Source: a virus. Taken from it: a stretch of DNA of 51,630 nt. The notes beneath the pieces are model-generated. The model ran no database searches and was not told where the DNA came from. It saw nothing but the letters and a program-made list of their open reading frames with translations. Within the stretch, counting starts at the first letter, position 1; the number at the start of each line of letters is the position of its first letter. Shown one piece after another: positions 1 through 51,630 of this stretch. The translations under genes were made by a program, and so were the position numbers. Location of the stretch: the IMG/VR virus record IMGVR_UViG_3300046512_000015, positions 1-51,630 of that record, one strand, 5' to 3'.

Positions 1-127
1 ACTTCTCATTGCTAATAATGTTCCACCAACATATTGGACCTCGTTTGATGACCAATACATCGTCACAGACGCATACGACAGTGAAGTAGAAGACACGCTA
101 CAATCCACTAAAACGCAGTGCCTTGCG
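1..127. repeat. Terminal overlap, left copy (identical to 51504-51630)
   Basis: The first 127 bases are repeated exactly as the last 127 bases of the window, and one reading frame continues through the join. This is the signature of a circular or circularly permuted molecule whose contig ends were not trimmed. 127 is also a common largest k-mer in short-read assemblers, so the overlap is more likely an assembly product than a physical terminal repeat. Confidence 0.95.
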
Positions 128-361
128 TACATGCATCCAACTTGGAGCCATGTAGACAACGCAGTTCCAAATCTCCCTGAAGAGGCATTTCCAGCTCTTG
201 TAGAAGAAGCAAAGAGTACAGCATTCTTGGCTTTGAAACAAACAGCTAATCAGAAGGCAGAACAGAAAGCATCCAGACAACAACGCTGGCTATCACGAAA
301 AGCTTGGAGTGCCCACGGAGGCATTCGCTACGATGATTACGGCAGAAAGAGTAGAAAATGA
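1..361 (+). CDS. Tail tubular protein A-like adaptor, C-terminal part (gene starts at 51109)
   Basis: This is the 3' part of a gene cut by the linearisation point. The frame is open from base 2 and joins the gene starting at 51109 to give a protein of about 251 residues. Length, its place just before the tail-tube B-like gene and its place after the capsid genes fit the T7 gp11-type adaptor, which sits between portal and tail nozzle. The C-terminus is basic and rich in Gln and Ala (KQTANQKAEQKASRQQRW). An internal ATG at 131 is not the real start because the frame stays open upstream. The stop overlaps the next gene in an ATGA junction. The family call rests on context and length, not on a diagnostic motif. 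Confidence 0.8.
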   Translation, partial: LLIANNVPPTYWTSFDDQYIVTDAYDSEVEDTLQSTKTQCLAYMHPTWSHVDNAVPNLPEEAFPALVEEAKSTAFLALKQTANQKAEQKASRQQRWLSRKAWSAHGGIRYDDYGRKSRK

Positions 362-540
362 GTATTGTAGAATATCAGGGATATCAAATTAAACCTCATC
401 GAGAGGTGCCCACTAATTACATTGTAGTTACTGCTGGCAAGGGAGGCAAGATTCCAAATGTGTTGGACGGATTGTTCACCACACCAGCTTACGCTAAACA
501 CGCTATTGACAACTATCTGGCAAGCAAGGTAAAAGAGTAA
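358..540 (+). CDS. Small hypothetical protein in the tail-tube operon (60 aa)
   Basis: I do not recognise this 60-residue protein. Its ATG overlaps the stop of the tail adaptor gene (ATGA), and its TAA overlaps the ATG of the next gene (TAATG), so it is translationally coupled on both sides and is almost certainly real. It has no signal peptide or membrane segment. The sequence is mixed polar and aromatic (VEYQGYQIKPH, then ending in NYLASKVKE). Its position between the two tail-tube genes suggests a virion or tail-assembly role, but that is inference from context. Confidence 0.7.
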   Translation: MSIVEYQGYQIKPHREVPTNYIVVTAGKGGKIPNVLDGLFTTPAYAKHAIDNYLASKVKE

Positions 541-2741
541 TGGCTAAACAAGGACAACGTGCTGAGGTAAACACCTTCATCCAAGGACTTATTACAGAAG
601 CGAGTCCTTTGAACTTTCCCCCTAATGCGTCTAAAGAAGAAGAAAACTTTGAACTATTCAAAGATGGAACTAGACGTAGACGTAAAGGAATGGATTTAGA
701 GAGTAATTATCTCTTCCGACCAAGTACAGTTTCCCTCCTCTCTAATCCAAATCATTCTTGTTCTTATCATGAGTGGGAGTCAGTATCTGGAGATCCTAAT
801 CTCAATTTTGTAGTGATTAGTTTTGGGAACACGTTTTACGTATACAATCCTGACTTTGATGATTTAAGTAATAATGGCTACGTAGGTGCTGTATACCCAA
901 CAGCGTACGAATCTGGTCCAGTAAATAATTGGAATTGTGCATCTGTAGATGGTAAGCTTGTTGCTGTTGGTGGTCAGCGTAGGGCGTATGTAATTTCTTA
1001 TGATAAAGACACTAACGCACTTTCCTTTGTTTCAGACACCCTGAAAGTTAGGGATTTTTGGGGGATTGAAACTCCAGATCCTAATTTAGAGACAGATGTT
1101 AAATACCAACCAACAGATGATTATATTGAACACAGGTATAATCTTGCTAATCAGTCTTGGGGTGTTCCTCGTAAAGACAAGGTAGGTGCAATTGCTGACC
1201 CTGTAGAAGTGTTCCATACGGAATACAGTAAATATCCAAGTAACTCTGAAGTTGTATGGACTGGTCTTCAATACCAACCGGTTGTAGCTGGAGCTGATCC
1301 TTACGAAAGGATCTTCCCAAACCTTTATAAAGAAGTGTTTGCACAAGGTGTTCCTGCTAGTAAGGGATATTTTGTAATTGATCTACTGCGTCGTGGTGAA
1401 AGTCGTGAACAAGCTTTTATTGACAACTATGTTAATACTGGTTTGGTGTTGGCTACACACGAAATCACTGCTCCTGACGACATTACTACTAAAGGGAGCA
1501 CCTGCGTAGCTGAATACGCCGGAAGGGTGTTCTATGCAGGGTTCAATGGTGAGCTTCAAAATGGGGACAGCAGAAGCCCTAATCTCTCTAATTACGTAGT
1601 CTTTAGTCAGGTTGTTAAGAACACTGATGACATTTTTAATTGTTATCAAGTAGGAGATCCCACTTCTAGAGACGGTTCAGATATTGTAGATACTGATGGA
1701 GGTTTCTTAAGAATCTCTGGTGCATCTAACTTGGTATCTTTAAAGTATATTGGAAATAGTTTAATTGTTTTAGCTGAAAATGGTATCTGGGCAATTAGTG
1801 GTGGATCAGATTATGGATTTACAGCTACAAATTACAAAGTTACTCAAATTAGCTCTTTCGGCTGTTCTTCTCCTAATTCGGTAGTTATCCAAGGGGATGC
1901 AGTTCTGTATTGGGGTGACGGTGGAATCTACTCCATTGGTTTAGATAAAGTTGGTGTTCTTTCTGTTACCAATTTAACACAGACTACCATTCAGCAATTA
2001 TACGATAAGATTCCTAAATCTTCCAGAGATTTTGCATTTGGTATCTACGACGAAGCTACTAAAAAAGCAAGATGGATTTTCAAAGAAGGGACTGCGTTCA
2101 CAACGTCTTCTGTAACTAAGGAATTAGTGTTAGATTTCAATTTAGGTAATTTTACTTTAAATAGAATTGCCCAAATTATGGATAATGAAGTTATCCGCCC
2201 TTTTCTTGCTGGAACCAATATCAAGTATGTCACGATTGGAAAGCAAGTTCCTCTGAATGATAATCAAAGAGATTTTACTTTCTCAGATTATAATAATTTA
2301 GAATTCACAGATTGGGAACGGGTAGACGGTACAGGAAAAGATGCTAAGGCATTTATGTTGACAGGCTCTCAGATTGCAGGAGATTCTGCAATTCATAAAC
2401 AAATTCCTTATGCTGTTATACATTTTGAGCGTACTGAAACGAGCACTGATGAAGACGCTATCCCTAATAATCAATCTTCTTGTTTAGTCCAGTTTTATTG
2501 GGATTGGGCTTATAGTGGTTTGTCTAATAAAGTTACCAGCTTGCAACAAGCTTACAAATATCGTAAAGCTTTAATTGTAGCTCCGTTTGAACAGTACGAT
2601 AATGGATTTGAGGTGATTACGTCCCGATTGAAGATTCGTGGTCGCGGAAGGTCTTTTGCGATGTACATTGAAACAGAGCCTAAGAAAGATTGTCATATTT
2701 TAGGCTGGAATTTAACATTAAATGGTGATCCTGTTGCCTAA
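540..2741 (+). CDS. Tail tubular protein B-like (tail nozzle) protein
   Basis: This 733-residue protein has the length and position of T7 gp12, the nozzle of short podovirus tails (about 790 residues in T7). The N-terminus carries the family-like pattern EVNTFIQGLITEASPLNFPP followed by a basic TRRRRKG stretch, resembling the 'GGISQQ...KRP' opening of tail-tube B and stabilisation proteins. The remainder is rich in Gly, Tyr and Asn, as in beta-propeller nozzle proteins (for example SLKYIGNSLIVLAENGIWAI). It follows the adaptor gene directly and precedes the internal virion block, which is the T7-like order. A P22 gp10-like stabilisation protein is an alternative name for the same role. Confidence 0.85.
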   Translation: MAKQGQRAEVNTFIQGLITEASPLNFPPNASKEEENFELFKDGTRRRRKGMDLESNYLFRPSTVSLLSNPNHSCSYHEWESVSGDPNLNFVVISFGNTFYVYNPDFDDLSNNGYVGAVYPTAYESGPVNNWNCASVDGKLVAVGGQRRAYVISYDKDTNALSFVSDTLKVRDFWGIETPDPNLETDVKYQPTDDYIEHRYNLANQSWGVPRKDKVGAIADPVEVFHTEYSKYPSNSEVVWTGLQYQPVVAGADPYERIFPNLYKEVFAQGVPASKGYFVIDLLRRGESREQAFIDNYVNTGLVLATHEITAPDDITTKGSTCVAEYAGRVFYAGFNGELQNGDSRSPNLSNYVVFSQVVKNTDDIFNCYQVGDPTSRDGSDIVDTDGGFLRISGASNLVSLKYIGNSLIVLAENGIWAISGGSDYGFTATNYKVTQISSFGCSSPNSVVIQGDAVLYWGDGGIYSIGLDKVGVLSVTNLTQTTIQQLYDKIPKSSRDFAFGIYDEATKKARWIFKEGTAFTTSSVTKELVLDFNLGNFTLNRIAQIMDNEVIRPFLAGTNIKYVTIGKQVPLNDNQRDFTFSDYNNLEFTDWERVDGTGKDAKAFMLTGSQIAGDSAIHKQIPYAVIHFERTETSTDEDAIPNNQSSCLVQFYWDWAYSGLSNKVTSLQQAYKYRKALIVAPFEQYDNGFEVITSRLKIRGRGRSFAMYIETEPKKDCHILGWNLTLNGDPVA

Positions 2742-3183
2742 ATATACAATTGAAGTGTTGGCAGATAAGGACATGGAATGGTTTGTAGAAACTGCCTGTG
2801 TCAACATGCTAAAATACGAAACGTTAAGAGAAGACCTTGTTAATGTGGATAACCTCTATATGTTGGCATCTTTAACTGCAATCTCAGGAACCTCATTTGT
2901 AGTTAAGGTTGATGGGGTTAATGCAGGAGCAATTGGGGGGATTCTTTCCCCCAATCTGTTTAATCCAGATATTACAACATTATCAGAACTGTTCTGGTAC
3001 GTTCTTCCCGAATACAGAGAAGGTCGTGTAGGGGCAATGCTTTTAAATAAGTTCTTAGAAGTTGGTGATGAACAGGCAGATGAAATCAGTATGTCACTGC
3101 TTATTAGTAGTAAGTTAAAAAAGGAATCCTTGTTTAAAAAAGGATTTGTATTACAGGAATATAGTTTTATAAAGAGAAAATAA
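2722..3183 (+). CDS. GNAT-like protein, possible T7 gp13-type internal virion protein (153 aa)
   Basis: The 153-residue product has a GNAT-like outline. An N-terminal helical part is followed by strands (SGTSFVVKVDGVNAGAIGG), then a segment around residues 95-115 (YVLPEYREGRVGAMLLNKFLE) that looks like the acetyl-CoA-binding V-V-P-x-Y-R-G-x-G-x-A-x-x-L pattern. T7-like phages carry a comparable gene (gp13) at this place in the virion operon. The start overlaps the tail nozzle gene by 20 nt; an in-frame TTG at 2737 is an alternative. The next gene overlaps by TAATG. Whether it acetylates anything is unknown; the phage member may be only structural. Confidence 0.65.
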   Translation: MVILLPKYTIEVLADKDMEWFVETACVNMLKYETLREDLVNVDNLYMLASLTAISGTSFVVKVDGVNAGAIGGILSPNLFNPDITTLSELFWYVLPEYREGRVGAMLLNKFLEVGDEQADEISMSLLISSKLKKESLFKKGFVLQEYSFIKRK

Positions 3184-3695
3184 TGGCATTTCTAACTTCA
3201 ACATATCTTGCAATTGCAGCTATTGCGGTAGGCACTGCTTCTTATGTAAGTGCAGAGAAGTCTCGAAAAGAAGCACAAGTAAACTATGCTTCCCAAGCAA
3301 GCGAGCAGCGTAAAGCACAAAGTGAACAAAATGCATTGAATGCACAAAGTGCAGCGGCTGAACGAAGACAGCAAGTAAGAGAACAGCGCATTAAGCTGGC
3401 ACGGCTTGAACAGGCAGCAGAGAATACAGGAACAGAAGGAAGTTCTGGAGCACTAGGGGCTGCTGGAGGATTCGCTACTCAGCTTGGTGCTAACATTGGA
3501 AGTAATCTAGGAGCAATCGCAGCTTCTCAGCGTACAGGCGGTTATTTACAAGCCGCTGCTGATTTTGGTACAGCCGCACAAAGAAATCTTTCTGACATGG
3601 GCGCATCTCAAAATCTATTCAGCTTGTCAACTACAATCTTTAATGCAGCAGGTGGATTTAGCGCATTCAAAACTGCGCCTACAGGTAAAACGTAA
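3183..3695 (+). CDS. Internal virion protein B-like (T7 gp14-type)
   Basis: This 170-residue Ala- and Gln-rich protein starts with a hydrophobic segment (about residues 3-22, LTSTYLAIAAIAVGTASYVS). A long coiled-coil of QRKAQSEQ and AAERRQQVREQR type follows, then a Gly/Ala-rich segment (GALGAAGGFATQLGANIG). That composition matches gp14 of T7-like phages, which is ejected first and forms the outer-membrane pore of the trans-envelope channel. It comes directly before the very large internal protein. The call rests on composition and order; I see no catalytic motif. Confidence 0.75.
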   Translation: MAFLTSTYLAIAAIAVGTASYVSAEKSRKEAQVNYASQASEQRKAQSEQNALNAQSAAAERRQQVREQRIKLARLEQAAENTGTEGSSGALGAAGGFATQLGANIGSNLGAIAASQRTGGYLQAAADFGTAAQRNLSDMGASQNLFSLSTTIFNAAGGFSAFKTAPTGKT

Positions 3696-3705
3696 AAGGA
3701 TTTAA

Positions 3706-6700
3706 ATGGATATTCTAAATGAGGATATGGATGCAGGGAGCCTGCCTCCTGATATGCCTATGTCTGATCTGGTTGATATTAAACCAGAATCGGCTGTTCC
3801 TGTACCTCAAGGGGCAATCCGCAATAGGGCGGCTACAAGCGCATTGCTTCAGGGTGATCCTAATAAAGTAGCAGACTCTTATCAGATGATGATGTTGGAA
3901 GGGTCGGATGGTAAAGACACCACCCACCAACAAATTACTGATTTGGTAGCCGCACAAACAAAGAACAATAGCGTACAAGGTGTTATTCGTGTATTAGGGG
4001 ATCGCAGTATTCCTTTGGAACAGAAGAAACGCCTGATGAATTTTGTACAGCAAGGTAATTTTAAAGAAGAGCCTGCTATCACGTTACAAAGTGCAGCACT
4101 GGCGGCTCCTAGTAAAGGTGAGGATATCCGAGGAGAAGCTGCTCGTGTATCAACAGCAGATGCTCTTGCTGAGATGCAGAAGGAACGTGAGGATCGACAA
4201 AAGCTGGTAAATGGTGCTATGGCTCAATTACCAGAAGCTTCCTTGCAAACTGTAGCTGATATGACCGTAGCTAATGTTCTTCCTTTTGGCCGTAACGTTA
4301 TTGCGGCTCGTGTAGCTAATACACAGAATAAGAAAGACAATGTTCCTGCCAATTTAGGACAGTGGATTAAGAACTTCCTATTACCGGGTTCTACTAAAGC
4401 TGATCTTCAGAATCGATTAAACAGCATCCCTCCAGAGAATCGTCAGAAATATACTGAGAGCCTGCTAGCCTCTATTAAAGAGAGTGCAGCGGTGTTCCAC
4501 AATGACAACTACTTTGCTCAATACCAAACTGCTGTAAGCCTGCTAGACAGCCCTAGAGCGTCTACAACGGAAGTATGGGCTGAAAACGTAGGAACTGTAT
4601 TAGACGCCTTCTGGGTGAGTAGCTTGGCTAAAAGTGCAGGACGAATGGCTGGTGAAGCTGCTGCTGGTCCTAGAGCGGCTGGTACATCTTCAGAGACTGT
4701 GCACCCTGCTAATTGGGAGCTTGTTGATGATGCTGTTAAACCTCCGGGATTTCAAACTACAATCCCTAGTGGTACAAAGCGTTTAAAATCTAACGTACAA
4801 GATTCCACTAAACGTATTGAGCTTAATTCTCCAGTACATCGTGAAAATCCTGTAGCCCCATACAGCTTGATTGAACAGGTTAATCCTGCACAAGCTAAAG
4901 AGATTCATAGGGCAATGGTTGCTGAGGGCGATGAGCTTGCTCAAGCAATGACCGGGGTTTCTAAAGAACAGGCGTTAACTAATAATGCGTATCCTCAAGT
5001 AGCAACGGATAGTGGAGCAGTTCTTAATAAGGCTAATCAAGATTTAGAGCCTTTTGTAGGTAACACAGGGGCTTTACGTTACACCCCACAAGAGTTCCAA
5101 GGCGCAGTAGATACGACAATCAATGATTTTCGTGGTGCTTCTGGCATGGAGATTAATGATGCCATGACCACATTCAAGGTTGATGGAGATCATCTGGCTA
5201 TTGATGCTCACTACACGACTGCTGGGGGTGCATGGACCACTCCTGAAGGCGCTAAACAACAAGCCATGTTCTCTCTACGTAGCTACGGAATTACGGCTGA
5301 TGAGATTACGGTGATGGAACGGAATGGCATGGATTATGTTCCAGCCACTGGAAATGCTCCGGGTGATTACATCATTAAGGTTAAGACCCGTCATGCTATT
5401 CAAGATTCAGAGGTTCCTCAATGGAATCCTCTAGACGTAAAGCGTAATTGGACTGATCGCATTAGTCAAACAGGAAGTGAAACACACGGTAATCTGTCTG
5501 GGATGTTAATGGATCCCGGCAGTATGCTCCATCCTACACTAACCAGTTCTGCTGCTGTAGCAACAGATCAAGCTATTACATTTGAGACAACCCTCTTACG
5601 TCCTATTAAAGAGCTACGTACTCAGATGGCGAGCTACCCTATTAAGCGTAGGGGGGCTATTGAAGAATATATGAAAGAGGCTAATCAGAATGGATTACCT
5701 CATGATCCTTTGGTGTTAACTGCTAGAGGATTTAGCCAGACTGAGATTGACTCTCTGAAATTGTGGAGGGATATCTGGGATGGTCATTACTACTTAGAAA
5801 ACTTTGATATGGTGAGAACCCTCAACAGTCAAGGATATCAAGTAATTGACAACGGTGCTCATAAGTTCTTTGCTCGTCCAGTTCCTAAGAATCAGAATAT
5901 TGGTAAAGTATATGATCCGGGTAAAGGTCAAGTTGTAACGCTAAACAAGACGGATATGGATTCTCTGTACAATACAGGGGGGACGTATGCTTCTCTTCGT
6001 AGATCAGTAATGATTAATGGAGATGAGATTGAGCATATTCTTGTTCGCAACACCCCTACGGAATATCTGCGTAAGGTTAGAGCAACTGATCCAATTCTAA
6101 ATTATCGTGAAGGCTATTACACGGTAAATTATAAAGCCCCTAAATTCATTGATGAAATTACTATTAATTCTGCTGGTAAAGAAGTTAGACGTACTGTAGG
6201 CGTTGCTGGGAATACAGCAGATGCAGATATGTTTGCTAAAGGACGGGAAGCCTCTACTGGTAATCGCCATTTAGTTAGAGAGGATAGTAAGGGATTCCGT
6301 AAAGACGGGGACGGATATTGGGACTTACAAGAAGCTAGTGGACGTATTGCACAACGTATGCGTGGACAGCCCCTAGTACAGGCTACAGGCATTAATAATC
6401 TTGGAGTGGGTACATACATCGAGAATCCAATGGAAAGCGCTGTACGGGCTGCTAAGAGCCTTGCAGGACGTACTATTGGACGCCCAATGCTAGAAACTGC
6501 TAAGAAACGATTTGTTGCTCAATATGGGGAGTTCCTTCCTCCAGTAGCACATGGTCCTAAGCAATTTCCAATGAACCGTACAGAGATTGTAGATCACGTA
6601 AGCCATACCAGTTCTAAAGTTGCTGATGCTCGTACCACTTACAATTATATTAAGTTCTTGGAAAACGGGTACATTAATTCCGCAGATGAAATCTTTAAGG

Positions 6701-8409
6701 GAGGTATGAATGTTCTGGCCGATATGCTTGGTAAGTATCATCTTTCTACTGGAGAGCGTGCTGTTCGGTATGCTGGCGACATTGCTCCCTCACATCTTAC
6801 TAAAGCTACTGTGTTCCAAGCATATATCGCTTTTTCTAATCCTGTACGACAGTGGATTGTTCAAAGTCATCAAGTAACACGCACAATGGCTTATAATCCC
6901 ATTGGATGGTTCAATGGTAAAATCTTAGAACAAACTACAGGATATCTAGGAATCAAGTCTGGGCTGGTACAGGGTAACAAGCTTGCTAAGGACTTTACTA
7001 AGTTTGTAGATGAAAGTGGAATGGTTGCAGGTGTTGATAAGAATAGTTTAGTTCGTGGTATGGGACTGGATATGGCTGACAGCACTTATGGACTGAAACG
7101 TGGTGCTGTAGAATTGGCAAGTCTTCCTCAACGAGTTGGTTTCGACTTAGGGGAGAAGATGAATCAGATTGGACATCTCTCTGCTGTATATGAGAAGTAT
7201 GTCCGAGAAGGCAAGAACATAGCTGATAAGACTATTCGGGATCAAGCTATGGCAGAAGCTAGAGCATTAAGCTATGACTTGAATAAGGCTGGGGAACTGG
7301 CTTACACCCAAGGCAGTGCTGCTGCTGTTCTTCAATTCTTACAGATGCCACATAAAGCCATGCTTCAATTAACCAATCGTAAACTTCCATTAGATGTTAG
7401 CTTACGTCTAGCAGGATGGGATTTGGTTATGTTTGGTCTACCTGTGGCAACGATTAGTGCTGTTATGACCGCTGCTGGTGCTGATGGAGATGACATCCTC
7501 CCTAACGATCCAGAACATAGAGAAATGTTTGTTGAAGGGCTAGAGTCTTATGCTCTAAATAAATTCTTTAGTGACATGGATGATAGCGGAGACAGAACAC
7601 ACATTGACTTCAGTGCATTGAAGCCTAATGATATGGATGGATGGGCAAAGATGATTGGGGCTTTCTCTGATAAAGGGATGCTTCAAATGATTGCTGCTTC
7701 TCCTGCTGGACAAATCCTTGCTGTTGATGGAACTAATAAATCCACACGTAATGGACGTATCCCGCAGGCTGTTCTAACAATGGGTAGATTCTTCAATGTG
7801 GTGGAAGAAATTGATCCTCAGAATCCTACAGACTTCCAAGCAGTATTGAACGATGTAGCTAAGATTACTTCGGGATGGACTGCTGCTTCTAACGCTAAGA
7901 TTATGATGGAGACGCGTAAGAAGTTTGACACTATGGGTGTTGCAGTGGACAGCTATGTAACCTCTCCAGAGATTGCGGCAGCTTTCCTAGGCTTTGGCAC
8001 TATGGCAACTAAAGATCTGTATGATATTTCCCAACGTAGAATTACGGATAAGAAGAAGCATGAAGAAGATGTGATGTCTCGTTATCGTGACATTGTGCGA
8101 TATTATAGCGATGCCTTACAAGGTGACAATGTAGACGTACAACATGTTCAGAAAGTTTCTAGTATGTTAATGCGTACATTCTCTGATCCGGGAGATAGGG
8201 ATTTAGTATACAAACAGTGGCAAAAAGACATGATGGGTAAAGAACAGCAATTGTTCCAAACCATGATGGATGCTTCTGATATGCCCAATGCTAATCGTTT
8301 ACTCGATGACATCAAGCTGTGGCCTGTAGATCAAGCAACTAAAGATCAAATGACTCAACGTGTAAAGGATATCCGAGCACTAAGAGACCAAAATAAGGAA
8401 ACTAAATAA
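3706..8409 (+). CDS. Large internal virion (ejection) protein, T7 gp16-like
   Basis: At 1567 residues this is the largest gene of the genome, in the slot of the T7 ejection protein gp16 (1318 residues). It is mostly hydrophilic and helical, with a hydrophobic segment near residues 1240-1265 (VMFGLPVATISAVMTAAGA) that could insert into a membrane. I see no N-terminal lysozyme-like transglycosylase domain of the kind T7 gp16 carries; in this phage that enzyme is a separate gene at 10234. An AAGGTTT-poor leader (aaaaggattta) supplies the ribosome site. The stop overlaps the next start (TAATG). The role in forming a DNA ejection conduit is inferred from the family. Confidence 0.75.
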   Translation: MDILNEDMDAGSLPPDMPMSDLVDIKPESAVPVPQGAIRNRAATSALLQGDPNKVADSYQMMMLEGSDGKDTTHQQITDLVAAQTKNNSVQGVIRVLGDRSIPLEQKKRLMNFVQQGNFKEEPAITLQSAALAAPSKGEDIRGEAARVSTADALAEMQKEREDRQKLVNGAMAQLPEASLQTVADMTVANVLPFGRNVIAARVANTQNKKDNVPANLGQWIKNFLLPGSTKADLQNRLNSIPPENRQKYTESLLASIKESAAVFHNDNYFAQYQTAVSLLDSPRASTTEVWAENVGTVLDAFWVSSLAKSAGRMAGEAAAGPRAAGTSSETVHPANWELVDDAVKPPGFQTTIPSGTKRLKSNVQDSTKRIELNSPVHRENPVAPYSLIEQVNPAQAKEIHRAMVAEGDELAQAMTGVSKEQALTNNAYPQVATDSGAVLNKANQDLEPFVGNTGALRYTPQEFQGAVDTTINDFRGASGMEINDAMTTFKVDGDHLAIDAHYTTAGGAWTTPEGAKQQAMFSLRSYGITADEITVMERNGMDYVPATGNAPGDYIIKVKTRHAIQDSEVPQWNPLDVKRNWTDRISQTGSETHGNLSGMLMDPGSMLHPTLTSSAAVATDQAITFETTLLRPIKELRTQMASYPIKRRGAIEEYMKEANQNGLPHDPLVLTARGFSQTEIDSLKLWRDIWDGHYYLENFDMVRTLNSQGYQVIDNGAHKFFARPVPKNQNIGKVYDPGKGQVVTLNKTDMDSLYNTGGTYASLRRSVMINGDEIEHILVRNTPTEYLRKVRATDPILNYREGYYTVNYKAPKFIDEITINSAGKEVRRTVGVAGNTADADMFAKGREASTGNRHLVREDSKGFRKDGDGYWDLQEASGRIAQRMRGQPLVQATGINNLGVGTYIENPMESAVRAAKSLAGRTIGRPMLETAKKRFVAQYGEFLPPVAHGPKQFPMNRTEIVDHVSHTSSKVADARTTYNYIKFLENGYINSADEIFKGGMNVLADMLGKYHLSTGERAVRYAGDIAPSHLTKATVFQAYIAFSNPVRQWIVQSHQVTRTMAYNPIGWFNGKILEQTTGYLGIKSGLVQGNKLAKDFTKFVDESGMVAGVDKNSLVRGMGLDMADSTYGLKRGAVELASLPQRVGFDLGEKMNQIGHLSAVYEKYVREGKNIADKTIRDQAMAEARALSYDLNKAGELAYTQGSAAAVLQFLQMPHKAMLQLTNRKLPLDVSLRLAGWDLVMFGLPVATISAVMTAAGADGDDILPNDPEHREMFVEGLESYALNKFFSDMDDSGDRTHIDFSALKPNDMDGWAKMIGAFSDKGMLQMIAASPAGQILAVDGTNKSTRNGRIPQAVLTMGRFFNVVEEIDPQNPTDFQAVLNDVAKITSGWTAASNAKIMMETRKKFDTMGVAVDSYVTSPEIAAAFLGFGTMATKDLYDISQRRITDKKKHEEDVMSRYRDIVRYYSDALQGDNVDVQHVQKVSSMLMRTFSDPGDRDLVYKQWQKDMMGKEQQLFQTMMDASDMPNANRLLDDIKLWPVDQATKDQMTQRVKDIRALRDQNKETK

Positions 8410-10250
8410 TGGCTGAATTTCAAGTTGACCTCTCTGCCCCTCGTGGGCAGGGGGCACAGCCAGTGCAAGCTGTTCAAGAGCAAATTGTTCCAGAACAGCC
8501 CAATCCTCTTCTGACGGGGATTGTAAACATCTTCGCTAAAGGGCTAGAGGCTGATCGTAAGCAATCTGCTGCTGATCGTAAAGCAGCCATTGTTGGTGAA
8601 TATATTAAGAACGAGCAAGTGTATGCTTCTGCTCTAACTACGGGACAATGGAATGCGTCTCAAGTGGGGATGGCTTCTCGTTCTAATTTTACACGAATGA
8701 TTGCTTCTTATCCAGAATATGTTACTGAATTACAAGAAGCTAAGAAATCTGTTTATGATGGTACAGACGTAGGTGAAGCACAGAAGAAAGTTGATCAAGA
8801 GGTTGCTTTCAAGAACAGCCTCAAGACACAAGCTTCTAGTATGGGATTTACATTCTACGATGGGATGTCCCAAGCTGCTCAAGATGCTACAATCCTTGCT
8901 GCACAGACGGAGATCCGTACTAACAAAGCCACAGATGAGGCATACAAGCGCAATGCTGAAGCCCGTGCTGTAGCATCTGATAAGCGTGCTGGGGAATCTC
9001 ATGCATTCTCTATTCAAGAACACGTAGATCGAGAAAATGCTGTTAAGGGTGTGTTGGAAGTGGCGGATAAGAATTTCGATGCTTTAAACACTACTGCTAA
9101 AGACTTAATTTCCAACCCTAACATTCCATTTGAACAAAAGCAATTGATTATGTCTCAGAATGTTGGGCGTATTAAATCAGGTTTACAAGCAGTATCTGCA
9201 CGTAATCCAGAGCTTGCTGCTCCTTGGAGTAAGTTGGTTGATGACATTAATAACACGTTCCAAGCACTAGCCGATCCTAAGATTAAATCAGAACGAGAGC
9301 TTACTGACTTGAAGAATCAGTTTGATGCTCAACAATACAAAGCCAAGCTCTTAATCACTGCTGATCCAAAGGCACGTAATGCTGTTGCTCTCTCTAATCT
9401 CTTCGGAAACAACGATAGTCTTCTCAAGCTGGGTGTATCTCCTGTTCTTATTGGGACTCTTGCTCAACTTGGTCTTGGCCCTAATTCTGGGCAAACACCC
9501 GCTCAAGTTGTTGGCACCCCAGATGAGAAAGGTGCTCTCAAAGCCGTCAAAGGGGCCTTAAACAGCCTCCAGACAGGGAGTGCAGTGGGTGATAAGGAAG
9601 CTATGACGATTGAGGCTGTAAACACCGTTAATGGCGTCCTAAAGCAGAATGCAACAATGCAAGGACCAATCACTGCTCCAATGCTTAAAGAGTTGAGTGC
9701 TTTCTACTCTTCTCCTGAGTTTGGTAAGTTGGCAGAGAAAGGTCAATTAGATAAGCCTACAGTACAAGCTGTTAAGCAAGTATTCCAAGTATCTTATGAG
9801 CCAGCAGTTATTGAGGCTGTTCAGAATCGTCTAAACACGGCTATTGAACATTCTCCGGGACGTGATCAAGGGAATCGTGGTAAGCCTAAGCAAACATTGT
9901 TAGACACGGTAGATGTAAAATTTAATGGTAGTGGTGTTTCTTTTGTCACCAAAGCCGGAGCTTTTGATACGCTAAGTTCTTCTTTCACTCGGGATGCCCT
10001 TAAAGAGGCGGAGGGAGGTTTGAATACTCTTATCCGTATGGGAGCACACATGGAAGGAACAACAGACTATGCTTCTTACTGGGAAAAGAATAAACAACAC
10101 TACCTCCCTAATGTCTACCCAGACCCTAACAAGCTTAAGGTGGGGCAAGTGGTTAAAGGAAAGAACGGCAAGTCTTATAAATACATTGGCGGTAATTATA
10201 ATGACATTGCTAATAGCTACATGGAGTTGCCTGATGCCGGAAGCGAGTGA
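8409..10250 (+). CDS. Internal virion protein, T7 gp15-like
   Basis: This 613-residue, largely helical, Gln/Lys/Ala-rich protein has no membrane segment. It lies in the block of internal virion proteins, and its size is near T7 gp15 (747 residues), which lines the periplasmic part of the ejection tunnel. Order differs from T7: the gp16-like gene comes before, not after, this one. The N-terminus (MAEFQVDLSAPRGQGAQPVQ) is disordered and rich in Pro and Gln. The start overlaps the preceding stop (TAATG), and the last 17 nt overlap the transglycosylase gene. The assignment is by context, size and composition. Confidence 0.7.
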   Translation: MAEFQVDLSAPRGQGAQPVQAVQEQIVPEQPNPLLTGIVNIFAKGLEADRKQSAADRKAAIVGEYIKNEQVYASALTTGQWNASQVGMASRSNFTRMIASYPEYVTELQEAKKSVYDGTDVGEAQKKVDQEVAFKNSLKTQASSMGFTFYDGMSQAAQDATILAAQTEIRTNKATDEAYKRNAEARAVASDKRAGESHAFSIQEHVDRENAVKGVLEVADKNFDALNTTAKDLISNPNIPFEQKQLIMSQNVGRIKSGLQAVSARNPELAAPWSKLVDDINNTFQALADPKIKSERELTDLKNQFDAQQYKAKLLITADPKARNAVALSNLFGNNDSLLKLGVSPVLIGTLAQLGLGPNSGQTPAQVVGTPDEKGALKAVKGALNSLQTGSAVGDKEAMTIEAVNTVNGVLKQNATMQGPITAPMLKELSAFYSSPEFGKLAEKGQLDKPTVQAVKQVFQVSYEPAVIEAVQNRLNTAIEHSPGRDQGNRGKPKQTLLDTVDVKFNGSGVSFVTKAGAFDTLSSSFTRDALKEAEGGLNTLIRMGAHMEGTTDYASYWEKNKQHYLPNVYPDPNKLKVGQVVKGKNGKSYKYIGGNYNDIANSYMELPDAGSE

Positions 10251-10806
10251 TTTCTTTGGAATGGATTTTGGAGTAGCTAAACCTGTTCCAACAGAACAAG
10301 TAGCAGATGCTCCTAAGAAGGAGAGCACTTTAGTTAGTGCTCTTCAGTTCTTCGGAATGGATTTCTCTGCTCCTAAGCAAGTCCCTGTTAATGAAGTGGC
10401 TCCTAGGTCTTCTGGAAATAGTAAGTTTGAAACAGTGTTTGGTAGGCTCACTAAACAAGAGTCTGGGGACACACACATGGATGCTTCTGGGAAGTTGATT
10501 AGCTCTGTTAAAGGGGCTAAAGGAATTACACAAGTGATGCCTAACACTGGAGATGATCCGGGATTTGGTGTTGCTCCGTTGAAGAATAAAACTAAAGCAG
10601 AGTATTTGAGATTCGGACGAGATTACCTTCAAGCAATGGTAACTGAGTTTGGAGGAGACTACGAGAAAGCTCTAGCAGCCTATAATGCAGGTGTTGGAAA
10701 TGTTAAGAATGCTGTTGAGAAGGGCGGGGCTAATTGGAAAGATTATCTTCCTAAGAAGAGCGAAACTCTCCCTTACATTGAACGCATTCTGGGGAAAGGA
10801 AAGTAA
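10234..10806 (+). CDS. Virion-associated lytic transglycosylase (SLT fold)
   Basis: The 190-residue protein has an SLT/lysozyme-like domain from about residue 65. It shows the catalytic Glu in KQESGD (E76), the GAKGITQVMP block, the AAYNAGVGNV block and the C-terminal PYIERIL. Such enzymes open peptidoglycan during DNA ejection. A longer frame is open from 10069, but ATG 10234 is preferred: GGAG lies 8 nt upstream and the overlap with the gp15-like gene is then only 17 nt. The N-terminal 55 residues contain the motif FFGMDF twice (residues 7-12 and 39-44), probably a docking repeat. In T7 this activity is the N-terminal domain of gp16; here it is a stand-alone gene at the end of the ejection block. 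Confidence 0.88.
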   Translation: MPEASDFFGMDFGVAKPVPTEQVADAPKKESTLVSALQFFGMDFSAPKQVPVNEVAPRSSGNSKFETVFGRLTKQESGDTHMDASGKLISSVKGAKGITQVMPNTGDDPGFGVAPLKNKTKAEYLRFGRDYLQAMVTEFGGDYEKALAAYNAGVGNVKNAVEKGGANWKDYLPKKSETLPYIERILGKGK

Positions 10807-11079
10807 ATGCCTAAGAAAGGCCAGTACAAAGCAGGAGCTACTGCTGATTCTATTCGTCAACGTAAATATAATTCGTCTGATGAACAGAAGAAGCGTAGAG
10901 CACAAAGAAACTCCGCTAGAGCTAAGATGGTGAAAGCCGGTAAAGCCCATAAGGGAGATGGTAAAGACGTAGATCATAAAAATATGAATACGGCTAATAA
11001 CAGTACAAGTAATCTTCAAGTTATCTCTAAGTCCAAGAATCGGGCTAAGAACAAGCATCATTTAAAAGGAAAGAAATAA
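10807..11079 (+). CDS. Small basic HNH-like protein (90 aa)
   Basis: This 90-residue, very basic protein ends in an HNH-like half-site: DVDHKNMNTANNSTSNLQVI followed by KNRAKNKHH. The first His (in DHK), the Asn-rich turn, NL and the final N-x-x-K-x-x-H give the beta-beta-alpha metal pattern seen in small phage HNH proteins located in structural operons. I see no zinc knuckles. It begins directly after the transglycosylase stop with an AAAGGAAAG ribosome site and overlaps the tailspike start (TAATG). It may be a nuclease or a degenerate DNA-binding protein; its place between ejection and tailspike genes does not decide. Confidence 0.65.
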   Translation: MPKKGQYKAGATADSIRQRKYNSSDEQKKRRAQRNSARAKMVKAGKAHKGDGKDVDHKNMNTANNSTSNLQVISKSKNRAKNKHHLKGKK

Positions 11080-13112
11080 TGAGTGTTGAAAACAAAGGAC
11101 CGGGCGGTGTTAGTAATTCTTATGGGCAACGCCGAACACTAGCAAGTAGCTCTTTGAATACTAAAACCCCAAAAGATACATATACTGGATTTAATAAAGG
11201 AAATGCTCTTTCTTTCGATGCAACGGGGCGTTCCTATTACGACACTCTTGGTCAAGTACGACCTATTTCAGAAGCATACTCTATTGCTAGTAAATCTTTT
11301 CCTAAGGTTTATGAACAAACTAGTAAACAATTAAATTTAAGTCTCCCAACTTTTACCACCACCGCAACCGGTGGCACCGAGATTTACATCGACTTCAACC
11401 GTGGCAACGACGCTAATCCAGGAACACGACTGCTGCCGAAGAAAAATCTGTCGGCGATCAATAGCGCTTCGTATGGCGCAGGTTCGATCATTGCCCTCGC
11501 CTCGGATTCGGTATGGGATTTGGTTGGGACTACAACCACCGTGAACCAGATCAACTGCGACAATATTTTGTCCACCAATCCGGCTTCGCCAGTCCTGATT
11601 ACTGGCTATGACGCGGCAGGCCACACTGGTCTCAAGCCTACCGTCATCCACAGTTGGAAGCCTGCTGCAAACGAGTGGGTTTATGATGCTGCTGCGGCAG
11701 CGTGGTATTACACCATCACGAATGCGCTATATCCGGGCGCGAATTGCTGCATTTTTGTTGGCCCTAATAAACTCCCTTGTATTAACGTTTGGCAGGATGC
11801 GTCTGCGCATTTGGCGACTAATCCGCCAATGTTCCGCGATTACCAGTTTAGTTTCGTCACGGACAATTCGACTTACAAGAAAATATATTTGTGGTCGCCT
11901 GCCAACACGAATCCGACCGACTACTACGGCGGCGTGATGCTTTCTTTCGGCGCTCGCGGTGCGTTGTTCACTGGTTCGAATGGTTTGCGCAACACCATCA
12001 TTGATGGGTTGAAATTCGCCTATACCGGCTCAGGTATCGGCATTACCGCAACGGTTGGCGGCACCGCGCATACTGGTCTTATTGTGCGCAACTGTGATAC
12101 TGACCGAGCCGGCCTGCTGGACTATTACAACGGCGGTTCGGGCAACGCTAATTCGTTTGTCACCTATGACAACAAGGGCGTTGAAGTACCATCAGCGTTT
12201 ATTAAGGCTAGCGGTCAGTCTGGCAACACGACAGACTATGACATTCGCACGAACGACATTCGTGGTGGCAATCGTCAATACTCAGCACAAGCAGCGATTT
12301 ATATTACTGCCATCGCTTCGGCTCTTGGCAACGGCAAGGTGCACCACAACTATATCTACGACTGTCAGAACGGTACGGGGACAGAGTTCAACGGCATGCC
12401 AGGCTCTACGGTCACTGCTACGGCATATGGTTGCCCTTACGACGGCTCTGCAATCTATTTTGACCTTGGCTCTAACCGTGGCGTTGCGTACGGCAACATC
12501 ATTGAGCGCTGCCACGTAGCCATTCAAACGAACAGCGCAAAGACAGTGCAGGTGTTTGGCAACATTACCATCGACTGCAATCTGCTTGGGACAAGTACTG
12601 ATGCAGGCGCTGCTGGATCAAATGATGTGCTGATATTGCATAACACTTACATTAACCGACTGGTAGACCAGAATCAGCTAAAACAGGGCACTACTAGTAA
12701 GGCTGATTATGCTTACACCAACTGGTTTGAAAATACCACGTCCTCGTCTATTCGCGTTATCAATAATGCTTTCTACCGAAAAGCTCAAGATGGCCTGCGT
12801 GAAGCTATCCGTATTGAACGCGATGCAGGTACAAAACTGGTTGTGGGTAATGCGCTCTATGGCTGGACTAATGCACAGAAGGTTGTAGCCAAGCGTTTGA
12901 TTGGGCCAGAAGTTGATGATCTAACCGCTACCGCATTGAACGTTACTAGTGATGGTGCTTTTTGGTTTGATGGGCTGACTTCGGTTCCTGTATCCGCTAA
13001 CAGTCCATTAGTCAAAGCAGGGAACCGCTATATTGACGGCCTTGCTGATATGACCGGTACGGCATTTGAGCGCATCCCATCTATCGGAGCTATTGAATGG
13101 ACTCCAAGGTAA
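11079..13112 (+). CDS. Tailspike / receptor-binding protein with parallel beta-helix
   Basis: The 677-residue protein has a phage-specific N-terminal anchor (about residues 1-88). A long repetitive region follows with the look of a right-handed parallel beta-helix: repeated short strands such as GLIVRNCDTD, GVAYGNIIERC and VFGNITIDC, and an opening EIYIDFNRGNDANPGT typical of pectate-lyase-like spikes. Such proteins bind and often depolymerise surface polysaccharide. Base and codon use change sharply at about 11340: the anchor uses AT-rich codons like its neighbours, the helix is rich in GGC, GCG, TCG and AAC, and AT-rich codons return near 12650-13112. This is the mark of domain replacement by transfer. 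I cannot name the substrate. Confidence 0.8.
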   Translation: MSVENKGPGGVSNSYGQRRTLASSSLNTKTPKDTYTGFNKGNALSFDATGRSYYDTLGQVRPISEAYSIASKSFPKVYEQTSKQLNLSLPTFTTTATGGTEIYIDFNRGNDANPGTRLLPKKNLSAINSASYGAGSIIALASDSVWDLVGTTTTVNQINCDNILSTNPASPVLITGYDAAGHTGLKPTVIHSWKPAANEWVYDAAAAAWYYTITNALYPGANCCIFVGPNKLPCINVWQDASAHLATNPPMFRDYQFSFVTDNSTYKKIYLWSPANTNPTDYYGGVMLSFGARGALFTGSNGLRNTIIDGLKFAYTGSGIGITATVGGTAHTGLIVRNCDTDRAGLLDYYNGGSGNANSFVTYDNKGVEVPSAFIKASGQSGNTTDYDIRTNDIRGGNRQYSAQAAIYITAIASALGNGKVHHNYIYDCQNGTGTEFNGMPGSTVTATAYGCPYDGSAIYFDLGSNRGVAYGNIIERCHVAIQTNSAKTVQVFGNITIDCNLLGTSTDAGAAGSNDVLILHNTYINRLVDQNQLKQGTTSKADYAYTNWFENTTSSSIRVINNAFYRKAQDGLREAIRIERDAGTKLVVGNALYGWTNAQKVVAKRLIGPEVDDLTATALNVTSDGAFWFDGLTSVPVSANSPLVKAGNRYIDGLADMTGTAFERIPSIGAIEWTPR

Positions 13113-13115
13113 GAT

Positions 13116-13517
13116 ATGTTATCTTTAGACGATATTAAATTACAAAAACTAAGACAGTTAGGATATATGGGAGCTATTAACGATGCAGAACTCGCCTTCT
13201 GGTTAGAGTATATTCCGGGGGCCGCTAGTTCTGTTTTACCAATTACTTTTACAAATAGTAATTTGACACTAACCCCCTCAATGTCAACTGTGTTAGTTGC
13301 CACTTCTGGGGCAGATTCAATCATTACACTCCCCTCCGTGGGGAGTAATTCTGGCAGAATTTACACAATAAAGAAAACAGATGCTGGGGCGTTTAAAGTT
13401 GTTATACAAACCCTAGGGAATGAAACAACTATCGACAGTTCTGCGACATACAATCTAACTACTCAGAATCAATCTGTTAGAGTTCAATCTTCTGGGATTC
13501 AATGGTTTATTATTTAA
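13116..13517 (+). CDS. Small tail fibre-associated structural protein (133 aa)
   Basis: The 133-residue protein starts with a helical segment (DDIKLQKLRQLGYMGAINDAELAFWLEYI) and continues as a beta-rich, Ser/Thr/Gly-rich domain ending in SVRVQSSGIQWFII. The pattern of TITLPSVGSNSGRIYTIKKTDA followed by VVIQTLGNETTIDSS and ending in IQWFI resembles small trimerising fibre-tip domains found in many phage fibre proteins. It follows the tailspike with only 3 nt spacing and an AAGGTAAG ribosome site. A second adhesin subunit or an assembly partner of the spike is likely; that is inference. Confidence 0.6.
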   Translation: MLSLDDIKLQKLRQLGYMGAINDAELAFWLEYIPGAASSVLPITFTNSNLTLTPSMSTVLVATSGADSIITLPSVGSNSGRIYTIKKTDAGAFKVVIQTLGNETTIDSSATYNLTTQNQSVRVQSSGIQWFII

Positions 13518-13597
13518 AAGATATCTCTTGAACTACTACGGTTATAGCATGACCATCACCACCGAAACCTCACTGTTTACTTTTAAGAAAGGGAGTA

Positions 13598-14371
13598 ATG
13601 GGGAGTATTAATGATGCATTAAAAAGATATATGGAGAACTCTGTTGCTGATCCTATTGGATTTGGCACGGAGTCTCCAAATTATAGGAGAATAGCTTCTT
13701 TAGGAAATATTGGGGTGTCCTCTGCGGGAACAGATGTGTGGCCTCTTGGAACGGTGTATCCTTTTAAAACAACAGCCACCACTGTGGAGGTATTTTGCTC
13801 TAGTGCTTCTGATACAAACGGAGGAACTGGTGCTTGGACAATTGTTGTAAATGGACTAGACACTAATTACAATGAGATTAGTGAAACAGTTATTCTAAAT
13901 GGAGGAGTACAGGCTCTTGTTGGGACATACATTGCAATAAATAACGCTTTTGTTTCCTCTTCTGGAATTACTAATTCTGCCGTAGGAGATATAAGTATTA
14001 GAGATAGTGGTGGAGGAACAGTAAGGCAAGTAATTAAGGCAGTGTATGGGGTAAGCAGGAGTAGCGTATATACTGTTCCAGCGGGATACACCCTCTCTGA
14101 AATCTCTGTGTTTGGATGTATTAATAGGGTGGCAGCAGGAGGTCAGGCTAATTATATCACTATGTCTACAGGTCAGAGAAATCCTACAGGAAATGTGAGG
14201 CTTCCTCTAGAGTTTACTTTTTCTTCTGTTGGGCCTTATAGGCATGACGCTGTTCCTGGAATTATCACCACGGAGAGGAACAGTTTCTTTTTAAGGATAA
14301 CTGCTCAATCTGCCGCAGTAGATGTTACTGGTGCTTGGTTGGGAGTTTTGAAACGGAATGTTCCAATTTGA
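13598..14371 (+). CDS. Hypothetical structural protein, last gene of the tail operon (257 aa)
   Basis: This 257-residue beta-rich protein has no membrane segment. Its Gly/Thr/Ser-rich text (TVEVFCSSASDTNGGTGAWT, then GTYIAINNAFVSS) resembles uncharacterised virion proteins of podoviruses and marine phages. It is separated from the previous gene by 80 nt without a visible signal. The ATG at 13598 has GGGAG only two bases upstream; a second ATG at 13611 has better spacing but is out of frame. A strong terminator follows 21 nt after the stop, so this closes the rightward operon. I cannot assign a precise role. Confidence 0.65.
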   Translation: MGSINDALKRYMENSVADPIGFGTESPNYRRIASLGNIGVSSAGTDVWPLGTVYPFKTTATTVEVFCSSASDTNGGTGAWTIVVNGLDTNYNEISETVILNGGVQALVGTYIAINNAFVSSSGITNSAVGDISIRDSGGGTVRQVIKAVYGVSRSSVYTVPAGYTLSEISVFGCINRVAAGGQANYITMSTGQRNPTGNVRLPLEFTFSSVGPYRHDAVPGIITTERNSFFLRITAQSAAVDVTGAWLGVLKRNVPI

Positions 14372-14392
14372 CCAGAACGGTCGAGAGAAGAG

Positions 14393-14427
14393 CCCTCCCC
14401 CGGAGAAATCTAGGGGAGGGTTTTTTT
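14393..14427 (+). terminator. Rho-independent terminator of the rightward late operon
   Basis: An 8-bp perfect stem, CCCTCCCC (14393-14400) and GGGGAGGG (14413-14420), with a 12-nt loop is followed directly by seven T. It lies between the last + strand tail gene and the convergent end of the - strand operon. No A-run precedes the stem, so it works only for rightward transcription. Confidence 0.93.
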
Positions 14428-14551
14428 ATTGCTTAGTGGAAAAGACAAGTATCTGTTTTTTTACCACATTTAGTACAACGGTAAGAATAGTATTGAGCAA
14501 AGAAAGGGGTTGTATCTTCCCACTTATGCCAACAAAAGAGTTGTTTAAATT

Positions 14552-16519
14552 TCATCGGATTGGGCAAGCACCCCCAGCACATTCATCTTCTAGCTCTGCA
14601 TCAATATCATTGGCTTTATCCAGTTCAATTGGTTGCAGACCAGAAGCATACTCCTCATAAACTTCTCTAGTAACTACTGCCTGCGGAAGATACTTATAAC
14701 CGAGATCTTCAGCCGTCTTAGTTGGATCAGCGCGGAACAGGAAACTCACACCTACATAGATATCCCAATTCTCGTACAGCCAATCAATGATAGCTGGAAC
14801 CTCATCTGCTGAATAACTAATCGTTGCAGATACATTCTGTTGACACCAGTTAGTCATCAACATTTTATATCGCTCTAATTGAGCTACAGCAGTTTCAATG
14901 TTAACATCCATACCGTTAACCTTGTCAAATGGAACGTCCTCCCATTTTACCGGGAAAGTAATGAGAACAGCTTCAGGATCGGTTGGATTATCAACAACCT
15001 TATAGCCCGCTGCACGACAAAGCGGAATGAGCGGGTCGTGTTTGCCGAAGTTGACGTTGTTAAAGATGTACTTACCAAGTGGCTTGTGGACTCCCTCTGT
15101 AGTGTCCATGACCTTTGAAAGGGTCCCAGAGGGCTTGATTGTTGTGACATTCTTAGGACGCGGAAGTCCAAGCTCGTCAGCCATAGAATAAGCTCCAGCA
15201 ACCGCTGTTCGTTGTAATTCAGAATAATCGTACGCTCCCAAGTCTGGTCGTCGTACAATACCCGTAAGTCCAACTCCACAAAGTCGCAAGAATTCATTAT
15301 TAAGATGCCATGCTTCTTGGAGGATACCGTCAATAAGATTGACACAGGTCTGTCGGTAGTTAGCTCTTGCAGCAATGTGGATAGCTCGTCGCAAACCTGC
15401 TGAGTCGCCTTTGAATTTAGCAACGTCTACCTCCGTTAAGTTGCAGAATGATTTATTACCTAGCAGGATTTCTGCACAAGGATTAACCCCTTTAAACCAA
15501 GGTGCTCGTTTAGCAGCTGCTTCGCCATTAATGAAGCCAGGTTCACTACCCCCGCTGTCCACCATGAGCTTAAAGATGCCTTGTAGGGCTTCCTTGGTGG
15601 GTTTCTGCTTGAACAGTAGGCTGTTATTACTTTGTGCCCGTTGTACATTGTCCACCCACCAATTGTTCTTTGCTACTGCGAATTCTTCCCATTCCGCTTC
15701 ACCATATTCAAATAGAGCGATCTCAGCGGAGCGCCGACTACTGAGTACAGTGCCAAGCCAATTAACAACATCGAGGATGTCAATCCGGCTAAGAAGCGAA
15801 CCAGCCCGTCTATTGAGAATTTTAAAGATGTTAGTATAAGCCGTAACAAGACTTGCGTCTCCCGAACTAATCCACCCATAACCTTTCAGCCTTTCCCCTG
15901 CTGGTCTAATCTCCGAGAAATCGAGTACAAGTTTATCGGCGGCATACTTATGAGCGGCCAGCTTACCGATACTCTTACTCCATGCTTCTGCGGAGTCACC
16001 AACTTTGATTGTCCACACTCCGTCAACAAAGGTTTCAACGTTGTCTTGTACTCCACCTTTTTCCTTTCGTGTAGAACGAATAATCTCTAGTTCTTTAATT
16101 GGCTTTTGGAATCCTGTAAGCTGTCCAATAACAGGACGGAAGCCAACTCCACAACCCTGCATGAGGAGCCATAGGACGTCAACCACATCATAGACCGTCT
16201 CAACATTAGTGAACGAGCAGTTAAACTGGCTTGCTTCCCGTCGCTTGGCAACTTCCGTACCTCCAAGCCATAGGGTACGTCCAGACATGAGAACTTTACG
16301 GTCAAGCATGAGTTGTTTGAGTTCTCGCAATTCATTTACAATCTCCACACGTTGTTCTTCTAATACAGGAGTCTTAGAGCGTGCCCAAAGCCATGCTTGG
16401 TGATCAATAACACGATCAACTGTTTGTTCAAATGTTTCAAACACCTTACCAGCCTCATCAAGAGGCCGGTTATATGTTCTGCGTAGGATTAGTTTACTGC
16501 GGAGAGATTGTTCAGTCAT
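14552..16519 (-). CDS. nrdJ: Class II (B12-dependent) ribonucleoside-triphosphate reductase, monomeric
   Basis: The 655-residue protein reduces ribonucleotides to deoxyribonucleotides with adenosylcobalamin. It matches the monomeric Lactobacillus leichmannii RTPR type. The active site NPCAE has Asn346, Cys348 and Glu350, with Cys359 eleven residues on (SFCNL), the same spacing as 406/408/410/419 in RTPR. The partner Cys101 is in FNCSF. The C-terminal redox pair is Cys647 and Cys652 in ECAGGACPI. All key residues are present. It is the last gene of the leftward operon; its ATG lies inside the stop region of a 34-aa ORF (ATGACTGA) with AAGGA upstream. It needs host B12 or a host scavenging route, but works with or without oxygen. 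Confidence 0.93.
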   Translation of the reverse strand: MTEQSLRSKLILRRTYNRPLDEAGKVFETFEQTVDRVIDHQAWLWARSKTPVLEEQRVEIVNELRELKQLMLDRKVLMSGRTLWLGGTEVAKRREASQFNCSFTNVETVYDVVDVLWLLMQGCGVGFRPVIGQLTGFQKPIKELEIIRSTRKEKGGVQDNVETFVDGVWTIKVGDSAEAWSKSIGKLAAHKYAADKLVLDFSEIRPAGERLKGYGWISSGDASLVTAYTNIFKILNRRAGSLLSRIDILDVVNWLGTVLSSRRSAEIALFEYGEAEWEEFAVAKNNWWVDNVQRAQSNNSLLFKQKPTKEALQGIFKLMVDSGGSEPGFINGEAAAKRAPWFKGVNPCAEILLGNKSFCNLTEVDVAKFKGDSAGLRRAIHIAARANYRQTCVNLIDGILQEAWHLNNEFLRLCGVGLTGIVRRPDLGAYDYSELQRTAVAGAYSMADELGLPRPKNVTTIKPSGTLSKVMDTTEGVHKPLGKYIFNNVNFGKHDPLIPLCRAAGYKVVDNPTDPEAVLITFPVKWEDVPFDKVNGMDVNIETAVAQLERYKMLMTNWCQQNVSATISYSADEVPAIIDWLYENWDIYVGVSFLFRADPTKTAEDLGYKYLPQAVVTREVYEEYASGLQPIELDKANDIDAELEDECAGGACPIR

Positions 16520-16616
16520 TAATTTCCTTTACTTTATATCCAGCAGCGTAATGTTCATTCGTGTCCAGCAGTTCAAAATGCAAACGTGCTAACAACATCC
16601 AAATATCAAATTTCAT
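16512..16616 (-). CDS. Small ORF (34 aa) coupled between the MazG-like and nrdJ genes
   Basis: This short frame starts at ATG 16616, inside the stop of the MazG-like gene (ATGA), and stops at 16512, inside the first codons of nrdJ. The peptide begins MKFDIWMLLARLHFELLD and ends YKVKEIND. Tight coupling on both sides suggests a translated leader or a small protein that keeps ribosomes moving into nrdJ. I know no homologue. It could be only a coupling device. Confidence 0.55.
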   Translation of the reverse strand: MKFDIWMLLARLHFELLDTNEHYAAGYKVKEIND

Positions 16617-16939
16617 CGATCGTCTCCATTACCAGACAGAACATTACGTTCTTGACGGCTAGTTAATTTATCCACATTCATCTGTGCCACTTCTTGCAAG
16701 CTATAGCCCAGAGCATTAGACATACGAGTTAGATACCACAGTACGTCTCCAAGCTCTTTAGCGACGTCAGGACGCACTAAAACACCATCTCTGATATACT
16801 TCTTCAGCTTCTCCAATACTTCGCCTGATTCGCCTCCTAGGCCTAAACCTAGGTAGGTGAGTTCAGTGGGAGAAGAGGTGTTTGCGTCTGGGTAGATTGC
16901 AAATTTAGCAATCTGTTCTTGATAATCATTGAGCTGCAT
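16613..16939 (-). CDS. MazG-like nucleotide pyrophosphohydrolase (108 aa)
   Basis: This 108-residue all-alpha NTP pyrophosphatase carries the family metal motifs: GLGGESGEVLEKLKK (E-x-x-E type) and KELGDVLWYLTRM (E-x-x-D type) about 25 residues later. Phage MazG-like enzymes hydrolyse non-canonical dNTPs or alarmone-type nucleotides. It overlaps the upstream exonuclease gene by 14 nt and the downstream small ORF by ATGA. Its place next to ribonucleotide reductase and ThyX fits control of the nucleotide pool. Confidence 0.87.
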   Translation of the reverse strand: MQLNDYQEQIAKFAIYPDANTSSPTELTYLGLGLGGESGEVLEKLKKYIRDGVLVRPDVAKELGDVLWYLTRMSNALGYSLQEVAQMNVDKLTSRQERNVLSGNGDDR

Positions 16940-17663
16940 TGATTTCCTTTACGGCTTCAGTTTTCTTATTACGGCTCCAAGAACCACATGCGTTACATTG
17001 GAAGCGTTGATATTTACCAGCAGCAGTGAAAGCAAAGCCTCGCCGCTGTAGATGAGCACCGCCACAGGTTGGACAGACATGAGGTTTATCATCATGCAAG
17101 CCTACGTTAGGGTGGTTGTTAATCCACGGACGCACTTTGTAATAAACACCCTCAGTGATGAATACGTCTTCGATGTTGTAATCCTTCATCTGATTCTGGG
17201 ATTCTTTATTACCAGCCATAACACCCAGCCACATTTCAAAGCCAGCATGTTTCAGCTTTGCACCAACACCCAGAGCTTGTGCTACGTAGTCTAGTTTGTT
17301 ATGTGGGAATTTGAAATGCTTCCGTACAATTGGCAACAGATCAATGTGCTTGTAATTAGAAGGAGGAAGCAGACCAGCTAAGATGAATTCACGATTTACA
17401 GTTGGTACGTCAAACTTCTTACCGTTATACGTGATGATTGCATCTGCCTCAGACAACAGCTTGTGGAGGTTGTCTAAGAACCGCTTCTTGGGGCCTTTCC
17501 AAATAGCGTCAAAGATTGCCAAGTCTTCGTCTAGCCATTTAGCAGCATACGATAGGATGTAGCCGGGCTTGATGATTTGATTCATTGCCACATTCTGATC
17601 CCACATACCCCATACGTAAGCAGCAGTTGGAGCAGTTTCAATGTCTATCGTAAGAATTCTCAT
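16926..17663 (-). CDS. DnaQ-like 3'-5' exonuclease with C-terminal zinc ribbon
   Basis: The 245-residue protein starts with an RNase H-fold exonuclease of the DEDD class: ILTIDIETAP (Exo I, D and E near residues 6-8), AIITYNGKKFDVPTVNRE (Exo II) and KDYNIEDVFITEGVYYKV (Exo III, Tyr before the final Asp). The C-terminal 50 residues form a zinc ribbon with CPTCGG and CNACGSW, a likely nucleic-acid contact. It is separate from the DNA polymerase, which has its own exonuclease domain, so it may act in repair, recombination or host DNA breakdown. It overlaps ThyX by 4 nt. Confidence 0.85.
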   Translation of the reverse strand: MRILTIDIETAPTAAYVWGMWDQNVAMNQIIKPGYILSYAAKWLDEDLAIFDAIWKGPKKRFLDNLHKLLSEADAIITYNGKKFDVPTVNREFILAGLLPPSNYKHIDLLPIVRKHFKFPHNKLDYVAQALGVGAKLKHAGFEMWLGVMAGNKESQNQMKDYNIEDVFITEGVYYKVRPWINNHPNVGLHDDKPHVCPTCGGAHLQRRGFAFTAAGKYQRFQCNACGSWSRNKKTEAVKEINAAQ

Positions 17664-18331
17664 TCAATTCGTGCCTTATAAGATACAGGGAACAGATCAC
17701 TAATAATAGCCGCAATCTGTTGAGCAACAATACGGCTTTCGTATTGCGTATGTGGATCAAGACGTAGGACAAGCATGTCTAGGAAAGCACCTAACGTACC
17801 GGACCACACCCATTCAGTCATTACGTTAAGAGGCAACACCATCCTTGCCATTTCAGGACATACTCCTTTTTCTAACATATATTTATAATCGTTAAGAGCA
17901 CCACTTGATACAACTTGAATGTCATAAGGTAAGTCTTGGTCTTTAATTATACCACCAGACCCTTGCTTAACATTTTCTGCTTTAGCTCTAAATTCTTTAG
18001 GTATATAAAACTCAGGCTCAGAGTCTACATATCTCCTACTCACTTCATTCCAAGGCAAGAACTTATGTTTAACAAGCTGACGAGCTACAAAGATGGGAGC
18101 CTTAACACGGAAGCTAAGGAATGCGTGATTGAACGGAGAGAAGTGTTTATGTTTGGCTAAGTAGTTGATTAGTTTTACGTCCCCATCTAAGAGGACAAGG
18201 TCACCAGTTTCTTGAGCAATATCCATGTTCCAAAAAGTTTCCTTCTCAAAACTAACTCGTGCTGCATTCACTACGCTCAAGTCATCTCCGAAATGTCCAA
18301 TGTAGTCAACTTTAATATCTGCTGTTTTCAA
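17660..18331 (-). CDS. thyX: FAD-dependent thymidylate synthase ThyX
   Basis: This 223-residue protein makes dTMP from dUMP with FAD and methylenetetrahydrofolate. Seen: the opening VVNAARVSFEKET, the KHKHFSPFNHAFLSFR block and the signature region RQLVKHKFLPWNEVSRRYV. The classical RHR-x7-S motif reads K-H-K-x7-S here, a conservative but unusual change in the dUMP/FAD site. The C-terminal R-x-D-x-H-x-Q-x-E block is present (LRLDPHTQYESR). Translation probably starts at TTG 18331, because the conserved N-terminal block lies before the first ATG and no upstream ATG is in frame; TAA of the preceding small ORF abuts it. Confidence 0.92.
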   Translation of the reverse strand: MKTADIKVDYIGHFGDDLSVVNAARVSFEKETFWNMDIAQETGDLVLLDGDVKLINYLAKHKHFSPFNHAFLSFRVKAPIFVARQLVKHKFLPWNEVSRRYVDSEPEFYIPKEFRAKAENVKQGSGGIIKDQDLPYDIQVVSSGALNDYKYMLEKGVCPEMARMVLPLNVMTEWVWSGTLGAFLDMLVLRLDPHTQYESRIVAQQIAAIISDLFPVSYKARIE

Positions 18332-18421
18332 TTAGAAACCCCCGCAATCACAGGGATAACTTCCACAATCCTCACAAACATCATCAAAAATTAATCGTTT
18401 ACGAATCAATCTGTATTTCAT
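18332..18421 (-). CDS. Small cysteine-rich peptide (29 aa)
   Basis: The frame runs from ATG 18421 to TAA at 18332, directly before the TTG start of thyX, and overlaps the stop of the upstream gene (ATGA). The peptide has four Cys (CEDCGSYPCDCGG) after a basic start (MKYRLIRKRL), so it could form a minimal zinc knuckle. It was too short for routine detection. Coupling on both sides supports translation; its function is unknown. Confidence 0.5.
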   Translation of the reverse strand: MKYRLIRKRLIFDDVCEDCGSYPCDCGGF

Positions 18422-18648
18422 TTCTTATCCCTCTCATAAATAGCTGTACGAAGATATACACACAGGTCTAATGCTTCTTCGTAGGCATCTTGTAGAGCAT
18501 CCCTACCATTGAATGGCTGTAAGGGAGTACCATATTTAGCTACACCAAAAGCATTACGTCTCATCATGTCGTCCTTCACCAATGCCCAAACAGCAGGATT
18601 GTCATTTGGGATTGGCTTAGGTTGTGAGTCAAACTCAGCTAAGGACAA
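18418..18648 (-). CDS. MazG-like / dATP-dGTP pyrophosphohydrolase-like protein (about 76 aa)
   Basis: The conserved part is NAFGVAKYGTPLQPFNGRDALQDAYEEALDLCVYLR. Its E-E-A-L-D block is typical of short phage all-alpha nucleotide pyrophosphohydrolases found next to ThyX and ribonucleotide reductase. A longer frame is open to ATG 18720, but that would overlap the upstream gene by 86 nt. TTG 18648, with GGAG seven bases upstream, is the likelier start (GTG 18654 is the alternative). This is the second such enzyme in the operon after 16613-16939. Confidence 0.65.
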   Translation of the reverse strand: MSLAEFDSQPKPIPNDNPAVWALVKDDMMRRNAFGVAKYGTPLQPFNGRDALQDAYEEALDLCVYLRTAIYERDKK

Positions 18649-18880
18649 AACCACTCTCCAACATACGCTGAGTAAATTGATCTTGAACATCCTTACGCTC
18701 TTCTGGAGGAACCAAACCAAAATAACCTAGGATTAAACTAGCGCCTTTAGGACTGATAAGCTTGTTCCGTGTATTATCAGCAGCAATGTTAGCAAGCACC
18801 ACAGCACGATTGCGATTACGTAAATCCTTATCTTCAATGTCATTGAATAGGCTAAAACCTTTAAAGGAGTCTTTATACAT
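18635..18880 (-). CDS. Conserved phage hypothetical protein (81 aa)
   Basis: This 81-residue protein is of a type often seen beside HNH and replication genes in podoviruses. It opens MYKDSFKGFSLFNDIED, then has RNRNRAVVLANIAAD and KGASLILGYFGLVPPEERKDV. It is helical and soluble with no catalytic motif. It overlaps the HNH gene by 8 nt upstream and the MazG-like gene by 14 nt downstream. I can give no function. Confidence 0.7.
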   Translation of the reverse strand: MYKDSFKGFSLFNDIEDKDLRNRNRAVVLANIAADNTRNKLISPKGASLILGYFGLVPPEERKDVQDQFTQRMLESGFVLS

Positions 18881-19253
18881 TCTTTTTTCTTTCTTTAGCG
18901 AGCTGCTTTTCAGAAGCAGTCTTAATCTTATGACACCCTACACATAAACATTGTAAGTTGTCCGCTTCACAGAACATATTGTTGATAACACTGTCCCATG
19001 ATGTGAAACCTTCTGTTGGATCAATGATAGCGCTGATGTGGTCTATTTGAACTTCCTTAGCAGGAAATACATCCAAACACTTATTACACTTGTAATGCTT
19101 GGCAAGTCTGCCTGTTTTAGCATTCGTAAGTTGTCCCACACATGCATCATTTAAACATTTATACTTAGGAGGCCATCGTCTACTTGCCGCCCTTAGAGCA
19201 CTCTTAACAAAACTGTTAAACCTGCTCTCGGTCCACTCTCCTCCATTTCTCAC
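18873..19253 (-). CDS. HNH endonuclease
   Basis: The 126-residue protein has paired zinc-binding Cys (CLNDACVG, then CNKCLDVFP) and the HNH core: EVQIDHISAII (His of the H motif), NLQCLCVGCHKIKTASE (Asn and last His). HNH enzymes of this layout are common as single genes within phage replication operons and may be free-standing homing or recombination nucleases. It overlaps its neighbours by 4 and 8 nt, so it is fully integrated in the operon rather than a recent insertion. Confidence 0.85.
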   Translation of the reverse strand: MRNGGEWTESRFNSFVKSALRAASRRWPPKYKCLNDACVGQLTNAKTGRLAKHYKCNKCLDVFPAKEVQIDHISAIIDPTEGFTSWDSVINNMFCEADNLQCLCVGCHKIKTASEKQLAKERKKNV

Positions 19254-19450
19254 TGATCAGGAACTTCCGTTAAGATGTACCATTGGTTTTCCCATTTCTG
19301 CCTTCCACCACCAGCTAAAACATGATCTACCCGATATTCTTCTACTTCATGTTGAAGTAGTTGTTCTCGTGTAGGTTTGTTTAAATAGGCTTGAACAAAA
19401 TATTCCCCATATTGATCGTAGTCATTATACTCTTCAGTTAGTATCCACAT
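19250..19450 (-). CDS. Hypothetical protein (66 aa)
   Basis: The likely start is ATG 19450, which overlaps the stop region of the exonuclease gene (AATGTGGATACTAACTGA) and has GGGAA upstream; an ATG at 19486 would lengthen the overlap. The 66-residue product is acidic and aromatic (EEYNDYDQYGEYFVQAYL), and ends GGGRQKWENQWYILTEVPDQ. It looks like a small cytoplasmic phage protein with a compact beta-type fold. I do not recognise it. Confidence 0.6.
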   Translation of the reverse strand: MWILTEEYNDYDQYGEYFVQAYLNKPTREQLLQHEVEEYRVDHVLAGGGRQKWENQWYILTEVPDQ

Positions 19451-20243
19451 TAGGTAATTCCCATAAAACAGGACTTCCGTCCTCATTTAAATATCTAGTC
19501 ATCCAGAGCAGTCTTCCTTGCTCCAATAACTCCACTGGCCCTTGTTCATCTCCGTATTGTGCTTGATAAGCTGATAAAACGGATCGGAATGCTTCCTCTT
19601 CTGTCTTCGCATGTTCAAGGATTTCGTATGCTTTGACTGGGCCGCATTTCGGTATACCCGGAATAGTGTCAACAGGGTCTCCTGTGAGACACTGACTGTA
19701 GAAGAACAGAATGCCTGTACCAATGATTTTTTTACGATTAGGCGACAATCCGACATACCCAAGTTCCGTAACAAGTTCTGGTCCAAACTCAGGTTGATTT
19801 TCCATCTCCCAACCATAATGCCATCCACGTACAGCTCGAAGGTCTTTATCCCTTGTGCATATAATTGTTTCATCTGGTCGGTTGGTTTGTTCGATTGCCA
19901 TGAGGTCGTCAGCTTCCAACCCTTCGGTGAGCCTACAATCATATTTTCCTTTCATGTATGCCAAGACATTTTTGTAATGCCAAGGCTTGTTACTAGCTCT
20001 GTCTTTATATGCCTGTCGTTTAGCAATATCATATCTGAAATTCTTCTTACCTGTTAGGAAGAGAATAGGAGGTTGGGTTGCCCCAACTCTCCCACAGATA
20101 TTGGCTATACGATTATCCAGTTGATCGGCCACATTATCAAAGGGTGGAGGATCGAGGCTACTAGGATGCTCGTATTTCCATGCAGCTTCCGCAGCAAATG
20201 CTGCCTCATATGCAAGAACATCACCATCAATTAATGGCTGCAT
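19434..20243 (-). CDS. 5'-3' exonuclease / flap nuclease (T7 gp6-like)
   Basis: This 269-residue protein belongs to the PIN/FEN superfamily and would remove RNA primers and degrade or recombine DNA. Visible metal and DNA sites: PLIDGDVLAYEAA at the start, FRYDIAKRQAYKDRAS, TEGLEADDLMAIEQ, IICTRDKDLRAV, and the helix-hairpin-helix part CLTGDPVDTIPGIPKCGP. All acidic clusters expected of FEN enzymes are present. It sits next to SSB and two genes from DNA polymerase, as in T7-like replication blocks. Its ATG overlaps the SSB stop (TAATG). Confidence 0.9.
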   Translation of the reverse strand: MQPLIDGDVLAYEAAFAAEAAWKYEHPSSLDPPPFDNVADQLDNRIANICGRVGATQPPILFLTGKKNFRYDIAKRQAYKDRASNKPWHYKNVLAYMKGKYDCRLTEGLEADDLMAIEQTNRPDETIICTRDKDLRAVRGWHYGWEMENQPEFGPELVTELGYVGLSPNRKKIIGTGILFFYSQCLTGDPVDTIPGIPKCGPVKAYEILEHAKTEEEAFRSVLSAYQAQYGDEQGPVELLEQGRLLWMTRYLNEDGSPVLWELPNVDTN

Positions 20244-20929
20244 TAATAAGGATTATCGTCTTCAGCGTCCTCAGCTTGTGGCTCAGGAGCTTTGCGTTCT
20301 TTAGGAGCAGCTTTTGGCTTTTCCTCTTTAACACCCCCCAGTTTAGCTTCCAGAGGGCTAGATTTGAAATTAAGATTGCTCTTAATCTTGTATTGAATCC
20401 ATTCTGGGAGAGCATTGAAAATCTCCATATCAGGATCGTCTAAGTCAAACACCTTAGAAGGATTTTTCAAGTCCTCACATGCTGCTGCTTCTTTAGGACG
20501 CATAGCAGCAATAGCAGCAATATTGGTGTAAGTTTTTTCACCCACTTGATTAGACACCAGCGTTACGTTAATAGGCAAGCCTACACATTGACTGAAGTCA
20601 CCTTCAAATTCTTGTTTAGGATCGAATGCCAGATAACGCTGTGTACTCTTAGCTTTATCAGCAAACAGGCCATAGAATGGAAGAGTTTCAGATACCCAAC
20701 GTGGCTTATCTTCTACATCATTACCGTCCTTGTCCTTCATAAACTCATCTACCAATTCATAGGTGAGCATGATTTCCTGTACAGGGTCTTTAGCCTTGCC
20801 TTTATATTCCCGTTGTGCTTGCAATCCCAAATCAATCAGCTGTACCAGCCGAGCAGGGAATACACCTACTAAATCAGGTTGTGCTACACGTTCAGCGTTT
20901 GCTTGTTTCTTATTTGCGTTTAAGCCCAT
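20243..20929 (-). CDS. Single-stranded DNA-binding protein, T7 gp2.5-like
   Basis: The 228-residue protein has a beta-rich central core and a Lys/Pro-rich linker (KEEKPKAAPKERKAPEPQ) before an acidic tail (EDAEDDNPY). The acidic, aromatic-ended tail is the hallmark of phage and bacterial SSBs, which use it to dock polymerase and helicase. Position between the exonuclease and the polymerase supports the call. The core is diverged, so identification depends mainly on the tail and context. Confidence 0.78.
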   Translation of the reverse strand: MGLNANKKQANAERVAQPDLVGVFPARLVQLIDLGLQAQREYKGKAKDPVQEIMLTYELVDEFMKDKDGNDVEDKPRWVSETLPFYGLFADKAKSTQRYLAFDPKQEFEGDFSQCVGLPINVTLVSNQVGEKTYTNIAAIAAMRPKEAAACEDLKNPSKVFDLDDPDMEIFNALPEWIQYKIKSNLNFKSSPLEAKLGGVKEEKPKAAPKERKAPEPQAEDAEDDNPY

Positions 20930-20938
20930 TCTTGTTCC

Positions 20939-21163
20939 TTACGAAATGAGGGAGTTGAGTTTTGCTACAACTGCATCTGCTTTAACAATTTCTTGTTTAG
21001 CTGTTTTGATGCGGTCGGTTTCTTCTTGAATCACTTTATTACTATTGTCAATCACATTACTGTTCTGTACACTTACTGCTTTCAAGTCTTCAATAGTTTT
21101 ATTGAATACAGACAAGATTTGATCTACAGTTTTATTTGCTGCTACACGACGTAAACTAATCAT
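20939..21163 (-). CDS. Small coiled-coil protein (74 aa)
   Basis: The 74-residue product is almost wholly helical with heptad-like spacing (VDQILSVFNKTIEDLKAVS, then KVIQEETDRIKTAKQEIVK). It overlaps the following small gene's stop by ATGA. It lies between DNA polymerase and SSB genes and could be a replication accessory or scaffold. No known family is recognised. Confidence 0.6.
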   Translation of the reverse strand: MISLRRVAANKTVDQILSVFNKTIEDLKAVSVQNSNVIDNSNKVIQEETDRIKTAKQEIVKADAVVAKLNSLIS

Positions 21164-21342
21164 TTATTTTCCTTATTTAATTTCATGTAATTTAATTTAT
21201 CAGTTGCTGCATTTAATGCGTCTGCTGCTTGATTAACAAGATTCAGAGCTTTGATATGCTCATCTTGTCTTCCTTCGTACAGATATTGTAAAACTTCTAC
21301 TCTATGTTTCTGTTCAAGGATTTCTACATTAGTGAATGTCAT
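21160..21342 (-). CDS. Small coiled-coil protein (60 aa)
   Basis: This 60-residue helical protein (NVEILEQKHRVEVLQYLYEG, ending DKLNYMKLNKENK) is similar in character to the next gene downstream. It overlaps the polymerase gene's end by 14 nt and the next gene by 4 nt. The two coiled-coil genes may make a heteromer; this is a guess from adjacency and composition. No known family is recognised. Confidence 0.55.
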   Translation of the reverse strand: MTFTNVEILEQKHRVEVLQYLYEGRQDEHIKALNLVNQAADALNAATDKLNYMKLNKENK

Positions 21343-23209
21343 ACCAATTCTTTCCTATTTTTGCCTGACCAATGTGCGGACACGGTATGGCATAGAACCT
21401 GCCTGCCCAGGATATAGCTTCCTCCGCAAGACACGCGACCTCTTCCGCAATACTCTCCTTAACTTCCGCAGTGAATTCGTCATGATACCAGCAGACGATT
21501 CCATAATCAATCCCCTTACGATATTTACGTTCCATATCCTTGCAAAACTTATTGTAAGCTGCTGCCATCATAATGGCTTCGTCAGACTGTAATAAGTAAA
21601 CAAGAATCTGGTGCTCACTAGGAACTTTAATAGGACGCCCATCTAAGCCAGTAATAACACCATCGTAATATTCCATACGTCTAAACTTAGCGTTATACTT
21701 CTTCTTAGCTGTTTGTCTCCACTCAGCTTGCAGCTTCTCAATCAATGCCCCTAGGGCCGGTAAGCCTTTCAGGAATTGTTCTTTAAGCCGCTTACCGTGT
21801 GCTGCTGTTCCCTTTACAATCTTCCCTGTCTTAGCATCACCAGCACCGAATAGGAAGCCGTAGAAGAAGGTTTTAGCGTCATCCCTAGTGTCCAGCATAG
21901 CTGCCTTCATGTTAACGCTGTGGATGTCTGTACCGTCTTCCTTACGCCCATTAAGCACGTTGTCTGTATAAACAGGGTCGTTCATACGGCCACACAACAT
22001 CCTAATCTGACAAGCATCTGAGTCAGTACCAACAAGGACAAATCCTTCCTTGCTAGTAAATATCTTCCTCATCTGCTTCCCATAAAAGCTTTTGGCTTGA
22101 GGGATGTTTACAATGTTCCTGTGTGTTGCTCTACCTGTAACTGCAAGTGTGTTAACTGCGCTTGCAATTCTTCCATCTTCTCTAATAAGTCCGATAAGAC
22201 CTTCGATGATACTTCTACGTTGCCTACATTGGACTCTCTTAGCGACAAGTTTACCAAGTTTGCCATTGATTCCATCAAAAGGATCATCCTTCGACATCTT
22301 CGGGCTGGTACGTTCACCGTCATCATTTGTATTCCATTCTAAGGGTTCCCATCCTTCAGAAAGAAGATATCGCTTAGTTTCTTCATTGCTGTTTAAGTCC
22401 GTAGGGCGGAAAGATACACGGCTAAAAGGGCCGCAAACGGGAGAATCGTCAAAGCCAATACCAAGATTAGAAAGCCAATTTGTAAGGCTTTCGGATGCTT
22501 TACCACTTTTGAGGAAGGGTTTTTTAACATATAAATATTCACCATTTTTCTTATTCTCTTCAATCTCCAAAATCATTGGAAGCTGAGGAACAATTACTTG
22601 GTCAATCCTCCTAATCCAATTAGTTAATTGGGAGATGCAGAAATCCATATGTTGCCTATCTACTAGCCAACCGTAGTCTTCCTGCTCTGCCAGATATTCA
22701 AACAATCTAAAGCTTAACATAGTGGCAGGTTTCCAATTACCACTATTCATTTCTTTTAGAAGCTCATTATAAACAAGTTCCAAAATCTCTACGTCTTCTG
22801 TACAGCGATGAAGCATATCTTCTGAGAAGTTTTCCCAATCGTTATGTTCAGGCTTCCCTCTGCCAACTCTATAGCCCCACGCTTCAATGCTGTGAGGGGC
22901 TTTCTTGTTAGGACAAAGGAAAGGAACTTGACGCTTAGGATCAAAAAGACGAGACATAACAAGGGTGTCAACTTTCTTACCCTTGAATTCCCATTTATAG
23001 AGACGTTTCAATAGCGGAAAATCGTAGCCAAGCCCATTATGGAAAATTAGTACGTCAACAGTGTCCAGATATTCAAGCATTTCCTTAATCTGGTGTGGAC
23101 GAAACTTTTTTATTTCTCCAGTGGCTTTGTCTTTGAATACACCACAATGTACGTGTGTTGCTTGTCTAAGGAAACCATTAGCTTCAAGATCCCCAAAGAC
23201 TATTTTCAA
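21329..23209 (-). CDS. DNA polymerase, family A (T7-like) with 3'-5' exonuclease domain
   Basis: The 626-residue replicase has an N-terminal proofreading domain: IVFGDLEANGF (Exo I), LIFHNGLGYDFPLLKRL (Exo II) and CTEDVEILELVY (Exo III). Polymerase motif A is LVGTDSDACQIRMLCG. Motif B is RDDAKTFFYGFLFGAGDAK, close to the T7 gp5 text. Motif C is CWYHDEFTAE, with the catalytic HDE. At 626 residues it is a little shorter than T7 gp5 (704). It lies beside SSB, 5' exonuclease and primase-helicase genes. T7 gp5 needs host thioredoxin for processivity; I cannot tell whether a thioredoxin-binding loop exists here. Confidence 0.97.
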   Translation of the reverse strand: MKIVFGDLEANGFLRQATHVHCGVFKDKATGEIKKFRPHQIKEMLEYLDTVDVLIFHNGLGYDFPLLKRLYKWEFKGKKVDTLVMSRLFDPKRQVPFLCPNKKAPHSIEAWGYRVGRGKPEHNDWENFSEDMLHRCTEDVEILELVYNELLKEMNSGNWKPATMLSFRLFEYLAEQEDYGWLVDRQHMDFCISQLTNWIRRIDQVIVPQLPMILEIEENKKNGEYLYVKKPFLKSGKASESLTNWLSNLGIGFDDSPVCGPFSRVSFRPTDLNSNEETKRYLLSEGWEPLEWNTNDDGERTSPKMSKDDPFDGINGKLGKLVAKRVQCRQRRSIIEGLIGLIREDGRIASAVNTLAVTGRATHRNIVNIPQAKSFYGKQMRKIFTSKEGFVLVGTDSDACQIRMLCGRMNDPVYTDNVLNGRKEDGTDIHSVNMKAAMLDTRDDAKTFFYGFLFGAGDAKTGKIVKGTAAHGKRLKEQFLKGLPALGALIEKLQAEWRQTAKKKYNAKFRRMEYYDGVITGLDGRPIKVPSEHQILVYLLQSDEAIMMAAAYNKFCKDMERKYRKGIDYGIVCWYHDEFTAEVKESIAEEVACLAEEAISWAGRFYAIPCPHIGQAKIGKNWYDIH

Positions 23210-23397
23210 GTATAACGATTCCTCAGATAATTAATTTCGTCTTGAGCTTCTTGTAGATCAACTTCCATTTGTTTAACACGATCTTCCAGTTGTTTGTAGT
23301 CTTGATAATCTACATAGTCACCAATAGGGTGTTCCTGCATGACGCCATACCTTTGCCATTCTGGCCCAGTATCAACCAGATCATAACGTTTAACCAT
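23206..23397 (-). CDS. Conserved small phage protein with C-terminal coiled coil (63 aa)
   Basis: The 63-residue protein starts MVKRYDLVDTGPEWQRYGVM and has HPIGDYVDYQDYKQLEDRV followed by a coiled coil. Proteins with this YDL...GDYV.Y.DY..LE layout are widespread and uncharacterised in phages. It overlaps the polymerase start by ATGA and the sigma-factor stop by 8 nt. Confidence 0.65.
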   Translation of the reverse strand: MVKRYDLVDTGPEWQRYGVMQEHPIGDYVDYQDYKQLEDRVKQMEVDLQEAQDEINYLRNRYT

Positions 23398-23854
23398 ACT
23401 TCTCCTTCAGTTCCTCTCGGAATCGTCTAATAATTTGATGACAATTGGAATACGTATATTCCGTAATACGGGAAATATCAATGGCAGAATAGTCTTGCTG
23501 GAAATGTAGCGATAACACTTCCTTCTGTACGGGGGCCTTAGCTTTTATGAGTTGGTGGATTTCCCGTAATACTTGTTCTCCATATTGAGGACAGGGGGTG
23601 CCCTCTTCTTCTTCCTCTTCAAATACAGAGGTAGCAAAGCCCTTTGATGCATTCTTATGTTCCTTTAGGGCGTTATTTACAATGGTGTTAAACCAAGCTT
23701 CAAAGCTTTCACCATTAAAACTGTTTTTGTATTTAAGAGCACGCTCATAAGCGTCATGAAGAATGTCTTGTGCATCCCATTCATTACCGCAACGGAATGT
23801 CAGACGCTTCAGAAACTTATGAGAATGCTCTTTGTAATGCTGTTCAATTTGCAA
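23390..23854 (-). CDS. ECF-like RNA polymerase sigma factor
   Basis: The 154-residue protein has the two domains of a minimal sigma factor. Region 2 is at about residues 5-60 (GNEWDAQDILHDAYERALKY, then FEAWFNTIVNNALKE). Region 4 is at about 105-150 (EVLSLHFQQDYSAIDISRIT, then SNCHQIIRRFREEL), a helix-turn-helix that would read a -35 element. An acidic linker (FEEEEEEG) joins them. PhiEco32 uses a phage ECF-type sigma (gp36) to direct host RNA polymerase to late promoters; the same role is inferred here because no phage RNA polymerase gene is visible. It lies mid-operon between the polymerase and the primase-helicase, which suits middle-time expression. Confidence 0.82.
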   Translation of the reverse strand: MQIEQHYKEHSHKFLKRLTFRCGNEWDAQDILHDAYERALKYKNSFNGESFEAWFNTIVNNALKEHKNASKGFATSVFEEEEEEGTPCPQYGEQVLREIHQLIKAKAPVQKEVLSLHFQQDYSAIDISRITEYTYSNCHQIIRRFREELKEKYG

Positions 23855-24205
23855 TTAAATATGCTCCATAACTACAGGATAGGGTTCTGGACGTACAATC
23901 ACCTTCCGTCTCCCACCTACAGATCCAAAGAATCCTCCATAATTACGAGGTTCTCTTTCAAATGCTTCAATAGTCCCGGCGGAACTCTGTGCAATGAATT
24001 CAGCCCAAGCAGGAACACGTAATTCCAATCCTTGGAATTGTACATCTTTCAACAATTCAGGAATTAGAGGTGGTATGTTAACAAACACCTGTTCAAAAGG
24101 ATTGCGTGCACCGGCTACAGCATCTTGCCAAGCTTGCACATCAATTGCCAGTTGTTCCTGTGCTGCTAATTCACCGGGAACTTCTATACCGTCTAAAATA
24201 GGCAT
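23855..24205 (-). CDS. Hypothetical protein (116 aa)
   Basis: This 116-residue soluble protein is rich in Pro, Glu and aromatic residues (NPFEQVFVNIPPLIPELLKD) and ends in a Gly/Arg stretch (NYGGFFGSVGGRRKVIVRPE). It lies between primase-helicase and sigma factor, with the next gene starting directly after its stop. A ribosome site AAGGAGGTG lies before its ATG. I recognise no family. Confidence 0.6.
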   Translation of the reverse strand: MPILDGIEVPGELAAQEQLAIDVQAWQDAVAGARNPFEQVFVNIPPLIPELLKDVQFQGLELRVPAWAEFIAQSSAGTIEAFEREPRNYGGFFGSVGGRRKVIVRPEPYPVVMEHI

Positions 24206-24218
24206 TCTCTACACCTCC

Positions 24219-25847
24219 TTAATTAATTTCATTAAATAGTCCTGTATTTTCATCCCAGAACATCTTGAATCTACCAATTTCACCAAACTCCCTATCCTCT
24301 AACAGAACAAGGGTTCTCATGTTTCTTTCTTCTCTGCTAAGAGCCGGGTCACGATTACCTTCAAGACCGAGCATGAGATTACAGCTACGAGCCATAGCCC
24401 GAGAACCAGCGAACTGAGAAGAAAGAACTTCACCTCCTCGTTCATGTGGGGGTCCACCATCTGGATTACGTAAGTGGCAAAAAATAAATATAACAACGTT
24501 GAGATCAAGTGCCATAGCAGAGAGCTCTTGAGCAATTTCTTGAAGTTTAACGTTAGCATCTGCTGCATTCATCCCGTTAGTTAGGTTGGTGATTGGGTCA
24601 ATCATGATAGCTTTGCATCCTTCTAGCGCAGCTTCCCTGATATCTGCCTTAAGTGTTTCCCATCCCAAATGCTGGTAGAGATTCACCATGTACAGCTTAT
24701 CCCGCATGATTTCACCTGCTCTTTCGTAAGCATCTTCATCAAATTCCTTACGAGGATCATGGAAGAACTTCCCCATTAACTTACCCGCAACAAGCTTATA
24801 AGTTTTCTTGTTAGATTCCTCTGGCTTCGCCATAAAAACCTTCCAATTAAACTCTTTCATGAAGTGGGCTGCTAACGTATTAACAATCTCACTCTTACCC
24901 TGCTTCTGTCCAGCACCTAGATAGATTGTCTCTCCTAATCGAATGCCTCGTGTAGCCTCTGTAACGTGCTTCCAAGGCCATGCAAAGCCATAGACAGGGG
25001 GTTGCTTGGCTGCTTCATGCAAATCGTTCCCAAGCACGATACGGCTGTTCTTGAGCTTCTTAGCATTAAACTGAATAGCGTTATAAGCGGCTTTGCTACG
25101 GCCAGTCATAAGACATTCATTAACATCCTTAGCAGGTAGATGAGCTACAACAGCATCAGGAACAATTTTAACAACGTCCTCAGCAGCTTTCTTCCCCGCT
25201 TCATCCATATCAAACACTAAAACAATTTCCTTGAAATGCTCTCGGATAAGCTTTAAATGTTTAGCAATAAATGCAGCAGCCCCACCAGCGCCATTGGGAA
25301 CAGAAACAACAGCAGGAGAAAAATCTGCGTACTGTGTCCCTTTGTTATGGTCTTTAAAGATTTGATACAACGATACAGCATCTAATTCTCCTTCAGTAAT
25401 GAAGAGTTTCTTAGCGCCAACACCGATTGCCTTGTCCCATCCAAAGAAGTCGATATCCTTCATACTACCAATCGACCACATACGCTTACCTTCAATTAGG
25501 CGAACCTTATAACAAACCAGCTCTCCGTCTTTGAGGTATGGATAGTAGTGGGTTTCGGGAGTTCTTCCATCTGTTTCAGATACTCCAATTTTAATCCCAA
25601 AATAGTTGAGGGATTCTTTACGGAGCTTTCTTTCAGGGAGATCATGAACTCCATATTCTTGGATTTCCTCAATCTCATTGTCAATCTGTTCCTTAGTTTT
25701 CTTAATAGCTACGGGTTTATATCCTGCTGGCTTGTCTTCATACGGATTAGGGATGTATTTACCTGTGGCAAAGTCATAACCGTCATACGTACCGTCATCC
25801 TTTAGGAATACCTGAATGCTACCAATTTTTTCAACACATTTTCCCAT
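24219..25847 (-). CDS. Primase-helicase (TOPRIM plus DnaB-like helicase), T7 gp4-like
   Basis: The 542-residue protein has a TOPRIM primase core at about residues 145-235 (KLFITEGELDAVSL with Glu152; VLVFDMDEAGKKA with DMD 213-215). A RecA-fold replicative helicase follows: Walker A is GAGQKQGKSE (311-320), Walker B is AIMIDPITNL, the H3 motif is IFCHLRNP and the H4 region is SSQFAGSRAMARSCNLML. The N-terminal four-Cys zinc ribbon used by T7 gp4A to read the priming site is absent: only Cys4 lies in the first 100 residues. It may thus resemble gp4B, or the zinc module may be elsewhere. A ribosome site AAGGAGATA precedes the ATG. Confidence 0.93.
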   Translation of the reverse strand: MGKCVEKIGSIQVFLKDDGTYDGYDFATGKYIPNPYEDKPAGYKPVAIKKTKEQIDNEIEEIQEYGVHDLPERKLRKESLNYFGIKIGVSETDGRTPETHYYPYLKDGELVCYKVRLIEGKRMWSIGSMKDIDFFGWDKAIGVGAKKLFITEGELDAVSLYQIFKDHNKGTQYADFSPAVVSVPNGAGGAAAFIAKHLKLIREHFKEIVLVFDMDEAGKKAAEDVVKIVPDAVVAHLPAKDVNECLMTGRSKAAYNAIQFNAKKLKNSRIVLGNDLHEAAKQPPVYGFAWPWKHVTEATRGIRLGETIYLGAGQKQGKSEIVNTLAAHFMKEFNWKVFMAKPEESNKKTYKLVAGKLMGKFFHDPRKEFDEDAYERAGEIMRDKLYMVNLYQHLGWETLKADIREAALEGCKAIMIDPITNLTNGMNAADANVKLQEIAQELSAMALDLNVVIFIFCHLRNPDGGPPHERGGEVLSSQFAGSRAMARSCNLMLGLEGNRDPALSREERNMRTLVLLEDREFGEIGRFKMFWDENTGLFNEIN

Positions 25848-25855
25848 TTATCTCC

Positions 25856-26062
25856 TTAGCAGAAGGGAGCATCACCAATACCAATTTGCTTTTTAAGCAA
25901 AGCAGGAAGGTCTTTCTGATCTGGAGGAGTGATGTTTTCTGTAGCTTTCAATGCTGCCTTGCAGAATTCAATCTTCTCTTTTGGAGGGAGTTTCAAGAAT
26001 TCATTCATGGTCATTTCATCAATTGTGCTACGTAGATATTGCACTGCCGTATAAGCGTTCAA
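25856..26062 (-). CDS. Hypothetical protein (68 aa)
   Basis: This 68-residue helical protein (NAYTAVQYLRSTIDEMTMNEF, ending KKQIGIGDAPFC) precedes the primase-helicase by 8 nt and overlaps the gene before it by ATGA. A small helicase-loading or regulatory role would fit the neighbour but is not supported by a motif. Confidence 0.55.
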   Translation of the reverse strand: MNAYTAVQYLRSTIDEMTMNEFLKLPPKEKIEFCKAALKATENITPPDQKDLPALLKKQIGIGDAPFC

Positions 26063-26241
26063 GACATTCCTTTCACATTTTCATAAACACGATATTCAAA
26101 AGTAGGCCAGAGTTTTCTGTATTCCAAGAGATAGCTCATCGCTTCCTCTTTAGTTTCTTTAATCTCACCCACCCTACTCCAAGGCTTTCCTTTAGGAAGA
26201 ACCTGCACTTCCCAGCCAACGTGATTGTCAGCTTCCCTCAT
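26059..26241 (-). CDS. Hypothetical protein (60 aa)
   Basis: The 60-residue product (WEVQVLPKGKPWSRVGEI, then EAMSYLLEYRKLWPTFEYRVY) reads like a small alpha/beta protein with a strand-strand-helix-strand arrangement. It overlaps both neighbours (14 nt upstream, 4 nt downstream), which supports translation. The function is unknown. Confidence 0.55.
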   Translation of the reverse strand: MREADNHVGWEVQVLPKGKPWSRVGEIKETKEEAMSYLLEYRKLWPTFEYRVYENVKGMS

Positions 26242-26443
26242 AATTTCGCTCTACTTCATCGTATCTCTTAAGAATTGCGTCAATGGTTGCAAAATAAGAT
26301 TCCTCTGTAAACCCTGTTTTATCAAAGATGACGGACAGTTGGCTATAAGCATCCATCAAAGCTTCCGCATAAGCTTTACGCTGCTTATTACGGACTGACT
26401 TCCACATGGAATCAGGCTTGTAAGGCTTTAAATTGTTCAACAT
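26228..26443 (-). CDS. Hypothetical protein (about 71 aa)
   Basis: The start is uncertain: ATG 26443 (MLNNLKPYKPDSMW) overlaps the end of the ATP-grasp gene by 32 nt, ATG 26467 would extend it further, and ATG 26407 would shorten it. The product is helical and basic at first (MWKSVRNKQRKAYAEALMDA) and ends ILKRYDEVERNYEGS. It is coupled to the next gene by overlap. It may belong to the amidoligase module upstream or the replication operon downstream. No family is recognised. Confidence 0.5.
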   Translation of the reverse strand: MLNNLKPYKPDSMWKSVRNKQRKAYAEALMDAYSQLSVIFDKTGFTEESYFATIDAILKRYDEVERNYEGS

Positions 26444-27167
26444 ATTTATCCAATGTCGTGCCTTCAAGGCCGCAAGCAGTGTTTACTTCCAGTACGTACG
26501 GAACACCTTTAGCAGTTTCGATAATGTCAACAGCACCAAAATCAAGACCAAGAGCGGCAACCGCTGCAATGGCTTGTTTCTGAGCGTCTTCCGATACGTT
26601 CACGTCTTTGTGTGCATAGATAAATCCATTCTGATGATTACGCACTTTCCAATTCACTTGTTCATCAGGAACATCTTTGTTACGTGCTTTACGCTGAACA
26701 AAGAACACTTTCCCTTGGAATACGTGAATACGATATTCCTGAGTTTTCTTTACATATTTGACATACAGAGGGGCAGCAGTCAAACCGCCCGGTCCCTCTT
26801 CGCTTGGGACAATGTTGATGCCTTCACCGCTGTGACCAGAGAGCTTATGGCGCTCTACCACAGCAAAGCCTTGTTTAAGCCATTCTGCGGCCTCCTGGAG
26901 GTCTGTAGTGTAGTCAGGAATACTCACCTTACCTGCCATGAATTGGAAGGCGTGTAGCTTGTTTACGGCCTTTACAATGGAATCTGGGTTGTTGATCCAT
27001 TTATTTGCTGCAATCACACGCCCATCAATACGAGATGCCCCCCAGTTGATTACAACATGATTGGGAATGTTTAAAGGCTTGCCCTCATGTTTAATCAGCT
27101 TACACGCCAATGCCGCTGCCAATGCTTTAGCAGACTTGCTGCCATTCTTATATGCGTAGATTTTCAT
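26412..27167 (-). CDS. ATP-grasp carboxylate-amine ligase 2 (RimK-like)
   Basis: The 251-residue protein has an ATP-grasp outline: a nucleotide-binding centre (FAVVERHKLSGHSGEGI, then PLYVKYVKKTQEYRIHVFQG) and the metal-binding end DFGAVDIIETAKGVPYVLEV with VNTACGLEG (the E-x-N triad). ATP-grasp enzymes join a carboxylate to an amine through an acyl-phosphate. The first 20 residues (MKIYAYKNGSKSAKALAAAL) match those of the second ATP-grasp at 30815-31504, so the two are paralogues. It is the last gene of the amidoligase block, 8 nt after the amidoligase at 27176. The substrate is unknown. Confidence 0.87.
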   Translation of the reverse strand: MKIYAYKNGSKSAKALAAALACKLIKHEGKPLNIPNHVVINWGASRIDGRVIAANKWINNPDSIVKAVNKLHAFQFMAGKVSIPDYTTDLQEAAEWLKQGFAVVERHKLSGHSGEGINIVPSEEGPGGLTAAPLYVKYVKKTQEYRIHVFQGKVFFVQRKARNKDVPDEQVNWKVRNHQNGFIYAHKDVNVSEDAQKQAIAAVAALGLDFGAVDIIETAKGVPYVLEVNTACGLEGTTLDKYVEQFKALQA

Positions 27168-27175
27168 AATATTCC

Positions 27176-28066
27176 TTAGAAGTCAACAATTGCACGATTG
27201 GCACGAGGACGTACAGCAGCAGGGGCTTTAGGGGCAATCCCTTTTACAGGAGCATCCTCTACCTTCTCTTTGTAAGCGTAAGGTAAATCAAGAGTGAGAG
27301 AGAAGCTGCGTTGAATCTCTTTCACCATTCGAGGATATTTGAAGGTTTGATATAAACCGCCCAACACTTGACGCATAAAACCATCAGCATCTAGTGCCTG
27401 ATATTCTTGAAGAATTTCTTTAGGACTTTTCTTCGTGATAGCATAAGCCTTCAGAGCATATAGGGCTTCAGTCCAATCCTTGATAACTTCCTTATCGATA
27501 TTTCCACGCATAGCACGGAATTCAATACTGCCGTATTTACGCAGAGAAGCAATATTTAAAGCCGAATATCGTACAGCATTAGGATCTTGAGCCATCAGAT
27601 ACTGAAGACCCCCATTAAATCCGGTTCGCAATACTTCTACAGTGTCTTCTGCATCAACAACACGAAGACAGAAACGATTGCCCTTACGCTCACGGCCACA
27701 GAAATTAACCAGTGGCTCCTCTAGTAAGAGGTATGCGTAAATCATGTTGAGCGTCTGTGCTTCCGTGAGATCTTGTACATTTACGTGTACATGAACACTA
27801 GTGCGGAAGCTGAAATCAAACGTAGCACCTTCCAACTCTTGAATCAAGCTGTCCAATGCGGGTTCAACTTCTTCACGGGTGATTGGTTTATTAATCACAA
27901 ATTCAGCAGATTTATCTGGATAGTGTCCACGCAGAGAACCGTCGTCCACAGTCTTCCAATACTTATTGTGGACTTCTCGCATGTTCTTGCCTTCTGCCTC
28001 AATTTCAATACCAAAGAGGCCCGGCACAGGCTTCTCAAGCCCGAGCAGTTGATGTACTTTTTTCAT
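27176..28066 (-). CDS. Amidoligase (COOH-NH2 ligase, glutamine synthetase-like fold)
   Basis: The 296-residue protein fits the 'putative amidoligase' family: GLFGIEIEAEGK (metal-binding Glu in E-x-E), WKTVDDGSLRG, SAEFVINKPI, a His cluster SVHVHVNVQD and the late GSIEFRAMRGN block. These acidic and His residues form the metal and ATP site of glutamine-synthetase-like ligases. It is predicted to make amide or peptide bonds using ammonia or an amine. A Pro/Ala-rich tail (GIAPKAPAAVRPRANRAIV) could bind a partner. Its first 32 nt overlap the previous gene. Confidence 0.87.
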   Translation of the reverse strand: MKKVHQLLGLEKPVPGLFGIEIEAEGKNMREVHNKYWKTVDDGSLRGHYPDKSAEFVINKPITREEVEPALDSLIQELEGATFDFSFRTSVHVHVNVQDLTEAQTLNMIYAYLLLEEPLVNFCGRERKGNRFCLRVVDAEDTVEVLRTGFNGGLQYLMAQDPNAVRYSALNIASLRKYGSIEFRAMRGNIDKEVIKDWTEALYALKAYAITKKSPKEILQEYQALDADGFMRQVLGGLYQTFKYPRMVKEIQRSFSLTLDLPYAYKEKVEDAPVKGIAPKAPAAVRPRANRAIVDF

Positions 28067-28664
28067 AATTGTTATCCAGAAGAGTAATCAGGTGTTCATT
28101 ACCTTTAGTGAAACGGATGTCGTATACAGATTGGGGTTTTTCTTTCAGAGAGCCAACACGTCGTGTTTTGTAGTATACAAAGCCTTTGTTATCAACAGCA
28201 AATTGACGATCAAAAGCTACAATTACGTATACACCAGACATACAGCCATCGTAGGCTTCAACGATGGTTGGGTATCGTGCAAACACCGTATCTACAATCT
28301 CAGGAGCTTTGAGTTCATAAACTCGATAAACCAAAGCATTACCTAAGATACCACCATACCCTTCCGGGGCAGTAACAGACATGTTCTCGTTGTTCAAACC
28401 AACACGATAACGACGAATGGTTTTTCGAGAGAGGTATACGACATATTGTGCACAATTAACAAAGCCAAGATGTCGAGCAGGAGGCTTGAGTTCTTCGTAT
28501 TCATCCACCTTGATTACAACTTTACGTTGGCTGGTCAGATCAAATGCATGAAAGGTGAAGGTATTTTCTACATTCGTAATGAACACAGGCTTGTTCTTAT
28601 ACAGCACAAGACAGTTGTTGTACATCGTTTTCAGGTCTTCTACAGCAATCTTAATCTTAGGCAT
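28035..28664 (-). CDS. Unknown protein within the amidoligase module (209 aa)
   Basis: This 209-residue, beta-rich protein (for example CLVLYKNKPVFITNVENTFT) has no recognised motif. It overlaps the start of one amidoligase by 32 nt and the end of the other by 8 nt, so it is translationally locked between them and is likely part of the same pathway, perhaps as carrier, substrate adaptor or regulator. It has few Cys and no signal peptide. Confidence 0.7.
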   Translation of the reverse strand: MPKIKIAVEDLKTMYNNCLVLYKNKPVFITNVENTFTFHAFDLTSQRKVVIKVDEYEELKPPARHLGFVNCAQYVVYLSRKTIRRYRVGLNNENMSVTAPEGYGGILGNALVYRVYELKAPEIVDTVFARYPTIVEAYDGCMSGVYVIVAFDRQFAVDNKGFVYYKTRRVGSLKEKPQSVYDIRFTKGNEHLITLLDNNYEKSTSTARA

Positions 28665-29454
28665 TTGGAATCTCCAAACCTTCTGCCTTAATGATTTTAT
28701 TGGCTTCTTTCAAATCACTGGTGTTAATGATAGCTTGGATGTCGCCATACTTGTCATCTAACGATTTACCAGCAATCAGTTGTTGCATACCTGCTTGAAC
28801 AGCACGGAACACCCATGCCATACGTTCTTTACTGGACAGCCATGCGTTAGACAGCGTACGATATTCTACGCCATATGGCTTGTATCGGCATGCACCAGCC
28901 TTACCATACATTTCACGACGCCGGATTTCCTTGTCATACGTAAGGCTAGGCAAGCCCAGATAGAAGTCCATCTGACGAGCCACAGCGTTGCAGCGGTCAA
29001 TATGCTCCTCGCTATCTACAACAGCACCATCAGTGAAGCCGATATGGACGTGACCAGAGGCAGTACGCATAGGTACATTACCATTAGGGCGTGGGTTAAT
29101 TGCATTAGCCCAAGCATTAAAGTCTGGATCACAGCCCAATTCCAATGCCTCTTTTGGCTGTGCTTTCAGATATTCCAGACTAAAATCAGCCACAGGGACA
29201 GCTACAACTTCATACGCAGGAACCATCTGCTTCAACTGGTCATACACCGATTGAATGTTAATGCAGAATTGATCTTCCGTTGCCGCAGGATCAATGTTAA
29301 ATTCCAGTGCCATACCGTCCACTTGTACAGCACCATTCTTAACGGGCTGTGGATTCTTTTTATCACCACGAATGAGGTTGTGGGCGGAAACAAACACACC
29401 ATGTTGCTTCACAAAACATTCAGGGTCAGCACCTACCAAAATCAATTGAGACAT
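28657..29454 (-). CDS. PhiEco32-like COOH-NH2 ligase (amidoligase type 2)
   Basis: This 265-residue protein matches the phage COOH-NH2 ligase family named after phiEco32. It opens LVGADPECFVKQHG (metal-binding Glu) and contains GMALEFNIDPAATEDQF, the His block ASGHVHIGFTDG and VEYRTLSNAWLSS near the C-terminus. It is a glutamine-synthetase-like ligase distinct from the amidoligase at 27176. It begins 14 nt after the class II amidotransferase gene. The reaction is probably amide formation on a carboxylate; the substrate is unknown. Confidence 0.88.
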   Translation of the reverse strand: MSQLILVGADPECFVKQHGVFVSAHNLIRGDKKNPQPVKNGAVQVDGMALEFNIDPAATEDQFCINIQSVYDQLKQMVPAYEVVAVPVADFSLEYLKAQPKEALELGCDPDFNAWANAINPRPNGNVPMRTASGHVHIGFTDGAVVDSEEHIDRCNAVARQMDFYLGLPSLTYDKEIRRREMYGKAGACRYKPYGVEYRTLSNAWLSSKERMAWVFRAVQAGMQQLIAGKSLDDKYGDIQAIINTSDLKEANKIIKAEGLEIPNA

Positions 29455-29468
29455 TTATTTCTCCAAAA

Positions 29469-30812
29469 TTAAAATTTAACAGCTTCTAATACATCAGGAA
29501 GTTTGGCACAATCAGGACAGAAAGCCTCACTGGCCGTAGTGAACTTGGCTACACCAAATTCGAGGGGAGAAGAACACCACGAACATGCTGGATAGGCACG
29601 TTGCCATTCAACAATGTTCATTTGCTTACCACTTGCACCGGGACGAGTTTCCAGAGGTTTCTCATCCTCTTCGAGGGTTGCTAATACACGGACACTGTTA
29701 GCCTTAACCTTGTAATAGCCCTTACCCGGAGTAGTTCCTGGAACCCATACACTGATGTCAGCACTCACATCACTGCCTGTCATATCCCAAATCGTGTCCT
29801 TCATAGATTCAGGATAGAGACGAATCTCAAAGTAGGGACGCTTAGGATCAAACAGATACATAAACTCCACACCATCCTTGTCTGGATGACCTTCCATCAA
29901 CTCAAACAGGACATTCTTAGCTCTTAAGTAGTGCCTGTCGAAGCTGCTTGCGGAGTTCGAGCCGGGCAAGGAGCTGCTGTCTTGCTTTTTTCCTGCCTCA
30001 ACGGGGTCACCACCTTCTTTCTTAGCTGGTAGTTGAACTACGTTATTCACCACCACTGGGGAACGATTCTGTTGAAATCGATTCTTTTCAAACAGACCGG
30101 GAGCATCACGCACCACTGGCTTGCCTAAAGTACCTCCGTTTCCAACAGGAATTTTGAAATGGGTGTCCACTTGCAGCAGCTTGATGTCACTATGGTTGAT
30201 TCCGTGACGATTGAGGGCAACATTCAACATCCATGCTTCGGATGCCCAGAAGAACACCTTACCATCTTCTTGATCTTTAGCATCACGGGAGACACACCAG
30301 AACAGGGGGCGTTCCTTATTACGCAGAAGGTTGAGGGTTTCCTCTTCTTTATCCCACCAAGTGAGGGCCCATGCGCCGTCAATAATGCGCAAGGCATCCG
30401 CCAAACCAAACTTAGAGATGTGGTGGTATAGGTTTTCACTGTCCACCTTGAAATTCTGATGTTTATCCAACACCCATTTATTCTTCAGCGTGCCATTATG
30501 AGCACCGACTAGTAAATCATTTTCAAAAGGATGTGCAGTTTGACGGGATACACCGCCAACAGTAGCATAGCGATTGTGACCAATCATTACGCGGCTGGTG
30601 GATTTGAAGGCTGCATCATAGCTTTTATGATCAAACAGTTGGAAAGGATCACCAACCTGTTTGGCAATACGAACATCGGCACCAATAAATTTACCGATAG
30701 TTGCGACACCTGTACTGTCTTCACCACGCAACGAGTCCAACACCAGCATCGTACGCAATACTTTTTCATGCTGGACATTCAAGTCACCAGCCATACCCAC
30801 GAGTCCGCACAC
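29469..30812 (-). CDS. Class II glutamine amidotransferase-like protein with C-terminal zinc ribbon
   Basis: The 447-residue protein opens with MCGLVGMAGD, giving the N-terminal nucleophile Cys2 of Ntn-type glutaminases. Further glutamine-site blocks are LRGEDSTGVAT, GHNRYATVGG, VGAHNGTLKN and DSENLYHHISKFG, as in GlmS, PurF and AsnB. The middle (about residues 240-300) is a low-complexity linker. The C-terminal part ends in a zinc ribbon (CSWCSSPLE ... CPDCAKL). It would release ammonia from glutamine for its neighbours. I see no sugar isomerase or synthetase domain, so it should feed a partner ligase. Confidence 0.9.
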   Translation of the reverse strand: MCGLVGMAGDLNVQHEKVLRTMLVLDSLRGEDSTGVATIGKFIGADVRIAKQVGDPFQLFDHKSYDAAFKSTSRVMIGHNRYATVGGVSRQTAHPFENDLLVGAHNGTLKNKWVLDKHQNFKVDSENLYHHISKFGLADALRIIDGAWALTWWDKEEETLNLLRNKERPLFWCVSRDAKDQEDGKVFFWASEAWMLNVALNRHGINHSDIKLLQVDTHFKIPVGNGGTLGKPVVRDAPGLFEKNRFQQNRSPVVVNNVVQLPAKKEGGDPVEAGKKQDSSSLPGSNSASSFDRHYLRAKNVLFELMEGHPDKDGVEFMYLFDPKRPYFEIRLYPESMKDTIWDMTGSDVSADISVWVPGTTPGKGYYKVKANSVRVLATLEEDEKPLETRPGASGKQMNIVEWQRAYPACSWCSSPLEFGVAKFTTASEAFCPDCAKLPDVLEAVKF

Positions 30813-30814
30813 TA

Positions 30815-31504
30815 TTAAATCCCCTTTAAACGTTTAACAATAGCCTTCTTAACCTCTTCGGTTAGGATAGGGCCTGAGTTTGCTTCCAGTATTACAAATT
30901 CACCATCTTCATTTTCAAGGACATCAAAGCCTACGTAATCAACGCCAATAGCTTGTGCAGCTTGTTGGCATTCGTAATCAATAGCTTCAAATCCTGCTTT
31001 CTGCATCAGGATTAGGTCCCAACGTTCAGCTGTAGCCACTTTATGATAGCGGCCCACCACCTTACCCATGAACAAGACAATGCGGTATTCCCACTTGTGT
31101 TCAAAATACTCAGTGTATAGTTCTGCGTGAGGAAGAACATCTCCCTTATACGCATATTCCATACCTTTATTCATCGCTGCACAAGCATCCTTGCGACATA
31201 CGATTGTTTCCCAATACTTAGGAACTTCATTACGTGAGGTTTTAAAATCTGGATGAGACAAACCCTTACGCTTGAGAATGTTAAACGTCTGTATTTTATC
31301 AACACAACGTTCAACAGCAATAGCACTATTGATCATGTGCTTTGCTTGAAACTTATTACCACAGCCATAATTGAACACTAGGTCATACCGAGAGAAGCTA
31401 GTACGTCCTGTGTCGTATGGATTGATTGCGTCAGCACCTAAGGCAGCAGCAAGGGCTTTAGCCGATGTGCTACAGGCACCGGGGTAAATTACACAGATTT
31501 TCAT
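30815..31504 (-). CDS. ATP-grasp carboxylate-amine ligase 1
   Basis: The 229-residue protein starts MKICVIYPGACSTSAKALAA and contains a lysine-bearing ATP site (KGDVLPHAELYTEYFEHKW, EYRIVLFMGKVVGRYHK) and the metal-binding end GFDVLENEDGEFVILEANSG. The frame is open to 31546, but that part lies inside the tRNA-Arg gene; ATG 31504 with AGGAG eight bases upstream is the true start. It is a paralogue of 26412-27167. It starts the run ATP-grasp, amidotransferase, amidoligase, unknown, amidoligase, ATP-grasp. Confidence 0.87.
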   Translation of the reverse strand: MKICVIYPGACSTSAKALAAALGADAINPYDTGRTSFSRYDLVFNYGCGNKFQAKHMINSAIAVERCVDKIQTFNILKRKGLSHPDFKTSRNEVPKYWETIVCRKDACAAMNKGMEYAYKGDVLPHAELYTEYFEHKWEYRIVLFMGKVVGRYHKVATAERWDLILMQKAGFEAIDYECQQAAQAIGVDYVGFDVLENEDGEFVILEANSGPILTEEVKKAIVKRLKGI

Positions 31505-31518
31505 GCTGCTCCTAGAAA

Positions 31519-31594
31519 TGGTCTCACTAGCAGGAATCGAACCCACATTGGGGAGGTAGAAGCTCCCAGTATTATCCGTTATACGATAGTGAGA
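31519..31594 (-). tRNA. tRNA-Arg (TCT)
   Basis: A complete cloverleaf can be drawn. The acceptor pairs TCTCACT with AGTGAGA, the anticodon stem is GGGAG/CTCCC with loop CTTCTAC (anticodon TCT, reading AGA), and the T arm contains GGGTTCGATTCC. The CCA end is encoded. It sits inside the amidoligase operon, 14 nt before the ATP-grasp ATG, so end processing would also cut the polycistronic mRNA. Confidence 0.92.
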
Positions 31595-31599
31595 TTTGT

Positions 31600-31773
31600 T
31601 TATCGGTCGCTAAATGGGAAAGCTGCGAATAAACAAGAAAGAAACAATGAACAAACTAGTGCACCAACTAGATTAGCACAACGTTCACCATTCCAACCAG
31701 AACACCATAAGATAAACAAACCTATTGGTATCGGAATGCTAAATGCAATTGTTCTTTTACATAGCACGTTCAT
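31600..31773 (-). CDS. Small membrane protein (57 aa)
   Basis: A 57-residue frame runs from ATG 31773, which overlaps the previous stop (ATGA), to TAA at 31600, just before tRNA-Arg. It has two hydrophobic segments (IAFSIPIPIGLFILWCSGW and GALVCSLFLSCLFAAF) joined by a short polar turn, so it is a likely two-span membrane hairpin. It is the last of three consecutive small membrane proteins. Holin, antiholin or membrane anchor for the amidoligase module are all possible. Confidence 0.65.
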   Translation of the reverse strand: MNVLCKRTIAFSIPIPIGLFILWCSGWNGERCANLVGALVCSLFLSCLFAAFPFSDR

Positions 31774-32174
31774 TTTGTGGATACCTCTAGCACTTTCTCA
31801 ATAGCTTGTTTAGCAAGCCACAGATCAGGATGGAACAGCTTGACCCACAGCCACACGTTGAACAAATTTATAGCTTGAATTGCTAAACCGCCTATTGTAA
31901 TTGAACCAATAAGGCCGCTTATGGTGCTGGGGAGTCCTTCTGGGTAGTTGTAATCATGCTTTCCATGTATGTCCCATTTCCAGATCTTTTTGAAACCTAA
32001 TACAATACCTAAAATAGCTAAAGCACAAATGAGTGAAAGAACAAGCTGTTGAACAGCATCAATCTGGATTGTCAACAAACCAATCTCATATGCTTTCTTA
32101 GCCACAGGGACAGCAGCATTAACAAACTTTTCAGTGTATTCTGCTGCTTTCTGCATTAACAGGTTGGTGTCCAT
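31770..32174 (-). CDS. Membrane protein (134 aa)
   Basis: The 134-residue protein has an amphipathic N-terminal helix, a strong transmembrane segment (LVLSLICALAILGIVLGFKK) and a second hydrophobic region (ISGLIGSITIGGLAIQAINL) after a polar loop (WDIHGKHDYNYPEG). It overlaps its neighbours as TAATG and ATGA. No signal cleavage site is clear. Its place within the amidoligase block points to a product acting at or crossing the inner membrane, but holin-like activity cannot be excluded. Confidence 0.7.
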   Translation of the reverse strand: MDTNLLMQKAAEYTEKFVNAAVPVAKKAYEIGLLTIQIDAVQQLVLSLICALAILGIVLGFKKIWKWDIHGKHDYNYPEGLPSTISGLIGSITIGGLAIQAINLFNVWLWVKLFHPDLWLAKQAIEKVLEVSTK

Positions 32175-32320
32175 TAAAACTCCAATACATTACCAAGAGC
32201 TACACCGAAAAGCAAACAAAGCAACAATGAAACCCAGTTTGGAATGTTCAATTGTTTGCAAATATCTGCAATTGCCCAACCAGAAAGGAAACAAGCAATA
32301 ATTTTAATTAGGATGTCCAT
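32174..32320 (-). CDS. Small membrane protein (48 aa)
   Basis: This 48-residue frame begins at ATG 32320 inside the previous stop (TAATG) and ends at 32174 inside the next start (TAATG). It has two hydrophobic segments (ILIKIIACFLSGWAIADI and WVSLLLCLLFGVALGNVL), probably a membrane hairpin. It was missed by length cut-offs. Coupling on both sides makes translation likely; the function is unknown. Confidence 0.65.
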   Translation of the reverse strand: MDILIKIIACFLSGWAIADICKQLNIPNWVSLLLCLLFGVALGNVLEF

Positions 32321-32685
32321 TATCGTGCCTTAAATTTAGCAATGTTGTCAGGATGATGCTTACGCTTCTTAGCTGGTTTGGTGTAGATGTACATACGGCA
32401 TTTATATTTACCGTGAATACTCCCACCTTCCACCACTTTAAACGTCTTAGGGTGGATGATAGCGTATTCCTTCCACACTTTCCAGCATTTGTCTTTCTCT
32501 GTAACAGAGAACACAATTACATCATTGTCCGTATCTTCTACGGCGTATTTGATGTACGCTTTGATAAGACCTTCTGTATTGATTTCATCAAAGACAGTGA
32601 AACGATGGGCAAAACATGGAAGGTGGGATTCACTGTCCCGAATACTCCATTTTCCATGTTCATATAAAATATCCTGTAATGACAT
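32320..32685 (-). CDS. Hypothetical protein (121 aa)
   Basis: This 121-residue soluble protein has a beta-rich middle (DVIVFSVTEKDKCWKVWKEY) and a very basic tail (KPAKKRKHHPDNIAKFKAR). It lies one base after the class I amidotransferase stop and overlaps the 48-aa membrane protein. It may be an adaptor between soluble enzymes and membrane partners, or nucleic-acid-binding through its tail. No family is recognised. Confidence 0.6.
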   Translation of the reverse strand: MSLQDILYEHGKWSIRDSESHLPCFAHRFTVFDEINTEGLIKAYIKYAVEDTDNDVIVFSVTEKDKCWKVWKEYAIIHPKTFKVVEGGSIHGKYKCRMYIYTKPAKKRKHHPDNIAKFKAR

Positions 32686-32686
32686 A

Positions 32687-33307
32687 TCACACTCCCAGAT
32701 ATTTAACCAGCAAGCCAGCGAAATAATTCTTCATGCCCTCATACTCAGGACGATCAAACTCTGGATGGGGCTGGAAGCACAGAGCCTTAGTTTTCTCATA
32801 GAAAACCACTTCAATGTCTTCCTTAGACACGTCTTTCTTAGCCACAGCACCATCAAACCACTCACGTGCACCACCAAGGGCTGCTGTAGCCACTACAAGG
32901 GCCTCAGGAGACGGCATAATCATCTGGTGGTGTGTACTACTCACATAGATGGTTTCACCGCTCAAAACGTCTGTAATCGAATGCGACTGGCAATGACGTT
33001 CAACGTTCTGGTACATACGACCACCTGAGAATACATTTAGGAATTGACCACCACGACAGATGCCCACCATTGGGACACCTGCCTCTTTGAATTGCTTGGC
33101 CAATTCCATTTCGTATTTGTCACGACGAGGATCATTACCGGTAGTCCAATGCTGTTCATCGCCATATAAGGAAGGCGTTACATCAGCACCACCAGTGAAT
33201 ACAGCCAGCTGTGCTTCTTCTACATTATTCGTGATAGCGAAGCCCAGCGCAGTGAACAGCTTACGATAGTCTGGACCACCGCCAATAATAATTACATTCT
33301 TGCTCAT
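32687..33307 (-). CDS. Class I glutamine amidotransferase-like hydrolase (peptidase C26 type)
   Basis: The 206-residue protein carries the catalytic triad of class I amidotransferases: nucleophile Cys84 in VGICRGGQ and His181/Glu183 in FQPHPEFD. The block FTGGADVTPSLYGDE is typical of the gamma-glutamyl hydrolase (C26) branch. It could release ammonia from glutamine or cleave a gamma-glutamyl bond made by the ligases of this module. It follows the 581-aa gene by 10 nt. A second amidotransferase of the unrelated class II type lies in the same operon. Confidence 0.9.
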   Translation of the reverse strand: MSKNVIIIGGGPDYRKLFTALGFAITNNVEEAQLAVFTGGADVTPSLYGDEQHWTTGNDPRRDKYEMELAKQFKEAGVPMVGICRGGQFLNVFSGGRMYQNVERHCQSHSITDVLSGETIYVSSTHHQMIMPSPEALVVATAALGGAREWFDGAVAKKDVSKEDIEVVFYEKTKALCFQPHPEFDRPEYEGMKNYFAGLLVKYLGV

Positions 33308-33317
33308 ATGTTTCTCC

Positions 33318-35063
33318 TTAGTTGATCAGTTTGTTCAGTTGTTCAGCGTAATCGTATACGGTTTCATTGGTGAGGACAGCTTTAGCATTAAATCCTTCAC
33401 CCACCTTTGTACTCTTCATGTTATTTGCAACATGCTCGAGCATTGTTTCTTGACCAGCATGGTGCTGTGCAACAGCATTGTGAATCTGGTAGCCGCTCAT
33501 GTGTTCATTAGCTGGCCCTTGTTTGGTGTCCTCATGGAAGCCTTGTTGGAAGAATTTAATGAAGGATTTGTAAGAAGCATCCCCTACCATACAAGTGTGA
33601 CCACCCTCCGCGAAGGACAGCTTAGTGAAGCTCTTTGCTTGCTCCACCCACTGTACAATATGGGCCATCAGGAATGCAGTGTTCTCCCCATAGCCTTGAT
33701 CTACAAAATGCACAAACGTAGCCGGCTTGTCTTTGTATTCAAAGCCAACACGAATGGCAATAGCCGCAGCGAGAATTTGACTAATGTTTTTAGTGAGATC
33801 GGCTTGCACGCCTTTCTCCAACTGAACATCGTATTCTTCCTTGATGAAGGCTTCGCTGAATGGGCTACGATACAGGACATATTCATTCCAGCGTTTCAAA
33901 TCTTCCTGTTTAACCCCACCATTGTTGTAATAATTTTTAATATACTTAGGACCATTACCAAGGGAGAATACGAAATAATCCAATGGGGTGTTGACGTAGC
34001 GAATTGGGGCGTAGCAAGCTGGAGACATTTCAATCTTGGGCTTTTGTTCCTTGCATTTCCAAGCGAAGCTACACACAGCATTAGAACCTGGACCAACCTT
34101 CTTACGTGCCTCTGCCAAATATTCCTCAACACTAGGCTCTGCTGGCTTAGGAGGAATTGCTTGGGCTTCTAAGGGAGCCTCCTCACAAGGCGTACCATCC
34201 TCAAATTTTAAGGAGCTAATAGGCCATACCCAAGAAGTGCCAACAAGCTTGGCATACGGGAAGCCAGTACGGTGAGTTTTAATATTTTCAATTACATGAA
34301 CATTGCCCTTTTGGACAATTTCATCCATATGGGCATTCCAGCCGAGCTTCGTTTCAACCTTCTTATAGGGAATTACTTTATCCCCCACTTTCAGAACACG
34401 CTTCTCTTGTTTCAAGCGTAGATTGTTACGGGGGATGTACATCCAATCATCGCCATCACATCCTTCCCACACCAGCCGGGCGAGATCAGAATATCGGTTA
34501 TAAGCAAGATCTTGGGGATTCAGATCTTTAATCTTTAACGTTTTAATACGTTCTGGATGATTTTTCAGAACACCAATCCAGCCCGTGTAAGAGCCTTGTT
34601 TAGAGGTCATGTCAATAACCTCCACCAGATCACCATCTTGCAGCTTACGTGCTTCTACAGGTGCTTTAGGCAGCTCCAGTGGAACAATCTCAAAGCGAGA
34701 CTTCTTAAAGGCCTTGCCCGGAATATCCTCAACGCAATAGGTGTTTGCGCCAATAGATTTGATTGTATAAACCGCATTCTTACGCAGCCCAGAGCCACGC
34801 AGAGGATCAACACATTTAATCTTTACGCCAACAGCTTCTGCTGGAATACGCATGATAGCTTGCGCTTTCTCTACAGCTTTAAAGCGATTGGCGAAGAACA
34901 ATTGTGCTAGATCTTTATCGTTTAAAACACGAACACCATTACCGCCTTCTACTGAAAGCACAATGTATTCTTTACCAACCGTAAGCTTGCCTTCAGCATC
35001 TTTACCAAATTGGTTAGGACCAGCGTTAACGCAGACAATCTTCTGACCTTTTTCAAAAGCCAT
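33318..35063 (-). CDS. Multidomain SH3-like barrel protein of the amidoligase module (581 aa)
   Basis: The first 300 residues read as about four small beta-barrels of KOW/SH3-like type, each with a 'G-x-x-Y/V-x-V' start: KGQKIVCVNAGPN with LTVGKEYIVLSV; VGVKIKCVDPLR; LQDGDLVEVIDM; LKVGDKVIPYKK. A Pro/Glu-rich linker (APLEAQAIPPKPAEPSVEEY) follows, then a 250-residue domain of unknown fold with many conserved-looking aromatics, His and Cys (HFVDQGYGENTAFLMAHIV). It is the first gene of the amidoligase operon. The barrels could recognise a peptide, RNA or the substrate to be modified. The function is unknown. Confidence 0.7.
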   Translation of the reverse strand: MAFEKGQKIVCVNAGPNQFGKDAEGKLTVGKEYIVLSVEGGNGVRVLNDKDLAQLFFANRFKAVEKAQAIMRIPAEAVGVKIKCVDPLRGSGLRKNAVYTIKSIGANTYCVEDIPGKAFKKSRFEIVPLELPKAPVEARKLQDGDLVEVIDMTSKQGSYTGWIGVLKNHPERIKTLKIKDLNPQDLAYNRYSDLARLVWEGCDGDDWMYIPRNNLRLKQEKRVLKVGDKVIPYKKVETKLGWNAHMDEIVQKGNVHVIENIKTHRTGFPYAKLVGTSWVWPISSLKFEDGTPCEEAPLEAQAIPPKPAEPSVEEYLAEARKKVGPGSNAVCSFAWKCKEQKPKIEMSPACYAPIRYVNTPLDYFVFSLGNGPKYIKNYYNNGGVKQEDLKRWNEYVLYRSPFSEAFIKEEYDVQLEKGVQADLTKNISQILAAAIAIRVGFEYKDKPATFVHFVDQGYGENTAFLMAHIVQWVEQAKSFTKLSFAEGGHTCMVGDASYKSFIKFFQQGFHEDTKQGPANEHMSGYQIHNAVAQHHAGQETMLEHVANNMKSTKVGEGFNAKAVLTNETVYDYAEQLNKLIN

Positions 35064-35087
35064 TTTAAACTCCCATTAATTAATTTA

Positions 35088-35109
35088 TTTCTATAATTAT
35101 GTATAGAAA
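35088..35109. promoter_or_regulatory. Inverted repeat in the leader of the amidoligase operon
   Basis: A perfect 8-bp inverted repeat, TTTCTATA and TATAGAAA separated by 6 bases, lies 24 nt before the ATG of the 581-aa gene. As DNA it could be an operator; as RNA it would form an AT-rich hairpin just before the ribosome site (GGGAG). Confidence 0.5.
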
Positions 35110-35115
35110 CGTGTG

Positions 35116-35145
35116 AAAAAACGATACTAGCTAATACGATGCTAG
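35116..35145 (-). terminator. Weak terminator or repeat before the amidoligase operon
   Basis: Reading leftward, CTAGC and GCTAG form a 5-bp stem with a 9-nt loop, followed after five bases by six T (plus-strand A 35116-35121). The same stretch is also two near-identical direct repeats on the + strand (CGATACTAGC and CGATGCTAGC), so it may instead be a protein-binding site. Confidence 0.35.
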
Positions 35146-35231
35146 CGTAAGCGGGCGATAGCGCAGCGTAGGTAGGAGAGTATTATTCCTTAGAAGTTCT
35201 TAGTAGTGAGCGAAGCGAACACTAAGTATAC

Positions 35232-35417
35232 TTACGGTAGCCTACGATATTCTGGAATAGTAGACGGATATATAATGAAATGTTTGTCGTAGTCCACAGC
35301 ATGTACAAACACATCTTTACTTCTACGCTTAATAGCGGACAGGAACTTAGAACGCTTAGTAAAGACTTCATTATATTTACACCCATCCTCGTGTTGAAAA
35401 ACGGCATCAATCGCCAT
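35232..35417 (-). CDS. Hypothetical protein (61 aa)
   Basis: The 61-residue frame begins inside the stop of the upstream gene (CAATGGCGATTGA). The product (MAIDAVFQHEDGCKYNEVFT, then KRSKDVFVHAVDYDKHFIIYP) is basic in the middle and aromatic at the end. A competing frame (35222-35446) is longer by a few codons but has a poorer start and a less protein-like composition. No family is recognised. About 170 bases of non-coding sequence follow before the amidoligase operon. Confidence 0.5.
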   Translation of the reverse strand: MAIDAVFQHEDGCKYNEVFTKRSKFLSAIKRRSKDVFVHAVDYDKHFIIYPSTIPEYRRLP

Positions 35418-35628
35418 TGAGACACTCTCGATCTAGTGCACTCCAAAAATCATGCCCTTGTGGTGTTTCTACCCAAACAAAAGCAGAGCTTAAGTTTTTA
35501 CGATAAAAACAATTTAATGTCTCAGGATTTTTCTCAACAACCTTCATCAATTCTTCAAGCAATTGATTAGGGCCAATGGAAGTGATTTTATCTACAATGG
35601 CTAGGAACAGAGCGGATTGATCAATCAT
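35407..35628 (-). CDS. Hypothetical protein, paralogue of the upstream gene (73 aa)
   Basis: ATG 35628 has a strong GGAGGAAAG ribosome site and overlaps the upstream stop, so it is preferred over ATG 35706. The product matches the next gene upstream along its length: SALFLAIVDKITSIGPNQLL against SPLFLGLIEHVTSISPNELL, then W-V-E-T-P-x-x-x-x-F-W against W-E-N-T-P-x-x-x-x-F-W. The two are a tandem duplication. The family is unknown to me. Confidence 0.7.
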   Translation of the reverse strand: MIDQSALFLAIVDKITSIGPNQLLEELMKVVEKNPETLNCFYRKNLSSAFVWVETPQGHDFWSALDRECLNGD

Positions 35629-35869
35629 CCTTTCCTCCGTTGAGATGCCATTCCCTATGCAAATTCCTCCAGAACTCAAATTCGTATGGAGTATTCTCCC
35701 AATCAAATGCAGTGACTAAGGGCCTGTCCATAAGAAATTCAGGAAATCCACGCCCATCGCCCTTGTACGTTTCCTTTGTTTTAATGAGTCTTTCCAACAA
35801 CTCATTAGGGCTAATACTTGTTACGTGCTCAATCAGCCCTAAGAAAAGAGGACTGTCTTCAATGTTCAT
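35621..35869 (-). CDS. Hypothetical protein, tandem paralogue (82 aa)
   Basis: This 82-residue protein (MNIEDSPLFLGLIEHVTSIS, ending FWRNLHREWHLNGGKDD) has an insertion of about ten residues in the middle (TYKGDGRGFPEF) relative to its downstream paralogue. Its ATG overlaps the previous stop (ATGA). The pattern suggests a small helical domain that could form a heterodimer with its paralogue. The function is unknown. Confidence 0.7.
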   Translation of the reverse strand: MNIEDSPLFLGLIEHVTSISPNELLERLIKTKETYKGDGRGFPEFLMDRPLVTAFDWENTPYEFEFWRNLHREWHLNGGKDD

Positions 35870-36024
35870 TTCTCTTTCTCCTGAAAGGCTTTCTTGTTCT
35901 GTTGATAGGCGTACGCATCATCCTTACGCTTGTCACGATAGGCGTCACGTACAAGATATTCAGCAAGGGTAGTAATTGGCTTGCTTGGTTGTTTGTGTGC
36001 CGGTACAGCACGTAAAGGGGGCAT
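35866..36024 (-). CDS. Small basic hypothetical protein (52 aa)
   Basis: The start is ATG 36024 (MPPLRAVPAHKQPSKPITTL), with AAGGAG upstream; a longer frame from 36060 would run through the leader hairpin at 36038-36058. The product is rich in Lys, Arg, Ala and Tyr (DAYRDKRKDDAYAYQQNKKA). It overlaps the next gene by ATGA. No family is recognised. Confidence 0.55.
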   Translation of the reverse strand: MPPLRAVPAHKQPSKPITTLAEYLVRDAYRDKRKDDAYAYQQNKKAFQEKEK

Positions 36025-36037
36025 GACTTTCTCCTTT

Positions 36038-36058
36038 GAGGAGATGATAGCGCTCCTC
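36038..36058 (-). promoter_or_regulatory. Leader hairpin next to the ribosome site of the 52-aa gene
   Basis: In the leftward transcript GAGGAG pairs with CTCCTC around a 9-nt loop that contains GCTATCA, a motif repeated in the early region. The 3' arm ends two bases before the AAGGAG ribosome site, so the hairpin or its CTCCTC arm (anti-Shine-Dalgarno-like complement) could mask initiation. Confidence 0.5.
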
Positions 36059-36082
36059 AATTTAAATTATGCAATAGAAATA

Positions 36083-36105
36083 GGGAGCACAAGGCTCCCT
36101 TTTTT
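36083..36105 (+). terminator. Rho-independent hairpin oriented rightward, antisense to the early operon
   Basis: GGGAGC and GCTCCC form a 6-bp stem with a 5-nt loop followed by six T on the + strand. Genes here are on the - strand. Leftward, the hairpin is followed only by TATTTCTATT, so leftward termination would be weak. It may stop antisense transcripts or protect an mRNA end. Confidence 0.6.
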
Positions 36106-36397
36106 ATTCCTCTTCCACTTCAATCATTGTCCAGTCAAGACGAAAAGCGTGTCGACCAGGGACTTGTAAATAAGATTCATAATACTTAGTGGTGATTTCA
36201 GCGCCGAGATGGGCTGCACCACATGAGACAGCATAACGATACTTCTTCACCTTGGCTTTCGGCTTGATGCGGTAGGCTCCATCAGCACGCCAATTTGGCG
36301 TGTCTACGTCAAACCAGTCACCGCAATGGTAGTATTGAATCTTTGCCCCATTCGCCCAAGCGATGATGAGGTCAGCATGTTTATGACGAGTGTTCAT
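36104..36397 (-). CDS. Conserved phage hypothetical protein (97 aa)
   Basis: The 97-residue protein has the layout of a small domain widespread in phages: KHADLIIAWANGAKIQYYHC, then WFDVDTPNWRADGAYRIKPK. Here it is followed by a second beta-rich part (KKYRYAVSCGAAHLGAEIT). The family has no agreed function. Its ATG overlaps the upstream stop (ATGA), and its stop codon borders the hairpin at 36083. Confidence 0.7.
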   Translation of the reverse strand: MNTRHKHADLIIAWANGAKIQYYHCGDWFDVDTPNWRADGAYRIKPKAKVKKYRYAVSCGAAHLGAEITTKYYESYLQVPGRHAFRLDWTMIEVEEE

Positions 36398-36807
36398 TCT
36401 TTTGCTCCTTTGGGAGCGTGATAGCCCCAGTTAGGGATGTCTTCCCATTTGCCACGCATTTTATCCATCTCTTCTTCAGGGACATCATGAACAGATTTGA
36501 ATTCACCAGTGGCGTTAATGATTTCAATATCAAAACCCATGTTCATGTATGGTTTGATTTGCCACATGGCGATGAACGTATTAGCAACAACAACATTCTT
36601 CCCGTTGTGTAGCATAATCTCTGCCGTCATTTGGCACCACTCGTGTGCCTGTTTCAGCATGGCCTTGCTGTAATGGTATTTACCATTGAAGATGTGGCAC
36701 ATATCTGCTTCCAGATGAATGTCTGCCTTCCCTTCTTTAACCATATTAGCAGCGAGTGTGCTCTTACCACTGCCCGGCAAGCCACGAATAAGAAAAATCT
36801 TAGCCAT
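36394..36807 (-). CDS. P-loop kinase (polynucleotide kinase / AAA type)
   Basis: The 137-residue protein starts MAKIFLIRGLPGSGKSTLAA, a canonical Walker A (GLPGSGKST). It also has EADMCHIFNGKYHY and GKNVVVANTFIAMWQIKPY, which resemble the substrate-binding and Walker B parts of T4 polynucleotide kinase 5'-domain and Zeta-like kinases. In phages such short kinases repair RNA or tRNA ends or act on nucleotides. The neighbouring tRNA genes make an RNA-end role attractive, but no ligase or phosphatase domain is visible. Confidence 0.8.
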   Translation of the reverse strand: MAKIFLIRGLPGSGKSTLAANMVKEGKADIHLEADMCHIFNGKYHYSKAMLKQAHEWCQMTAEIMLHNGKNVVVANTFIAMWQIKPYMNMGFDIEIINATGEFKSVHDVPEEEMDKMRGKWEDIPNWGYHAPKGAKE

Positions 36808-36937
36808 TAAGCTGCTCCATAATGAACGTTATTACAGTTTGTTTGCAATCAGGATTGACACACGGTACAGAGGCGTAATGCTTCCCGTATGCTTTACGAT
36901 TGCACGATTTGCACCATCCATAATATGTGTAACGCAT
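36800..36937 (-). CDS. Small zinc-ribbon-like protein (45 aa)
   Basis: The frame from ATG 36937 (ribosome site AAGGA) to TAA 36800 encodes 45 residues with paired Cys, WCKSCNRKAYGKHY and CVNPDCKQ, as in a compact zinc ribbon. The end overlaps the kinase start (AATGGCTAA). It lies 13 nt after the CCA end of the tRNA-like RNA. It is likely real and nucleic-acid-binding; the role is unknown. Confidence 0.65.
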   Translation of the reverse strand: MRYTYYGWCKSCNRKAYGKHYASVPCVNPDCKQTVITFIMEQLNG

Positions 36938-36950
36938 GATTGTTCCTTGT

Positions 36951-37158
36951 TGGTAGGACAGACGGGACTCGAACCCGCAGTAAGCTTCCGTAGGTCATTA
37001 CTCCTACGTGTACACAGCCTTCAAACGCGCATCATAGAATGAGCACTGTTAAGAACCCACACACTGCACTTCAAAATATCAGCCTGCACTAATGCTATCG
37101 GTTGTTAGACCTTCACCCATTCCGTTTATGGGCCGCTCGCCTTTTCGCGTTCTGTCCT
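36951..37158 (-). ncRNA. 208-nt tRNA-like RNA with large internal extension
   Basis: The ends form a 7-bp acceptor stem (AGGACAG with CTGTCCT), a normal T arm (GCGGG, TTCGAGT, CCCGT), discriminator A and an encoded CCA. After the 5' arm there is a D-like loop (AAAAGG) and a 5-bp stem-loop CCCAT/ATGGG with loop AAACGGA, whose position 33 is A rather than T. About 120 nt without coding potential follow, including a perfect 6-bp hairpin (CGTAGG/CCTACG), before the T arm. It starts exactly 6 nt after the CCA of the previous element, the same spacing as the tRNA before it, which supports one processed tRNA array. It is not a recognisable tmRNA or group I intron. Confidence 0.6.
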
Positions 37159-37164
37159 GTTGAT

Positions 37165-37239
37165 TGGTGCCTTTGATTAGGACTTGAACCTAATATCTCC
37201 CGGAGCATTTACCGGAGTTTTACTTAAAACTACAAAGGC
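37165..37239 (-). tRNA. tRNA-like gene of uncertain identity
   Basis: The acceptor pairs GCCTTTG with CAAAGGC, discriminator A and CCA are encoded, and the T arm holds GGTTCAAGTCC. The D arm is short (GTTTT/AAAAC, 4-nt loop, no GG). The anticodon arm pairs TCCGG with CCGGG only around an 8-nt loop TAAATGCT, so no normal anticodon can be named. It lies 6 nt after tRNA-Leu. It may be a degenerate tRNA or a decoy/processing element. Confidence 0.6.
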
Positions 37240-37245
37240 ATTGAT

Positions 37246-37330
37246 TGGTGCCCCTAGCCGGAGTCGAACCGGCACGCACAAAGGCGGGGGATTTTAAGTC
37301 CCCTGTGTCTACCAATTCCACCATAGGGGC
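37246..37330 (-). tRNA. tRNA-Leu (TAA)
   Basis: A complete class II tRNA with acceptor GCCCCTA/TAGGGGC, anticodon arm GGGGA-CTTAAAA-TCCCC (anticodon TAA, reading UUA), a long variable arm (CGCCTTTGTGCG), T arm GCCGGTTCGACTCCGGC and encoded CCA. UUA is used often in the AT-rich phage genes. Confidence 0.95.
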
Positions 37331-37336
37331 TGTTTA

Positions 37337-37624
37337 TTAGGCCATTACTCCTTTAGCTTTCAGAGCTTGGTAGGTCTTGAAGCTCAGGTTTGCGGACCAG
37401 CCCTTCTGTTGCTCTGGAGTCAGCTTAGGCTCATGGCTTGCTTGACGGATGATGATAGCTCCCAAGCGGCTGAAGCGTACACCATCGGGGAAATCAGTGT
37501 TGAGGAATGCTTCACGCATTGCGTTGTTCGTGTTGCCCACTTGTGCCTTAGGAGCAGGCTTATGCAGCTTGCTGTTACGACGTTGGCCTTTGGAGGTGTA
37601 TTTTGCGCGTTTAGCTTGTGCCAT
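37337..37624 (-). CDS. Small basic hypothetical protein (95 aa)
   Basis: The 95-residue protein has a Lys/Arg-rich N-terminus (AKRAKYTSKGQRRNSKLHKP) and a C-terminal helical part (WSANLSFKTYQALKAKGVMA). The ribosome site AGGAGAATCA is the same as that of the next gene upstream. It lies just before the tRNA cluster. Nucleic-acid binding is plausible from charge; no family is recognised. Confidence 0.65.
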   Translation of the reverse strand: MAQAKRAKYTSKGQRRNSKLHKPAPKAQVGNTNNAMREAFLNTDFPDGVRFSRLGAIIIRQASHEPKLTPEQQKGWSANLSFKTYQALKAKGVMA

Positions 37625-37647
37625 GATGTGATTCTCCTAAATGAATA

Positions 37648-37687
37648 GTGTCCTATAGTGGACTGGTTAAGGGTAAAGCACCCACAC
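37648..37687 (-). promoter_or_regulatory. Structured leader of the 95-aa gene
   Basis: In the leftward transcript two hairpins can form, GGGT-GCTTT-ACCC and GTCC-ACTATA-GGAC, ending 16 nt before AGGAGAATCA. The arrangement resembles the better leader at 37962-38020. Pairing of the outer GTGT with ACAC would compete with the second hairpin, so the fold is less certain. Confidence 0.4.
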
Positions 37688-37719
37688 ATGCCCTGATTAA
37701 CAAGGCATGAATTGAAGCT

Positions 37720-37941
37720 TTAGAAGAACTTAGCCTTACCAACACGAGATTTCTTGGTGCGTACATCACGCAGTGGCATAACCAAAATAGCATTGTTGAT
37801 TTCCAACGCTGCCAGTTCCACTTTCAGTTCTTGATGGTTGTCACAACCTGCTTTCAGTGAGGCACGGATTTGTGGGATACGGCGTTCAGCAGCAGCACGT
37901 TGACGTTCTGCCTTGCGGCATGGGAAGTTTGCTGGTTTCAT
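37720..37941 (-). CDS. Small basic hypothetical protein (73 aa)
   Basis: This 73-residue protein is basic at both ends (MKPANFPCRKAERQRAAAER and RTKKSRVGKAKFF) with a central helix (NHQELKVELAALEINNAILV). Its ribosome site AGGAGAATCA lies 4 nt before the ATG, downstream of a strongly structured leader. It is likely an early host-takeover or nucleic-acid-binding protein, inferred from charge and position only. Confidence 0.65.
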   Translation of the reverse strand: MKPANFPCRKAERQRAAAERRIPQIRASLKAGCDNHQELKVELAALEINNAILVMPLRDVRTKKSRVGKAKFF

Positions 37942-37961
37942 TTGATTCTCCTGTATATACA

Positions 37962-38020
37962 GTGCTCTATTGTGAGCAGGTTACCCTTTCGGGGTTAGGA
38001 CAGAATGTCCAAGAGAGCAC
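37962..38020 (-). ncRNA. Three-way-junction leader RNA upstream of the 73-aa gene
   Basis: In the leftward transcript GTGCTCT (38020-38014) pairs with AGAGCAC (37968-37962), enclosing two hairpins: GGACA-TTC-TGTCC and ACCC-CGAAA-GGGT. A 12-bp palindrome CTGTATATACAG follows and overlaps the ribosome site. It could be a translational switch, a processing site or a protein-binding RNA. Confidence 0.6.
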
Positions 38021-38294
38021 ACATGTGTCAGAGAGTGCTCCCTTTGAAACTCTATCTTATAATCCTAACGGTATAGGGACTCTCCGATAGGCGTATGGGA
38101 TCGCCAAGTCATAATTAATTATCTCCTCGTCATTTGACGATAGTTTAGAATGATTTATTGCCGTATGTCTTTAATGTCGATAGTCTAAAAGGTTGGCCCT
38201 ATTATCGTTCGCCGGGGCACGGCCCATATTGTGGTTGCTGTTTCATTTCTTCACCATTCCTTGGCACATAGGCCCAATGTGCAACCTGATAAAA
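38021..38294. other. Non-coding stretch upstream of the structured leader
   Basis: No convincing gene. Small inverted repeats are visible, such as CGTCATTTGACG at about 38127-38138. A 14-codon frame beginning MKQQPQYGPCPGER with GAAG upstream is too short to claim. It probably forms the untranslated part of the early leftward transcript. Confidence 0.4.
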
Positions 38295-38435
38295 TTACAG
38301 TTCATGCCATGCGTGGTACATGATAGCGTGCTGAATGCGCCAGTCAATGACATTAATGTCCCGGTCTTGCAACATAGCAGCTAGCTCATTAATAGCAGCG
38401 TAATAATTCGTTATCTCTATCGATGACAACAGCAT
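38295..38435 (-). CDS. Small hypothetical protein (46 aa)
   Basis: A frame from ATG 38435, with AGGGGA six bases upstream, to TAA 38295 gives 46 residues: MLLSSIEITNYYAAINELAA, then DRDINVIDWRIQHAIMYHAW. The text is protein-like and helical and lies in the early leftward region. Similar tiny early proteins often inhibit host functions; that is inference only. Confidence 0.5.
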   Translation of the reverse strand: MLLSSIEITNYYAAINELAAMLQDRDINVIDWRIQHAIMYHAWHEL

Positions 38436-38663
38436 GACATTCCCCTAATGGATGGCCTTTACAGAATTGCACTGTCTACACATAGTTTTGATATCTTAGG
38501 TCGCACTAAATTACAAACAATCTTGTAATAGATTCTTTGGTCAATAGTCTTAGTCTCAATCAATTATATGTATGCCCCTACAGCTTAGGCCCGTGATGGT
38601 GAGGTCTTATGCACCTATATTAATGTATGTCACTATGGCATACGGCACCGCCTCGTTGATTGT
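38436..38663. other. Non-coding stretch between early genes
   Basis: I see no supported gene on either strand and no clear terminator. A 12-codon leftward frame with a Cys pair (MCRQCNSVKAIH) ends just before the ribosome site of the 46-aa gene but lacks its own. It is probably leader or spacer RNA. Confidence 0.35.
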
Positions 38664-39194
38664 TTAGGCTTGTTCTTTAGCCAGTTCATCCATCATGGCG
38701 ACAAGCGTTTCCACTTTGAGGCCAGCCTTGATGAATGCACGGACAACAGCCGCTTGCTCGATGTTGGCCTCTTCTGCCTGTTTCAGCAAGCCCTTGAACT
38801 TGGCTTCCATTACATCGACGGTGATGGGTTTCTTCTCAACATCTACGTTGCGCTCGGCCCACGTCCAGATGTTATTGAGGGGATCTTCGAGGAACGCAAT
38901 TGCTTTTTCTTGCGCCTCGTCGTAATTCTTTTTGTTCTTCTTAGTGAACGTCAGTTCGTCCACATCGTAGTTGAATCCGCTGAATTCCTTGAAATACAGG
39001 ACAGCGATTTTCTTGTTCATTGGCGACAGGACACCAACCAGACGATTGACATAGCCGATGTCTTGGGTGGCGTGATGGGCTTCCAGAACAGAGCGTGATA
39101 GCTCTTGCAGGGTGGCTTTGGTGATTTTCTCTGCTTTCAACAGAGCGTTGATTGCCTTGTTAAACAAGGCGTCAAAGACAGTTTTATCAAACAT
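38664..39194 (-). CDS. Conserved early phage protein (176 aa)
   Basis: This 176-residue protein (FDKTVFDALFNKAINALLKA, then LQELSRSVLEAHHATQDIGY and FLEDPLNNIWTWAERNVDVE) is of a type seen as an uncharacterised early protein in several lytic phages. It is helical and acidic. The leader contains a 6-bp hairpin (39218-39235) and a 5-bp hairpin ending at the AGGAG ribosome site. It is the first sizeable gene transcribed leftward from the control region, so it is likely an early host-interaction protein. Confidence 0.75.
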   Translation of the reverse strand: MFDKTVFDALFNKAINALLKAEKITKATLQELSRSVLEAHHATQDIGYVNRLVGVLSPMNKKIAVLYFKEFSGFNYDVDELTFTKKNKKNYDEAQEKAIAFLEDPLNNIWTWAERNVDVEKKPITVDVMEAKFKGLLKQAEEANIEQAAVVRAFIKAGLKVETLVAMMDELAKEQA

Positions 39195-39217
39195 GGCAAA
39201 CTCCTAATGTAATTAGC

Positions 39218-39235
39218 GTTGCTGACATTAGCAAC
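39218..39235 (-). promoter_or_regulatory. Leader hairpin of the first early gene
   Basis: GTTGCT and AGCAAC form a perfect 6-bp stem with a 6-nt loop in the leftward transcript, followed by a second hairpin CTAAT-TAC-ATTAG that abuts the ribosome site. Together they could control initiation of the 176-aa gene. Confidence 0.45.
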
Positions 39236-39446
39236 ACAATACATACTCTAGGAATACATATTGGGTTGCCCTATCCCTAAGCATCATTCACTTACAAGAC
39301 ACTAATAAACGTGATAGCGCTAGGACGTTGAGAATACAGAGACTTATATTGGTAGTCCAATATATGCATGTATAAACAGGGCATCCATCTCACTACGACA
39401 TTCCTCATGTGGTAAGCATGTGTTAATGCGCGGGATAGAACATTAG

Positions 39447-39460
39447 ATTGTTAAAGAATA
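39447..39460 (-). promoter_or_regulatory. boxA-like antitermination site 3
   Basis: Leftward sequence TATTCTTTAACAAT, matching the core TTCTTTAACA of ribosomal boxA. A 6-bp hairpin GCACAC/GTGTGC (39483-39501) lies 22 nt upstream, in boxB position. It would recruit NusB/NusE to RNA polymerase. Confidence 0.65.
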
Positions 39461-39534
39461 TAGAATAGCAATTGTAATTAGGGCACACAATTGTAGTGTG
39501 CATTCCTCGCCCATTCATCGGTGCGTATCCAGAC

Positions 39535-39562
39535 ATTTTACTGTCCGGTCTATCTGTCTCAA
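39535..39562 (-). promoter_or_regulatory. Leftward sigma-70 promoter candidate
   Basis: -35 TTGAGA (39562-39557), 16-bp spacer, -10 TAAAAT (39540-39535): five of six matches in each box. It lies about 75 nt before boxA-like site 3. Confidence 0.6.
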
Positions 39563-39686
39563 CTCTTGGTTGTGTTATGTATGGAGGCAACGCCTAGACT
39601 ACTAGACATTACGCGACACATACACAGTGACGCCAAGTATATGAGACAGCCACACGTCATGTACTGACGATTAGCTGCTATTCTAA

Positions 39687-39700
39687 ATTGTTAAAGAACA
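39687..39700 (-). promoter_or_regulatory. boxA-like antitermination site 2
   Basis: Leftward sequence TGTTCTTTAACAAT, one base different from the E. coli rrn boxA TGCTCTTTAACA. A hairpin GGGC-TTAG-GCCC (39706-39717) ends 5 nt upstream, the boxB-boxA order of rRNA leaders. Confidence 0.7.
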
Positions 39701-39847
39701 GTTTCGGGCCTAAGCCCTCCACCTGTTGGCATATGCTTGTCGTTGTGACTAGCGCCTTGTTACGTGTGTTACATACAACCTGATTCTACGTTCTACCAGC
39801 GTTGCCCTTGGGCTATTGCTGCCTACTTGCCTGAATCAGTGATGCTA

Positions 39848-39875
39848 TTGTTACACACTCTCTAATGTCTGTCAA
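39848..39875 (-). promoter_or_regulatory. Leftward promoter candidate with consensus -35
   Basis: -35 TTGACA is perfect (39875-39870). With a 16-bp spacer the -10 is TAACAA, preceded by TGTG, which gives an extended -10 character. BoxA-like site 2 follows about 150 nt downstream. Confidence 0.5.
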
Positions 39876-40037
39876 ACTCTTTTTAAGTCACGTAGCAATC
39901 GTGATAGCTCTATGTATCGCTTGTCTGTCTGGTTACAAACTAAGCATGTCCTACTATACGCACAAGGCAATAGGTCAGTGGCTTAGGGTTCAACATCTCA
40001 TGATACGGCCTGAATTTACAACTAAAGAGAATGACAG

Positions 40038-40051
40038 ATTGTTAAAGAGCA
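40038..40051 (-). promoter_or_regulatory. boxA-like antitermination site 1 (exact rrn boxA)
   Basis: Leftward sequence TGCTCTTTAACAAT contains the E. coli rrn boxA TGCTCTTTAACA exactly. A 12-bp palindrome AGCCCTAGGGCT (40062-40073) lies 10 nt upstream as a boxB-like hairpin. Confidence 0.75.
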
Positions 40052-40214
40052 ACTACATACCAGCCCTAGGGCTAGCCTTCGGTACAGCGTTATGTGTATC
40101 GAAGAGACCCCATTATTATCCATTGCCGATGATAGCGCAAGTATTATTTTACTGTTCGTTTATACAGCTGTATTAGGATTGCCTATAAGAAATAGCGCGT
40201 GCGCACATGCACGC

Positions 40215-40243
40215 GAATAACATACATGAATACAACCTGTCAA
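40215..40243 (-). promoter_or_regulatory. Weak leftward promoter candidate
   Basis: A perfect -35 TTGACA (40243-40238) is followed after 17 bp by TTATTC, a poor -10. It is upstream of boxA-like site 1. The assignment is tentative. Confidence 0.3.
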
Positions 40244-40271
40244 CAACATTCAATCAATGTGTTGTATTTAG

Positions 40272-40293
40272 TTATCCACATAGGTTATCCACA
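40272..40293 (+). other. Tandem DnaA boxes, candidate replication origin
   Basis: Two exact consensus DnaA boxes TTATCCACA (40272-40280 and 40285-40293) lie 13 bp apart. A third site in reverse orientation, TGTGGATGA (40400-40408), has one mismatch. They border the AT-rich palindromes at 40422-40514. The grouping resembles a DnaA-dependent origin. Confidence 0.6.
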
Positions 40294-40421
40294 TGTGGTT
40301 TAAACGCATTCTAAGGCCCCTAGGGGAAGCGCAAGGGCGAGGATGGGGCATGTATCGGAAAATAGATCGACCTCACCACGGGCCTATAAAGGGCATTGCT
40401 GTGGATGAACATAATGACAAT

Positions 40422-40514
40422 GTCTTATATAAGACCTGCCTATTTATTCATCAAGTCTTATATAAGACCTAGTGTGAGTCTTATATAAGAGTATGTAGCA
40501 GTCTTATATATGAG
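40422..40514. repeat. Four copies of the 14-bp palindrome GTCTTATATAAGAC
   Basis: Copies at 40422-40435 (14/14), 40455-40468 (14/14), 40478-40491 (13/14) and 40501-40514 (12/14). Starts are spaced 33, 23 and 23 bp. Perfect dyad symmetry and near two-turn spacing indicate a dimeric DNA-binding protein, or an origin iteron array. Confidence 0.75.
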
Positions 40515-40775
40515 TGGCATAATGACAATAAATATGCAACGTGCCTAGCGGCACAAGAATAATGAATACGCCCAATAGGAATAAGGGGGAGTGTATGTCA
40601 AGCATATTCTGGGGCAATGAATAATGTGTTGTATGTGTGTTGCACCCCTTTCATTTTGTCACTAGATGTGTTAGATATCCTTCGTTGAAAGCTGAACATT
40701 ACATAAATGAAACACTTTCTCCACAGATAGGCAAGCTTGCTAGGGGGTAGCAGGGGTTTCACTTTGAGTGCATAT

Positions 40776-40838
40776 GGTGCATTGCACCTAATAAATATCT
40801 AATAGAAATTATGGATATGCTGCACCTCTAAAATATCT
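40776..40838 (+). promoter_or_regulatory. Late-control repeats upstream of the tail fibre gene
   Basis: A 17-bp direct repeat, GCACCTAATAAATATCT (40784-40800) and GCACCTCTAAAATATCT (40822-40838), agrees at 14 positions, 38 bp apart. The first copy overlaps a palindrome GGTGCATTGCACC (40776-40788). They lie 130-190 bp before the first late gene and may be activator or phage-sigma sites. Confidence 0.45.
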
Positions 40839-40919
40839 CACAAAAATTATTCATTTCCTCCTTCGCATAAATTCAATGTAACGCCCAAGAGAAGGCAAGT
40901 ATTATTCTCTAAACACATT

Positions 40920-40933
40920 GTGCCGAAAGGCAC
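40920..40933 (+). promoter_or_regulatory. GNRA hairpin in the tail fibre leader
   Basis: GTGCC-GAAA-GGCAC, a 5-bp stem with a GAAA tetraloop, lies 33 nt before the tail fibre ATG. No T-run follows, so it is a leader or stabilising hairpin rather than a terminator. Confidence 0.5.
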
Positions 40934-40965
40934 GTAACAACAATAATGTACGTAATAAGGAAATT

Positions 40966-43032
40966 ATGTCTAAAATTGAATTAGACCCTATTGCTTCTGG
41001 ATATAATCTAGATGTGATTAACAATAACTTCCAGAAGATTGAAGACGAATTAAACAATAAAGTTTTATATCGAACCAATCCTTCTGGTCAGCCTAATCAG
41101 ATGTCTAATAATTTAGATATGAATGGTAAGGCAATTATTAATGCCTCTAATATTGGAGGAGGTGGAGGAGCTGTAGCTGCTGAAGATGTTTCTTTTGTTC
41201 CAGTTGGTACAATTGAGAGTACAAATGTACAGGATGCTGTAGCAGAAGTGTTAGGAGATATTCCTACAGCTGCTATTAACTTCCCTCTTCCTGTTGGAAT
41301 CGCTGCACAGATTGGTGTTTCTACACGTTACGCTAGGGAAGATCACGTACACGTAGGGGATGGTTCAGGAGGTGGTGGAGGTGGAGATGCTATTAGCACT
41401 GGCCTGGCTTATGCCTATCAACGTGCAGTGAGTATGCCTGTAGGGATGCCTGGGGATGTAGTATTTACGTTTGCTAGTGCTACAATTACCACACCAGCGT
41501 CTAATGCTCTGTTAAATGGCTGGACTAAGCTTATTCCTGCTGGTTCCAATCCTCTGTGGGTTACAGTGGCTAGTGCAAGCGCTACAACCTCCACAGATAC
41601 AATTTTTAACAGTGAATGGGCTACACCAGTCATTCTGTCTCAAGATGGTACAGACGGTGTAAATGGTTTGAATGTAGCTACAGTTTATTTGTACCAGCGT
41701 TCTGCTACAGCTACACCAGTGCCTGCTGTTCCAAGCGCTAATGTAACATACCAATTCAATCCTCCTGTAGTTACGGGATTGACAAACGGATGGCAGACAT
41801 CTGTCCCTAACATTTCTGGTGGGGCGTTCTTATTCGTTACACAAGCTACAGCAGTTAGTACAGGCACTACTGACATCATCACCCCATCGGAATGGGCTGC
41901 TGTCCAGATTATGGCTCAGAATGGTGCTAATGGCTCTACTGGCCCTTCTGGAGCTAATGGAACACGTGGTACAGTTAATATTGCGCAAGGAGGACGTACT
42001 AGCTGGAGTGATGCTGTTGCAGTGTCTGCTATTTCTGCTGCTGGGTATGGGTCCCCTATTGAACGAGATATTGTTACTCAATATGGTACAGGCTTCTCAC
42101 AAACCCGATTCTACACAGGCGGTGTTTGGACTATTCTTACAGCGTATATTAATGGTAATCTGTTAGTGTCTGGAACTATCGCTGCTTCTTCTATTGCAGC
42201 AGACACCTTCACTGGTCAAGAGTATAGAACTGCAACCTCAGGACAACGTATCCATATTAACTTAAGTGGTAATAATAAGTTCCAAGCATACAATTCTAGT
42301 GGAACAGTTATTGCTGAAATTGGTAGTGGTTCTACTGGCGGCGGCAGTGCTTACATTTTAGGAACCAGTTTAAATCCTTCTCTTTATGTTACCAATAGCG
42401 GTTCAGGTGCTGGTATTTATTCTGTAACCGGTTCTAGTAGCGCAGATGCTATTTCTGGAAGCTCTGGTAGTACAACATATGCGGCAGGATCTTTTAGTAA
42501 TTCGGCTACAAATGGGGCAGCTATTTATATTAATGGCCGTGTCTCCACACAAGCTAAGAGTTCCGGTTTAGGTATTGCAGCAATGAATGAAGTGTTGCCT
42601 GTATCGGATAATACATACGCATGCGGGGCAGCAAGTAATCGTTGGTCAGTTGTTTATGCGGCTACTGGAACCATTAACACATCTGATGCACGTATCAAGA
42701 CAGATGTACAAAGCACCGACCTAGGCCTTTCCTTCGTTAAAGCTTTACGTCCTGTTAAGTTTAAATTTATTGAAGGCCACAAAACAATTGTGGAAAGTGA
42801 AGAGCGTGGCGAATATTCCACAGTATCTGTTCCAGGAACTCGTTACCACTATGGATTTATTGCTCAAGAAGTTAAAGAGGCATTGGGGGAAATTGATTCT
42901 GGTATTTGGTGTCTTACGGATAAAGACGATCCAGACAGTATCCAACAACTACGAGAGAATGAAATTGTTCCTTCGCTAGTTAAAGCTATTCAAGAACTAG
43001 AAGCACGTATTGCAGCGTTGGAGGCAAAATGA
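40966..43032 (+). CDS. Tail fibre protein with C-terminal S74 intramolecular chaperone
   Basis: The start is ATG 40966 (MSKIELDPIASGYNLDVINN) with AAGGA upstream; the longer open frame from 40918 has no ribosome site. The 688-residue protein has an N-terminal attachment region with NNLDMNGKAI, repeated beta-rich fibre segments (two related blocks near TPASNALLNGWTKLIPAG and NPPVVTGLTNGWQTSVPN) and a collagen-like GSTGPSGANGTRG. The C-terminal 116 residues begin with SDARIKTDV, the self-cleaving S74 chaperone that folds trimers and is then released, and end in a coiled coil (IQELEARIAALEAK). It is the second receptor-binding candidate besides the tailspike, and the first late gene. Confidence 0.88.
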   Translation: MSKIELDPIASGYNLDVINNNFQKIEDELNNKVLYRTNPSGQPNQMSNNLDMNGKAIINASNIGGGGGAVAAEDVSFVPVGTIESTNVQDAVAEVLGDIPTAAINFPLPVGIAAQIGVSTRYAREDHVHVGDGSGGGGGGDAISTGLAYAYQRAVSMPVGMPGDVVFTFASATITTPASNALLNGWTKLIPAGSNPLWVTVASASATTSTDTIFNSEWATPVILSQDGTDGVNGLNVATVYLYQRSATATPVPAVPSANVTYQFNPPVVTGLTNGWQTSVPNISGGAFLFVTQATAVSTGTTDIITPSEWAAVQIMAQNGANGSTGPSGANGTRGTVNIAQGGRTSWSDAVAVSAISAAGYGSPIERDIVTQYGTGFSQTRFYTGGVWTILTAYINGNLLVSGTIAASSIAADTFTGQEYRTATSGQRIHINLSGNNKFQAYNSSGTVIAEIGSGSTGGGSAYILGTSLNPSLYVTNSGSGAGIYSVTGSSSADAISGSSGSTTYAAGSFSNSATNGAAIYINGRVSTQAKSSGLGIAAMNEVLPVSDNTYACGAASNRWSVVYAATGTINTSDARIKTDVQSTDLGLSFVKALRPVKFKFIEGHKTIVESEERGEYSTVSVPGTRYHYGFIAQEVKEALGEIDSGIWCLTDKDDPDSIQQLRENEIVPSLVKAIQELEARIAALEAK

Positions 43033-43229
43033 AGCAACATCTAGATTCTGTAACTAGTCCCAATATCTCCATTCCAATTGTAGGAGTTACGGGATTTATG
43101 AATTTTCTAGAAGGCAATCTTCCTTTGATCATTAACATTTGCACAGTTGTCTATCTAGGACTCCTTATTAGCCATAAAGCCTATCAAATGTATAAAGAGA
43201 TTAAAGGTAAAGATGAATCAAGCAAATAA
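43029..43229 (+). CDS. Holin-like small membrane protein (66 aa)
   Basis: The 66-residue protein has one clear transmembrane segment (LPLIINICTVVYLGLLISHK) and a charged C-terminal tail (MYKEIKGKDESSK). It starts inside the fibre stop (ATGA) and overlaps the endolysin by 17 nt. A one-span holin or pinholin is expected at this place before a SAR endolysin, since a pinholin suffices to depolarise the membrane. Confidence 0.8.
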   Translation: MKQHLDSVTSPNISIPIVGVTGFMNFLEGNLPLIINICTVVYLGLLISHKAYQMYKEIKGKDESSK

Positions 43230-43707
43230 ATGGCTTGTGGGATTAGTGGGGGCAGGGTTGATTGCCTCCACAACTCTCTGGGAAGGTAATGAGCTTAAGC
43301 CTTATAAGGATGTAACAGGAACTTGGACAGCGTGCCAAGGAATCACTGAGAATGTACAGCCTGATAAGATTTACACTCAACCAGAGTGTGATGCCCTCTT
43401 AGCTAAACACTTAGCTCAACATGGAAAAGAAGCCCTCAATTGTATTAATGTTCCAATCTCTAGAAATGAGTATGAGGCATATACGATGTTTACGTATAAT
43501 GTAGGAGCAGCTAATTTCTGTAGTTCTGGAGCATTAAAGGAACTAAATAAGGGTAATCACGAGGAAGCGTGTAAACGCCTCTATCGTCAACCAGACGGAA
43601 GTCCTGCTTGGAGCTATTCCAAAGGAAAATACTTCCAAGGACTACAAAATAGGCGTCAATATGAATCCAATCTCTGTTTGGGTAAAATCCAACCTCCTAA
43701 AGGTTAA
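43213..43707 (+). CDS. SAR endolysin, GH24 lysozyme
   Basis: The 164-residue muramidase shows the GH24 triad Glu24 (WEGNE), Asp33 and Thr39, with the spacing of T4 lysozyme, and YTMFTYNVGAANFC in the second lobe. The N-terminal stretch WLVGLVGAGLIASTTL is weakly hydrophobic and rich in Gly and Ala, the mark of a signal-anchor-release domain that tethers the inactive enzyme to the membrane until depolarisation. Five Cys residues could reshape the active site on release. It overlaps the Rz-like gene by 47 nt. Confidence 0.93.
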   Translation: MNQANKWLVGLVGAGLIASTTLWEGNELKPYKDVTGTWTACQGITENVQPDKIYTQPECDALLAKHLAQHGKEALNCINVPISRNEYEAYTMFTYNVGAANFCSSGALKELNKGNHEEACKRLYRQPDGSPAWSYSKGKYFQGLQNRRQYESNLCLGKIQPPKG

Positions 43708-44170
43708 GCTAATAGCCCTAGGAACGATTATAACAGCTCTTGTAGGCTTTCATTACTATGATCGGTACACATATAGCCAAGAGCATGTAAAAGAGGCTGT
43801 AGGCGCTTTAAACGCTTCCTATACAATTGCTATAGCAAAACAAGTGACTGCTTCTCAGAAGAAAGAAGAGGAGATTAGGGCACAATCTAAAATTGAACAG
43901 GATAAAAGAGATGAAAAACTTAAAGCTCTTGATGTTAAGCTTAACAATGTGCTTAGTGAGTTGCACAACCGTCCCTCCCGTTCAGGCCCCCAAACAGATT
44001 CCCAAACTTCCGGAACTAATAAAGCCTGTACCGGCTCCGAGCTTTACAGAGAAGATGGAGAATTTCTTGCGAGGGAAGCTGCCAGAGCAGACTCAATAGT
44101 AATTCAACGGGATTACTATTATCAAGAATATGAAAACGCAAGAAAGAAATTAGATGAAGCTTCCAAGTAA
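43661..44170 (+). CDS. i-spanin (Rz-like)
   Basis: The 169-residue protein has an N-terminal membrane anchor (LKVKLIALGTIITALVGFHY) and a long periplasmic coiled coil (SQKKEEEIRAQSKIEQDKRD onward). That is the structure of inner-membrane spanins, which join the outer-membrane lipoprotein to fuse the two membranes at lysis. It starts inside the endolysin gene and carries the Rz1-like gene in another frame. Confidence 0.88.
   Translation: MNPISVWVKSNLLKVKLIALGTIITALVGFHYYDRYTYSQEHVKEAVGALNASYTIAIAKQVTASQKKEEEIRAQSKIEQDKRDEKLKALDVKLNNVLSELHNRPSRSGPQTDSQTSGTNKACTGSELYREDGEFLAREAARADSIVIQRDYYYQEYENARKKLDEASK
43911..44099 (+). CDS. o-spanin lipoprotein (Rz1-like), embedded in the Rz frame
   Basis: The 62-residue product is nested wholly within the i-spanin gene. 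The start is ATG 43911 with AAAAGAG before it; ATG 43893 in the same frame is less likely. It has a lipoprotein signal (MKNLKLLMLSLTMCLVSC, lipobox LVSC, lipidated Cys18) followed by a Pro-rich stretch (TTVPPVQAPKQIPKLPE) as in Rz1. It would sit in the outer membrane. This confirms a Gram-negative host. Confidence 0.9.
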   Translation: MKNLKLLMLSLTMCLVSCTTVPPVQAPKQIPKLPELIKPVPAPSFTEKMENFLRGKLPEQTQ

Positions 44171-44648
44171 AGAACAAATGCTAGATGATATGGGGCGGCC
44201 TATTACGCAATCCCTGTTTCTAGAGATTAACTATACAGATATGGCGGTTTACACATTAAAAGATGATGACCATGAGCTTAATGGAAAACAATACCCAAGC
44301 CTCAAAAAGTTATATCTCGAATGTGAAGACCCTACCGAATATGTATTTGCCACGACCTACCTTATTGGATGGAAACACTGGTTACGATTGTGTGAAAATA
44401 AAGCCATTCGTAAACACATTGATGAGTGGCGAGAAGAGCTTGAAATTAAATTACGGTCTAGGGGGGTTCACGAAGTTATTAAAGCAGCCACAAGGCCGGG
44501 AGGTCTTCAGGCCGCCAAATGGTTGGCAGATCGTGGATGGGCAAGTCGTCCTGCTGGCAGACCTAGTAAAGCTGAAGTAGAGCGTGAACGTGAATTTGCT
44601 GCACGGGTATCCGATGAATTTAGTGCAGACATCTTAAGGTTGAAATAA
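44154..44648 (+). CDS. Terminase small subunit
   Basis: The 164-residue protein lies directly before the large terminase, overlapping it (TAATG). The middle is helical and basic (WKHWLRLCENKAIRKHIDEW), and the end has a Lys/Arg/Glu-rich helix (RPSKAEVEREREFAARVSDE). TerS proteins recognise the packaging site and stimulate TerL ATPase. The call depends on position, size and the helical DNA-binding character. Confidence 0.82.
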   Translation: MKLPSKEQMLDDMGRPITQSLFLEINYTDMAVYTLKDDDHELNGKQYPSLKKLYLECEDPTEYVFATTYLIGWKHWLRLCENKAIRKHIDEWREELEIKLRSRGVHEVIKAATRPGGLQAAKWLADRGWASRPAGRPSKAEVEREREFAARVSDEFSADILRLK

Positions 44649-46249
44649 TGGAAGATAAATGGCTAGTTGACGCAAAGAAGAAACTAGAGAAGATGCCGGA
44701 AGAGGCAAAGGAATTACGAGAAGCCGCTAAGGAAGATTTGTTTCTCTTTGCTAGGCTAGTCAATCCCGGCTATATGTATGGAGAAATCCATAAGGAGATT
44801 TTTAAATGGATGCAGGAGTACAGCCTATTTGGTCAGGGCCTTGCGACAGTAACCAACAAACTAATCATGCTTCCACGTGCCCACTTAAAGAGCCATATGG
44901 TTGCTACATGGGCAGCTTGGATCATTACACGCCATCCAGAAGTAACAATCTTGTACGTATCTGCAACTGCTTCGCTTGCGATTACTCAGTTATATGCAAT
45001 CAAGAACATTCTAACATCCTCGGCATATACACGATACTATCCTGAATACGTTCATCCTCAGGAAGGTAAGAGAGAGAAATGGAGTCAGGATTCTATTTCT
45101 GTCGACCATGAGAATCGTAAGAAAGAAGGTATTCGAGATGCCACAATCTCCATCGCTGGATTGACAACCAACACTACTGGTTGGCACGCTGACATCCTAA
45201 TTCCAGATGACTTGGTAGTCCCAGAGAATGCATATACAGAGGAAGGTCGAGAAAGCGTAGTTAAGAAGACTTCTCAATTCACCTCTATTCTGAATGCTGG
45301 CGGTTTTACAATGGCTTGTGGTACTCGTTACCACCCATCAGACATCTATGCTACATGGAAAACACAGGAATACGACATCTACAATGATGAAGATGAAGTA
45401 GTTGACCGTGTACCTGTATGGGAGATTAGGGAATATGCTGTAGAGACGGATGGGGTGTTTATCTGGCCTAAAGCTATGCGTCCCGGAGATAAGAAATTCT
45501 TTGGATTTGACCAACAAGTTTTGTCCAAGATTCGTGCTCAATACGGAGATAGGGTTCAGTTCTACGCTCAGTATTACAACGATCCCAATGATCCCGGAAG
45601 TAATCGTATTGACCGAAGCAAGTTTCAATACTACGACCGTAAATGGCTTAAACAAGAGAATGGTAATTGGTATTATAAGCGAAATAAGCTCAATGTTTAC
45701 GCCTCAATTGACTTTGCATTCTCTTTGAGTAAAAAGTCTGACTCCACAGCTATTGTTGTAATTGGAATTGACCCTGAGGGTTTTATTTACATCTTAGATA
45801 TTGATCATTTCAAGTCGGATCGTATTGGAGACTATTTTAATCGTGTAGCAGCATTACATTCTAAATGGGAGTTCAAGAAGCTCCGTGCTGAGGTTACTGT
45901 AGCTCAGGCTGTGATTGTACGTGATTTAAAAGATATGATGCGAGAGCAGGGTTTAAGACTGTCTATTGACGAGTTCAGACCTACTCGTAATGAAGGAACT
46001 AAAGCAGAGCGTATTTCTGCTGTTCTTGATCATAAGTATGACAATATGTCTATCTGGCATTTCAAAGGAGGCTACACAGATGTTCTTGAAGAAGAACTTG
46101 TTCTAGCACGACCAGCCCATGATGACATTAAGGATGCCCTAGCTTCTGCAATTGAGATTGCTGTAAAGCCTAAAGTTTCTAGAGGCAGTTCAGAATTCAA
46201 TAATGTATTACAATTCCACAGCCGTTTCGGTGGTGTGAAGTTTAGATAA
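44648..46249 (+). CDS. terL: Terminase large subunit (packaging ATPase and nuclease)
   Basis: The 533-residue motor protein has a Walker-A-like LPRAHLKSH (about residues 75-83), a Walker B GWHADILIPDDLV and the coupling region FTMACGTRYHPSD. The C-terminal RNase H-type nuclease shows the acidic VYASIDFAFSLSKKSDSTAI and a late PAHDDIKDALASAIE. Both activities seem intact. It is followed by the portal gene after 9 nt. Phylogeny of this protein would best predict the packaging mode and true ends. Confidence 0.95.
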   Translation: MEDKWLVDAKKKLEKMPEEAKELREAAKEDLFLFARLVNPGYMYGEIHKEIFKWMQEYSLFGQGLATVTNKLIMLPRAHLKSHMVATWAAWIITRHPEVTILYVSATASLAITQLYAIKNILTSSAYTRYYPEYVHPQEGKREKWSQDSISVDHENRKKEGIRDATISIAGLTTNTTGWHADILIPDDLVVPENAYTEEGRESVVKKTSQFTSILNAGGFTMACGTRYHPSDIYATWKTQEYDIYNDEDEVVDRVPVWEIREYAVETDGVFIWPKAMRPGDKKFFGFDQQVLSKIRAQYGDRVQFYAQYYNDPNDPGSNRIDRSKFQYYDRKWLKQENGNWYYKRNKLNVYASIDFAFSLSKKSDSTAIVVIGIDPEGFIYILDIDHFKSDRIGDYFNRVAALHSKWEFKKLRAEVTVAQAVIVRDLKDMMREQGLRLSIDEFRPTRNEGTKAERISAVLDHKYDNMSIWHFKGGYTDVLEEELVLARPAHDDIKDALASAIEIAVKPKVSRGSSEFNNVLQFHSRFGGVKFR

Positions 46250-46258
46250 AGGAATTAA

Positions 46259-48025
46259 ATGGCTAAGAAGCCCTTAGAAACTCGTGCCATCTTTGGCGGT
46301 GATGATGTTTCCAAATATATTGGAATGACTTGGTTCAATTTCAATAGTCAACGACAAACTAAATTAGATCAATGGCGTGAACTACGTAATTATATTTTTG
46401 CTACTGATACTACAACTACAACTAATAGTTCTCTTCCTTGGAAGAATAGCACTACACTCCCTAAACTTTGTCAGATTCGTGACAATCTTCATTCCAATTA
46501 TATTAGTGCATTGTTCCCTAATGATGATTGGCTGAAATGGGAAGGCTATTCGATGGAAGACTCTATTAAAGAGAAAGTGAAGACAATTGAAGCCTACATG
46601 TCTAACAAAACTCGTGAGGGTCATTTTAGAACAGAATGCAGTAAACTCCTCTATGATTATATTGATTATGGTAATTGCTTTGCTACAGTAGATTATGAAT
46701 CTTCGTACATTAAGGATGCTGCTGGTAATCGAGTAATTGATTTCATCGGCCCCCGTCTACGCAGAATCAGTCCTTTAGACATCATCTTCAATCCAATCTC
46801 TAACACATTTAAAGATTCCTTTAAAATCATTCGCTCCCTTAAAACTATTGGTGAATTGCGAATTATGGCAGAGGATGAACCAGACAATGCCTATCTCAAA
46901 ACGGCTTTACTAAATAGGGATAAAATGTGTGCTCACATGAATTCCTATGGACTAGAGGAATTCGAGAAGCAAGAAGGTATTCTTATGGATGGATTCGGTA
47001 ATTACTCCGAATACCTTCAAAGCGGATATGTGGAACTGTTGGAATTCTGGGGTGACATGCACGATCAGAAAACAGGTACAGTTAAGCGTGGACGAGTAAT
47101 CACTGTAATTGATCGTATGTACATGATTCGGGATGAAGCCATTCCTAGCTGGTCTGGAAGCGCTCCAATCTTCCATGCAGGGTGGCGTACCCGTCCAGAC
47201 AATCTGTGGGCTATGGGCCCTCTAGACAATCTGGTAGGCATGCAATATCGTATTGACCATCTGGAGAATTTGAAAGCAGACGCTATGGACTTAGCTGTTC
47301 TTCCTCCTTTGAAGATTAAAGGAGAGGTAGAGGAATTTAGATACGGTCCGGGTGTTGAGATTCACATTGATGAGAATGGTGACGTAGAAGAATTGGGACA
47401 CAACGTACAGTGGGTGATTCAAAGTGACAACGCTATCACACTTCTGGAACAGCGCATGGAGATGTATGCTGGTGCTCCTCGTGAAGCTATGGGTATTCGT
47501 ACTCCGGGTGAGAAAACTGCATTTGAAGTTCAACAACTAGACAATGCAGCAGGTCGTATCTTCCAAGAGAAAATCAATACGTTTGAGATTGAGATGTTGG
47601 AGAAGGCCCTTAACGCCATGCTAGAGACTGCTAAACGCAATCTAGACGCTTCTGATGTTATCCGTGTTATGGACAATGACATTGGTGTTCAACAGTTCGT
47701 ACGCATCACTAAAGAAGATATTACCGCTTCTGGTAAACTTCGTCCTATTGGTGCTAGACATTTTGCTGCACAAGCAACTCTAATGCAGAATCTGAATGGT
47801 ATCTGGCAGACGCAGATTGGTCAAATGATCTCTCCGCATACAAGTACAATCCAATTGGCTAAATTAGTAGAAGACGTATTAGGGCTGTCCCGCTATAGCT
47901 TGTTTGCGCCTAACGTAGCAGTTGCAGAACAACAACAAACAATGCGGCTGTCAAATCAAGCTCAAGAGGATTTACAGGTTGAGCAATCCGTTAATCCTAA
48001 CAACCCACAACAAGGACAAGCATAA
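46259..48025 (+). CDS. Portal (head-tail connector) protein
   Basis: This 588-residue protein follows TerL, as portals do. T7-like portal features are DNLHSNYISALFPNDDWLKW, the phosphate-contact-type middle (DNLVGMQYRIDHLENLKADA) and GAPREAMGIRTPGEKTAFEV. The C-terminal 40 residues are Gln/Asn-rich (VAVAEQQQTMRLSNQ) and probably reach into the capsid. The next gene overlaps as TAATG. Confidence 0.92.
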   Translation: MAKKPLETRAIFGGDDVSKYIGMTWFNFNSQRQTKLDQWRELRNYIFATDTTTTTNSSLPWKNSTTLPKLCQIRDNLHSNYISALFPNDDWLKWEGYSMEDSIKEKVKTIEAYMSNKTREGHFRTECSKLLYDYIDYGNCFATVDYESSYIKDAAGNRVIDFIGPRLRRISPLDIIFNPISNTFKDSFKIIRSLKTIGELRIMAEDEPDNAYLKTALLNRDKMCAHMNSYGLEEFEKQEGILMDGFGNYSEYLQSGYVELLEFWGDMHDQKTGTVKRGRVITVIDRMYMIRDEAIPSWSGSAPIFHAGWRTRPDNLWAMGPLDNLVGMQYRIDHLENLKADAMDLAVLPPLKIKGEVEEFRYGPGVEIHIDENGDVEELGHNVQWVIQSDNAITLLEQRMEMYAGAPREAMGIRTPGEKTAFEVQQLDNAAGRIFQEKINTFEIEMLEKALNAMLETAKRNLDASDVIRVMDNDIGVQQFVRITKEDITASGKLRPIGARHFAAQATLMQNLNGIWQTQIGQMISPHTSTIQLAKLVEDVLGLSRYSLFAPNVAVAEQQQTMRLSNQAQEDLQVEQSVNPNNPQQGQA

Positions 48026-48264
48026 TGAAAACCAATTGGACAATCGGTATGGACGCTCCTCAAAAAGCAATTATGAAGAGTGATTTTGAGAGCTCCGCTG
48101 GTACGCGTAAGCGTCTAGAAGAACTTTTGCGAGAGAAGATTGAGTCTAAACGCAATGGGGCTAGGAGTGATGAGAACTACTCCAGTCCCAACTGGACGCT
48201 GTTACAAGCAGATGCTATTGGGTACGAAAGAGCGTTATTTGAGGTTATTTCACTTATTTCGTAA
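48025..48264 (+). CDS. Hypothetical protein after portal (79 aa)
   Basis: The 79-residue protein (MKTNWTIGMDAPQKAIMKSD, then TRKRLEELLREKIESKRNGA) is helical with a charged middle. It overlaps the portal stop and ends before the tRNA array. It may be a small head-completion or regulatory factor; similar short genes often lie between portal and scaffold. No motif is recognised. Confidence 0.6.
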   Translation: MKTNWTIGMDAPQKAIMKSDFESSAGTRKRLEELLREKIESKRNGARSDENYSSPNWTLLQADAIGYERALFEVISLIS

Positions 48265-48433
48265 AATAAATGTATAAATTTGTCTGAAAAAGGGGTATAT
48301 ACTCATACTTATATAAATACTAGTATACTTCAGAGTGTAACCTGAAGGGCAAATAACTCCTACTACTAATTAAAGAATATAGTAGAGAGTAATTATTCCT
48401 AATATTTCTAAGTATATTTATAGTATATACATT
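48265..48433 (+). other. AT-rich leader before the late tRNAs and capsid genes
   Basis: 169 bases without a gene, very AT-rich, with several TATA-like elements (TATATACT, TTATATAAAT, TAGTATACTT) and a 6-bp hairpin CTTCAG/CTGAAG (48328-48347) without a T-run. It is a plausible place for a strong promoter for scaffold and capsid. I see no clear -35, so a phage-sigma or activator-dependent site is possible. Confidence 0.4.
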
Positions 48434-48508
48434 GCCGTAGTAGTTCAGTGGAAGAACAGCTCCCTTGTAAGGAGCGTGTCGAAAGTTCGATTCTTTCCTG
48501 CGGCTCCA
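48434..48508 (+). tRNA. tRNA-Thr (TGT)
   Basis: Acceptor GCCGTAG with CTGCGGC, anticodon arm GCTCC-CTTGTAA-GGAGC (anticodon TGT, reading ACA), T arm with AGTTCGATTCT and encoded CCA. It is first of four tRNAs in the late operon. Confidence 0.92.
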
Positions 48509-48515
48509 GAACATT

Positions 48516-48590
48516 TGCGTTGTAGCTCAACGGTAGAGCAGGGCACTGTTAATGCCTCGGCTGGAGGTTCAAGTCCTCCCTTCGCAGCCA
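48516..48590 (+). tRNA. tRNA-Asn (GTT)
   Basis: Anticodon arm GGGCA-CTGTTAA-TGCCT (anticodon GTT, reading AAC/AAU), T arm GGAGG-TTCAAGT-CCTCC and encoded CCA. The acceptor stem (TGCGTTG/CTTCGCA) has two T-T mismatches, so it may need checking for function. Confidence 0.85.
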
Positions 48591-48594
48591 ACAT

Positions 48595-48667
48595 GCGTGT
48601 GTGTCTAAGGCAGACTGCCGCCCTTCCAAGGCGTCCACAAAGGGTTCGATTCCCTTCACCCGCTCCA
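48595..48667 (+). tRNA. tRNA-Gly (TCC)
   Basis: Anticodon arm with loop CTTCCAA (anticodon TCC, reading GGA), T arm GGGTTCGATTCCC and encoded CCA. The acceptor (GCGTGTG/CACCCGC) has one mismatch. It begins 4 nt after the tRNA-Asn CCA. Confidence 0.82.
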
Positions 48668-48673
48668 ATCAAT

Positions 48674-48759
48674 GCCACAATGGTGAAATTAGGTATACAC
48701 GTCAGTTTTAGAAACTGATGCCTTTGTGCGTCTCGGTTCGATTCCGAGTTGTGGCACCA
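48674..48759 (+). tRNA. tRNA-Leu (TAG)
   Basis: Class II tRNA with acceptor GCCACAA/TTGTGGC, anticodon arm TCAGT-TTTAGAA-ACTGA (anticodon TAG, reading CUA), long variable arm, T arm CTCGGTTCGATTCCGAG and encoded CCA. Together with tRNA-Leu (TAA) it covers A-ending Leu codons. Confidence 0.94.
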
Positions 48760-48777
48760 ATAAAATGAAAGAAGATT

Positions 48778-49599
48778 ATGACCGACCAGTCAATCTTTAA
48801 TGGTAACGAGAATCAACCGGCTACCCAGCCAAATCAAAGTGCTGCGCAACCAGCACAACCTGTTCAGACACCAGACCCTATTGCTGACCTGCTAGCGTCT
48901 GTTAAGAATGAACGTGGAGAAGCGAAGTACAGAGACGTAACTGAAGCTTTAAATGGTTTGAAACATGCTCAAGAATACATCCCATCGCTTAAGAATGAAC
49001 TTAGCGCAAAGGATCAGGCTCTAGCAGCCGCACTAGCAGAAGTTGAACGTTTGAAGGCAGTTGAAGAATCTGTACGAGCATTCACTTCCCAACCAGCTCC
49101 AGCTGTACAACCAACAGCTCCGGTGTTTGATGAGAAGAAGATTGCAGATTTAGTGACACAAACTCTTACGCAACGGGAAGTACAGTCTGCACAAAAGGCT
49201 AATCTTTCCACGGTAGTTACATCCCTCCAGCAATCTTTCGGTGCTGATGCAGAAAAGGTGTTCTACGATAAGGCTACAGAGCTTGGAATGAGCATGGAAG
49301 AAATGAATGTTCTTGCAGCTAAATCTCCTAAAGCAGTTTTGACTATGCTTGGTGTAAAAGTGGGAGCGCAATCTAGTTCTGTGGCCCACATTCCCGGCAG
49401 TGTCAATTCCTCTGCGTATCAGCCTCGACAAGACTCCTTCGTGGGACGTAACAACAAATCAGCAATGATTGGTGCTACTACAGAAGATTTGCAAATGGAA
49501 GCACACAACTCTCGTAAGATGGTTGAAGAGCTTCATGCTGCTGGCCTAACTGTCCATGATTTGAGTGATCCTAAAGTGTATAAGAAATACTTCAAATAA
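48778..49599 (+). CDS. Scaffolding protein
   Basis: The 273-residue protein is rich in Gln, Ala, Pro and Glu, with a disordered start (NQPATQPNQSAAQPAQPVQT), a coiled coil (LKNELSAKDQALAAALAEVE) and a helical C-terminus (DLSDPKVYKKYFK). This is typical of phage scaffolds. It lies directly before the major capsid gene. It would direct procapsid assembly and leave before packaging. Confidence 0.88.
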   Translation: MTDQSIFNGNENQPATQPNQSAAQPAQPVQTPDPIADLLASVKNERGEAKYRDVTEALNGLKHAQEYIPSLKNELSAKDQALAAALAEVERLKAVEESVRAFTSQPAPAVQPTAPVFDEKKIADLVTQTLTQREVQSAQKANLSTVVTSLQQSFGADAEKVFYDKATELGMSMEEMNVLAAKSPKAVLTMLGVKVGAQSSSVAHIPGSVNSSAYQPRQDSFVGRNNKSAMIGATTEDLQMEAHNSRKMVEELHAAGLTVHDLSDPKVYKKYFK

Positions 49600-49613
49600 T
49601 TGGAAAATAATTA

Positions 49614-50555
49614 ATGTCTCAAAATCGCCCAAATAGCACTGCGTTTATTGAAGCAGAACAATATTCTAGCTTTATTCTTCGCAATCTACATGACGGTCTG
49701 CTTCCTGGCTCGATGTTCCGTAACGTATCGGACTTCGGATCGGGTAACACCCTTCATATCAAAACTATCGGTACTGTCACTATTCAAGACGGTGCTGAAG
49801 AAGTTCCATTCGACTACACCCCAATTGAATCGGGTGAAGTTACTCTGACTATTACTGACTATGTTGGTGATGCTTGGTACGTAACTGATGAACTCCGTGA
49901 AGATGGTGCCCAAGTTGAAGCTCTGATGGCTGGTCGTTCTTCGGAATCGACTCGTGCTATTCAAGAAACCTTTGAAACCCGCTTCCTGCGTAAAGCAAAT
50001 AGCTCGCAAGTAAATGCCAATCCTAACTCGATTAATGGCTTCCCTCATCGTATTGCTTCTTCGGTAGCAAACAACGTGTTCACTCTGGATGCGCTGATTA
50101 AGATGAAGCTGGCTTTCGATAAGGCTAACGTACCAGCTGCTGGTCGTGTCCTGATTATCGATCCTGTTGCTGCTGCAACTCTGGATGGATTGGTCTCGAT
50201 CAATCGTGATGTAACCCCATTCGCAGAACGTATTCTGGAAACTGGTTTTGCTCGTGAACACGAGTTCATCATGAACCTGTATGGCTGGAACATCATCACC
50301 TCGAATCGTCTGCCAACTGGATCGTTCAGCGATGGCACCACCACTGTGACTAATGGTGTTGCAAACATCTTCATGAGCGTTGCTGATGACAACACTAAGC
50401 CTATTATGGCTGCATGGCGTCGTATGCCTAAAGTTGAAGGTGAGCGTAATAAAGACCTGCGTCGTGATGAATACGTCACTTCGGCTCGCTGGGGCTTTGG
50501 TACACAACGTGTTGACACGCTGGGTGTCTACATCACTTCCGCTGTTAACTCGTAA
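49614..50555 (+). CDS. Major capsid protein
   Basis: The 313-residue protein follows the scaffold, as expected for HK97-fold capsid proteins. The features are an N-terminal region, an E-loop-like part (DGAEEVPFDYTPIESGEVTL) and a conserved P-domain pattern (FDKANVPAAGRVLIIDPVAA). Codon use differs from neighbours: many TCG for Ser, CTG for Leu, GCT and GGT, with few rare codons, which points to selection for high expression or a different origin. The codon bias also opens a long antisense frame, which is not a gene. Confidence 0.92.
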   Translation: MSQNRPNSTAFIEAEQYSSFILRNLHDGLLPGSMFRNVSDFGSGNTLHIKTIGTVTIQDGAEEVPFDYTPIESGEVTLTITDYVGDAWYVTDELREDGAQVEALMAGRSSESTRAIQETFETRFLRKANSSQVNANPNSINGFPHRIASSVANNVFTLDALIKMKLAFDKANVPAAGRVLIIDPVAAATLDGLVSINRDVTPFAERILETGFAREHEFIMNLYGWNIITSNRLPTGSFSDGTTTVTNGVANIFMSVADDNTKPIMAAWRRMPKVEGERNKDLRRDEYVTSARWGFGTQRVDTLGVYITSAVNS

Positions 50556-50567
50556 TAAGGAAAAGAT

Positions 50568-51053
50568 ATGCCTTTTAGCTCTGGCTCCGGCCTGAATGTC
50601 AATAACTACTATGGACCACGCGACACTGGTGGTTCGGTAGGGATTGAGCACGGTGAAGATAGTCTGACTCGTCTGTCGATTGCTTTCACTCCAAATAGTC
50701 TTAATGGTGGATATCTTCCACCAGTTGTTGTACCTCGCGGTGCTCTGTTCCGTTCGGCAACCCTTCGTGTAGATGAAGTGTTCACCCTGACAGGAACCAC
50801 ACCAACTGTCATCTTTGGTTCTGCTGCTTCGGAATCGACTAACGGCATTGTAGTAACCGCTGCTGAACTGGGAACGGTTGGAACTAAGGTTCCTGCATCG
50901 ACGGGAACTGGCACTTGGTCACAAGCTTCTACCACCGGCGTGACTACTGCTGCTAAAGTTGGTCAGGTGCTGGGTGGAACCACTCCTGCTGTTACTGGCA
51001 CTGCTGGTAAGGCAACGTTGGTACTAACCTTCTACAACAAAACTAAAGTGTAA
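50568..51053 (+). CDS. Capsid decoration / head structural protein (161 aa)
   Basis: The 161-residue beta-rich, Thr/Gly/Val-rich protein (ATLRVDEVFTLTGTTPTVIF, then TTGVTTAAKVGQVLGGTTPA) follows the major capsid gene with AAGGAAAAG before the ATG. It shares the capsid gene's codon preferences (TCG, CTG, ACC), which suggests equally high copy number. It is followed at once by a strong terminator. A head decoration or head-fibre protein is likely. Confidence 0.72.
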   Translation: MPFSSGSGLNVNNYYGPRDTGGSVGIEHGEDSLTRLSIAFTPNSLNGGYLPPVVVPRGALFRSATLRVDEVFTLTGTTPTVIFGSAASESTNGIVVTAAELGTVGTKVPASTGTGTWSQASTTGVTTAAKVGQVLGGTTPAVTGTAGKATLVLTFYNKTKV

Positions 51054-51060
51054 TTGAATA

Positions 51061-51097
51061 GGGAACAGGCAAGTAAAAAGGCTTGTTCCCTTTTTTT
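51061..51097 (+). terminator. Rho-independent terminator after the capsid genes
   Basis: GGGAACAGGC and GCTTGTTCCC form a 10-bp stem (one G-T pair) with a 10-nt loop, followed by seven T. It would lower transcription of the tail genes relative to the capsid genes. Confidence 0.93.
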
Positions 51098-51108
51098 ATT
51101 TAAAAAAT

Positions 51109-51630
51109 ATGAAATATACACTATTGGAAATTGTGCAGGACATCCTTAATGATATGGATTCCGATGAGGTTAACAGTATTTCCGATACTGTAGAATCTCA
51201 GCAAGTTGCACAGATTGTAAAGACTTGTTATTTCGAGATGATTGGTAATCGTAATTGGCCTCATTTACGTAAACTAATTCAACTTGATTCCTTAGCAGAC
51301 CTAACCAAACCGAACTACCTTAAATGTCCTGAGAACTTGAAACAGCTTGAGTTCTTCAAATATGACATGCATAAGGTAGATCAGACAACGGTGGTTATCA
51401 ATGAAGTTAAATATAAAGAACCAGATAGTTTCTTACGCTTTGTATCCGGTAGGAATAGTGATGCTGATTTCATTGATACTATTACTGATTTTAGCGGTTC
51501 TAAACTTCTCATTGCTAATAATGTTCCACCAACATATTGGACCTCGTTTGATGACCAATACATCGTCACAGACGCATACGACAGTGAAGTAGAAGACACG
51601 CTACAATCCACTAAAACGCAGTGCCTTGCG
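51109..51630 (+). CDS. Tail tubular protein A-like adaptor, N-terminal part (continues at base 128)
   Basis: The first 174 codons of the adaptor gene, which goes on without interruption into the start of the window after the 127-base overlap. The product begins MKYTLLEIVQDILNDMDSDE and contains VAQIVKTCYFEMIGNRNWPH, a helical opening with the I-V-x-x-x-Y-x-x-x pattern of T7 gp11-type gatekeeper/adaptor proteins. It starts just after the terminator and has no clear Shine-Dalgarno sequence (TTTAAAAAATATG). The full length is about 251 residues. Confidence 0.85.
   Translation, partial: MKYTLLEIVQDILNDMDSDEVNSISDTVESQQVAQIVKTCYFEMIGNRNWPHLRKLIQLDSLADLTKPNYLKCPENLKQLEFFKYDMHKVDQTTVVINEVKYKEPDSFLRFVSGRNSDADFIDTITDFSGSKLLIANNVPPTYWTSFDDQYIVTDAYDSEVEDTLQSTKTQCLA
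51504..51630. repeat. Terminal overlap, right copy (identical to 1-127)
   Basis: The second copy of the 127-base end overlap described at position 1. Removing one copy gives a 51,503-bp circle with no gene interrupted. Confidence 0.95.

Follow-up and report, generated by a model that had tools for sequence, protein, structure and literature searches.

The question raised by this locus is what a phage makes with a tightly spaced set of ligases and amidotransferases. The window (the whole stretch of 51,630 nucleotides that was analysed) is the complete genome of a bacterial virus, and the genes of the module all lie on the minus strand at 26412–35063, in the order given by a first-pass annotation of the same DNA. 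That annotation had described a complete peptide-ligase/amidation module; the open reading frames, their order and strand, the family matches and the catalytic residues all confirm that a multi-enzyme ligase cassette is present and intact. The cassette is a Zobellviridae-like copy of the published phage amidoligase or "peptidoglycan modification cassette" of the phiEco32, LUZ24, RIO-1 and PA11 phages; the kind is known and this copy is new. A prediction that such phage sets make novel peptides or tag proteins does exist in the literature, as the first-pass annotation states, but no experimental test of the function of the cassette was found there.

Read leftward, the module starts with protein X (581 aa, 33318–35063), which has a variable N-terminal half and a conserved C-terminal domain. 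It is followed by a protein with a class I glutamine amidotransferase (GAT) fold (GAT-I, 32687–33307), a basic protein of 121 aa (32320–32685), three putative membrane proteins of 48 aa (32174–32320, with two hydrophobic segments), 134 aa (31770–32174) and 57 aa (31600–31773), and a tRNA-Arg (UCU; 31519–31593, found by ARAGORN and Rfam). Then come ATP-grasp 1 (30815–31504), an extra ligase paralogue that lies between GAT-I and GAT-II; GAT-II itself (29469–30812), a class II glutamine amidotransferase of the Ntn type with a C-terminal CxxC...CxxC; a COOH-NH2 ligase type 2 (PF14395, 28657–29454); UNK (phrog_11055, 28035–28664), the unknown protein of the first-pass annotation; Amidoligase_2 (PF12224, 27176–28066); and ATP-grasp 2 (26412–27167), a RimK-like ligase. 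Both ligase families were recognised by Pfam and PHROG, and the PHROG matches of the module proteins reached E-values down to 1e-89. Coordinates and start contexts gave short or negative spacing between the genes, with overlaps of 8 bases (UNK/COOH-NH2 ligase) and 32 bases (amidoligase/UNK) and gaps of 2 bases (ATP-grasp 1/GAT-II) and 10 bases (X/GAT-I). At the nucleotide level the region had no match to known phages. A bacterial source was rejected, the only matches in 84,980 genomes being six, all to metagenome-assembled contigs. A defence system was likewise not indicated, as the PADLOC models yielded only two weak matches (13–16 bits), both to the accessory basic protein.

About 100 related viruses were compared, with 98 related loci of which 63 were untruncated. 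This gene-neighbourhood comparison found the genes together even in very distant phages. Loss of catalytic residues, which had been named as the weak point of the module reading, was not seen; the residues were invariant or nearly so across 50–67 homologues. The two ligases, an ATP-grasp protein and the class II GAT were each present in 63/63 untruncated loci, UNK in 62 and X in 60, the last two having no Pfam family. The core thus comprises seven functions found in nearly all of these loci: X, GAT-I or a gamma-glutamyl cyclotransferase (GGCT), GAT-II, COOH-NH2 ligase, UNK, Amidoligase_2 and ATP-grasp. Within the Zobellviridae the order of the core is fixed and it is placed before the primase/helicase; gene order and position in the window match this description, with COOH-NH2 ligase, Amidoligase_2, ATP-grasp and class II GAT clustered together. 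Reordered equivalents occur in LUZ24, phiEco32, GAP52, 7-11 and LAh_6. The window shares with the phiEco32/LUZ24/RIO-1/PA11-type cassette the COOH-NH2 ligase, UNK, Amidoligase_2, GAT-II and ATP-grasp beside the primase/helicase, with their residues kept, but it adds ATP-grasp 1 between GAT-I and GAT-II, its X is long and bears SH3-like repeats in the N-terminal part, and unconserved membrane genes interrupt it. The early gene products detected for the phiEco32-like phage SU10 include its ATP-grasp, GAT and YtfP/GGCT proteins (PMC4281155).

The enzymes of bond formation are well preserved. The COOH-NH2 ligase (Pfam, 3e-9) has about 20 invariant residues and its family occurs in 316 phage records; in Amidoligase_2 (2e-9; family in 337 phage records) the ExExE, E, HxH and ExR residues are invariant or nearly so. 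GAT-II (GATase_6, 4e-16) starts with Met-Cys, giving the catalytic Cys2, and conserves the glutamine-site residues R81, H94, N106, G107 and D124. ATP-grasp 2 (phrog_2599, 1e-85) matched the Pfam RimK family above its cut-off (2e-5; 24.9 vs 21 bits), and ATP-grasp 1 (phrog_2599, 1e-21) came just under it (3e-4; 20.8 vs 21 bits). The best NCBIfam profile of ATP-grasp 2 was the alpha-L-glutamate ligase MptN (7e-13, under its cut-off). The likeness to RimK and MptN lies in the ATP-grasp catalytic residues and the top profile matches, whereas the curated cut-offs are missed by a wide margin (RimK, 41 vs 143 bits; MptN, 48 vs 350 bits). Membership of the R2K clade (Burroughs 2015) was rejected, since the Pfam gathering scores were missed (19.7 vs 26.2 bits for R2K_2 and 23.7 vs 26.3 bits for R2K_3). 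ATP-grasp 1 has kept its active site (K, E, R, D, E and N invariant) and has a counterpart in 22 of the 98 relatives. Its start was set at the ATG at 31504, because starting from the GTG at 31546 would give a longer frame that overlaps the tRNA.

GAT-I probably acts as a trimming enzyme that removes gamma-glutamyl groups and not as a supplier of ammonia, judging from its sequence relatives and from the exchange described below. It matched Peptidase_C26 (1e-22) better than GATase (3e-8), and the C26 fold carries a Cys-His-Glu triad; Cys84, His181 and Glu183, pointed out in the first-pass annotation, were invariant in 50/50 homologues. The nearest relatives with known activity cleave a gamma-glutamyl-N bond, namely PuuD (PDB 6vtv) and the protein of PDB entries 7d4r, 7d50 and 7d53, which we take to be SpuA. 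The NCBIfam matches were to a gamma-glutamyl-CDP-amidate hydrolase and a gamma-Glu-GABA hydrolase, far under the curated equivalog cut-offs (33.5 vs 266 and 41.6 vs 250 bits). The fold, the triad and the nearest solved structures thus resemble those of the PuuA/PuuD putrescine pathway and SpuA; the difference lies in these low scores and in the cassette ligases, which are of the GCS fold and not of the PuuA type. The same slot is filled differently in other phages, the order being X–GGCT–GAT-II in RIO-1, Vibrio 1.293 and Slicky01 versus X–GAT-I–GAT-II in 78 loci. GAT-I, GGCT or both were present in 65/66 genomes, with GGCT in 16 of the 17 records without GAT-I versus 8 of the 49 with it (Fisher p 1e-8, kinship ignored); a pair test independent of phylogeny did not reach significance, too few of its pairs being informative. 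Eight genomes contain both proteins, so GAT-I and GGCT may differ somewhat in their job. The window has GAT-I in place of GGCT. PA11, which is listed as having the pathway, does likewise, and GGCT is therefore a feature of many but not all described cases and does not define the cassette.

Protein X had been described as an SH3-like multidomain protein. This holds for the variable N-terminal half, to which the SH3-like repeats are confined (residues about 1–310); the C-terminal part is a separate conserved domain (264 aa, 33321–34112). In this domain Cys33 (79/79), Arg121 (81/81), Glu125 (79/81), His172 (74/81) and Ser83 (73/80) are conserved. X has no family in Pfam or NCBIfam. The AlphaFold2 model of the domain is confident (pLDDT 89.6, pTM 0.90) and gave no PDB match in a fold search; all named BFVD matches at E ≤ 1e-3 came from cassette phages. 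The invariant cysteine lies in a Cys-[FYHC]-[GA]-like motif. A papain-like enzyme, suggested by a Cys-aromatic-Gly motif at a helix start, received no support from the fold search. A C-[FY]-[GA] motif is common to LUZ24 gp14/15, phiEco32 gp87/88 and crAss gp29/30, but these proteins were left out of the counts because profile comparison shows no homology to X. X is a near-obligate partner and probably an enzyme or acceptor that works through its invariant cysteine, but it could be a structural partner instead. Doubtful at present is a fuller version, a ligate-modify-deglutamylate pathway with X as the central enzyme or acceptor and with diverged, often paired X relatives in LUZ24, phiEco32, crAss-like and marine 'CCG' cassettes; if it were true, X would be a universal signature of the system. 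UNK, too, is a near-obligate partner of the cassette, with a confident AlphaFold2 model (pLDDT 92.1), no family in Pfam or NCBIfam and no significant PDB match. The sequences of X and UNK vary strongly, and X, UNK and GAT-II have no long hydrophobic segment.

The remaining genes appear not to belong to the core. The membrane proteins had been taken as module parts hinting at the envelope. However, the 48-aa and 57-aa proteins have no relative among the 98 loci, and the 134-aa protein has no phage match and a single relative, which is encoded elsewhere in its phage; not being conserved among relatives, they are uninformative on this point. A lysis role for them was rejected as well, since they are not conserved and a holin-like ORF, an endolysin and spanin-like genes are seen elsewhere, at 43029–44170. 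The basic protein has no family; it lies beside GAT-I in a few close relatives, and its count of 11 locus ids includes contigs that are listed more than once. The tRNA-Arg, also listed as a module member, is not specific to the cassette and looks like a general helper of late-gene translation, because AGA makes up 0.9% of the arginine codons in the module versus 12.3% in the structural genes. Of the 22 loci with an extra ATP-grasp, only 7 have the tRNA beside it, and a role as aminoacyl donor was rejected on the same grounds.

On balance, we think it probable that the cassette encodes an ATP-driven pathway in the cytosol, in which glutamyl-type amide bonds on some acceptor are added, amidated and trimmed. 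The COOH-NH2 ligase and Amidoligase_2, both of the GCS fold, together with the ATP-grasp ligase(s), would use ATP to attach amino acids, glutamate or others, to the acceptor by amide bonds, some of the bonds being gamma-glutamyl; GAT-II would provide ammonia from glutamine for one of the ligases; GAT-I, or GGCT in other phages, would later remove a gamma-glutamyl group; X and UNK are the near-obligate partners. The comparison itself shows which genes are present and in what order, how far their residues are conserved, that GGCT can stand in the slot of GAT-I, and that X and UNK are conserved; the chemistry and the trimming role are what we infer here. Three proposals that differ in the acceptor can each be combined with this chemistry; a peptidoglycan precursor (the published guess) and a small amine-type metabolite rank about equal, a little above a protein.

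Gamma-D-glutamyl bonds occur in peptidoglycan, which is common to these hosts. It is possible, though we would not call it probable, that the cassette works against superinfection: its ligases and amidotransferases would alter stem-peptide linkages while the precursors are still in the cytosol, and the wall faced by later phages, or by the phage's own lysin, would be a different one. Such a role was proposed for phiEco32/RIO-1-like cassettes (Iyer 2009; Hardies 2013), as related in PMC5498523 and PMC10580990 (also PMC11945000). An envelope target is thus a published hypothesis, resting on reasoning other than membrane proteins. Against it, the cassette sits with replication genes, the membrane genes of the window are unconserved and the literature yielded no experiment. 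Known peptidoglycan amidation by GatD/MurT and AsnB/LtsA uses one class I and one class II GAT, but the ten cassette proteins scanned contain no Mur ligase, MurT, GatD-type protein or asparagine-synthase ligase domain.

In the PuuA/PuuD, SpuA, MeOPN and butirosin BtrJ/BtrG pathways, gamma-glutamyl is attached for a time only, for protection or as a carrier. By analogy, the product may, again tentatively, be a diffusible or a nucleotide- or polyamine-linked small amide compound, in line with the nearest characterised relatives of GAT-I and with the GGCT exchange; however, the conserved genes of the cassette showed no decarboxylase, aminotransferase, nucleotidyltransferase or carrier protein. 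Somewhat unlikely is the addition of amino acids to a host or phage protein, with X or UNK as target or target selector. The RimK-like ATP-grasp, the protein-modifying role predicted for phage ATP-grasp ligases (Burroughs/Iyer) and the near-obligate yet strongly variable X and UNK speak for it; the missed RimK-subfamily and R2K cut-offs, and the lack of a recognisable tail or acceptor site, speak against it. The two ammonia sources for two amidation steps put forward in the first-pass annotation are improbable, because GAT-I, although both GATs have full glutaminase-type catalytic residues, is C26/PuuD-like, closest to gamma-glutamyl hydrolases, and has its place taken by GGCT, an enzyme that makes no ammonia in its known reaction.

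More than 300 sequenced phage records contain the ligases of the cassette, with laboratory E. coli and P. aeruginosa PAO1 among the hosts, and no report of a substrate was found in the literature. The E. coli phages Bas87 and Bas92 of the BASEL collection each carry a cassette protein. The GAT-I/GGCT exchange narrows the chemistry to gamma-glutamyl bonds. Beyond the published cassette, our analysis adds X and UNK as overlooked members and GAT-I as the probable glutamyl trimmer. X and UNK are near-universal, structurally confident and unannotated, and any reconstitution of the system would probably need both.

The 51,630-b window, a virus record, carries an exact 127-b direct terminal repeat (1–127 identical to 51504–51630), so the genome is probably complete and closes circularly. 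Among named phages, those closest to it are Zobellviridae. All genes that the first-pass annotation had named in the leftward run 26412–35063 were found on the minus strand, densely packed and with several overlaps. From 35063 down to 26412 the order is X (the conserved C-terminal domain, 33321–34112, of a 581-residue protein, 33318–35063), a class I glutamine amidotransferase (GAT)-fold protein (GAT-I, 32687–33307), a basic protein, three small hydrophobic proteins, tRNA-Arg, ATP-grasp 1 (30815–31504), a class II glutamine amidotransferase (GAT-II, 29469–30812), a COOH-NH2 ligase (28657–29454), UNK (phrog_11055, 28035–28664), Amidoligase_2 (27176–28066) and ATP-grasp 2 (26412–27167). A primase/helicase, a sigma factor and a DNA polymerase-like ORF come after the cassette, and CVT22, PA11, Klyazma, GP100 and CW02 share this primase/helicase-side neighbourhood. 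In LAh_6 (locus L062), Slicky01 (L064) and 7-11 (L070), the cassette has genes of the NAD-salvage type in its neighbourhood (nicotinate/nicotinamide phosphoribosyltransferase, PRPP synthetase). Elsewhere in the window, tRNA genes for Thr, Asn, Gly and Leu (48434–48759) form a cluster of four, flanked by ORFs 46259–48025 and 48778–49599 and lying immediately upstream of the region with the major head protein gene.

Judged by sequence, the cassette belongs to an already known kind. It has been described, entirely or in part, in the UFV-P2/LUZ24, TC6/PA11, RIO-1/PSA-HP1 and OM43 phages and in recent Pseudomonas phages (PMC11945000). A study of the phiEco32-like phage SU10 detected members of this protein set, as early products, in a phage concentrate (PMC4281155). 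The label peptidoglycan modification module is credited in later papers to Iyer 2009 and Hardies 2013; none of the papers found reports an experimental test of what the cassette does. Matches to the COOH-NH2 ligase and the amidoligase occurred in 316 and 337 phage records, respectively. The catalytic residues have not been lost: C84, H181 and E183 of GAT-I, together with H105, H126, H127 and Q179, were kept in 50/50 homologues; D10, E12, K32, D46, E51, R130, H135, H137, R179, R190, E197 and R199 of the COOH-NH2 ligase in 65/65; E23, E55, H92, H94, E182 and R184 of Amidoligase_2 in 59/59; the K, E, R, D, E, N set of the ATP-grasp proteins in 67/67; and the glutamine-site residues of GAT-II in at least 95%. 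Because active-site residues are conserved throughout, the cassette is more than a chance assembly.

When all ORFs in the ligase neighbourhood of 65 loci were clustered, UNK emerged in 47 loci and X in 26, besides the named enzymes. A second round, with profiles and an extra set of 80 loci, gave 98 non-redundant Zobellviridae-like loci, 63 of them with enough flanking DNA. In these, the expected co-occurrence was borne out: GAT-II, COOH-NH2 ligase, amidoligase and ATP-grasp were each present in 63/63, UNK in 62, and X and GAT-I in 60 each. X and UNK are thus overlooked, near-obligate parts of the cassette. The description "SH3-like multidomain protein" holds for a variable half only, the C-terminal 264 residues (X) being a separate, conserved part; lengths range from 266 to 591 residues across relatives, and several N-terminal SH3-like repeats precede X only in the longer proteins of close relatives. 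Conserved in X are a Cys (79/79), an Arg (81/81), a Glu (79/81), a His (74/81) and a Ser (73/80). X had no match in Pfam, and its confident structure model none in a PDB fold search; UNK, modelled with equal confidence, showed at most weak similarity to SH3/PWWP-like barrels. Among the best matches of X to viral models (E ≤ 1e-3), every named one came from a cassette phage, and several match in length a gene that either heads the cassette or lies immediately upstream of the COOH-NH2 ligase (GAP52 gp028 and gp029, RIO-1 gp7, CW02 gp70 and, more weakly, LAh_6 gp113). An iterated profile search drew in the tandem pairs of 7-11 and GAP52 and LAh_6 gp113, and recruited nothing from outside cassettes. 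With two X proteins as queries, tblastn matched 25 and 30 phage records, and all checkable ones carry the cassette.

Tandem proteins also lie near the ligase in LUZ24 (gp14, gp15; L059), phiEco32 (gp87, gp88; L060) and crAss cr108_1 (gp29, gp30; L063). They have C-[FY]-[GA] near the N-terminus in common with X; profile comparison with X detected no homology. Small, varied proteins with a C-C-G motif (such as YPACCGI and TFCCGVGQIGNF) were seen upstream of the COOH-NH2 ligase in L028, L029, L031, L032, L036, L039, L046 and L050, often two per genome and near the X position of other phage lineages. The motif C-[CFYH]-[GA] occurred in 27/82 ORFs upstream of the ligase versus 11/161 elsewhere.

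The class I enzyme had been proposed as a second ammonia source, which its relatives argue against. GAT-I scores far higher with Peptidase_C26 than with GATase in Pfam, and its nearest solved structures include PuuD and 7d4r/7d50/7d53 ("probable glutamine amidotransferase" entries, which we take to be SpuA); the best NCBIfam profiles, both below cut-off, are gamma-glutamyl-CDP-amidate hydrolase and gamma-Glu-GABA hydrolase. A search of 69 whole records found C26 in 49 and gamma-glutamyl cyclotransferase (GGCT) in 24. Leaving out three contigs cut inside the cassette, GGCT was present in 16/17 records without GAT-I versus 8/49 with it; the sole record with neither (L051) also showed neither GAT-II nor amidoligase in the vicinity of its ligase. 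In three phages (RIO-1, Vibrio 1.293 and Slicky01), GGCT sits between X and GAT-II, the exact slot of GAT-I in 78 other loci, and in a fourth locus (L140) immediately before X. Mapped on the ligase tree, the GGCT-only state requires some five or six changes; kinship limits the statistics, independent pairs being too few for significance. GGCT-type enzymes cut gamma-glutamyl-amine bonds and supply no ammonia, so the simplest reading is that GAT-I, too, would remove gamma-glutamyl groups.

Nor do the three membrane proteins provide evidence for an envelope role, as had been suggested, since they are unconserved: none of the 98 loci holds a relative of those of 48 and 57 residues, and that of 134 residues had a single one, placed elsewhere. 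A separate lysis cassette (43029–44170) lies outside their region and comprises a holin-like 66-residue ORF, an endolysin, a probable inner spanin and, nested in the latter in another frame, an outer-spanin-like lipoprotein ORF (43893–44099). The tRNA-Arg(UCU) (31519–31593) fits the AGA usage of the late structural genes (12.3% of Arg codons versus 0.9% in the module); the same tRNA adjoins the extra ATP-grasp in 7 of the 22 relatives that have one. ATP-grasp 1 is a paralogue with the full set of active-site residues, and an ATP-grasp occupies its slot in 22/98 loci; it may therefore add an optional ligation step.

The first-pass annotation was correct in what it observed; its interpretation is partly supported: it stands for an intact set of known kind, and the second ammonia source and the envelope link through the membrane proteins are not supported. 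Established here are the gene set, its order and residues, the GAT-I/GGCT exchange and the near-obligate X and UNK. We favour a cytosolic add/amidate/trim pathway, for which the chemistry, the trimming and a role of X are inferred. ATP-dependent ligases would attach glutamyl or other amino acids, GAT-II would deliver ammonia, and GAT-I or GGCT would trim off a gamma-glutamyl group, with PuuA/PuuD and related routes as parallels. A peptidoglycan precursor, as published, is a tentative candidate for the acceptor, and a small amine-type metabolite is about equally conceivable. For the phages that carry it, the analysis adds two components of the cassette not recognised before, X and UNK, and the displacement of GAT-I by GGCT renders the chemistry of the cassette testable.

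Follow-up and report, generated by a model that had tools for sequence, protein, structure and literature searches.

Why does one short word recur on a single strand of the early region of this phage genome, and what might read it? The analysed window comprised 51,630 nt, one strand of the virus record IMGVR_UViG_3300046512_000015 in IMG/VR. Exact counting on both strands gave 18 copies of TGATAGC on the + strand and 3 on the − strand, where an order-2 Markov model predicts 3.65 copies per strand over the entire window and 2.7 in the leftward arm. A previous sequence-only reading had claimed at least 15 copies on the + strand between 14.7 and 40.2 kb, eight of them in 36.0-40.2 kb; 17 and eight were counted there, and all 11 positions that it quoted were exact. 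Its chance level of one to two copies per arm was of the right order, if slightly low. It had also called the opposite orientation near chance, and had missed that all three opposite copies (289, 4075 and 47432) lie within the rightward-transcribed late arm and are therefore sense too. Relative to transcription, GCUAUCA is sense in 20 of the 21 window copies, the sole antisense copy being that at 7581. The strand bias is real, and it had been understated.

The heptamer is likewise real, but the true word is one base longer, GCTATCAY, with a pyrimidine next in 21 of 21 window copies (Table 1); this eighth position, the rising spacing and a GG variant had been overlooked. Across the family the 8-letter word reads GCTATCAC/T, or GGTATCAC/T in some lineages, together GSTATCAY, and the extended consensus around it is approximately MGSTATCAYSRTTT, about 13 bp. 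In the window and in one relative (G001), GCTATCAY is a sense word in each of the two divergent arms.

Table 1. GCTATCAY copies and features of the early leader in the window (G numbers denote related genomes)
Feature	Position	Strand	Remark
TTGACA-17-TTATTC promoter-like site	40246-40218		about 80-90 nt upstream of the 40129..40136 element
GCTATCAT, opening element of leftward unit, non-coding leader	40129..40136	−	
rrn-type boxA GCTCTTTAACAA, leader copy 1	40039..40050	−	matches E. coli rrnB GCTCTTTAACAA
GCTATCAC, non-coding leader	39901..39908	−	
sigma70-like promoter TTGACA-17-AACAAT within leader	39847..39875	−	consensus match only
rrn-type boxA TTCTTTAACAA, leader copy 2	39688..39698	−	
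rrn-type boxA TTCTTTAACAA, leader copy 3	39448..39458	−	
GCTATCAC, non-coding leader	39311..39318	−	
GCTATCAC within first early gene, frame 2 (CTA TCA)	39095..39102	−	
First large early gene, 176 aa	38664..39194	−	conserved family-wide, without known domain
GCTATCAT, 46-codon ORF / non-coding stretch	38320..38327	−	
GCTATCAT within 95-aa ORF, frame 0	37452..37459	−	site at same place in G001 and G003
GCTATCAC within kinase-like gene, frame 1	36418..36425	−	
GCTATCAT in hairpin loop shortly before gene start	36044..36051	−	
GCTATCAT within 581-aa gene, frame 0	34852..34859	−	
GCTATCAC within glutamine amidotransferase gene, frame 0	33231..33238	−	
GCTATCAT, frame 0	32456..32463	−	
GCTATCAT within ATP-grasp-like gene, frame 1	31043..31050	−	
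GCTATCAT within COOH-NH2 ligase gene	28727..28734	−	five relatives have a site at this codon
GCTATCAC within amidoligase gene	27435..27442	−	
GCTATCAT within primase-helicase gene	24604..24611	−	site at this codon also in G003, G008 and G013
GCTATCAT within HNH gene	19024..19031	−	site at this codon also in G001, G014 and G015
GCTATCAT within ribonucleotide reductase gene, final early-arm copy	14787..14794	−	
Lone antisense copy, late arm	7580..7587	−	
GCTATCAC, sense, late arm	4075..4082	+	
GCTATCAC, sense, rightward late arm	289..296	+	
GCTATCAC, sense, late arm	47432..47439	+	

Pooling the early arms of 15 related podophage genomes placed GCTATCAY first among 32,190 words, with 159 sense copies against 19 expected and 7 antisense copies (z=31). 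The relatives are Zobellviridae, among them cultured phages of Klebsiella, Citrobacter and Erwinia. The same count in related phages had been proposed as a check on the original observation, which survived it, many of them sharing the bias. GGTATCAY replaces GCTATCAY in three lineages and some relatives have neither word; the tree requires at least two occurrences of the switch between GC and GG. Sites are conserved above background at aligned positions of relatives, and single sites turn over while the overall pattern persists. When phiEco32, T7, LUZ24 and VpV262 were scanned likewise, no GCTATCAY array of comparable kind was found, and in the motif-less relatives no other similarly behaving word exceeded the control scans (the antisense column there repeats the sense scan and is no control). 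No paper on GCTATCAY or a comparable array was found in the open-access literature.

The word might be an artefact of codon or dipeptide usage, with Ala-Ile written GCT ATC, and frame 0 (Ala-Ile-Ile/Met/Thr) is indeed the commonest frame; copies in frames 1 and 2 and outside coding sequence also occur. Copies had been described both inside genes and between them, and this distribution was recovered, with 13 sense copies in genes and 4 in the non-coding DNA, which amounts to 5.2 kb. Codon-preserving shuffles, the other control that had been called for, gave a mean of 2.8 and a maximum of 8 against the 13 in-gene copies (200 shuffles), and the observation again stood. Over 14 early arms, 103 in-gene copies were observed versus 28 after shuffling, and in late arms 33 versus 15, an enrichment of only about twofold. 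Alternative spellings of the same peptides lacked comparable enrichment, enrichment between genes was strong, and the spacing is even and graded. Codon or dipeptide usage is refuted as a full explanation, and such an artefact can for practical purposes be dismissed. That antisense copies are nearly absent inside genes is largely what coding would produce, as TGATAGC contains two stop codons (shuffle mean 0.15); antisense avoidance was rejected as a separate signal, since coding accounts for most of it.

The position of the copies along the early arm follows a regular pattern. The first ones appear some 0.5–1 kb inside the genome end, level with the promoter region or beyond it: the outermost 500 nt of 21 arms contained 0 sites, with about 11 expected, and the following 2 kb contained 45. 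Copy density declines roughly as distance^-0.8, unlike gene density, which is flat along early arms. The gaps lengthen with distance and, after power-law rescaling, were evener than chance across 21 genomes (p<0.05 in 19 of 21; Fisher p about 4e-25, with no correction for relatedness). For the cultured citroviruses, the graded pattern holds when measured from the record end. In 16 of 21 arms the first motif has a TTGACA-type promoter-like site ahead of it, and in the window a weaker TTGACA match likewise lies ahead. The counts and the graded density uphold the proposal that GCUAUCA recurs along the leftward early RNA, densely so near the promoters. The start of the copies at the promoter region, their falling density, their even spacing and the turnover of sites are new here. 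At the level of sequence, GSTATCAY is established as a sense-strand word under selection, placed at regular growing intervals that begin shortly inside the early promoter region, independently of gene and frame, with a lineage-specific spelling at position 2.

The early leader of the window also contains rrn-type boxA elements (CTTTAACAA copies; the boxA of E. coli rrnB shares GCTCTTTAACAAT). Near-exact copies of the host rrn boxA occur in most leaders of the family, which makes Nus-type elongation control plausible there (for the role of boxA and Nus in rrn, see PMC4807359). As boxA was found also in relatives without GSTATCAY, the two elements need not be linked. Zobellviridae have no RNA polymerase gene (PMC9960094) and need the host enzyme to keep going through an early unit of ~25 kb. 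Our best guess, offered tentatively, is that GSTATCAY may act as a polar element, read within the elongating transcription complex, by which RNA polymerase stays processive over this unit. It would be a distributed, one-way cis-acting element that a sequence-specific factor of host or phage recognises during transcription by host RNA polymerase, either in the nascent RNA (GSUAUCAY) or in the exposed non-template strand. The factor would renew an elongation-competent, termination-resistant state started at the boxA leader, each copy acting for the stretch downstream of itself. Copies would be needed closest near the start and less often later; conjecturally, the factor may build up while the first polymerases advance. 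We counted against this elongation model that predicted RNA accessibility was no better than in controls and that the late arm was enriched only about twofold. The arrangement resembles rrn boxA and lambda nut systems in its early-leader boxA, nearly identical to that of E. coli rrn, and in its long host-polymerase transcription unit; those systems have one or few leader sites instead of a graded array, and GSTATCAY is unlike both boxA and boxB.

Copies that point along transcription also point away from the genome end and from a possible origin next to the early promoter, so that the three orientations are confounded. An alternative that we regard as unlikely, though deserving attention, is a KOPS/AIMS-like signal of DNA polarity, a double-stranded octamer from which a translocase or a DNA-entry, segregation or packaging machine would read direction from the early end. 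The form fits the definition of AIMS (PMC5993296): a degenerate octamer with strong strand bias (159 sense versus 7 antisense, pooled), graded along the replicon, with replaceable copies in any gene. Positions also run from one genome end, and the Klyazma genome has terminal repeats (PMC9960094). The AIMS gradient, however, refers to the chromosome replication terminus, apparently without counterpart here, where abundance was graded from the early end. The array belongs to a ~50-kb virulent phage and is tied to the early transcription arm; it is densest at its start, with rising and even spacing, the outermost 500 nt, where an end-reading machine would most need copies, have none, and the late end has no comparable array. 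No residue of the terminase or the primase-helicase tracks the C/G switch. We know of no FtsK-type reader for GSTATCAY.

A brake on transcription, by which a phage DNA-binding protein on asymmetric sites would halt early transcription at a later stage, appears rather improbable. It is modelled on the stoperators of Cluster A mycobacteriophages (L5, Bxb1), which are asymmetric, numerous, mostly in one orientation to transcription and slightly different among relatives along with the repressor (PMC6550527). The sites described here share the predominant orientation, the number per genome, the length of about 13 bp and a lineage-specific base. Against a brake, no repressor or integrase was recognised among the window ORFs examined, no lysogeny gene was recognised, and cultured members are described as lytic. 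At least half of the sites fall within genes, whatever the frame, and a brake would not predict the even, growing spacing. The AlphaFold model of the 176-aa first early protein (fair confidence; pLDDT 85, pTM 0.64) had no significant match in the PDB, DNA-binding folds included, and its viral matches were uncharacterised phage proteins only. Direct repeats of the T1-like phage TLS (ATAGCAC...TAAAA), likened by their authors to stoperators (PMC11447400), are also oriented with transcription. They differ in lying between genes upstream of start codons, in their longer consensus and in belonging to another family.

RegB cleaves GGAG in T4 early messages, and a sequence-specific ribonuclease cutting early mRNA at GCUAUCAY would suit a word that is found in sense early RNA, in any frame, and densest in the most promoter-proximal genes. 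Such processing or decay is improbable: distal genes would mostly escape, the spacing would be left unexplained, no RNase candidate was found, and the predicted unpairedness of 149 sites equalled that of matched controls (0.412 versus 0.411). A general hairpin-loop or single-stranded context was rejected on the same comparison; the hairpin reported at 36038 exists, with a copy in its loop, but loop placement is not general.

DnaA-box-like and repeat elements adjoin the early promoter of the window, and a fork leaving there would therefore be co-directional with early transcription. These elements would favour a signal for replication or repair carried by the lagging-strand template (a primase start, or a Chi-like site, for forks or nucleases that come in at the early end), a reading to which we give very little credence. 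The late arm, replicated too, is only weakly enriched, falling density with distance is not expected of Okazaki starts, and no primase residue tracks the switch. In the phages of Klebsiella, Citrobacter and Erwinia the word is GCTATCAY/RTGATAGC and differs from the E. coli Chi GCTGGTGG, although the cultured hosts are Enterobacterales.

Returning to the elongation element, candidate readers were sought among phage proteins. No protein family fitted the motif pattern by presence and absence; the best fit was a 95-aa protein, which the cultured citroviruses lack. Aligned conserved phage proteins gave nothing convincing among residues tracking GC versus GG, and the phage sigma factor (0 of 152 columns) and the primase-helicase, both earlier suggested as binders, had no residue tracking the switch. 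A phage-sigma promoter was rejected because base preferences fade within a few bases of the octamer, with no -35-like block (148 aligned sites), and because no copy stands at the start of late genes in the window. Pairing with host rRNA was rejected as well, the 8-nt complements RTGATAGC and RTGATACC being absent from the E. coli rrnB transcript. On balance we lean slightly towards a kind of genome-scale polar element not described before: a short word that recurs along a viral early operon at even intervals growing geometrically, and that would change its spelling from lineage to lineage together with a reader acting on elongating RNA polymerase (or on entering DNA). A conserved, evenly graded one-way word would represent a new kind of distributed cis element, and it may lead to an undescribed elongation or DNA-handling factor. 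GSTATCAY is directly testable in the Klebsiella, Citrobacter and Erwinia phages, and the switch between GC and GG spelling constitutes a natural specificity experiment.

The heptamer TGATAGC, the reverse complement of GCTATCA, occurs 18 times on the + strand of the 51,630-base window and 3 times on the − strand, which bears out the strand bias claimed in a sequence-only reading; all of the positions listed there were exact on recount. In the leftward-transcribed early arm (14.5-40.9 kb) there were 17 of the 18 + strand copies and none in the other orientation, while all three − strand copies (289, 4075 and 47432) lie in the rightward-transcribed late arm, where they are sense. Relative to transcription, 20 of the 21 copies are in the sense direction. 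As the base 3' of GCTATCA was always C or T, the word was taken as GCTATCAY. This octamer was seen 17 times in the early arm of the window against 1.1 expected (order-2 model). The sense excess remained when codons were swapped among synonymous positions inside genes, with 13 in-gene copies observed where 200 shuffles averaged 2.8 and reached 8 at most; four more copies were present in 5.2 kb outside genes. The scarcity of antisense copies in genes was mostly as coding alone would give. The sites occupied all three frames as well as non-coding DNA, and the non-coding copies had the wider consensus ~MGSTATCAYSRTTT.

Its terminase, portal, polymerase and replication genes identify the window virus as T7-like, a podophage of Zobellviridae type. 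Early and late arms were assigned from gene direction, with limits set by hand, in 26 genomes including the window and later in four cultured phages; several records are permuted or truncated (e.g., the start of VR7901 is not the physical end). When the early arms of 15 genomes were pooled and 32,190 words were ranked by over-representation, GCTATCAY came first, with 159 copies against 19.2 predicted by an order-3 model (z = 31.5); the highest z among words not overlapping it was 9.7. The sense bias recurred in this pool, with only 7 antisense copies. The octamer was also found in the cultured Erwinia phage Pecta, Citrobacter phage CVT22 and Klebsiella phages Klyazma and KpnP_VR7901. In three relatives (G012, G004 and PQ867843) GGTATCAY replaced it, with sense:antisense counts of 10:1, 5:0 and 6:0, respectively, and no GCTATCAY in their early arms. 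G004 is the weakest case, since at one of its five sites the GC-type relatives also read GG. On the polymerase tree three changes between the spellings were needed, at least two of them forced by well-supported branches. Neither spelling was present in PA11, three Vibrio phages, PQ867851, G007 and G009, and a controlled scan of these genomes turned up no other word in its place. In the unrelated Pseudomonas podophage LUZ24 (NC_010325, 1-25500, +) a single uncontrolled scan gave 11 sense and 0 antisense copies of ACKATGAC (0.8 expected), perhaps a similar array.

In genes of motif-rich genomes the near-cognate GCTATCAR fell short of expectation in both arms (late, 3 vs 20; early, 6 vs 13); motif-less relatives showed no clear depletion of near-cognate words. 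GCTATCAY itself was about twofold above the shuffle in late genes (33 vs 15), an excess that may not be specific, as motif-less relatives also gave 14 vs 6.

The arrangement along the early arm was investigated in 21 motif-bearing genomes. The first 500 nt contained no copy in any of them and the next 2 kb contained 45. A TTGACA-type promoter-like match preceded the first copy in 16 of the 21; the scan scored none in the window, yet TTGACA-17-TTATTC lies just before the first copy, at 40246-40218. Copy density dropped from ∼0.9 to 0.13 per kb, best fitted by distance^-0.8, unlike gene density, which was flat. After rescaling for this trend, 19 of the 21 genomes showed more regular gaps than random placement at p < 0.05 (window alone, p = 0.0002; Fisher's combined p ∼4e-25, overstated since the genomes are related), and a log-distance test agreed. 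Only ∼10% of sites were shared at equivalent codons among relatives, most lying elsewhere; in aligned DNA 19 of 25 sites were retained against ∼9 expected for other 8-mers (one direction per pair, summed). Flexible position with kept spacing is what marks a distributed signal, as opposed to gene-by-gene regulation.

Three boxA elements, each almost identical to that of E. coli rrnB, lie in the early leader of the window (39.2-40.3 kb). Most Zobellviridae examined have 1-4 rrn-type boxA in this leader, often ∼240-250 nt apart, both with and without the octamer. The DnaA-box-like sites and repeats beside the early promoter mark a candidate replication origin. The first large early gene (176 aa) is conserved; its product has no known domain, and its predicted model gave no significant PDB match.

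Features of the window and of two Vibrio relatives
Feature	Position	Strand	Remark
boxA elements	39448-40050	−	rrn-type, CTCTTTAACAAT
Promoter-like sites	39.2-40.3 kb		leader
Repeats of TCTTATATAAGAC and two TGTGGATAA	~40270-40520		TGTGGATAA DnaA-box-like; beside early promoter
95-aa protein	37337-37624	−	basic N-terminus
Ligase-type gene cluster	26412-33307	−	
Sigma factor	23390-23854		single ORF
Split sigma factor, VPMCC5 (L151)	20722-21287		
Split sigma factor, V468E53 (L175)	28081-28640		

The sequence comparison shows that the early unit carries an array under selection, one-way, graded and evenly spaced, which starts at the promoter region or immediately downstream of it, and we infer that it would act on ongoing transcription. 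Among the systems nearest in form are AIMS/KOPS (PMC5993296), whose gradient and reader were not matched for the octamer array, and the mycobacteriophage stoperators (PMC6550527), whose repressor was not matched here; full membership is shown for neither. The open-access literature yielded no report of the array. The reading that we tentatively favour is that the copies would renew a termination-resistant elongation complex, because they start with transcription and follow its direction in both arms, disregard frames and genes, and share the leader with rrn-type boxA. Neither RNA nor DNA is proved as the form read, since predicted accessibility of the sites was neutral and direction relative to the genome ends is confounded with transcription. 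When the conserved phage proteins were aligned, the sigma factor and primase-helicase among them, no residue convincingly tracked the GC/GG switch, and no gene family matched the presence of the octamer. The putative reader would therefore be either a host factor or a phage protein that changes rapidly. The 95-aa protein was found in 11 of 15 GC-type relatives, one GG-type and no motif-less relative, and was absent from cultured citroviruses.

In the two Vibrio members the annotation splits the phage sigma factor between neighbouring ORFs, one for region 2 and one for the remainder. The ligase-type cluster comprises ATP-grasp, amidoligase, COOH-NH2 ligase and glutamine amidotransferase-like genes, is present in most motif-bearing relatives and is a predicted peptide-bond-forming pathway in a phage.

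Follow-up and report, generated by a model that had tools for sequence, protein, structure and literature searches.

What is the 208-nt RNA whose gene occupies positions 36951..37158 on the minus strand of the window, the 51.6-kb IMG/VR virus record analysed here, and which joins the two ends of a tRNA across a giant interior? The acceptor stem is formed by AGGACAG (37152..37158) and CTGTCCT (36955-36961), with 7/7 Watson-Crick pairs, and the 3' strand continues through a discriminator A into CCA, the 3' end as a whole spanning 36951..36961. Between the acceptor strands lie, from the 5' side, a D-like arm CGC-GAAAAGGCGA-GCG with GG within its loop (37134..37149); a 5-bp arm CCCAT-AAACGGA-ATGGG, whose 7-nt loop is at the canonical anticodon position and has A, not U, at position 33 (37116..37132); a central extension of 107 nt (37009..37115) that Rfam assigns to no known family; a 6-bp hairpin CGTAGG-AGUAAUGA-CCTACG with the loop GUAAUGA (36989..37008), also written CGTAGG-AGTAATGA-CCTACG; and a T arm GCGGG-TTCGAGT-CCCGT (36962..36978). 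The original prediction had proposed the acceptor, the D-like, 5-bp and T arms, the 6-bp hairpin and the CCA, and the sequence confirms each of them. It likewise bears out the argument for the 5' end, since the giant RNA and the tRNA-like RNA before it both begin 6 nt past a CCA, and AGGACAG is found nowhere else in the 51.6 kb of the minus strand. The 208-nt RNA is thus confirmed as a real tRNA-like element. Its 6-bp hairpin, as judged from sequence comparison, is the conserved part of the molecule, which the prediction had overlooked.

The giant RNA has the 7-bp acceptor, T arm and 3' CCA of a tRNA; it is not detected by tRNA models. Searches with ARAGORN and Rfam, tmRNA and group I families included, had been proposed for it, and neither tool calls the RNA, Rfam failing to do so both at gathering cut-offs and with E up to 10 on 36800-37400. 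The sole Rfam matches are a 15-nt piece of the tmRNA T arm (11.1 bits against a cut-off of 47) and a chance snoRNA match. A tmRNA was rejected on this score, and the idea of a tmRNA-like tag ahead of tandem stops in the loop was rejected because, by eye, the usual tag ending is absent. No intron family was matched either. The prediction had also offered an intron-bearing tRNA, from which removal of the insert would give a ~75-nt product. Half-tRNA ends do flank an insert, but a group I/II intron fails for want of an Rfam family match and the normal-sized relatives described below carry the same loop uninterrupted, so this reading is unsupported and we regard it as extremely improbable.

The RNA lies directly downstream of two other tRNA-type genes on the minus strand. 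The first is a tRNA-Leu(UAA) called by ARAGORN (37246..37330). The second, between tRNA-Leu and the giant and 6 nt upstream of the latter (37165..37239), is another odd tRNA-like RNA with the arm CCGG-TAAATGCT-CCGG, an 8-nt loop and a D loop without GG; ARAGORN misses it, and it scores 29.9 bits with R1, our general tRNA-type model. On the other side a 45-aa cysteine-containing ORF, with no Pfam family over cut-off, starts 13 nt past the giant RNA (36800..36937, minus), followed by a P-loop kinase-like ORF (36394..36807, minus; AAA_33, E 1e-10). A neighbouring 91-aa protein returned no matches as a search query. The 30 ORFs examined in the window end in TAA (21) or TGA (9), and none in TAG. 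The terminase matches, at ~67-70%, those of phages of podovirus size that infect Pseudomonas (PA11 type), Vibrio and Salinivibrio. The giant RNA is absent from all 12 near relatives, and is therefore dispensable; a DNA search of 40 related-phage records gave short matches at chance level only.

More distant phages do carry counterparts. A blastn search of annotated phages with the window RNA and its neighbour found six Vibrio phages of ~190 kb (pv27, phiTY18, phiKT1024, Va1, TDDLMA and SRILMA), matching over 46 nt that span the hairpin and the T arm, with E 2e-3 at best. As read in pv27 and Va1, the Vibrio giant is 178 nt long, lies immediately past tRNA-Cys without RNA annotation, and has the acceptor, D-like arm, central domain, hairpin, T arm and CCA in the arrangement seen in the window. 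Its D-like arm, CTG-GAAATGGCATA-CAG, has a GAAA.GGC core in common with the D-like loop of the window RNA, and its hairpin is GCTAGG-AGTAATGAC-CCTAGT. In pv27 (L087 1342-1548) a hypothetical protein, WNO23569.1, is annotated antisense across part of tRNA-Cys and the giant RNA; this ORF annotation is probably spurious. A third giant of ~220 nt and the same plan is present in a 207-kb metagenomic phage (L148). The acceptors differ yet are fully paired: AGGACAG/CTGTCCT in the window, GTAGATG/CATCTAC in Vibrio and AGTGACG/CGTCGCT, with one G-U, in L148. Homologues without acceptor pairing had been named as the finding that would count against the RNA, and pairing is kept in all three. Each allows a short hairpin to be drawn where a tRNA usually has its anticodon; the central domain comes next, and after it the GUAAUGA hairpin. 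The central domains have no sequence in common. Only the Vibrio giant folds better than its shuffles (z -2.59, against -0.64 for L148 and -0.59 for the window, where 56 of 200 shuffles are equally stable); the tRNA-like fold, when imposed on the window RNA, lies at most 0.7 kcal/mol from the free optimum. On sequence grounds, these are three independent giants built on one plan.

Extended tRNA-like RNAs of other kinds also turned up. Five with differing bodies (L196, L186, L161, L175 and L206) have a common ~60-nt domain around GGGAGUCAUGACC within the anticodon stem, and their Rfam scores are those of a tRNA with a long insert. An environmental phage (L179, ~728-1657, and L275) has four long tRNA-Leu-like RNAs that ARAGORN does not call.

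The hairpin loop defines a wider class, which we delimit by an 8-9-nt loop with the core GU[A/C]AUGA, closed by a stem of 4 or more bp, a T arm and a pairing acceptor. The window giant has this loop, stem, T arm and acceptor and very probably belongs to the class. The suggestion that it is a new kind of tRNA-like RNA gains support from the Vibrio match, the common plan and the class-defining loop. Some 30 further members among the matches listed are normal-sized (69-78 nt), with an anticodon loop of 8-9 nt. Scanning for GGAGTAATGA with a T arm yielded 22 stretches of viral sequence, and in most of them the loop occupies the anticodon position in a tRNA-like RNA of normal size. A less biased scan, in which GGAG....GACC and the T arm were fixed, found 118; among the 76 distinct sites whose T stem was perfect, the unconstrained core read TCAT at 19 and TAAT at 13, all others occurring at most four times, although loop and T arm are partly imposed by such search patterns. 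Free-stem scans, after filtering, gave at least 62 hairpins (at least 47 GUAAUGA and at least 15 GUCAUGA, with a normal-sized cloverleaf in at least 35 and at least 4, respectively), a list that leaves aside L001, L089 and L262-L317 and includes false positives. In most cases the GUAAUGA loop has 9 nt, the core being preceded by A or C and followed by C or A. Stem and acceptor sequences differ freely among members and remain paired. In the D stem, which played no role in selection, 85.3% of cells are paired and both-side changes occur in 4/4 pairs across 34 normal-sized RNAs, counts that keep two members of the alignment (L343 and L491) judged by eye to be ordinary tRNA-Thr(UGU). Tandem copies put one loop on different bodies (L122, L395 and L099, and three copies in L416). 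In searches of open-licence PMC papers we found no description of the class or of the PTH2 link set out below. The class is easily overlooked, since ARAGORN names many of the small forms tRNA-Ile(AAU) and misses the giants.

Several roles for the loop were considered and set aside. Kissing or antisense pairing to rRNA (GUAAUGA at 1976 of E. coli 23S and UCAUGAC at 1478 of 16S) was judged to reflect chance 7-mers, a palindromic dimer loop fits GUCAUGA only, and RegB, CsrA and initiator-tRNA mimicry were unsupported on inspection by eye.

The class is closely linked to a protein gene. When the ORFs lying up to 4 kb from 49 RNAs were clustered, 13 loci having first been removed by eye, one family emerged, PTH2 (peptidyl-tRNA hydrolase 2-like). 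All three proteins tested exceed the Pfam PTH2 cut-off, and the profile matches archaeal peptidyl-tRNA hydrolase structures (2zv3, E 1.6e-9). Across 366 loci from tRNA-type pattern scans (among the matches listed), a PTH2 gene is present at 33 of 39 loci with a normal-sized GUAAUGA RNA, L491 being counted among the 39, versus 4 of the 327 other loci (p 2e-36 by Fisher's test, loci not thinned for kinship). The linked gene is on the same strand as the RNA in 33/33 cases and at most 959 nt away. Two of the four PTH2 loci scored as RNA-less do hold the RNA, missed under the strict rule; L131 and L150, where the RNA is present and failed that rule, were scored against the association. L095 combines PTH2 with what may be a giant whose T stem is weak; L382 has PTH2 without a class RNA. 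The linkage extends to a cultured phage, Myxococcus phage Mx1, where an unannotated class RNA (about 60,058-60,132) lies ~400 nt on from the PTH2 gene WNM70121.1. The 24 aligned PTH2-like proteins are 22-80% identical to the first. They are without the GKGK lysines of archaeal Pth2, a motif that presumably includes the catalytic lysine, and their hydrolase activity is therefore uncertain.

The window giant has no PTH2-family gene within 1 kb, as the normal-sized form does, and whole-record searches of 40 phage records found none in the window, Vibrio pv27, Va1 or the L148 phage. The strongest link of the class thus fails for the three clear giants, the window's included. The same whole-record searches found PTH2 in only one (G062) of the GUCAUGA phages whose tRNA clusters are considered below; in L416 a GUCAUGA RNA adjoins PTH2 and is accompanied by two GUAAUGA RNAs.

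PTH2-like genes have other noncoding neighbours elsewhere. In the mycobacteriophages Cane17 (L522 3107-3179) and Phabba (L523 2846-2931) the gene adjoins a tRNA, one with a CUA anticodon and one annotated as undetermined, respectively. In Serratia phage BF (L521 ~1607-1840) and Cronobacter phage GAP32 (L524 ~1864-2100) the PTH2-like ORF is preceded by noncoding sequence that matches the GTPase-associated centre of 23S rRNA; the match in GAP32 covers 35 nt at 94% (E 3e-11) and that in BF 34 nt at 88%. BF has a second piece, from the 3' side of that centre, ~185 nt later, and there are 14-15 nt that are antisense to the decoding region of 16S rRNA. To judge by these matches, it looks like an rRNA mimic.

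Does the class RNA decode? It has a U33-like U, its loop can be read as an AAU or CAU anticodon, and ARAGORN gives tRNA-Ile(aat) for many normal-sized members, as would suit an unusual tRNA whose 8-9-nt loop reads AUU, AUG or, as a frameshift suppressor, a longer codon. The tRNA clusters of eleven phages, tabulated with G045 excluded from the counts for its different loop, argue otherwise. Three of the four GUAAUGA phages (G041, G042, G066 and G068) also have tRNA-Ile(GAU), none being found for G066 in the regions examined, and all six GUCAUGA phages (G044, G051, G052, G053, G059 and G062) also have tRNA-Met(CAU). The discriminator base of the GUAAUGA RNAs varies, being A in 16, G in 15, T in 12 and C in 4 among the matches listed. 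Across 30 ORFs of the window AUU occurs 459 times and is aligned to Ile in the 12 relatives in 54% of cases (AUC 57%); AUU still means Ile and is not recoded. A G following U36, as in the class loop, is moreover unusual in tRNAs. Because the RNA is usually extra to an Ile or Met tRNA, the discriminator varies and AUU is still Ile, ordinary decoding by the class RNA is unlikely, and we think the same of the unusual kind.

The explanation that we prefer, while holding it tentatively, is that the window RNA is a non-decoding tRNA-like RNA, a giant member of its class, and serves as bait or adaptor in translation-level counter-defence. It would be transcribed in one operon with tRNA-Leu and the second tRNA-like RNA, and the host's RNase P and 3' tRNA-processing enzymes would free a 208-nt RNA ending in CCA. 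The D-loop and T-loop would build a tRNA elbow from which the central extension sticks out. A partner would recognise the fixed loop, which would be no codon-reading anticodon; this partner may be a factor dealing with anticodon arms or with peptidyl-tRNA. Where the RNA is normal-sized, most phages encode a PTH2-like protein next door, and since the window has no such gene its giant would have to use a host factor. Our first choice would be bait for a tRNA-acting host effector, or an adaptor in the repair of the damage it does. The prediction had also suggested a decoy for tRNA-targeting host defences; the link of the class to a PTH2-family gene keeps a translation-level conflict plausible.

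Other readings fit part of the same evidence. As a translation adaptor, the RNA would be charged and accept the growing peptide when a ribosome has stalled or been targeted, PTH2 or host Pth then releasing the peptidyl-RNA, so that the whole forms a rescue or shut-off device. The PTH2-family gene beside the normal-sized RNA, the intact acceptor and elbow, and the tandem copies with one loop on different bodies (L122, L395 and L416) all suit such a device, but the missing archaeal lysine makes the enzyme's activity doubtful and the giants have no PTH2; we consider it a doubtful alternative. Also doubtful, to about the same degree, is the broader idea that GU[A/C]AUGA RNA and PTH2-like protein form an undescribed two-part phage system with the ribosome or cleaved tRNA as its target, of which the giants (window, Vibrio and L148) would be a protein-free branch with an added RNA domain replacing PTH2. 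That the window RNA is a decaying tRNA gene with an acquired insertion seems rather unlikely: acceptor, D stem, hairpin and T stem are all intact and the same loop recurs across unrelated phages, even if near relatives are without the RNA, its fold is no better than shuffles, the central domains are unrelated and environmental phages contain many further extended tRNA-likes. Another reading is a Y-RNA-like partner of a Ro/TROVE protein. TROVE genes are over cut-off in pv27, Va1 and the L131 phage and below cut-off in Mx1, so that the Vibrio giants share a genome with one, and bacterial Y RNAs mimic tRNA; there is, however, no TROVE gene in the window or the L148 phage, the acceptor and CCA are intact, and no Y RNA family is matched at Rfam cut-offs, which together make this very improbable.

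Phage tRNA genes are usually taken as codon supply or as substitutes for cleaved tRNAs. The recurrent tRNA-shaped RNA described here has a fixed, enlarged anticodon loop, is usually extra to an Ile or Met tRNA and in its small form is coupled to PTH2, which makes a non-decoding role directly testable in Mx1, Vibrio pv27 and Va1. Among known systems, tRNA itself (RF00005) resembles the giant in acceptor, D-like arm, T arm, CCA and clustering with tRNAs, and differs in that the giant has the 107-nt central extension, an extra arm and a fixed 8-nt loop and is called by neither ARAGORN nor Rfam. The tmRNA (RF00023) also has tRNA-like ends flanking a long interior, whereas the giant is without a match at cut-off, a recognisable tag or the G3-U70 pair that is the mark of alanine. 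Bacterial Y RNA/YrlA with Ro (TROVE) shares tRNA mimicry, and some class phages encode TROVE; unlike it, the giant has a closed acceptor and CCA, no TROVE gene in the window and no Rfam match. On PTH2 there is an earlier proposal from authors whom we take to be Iyer and co-workers. It has jumbo-phage PTH2 rescuing ribosomes jammed by cleaved tRNA (PMC7824862) and, in the excerpted text of that paper, mentions no linked tRNA-like RNA, unlike the class. Phage tRNAs that evade anticodon nucleases are taken, in the portion of van den Berg 2023 drawn on here (PMC10264068), as working substitutes for cleaved tRNAs; they too are phage tRNA genes with altered anticodon loops, while in the GU[A/C]AUGA class it is the loop that is fixed and the bodies that vary.
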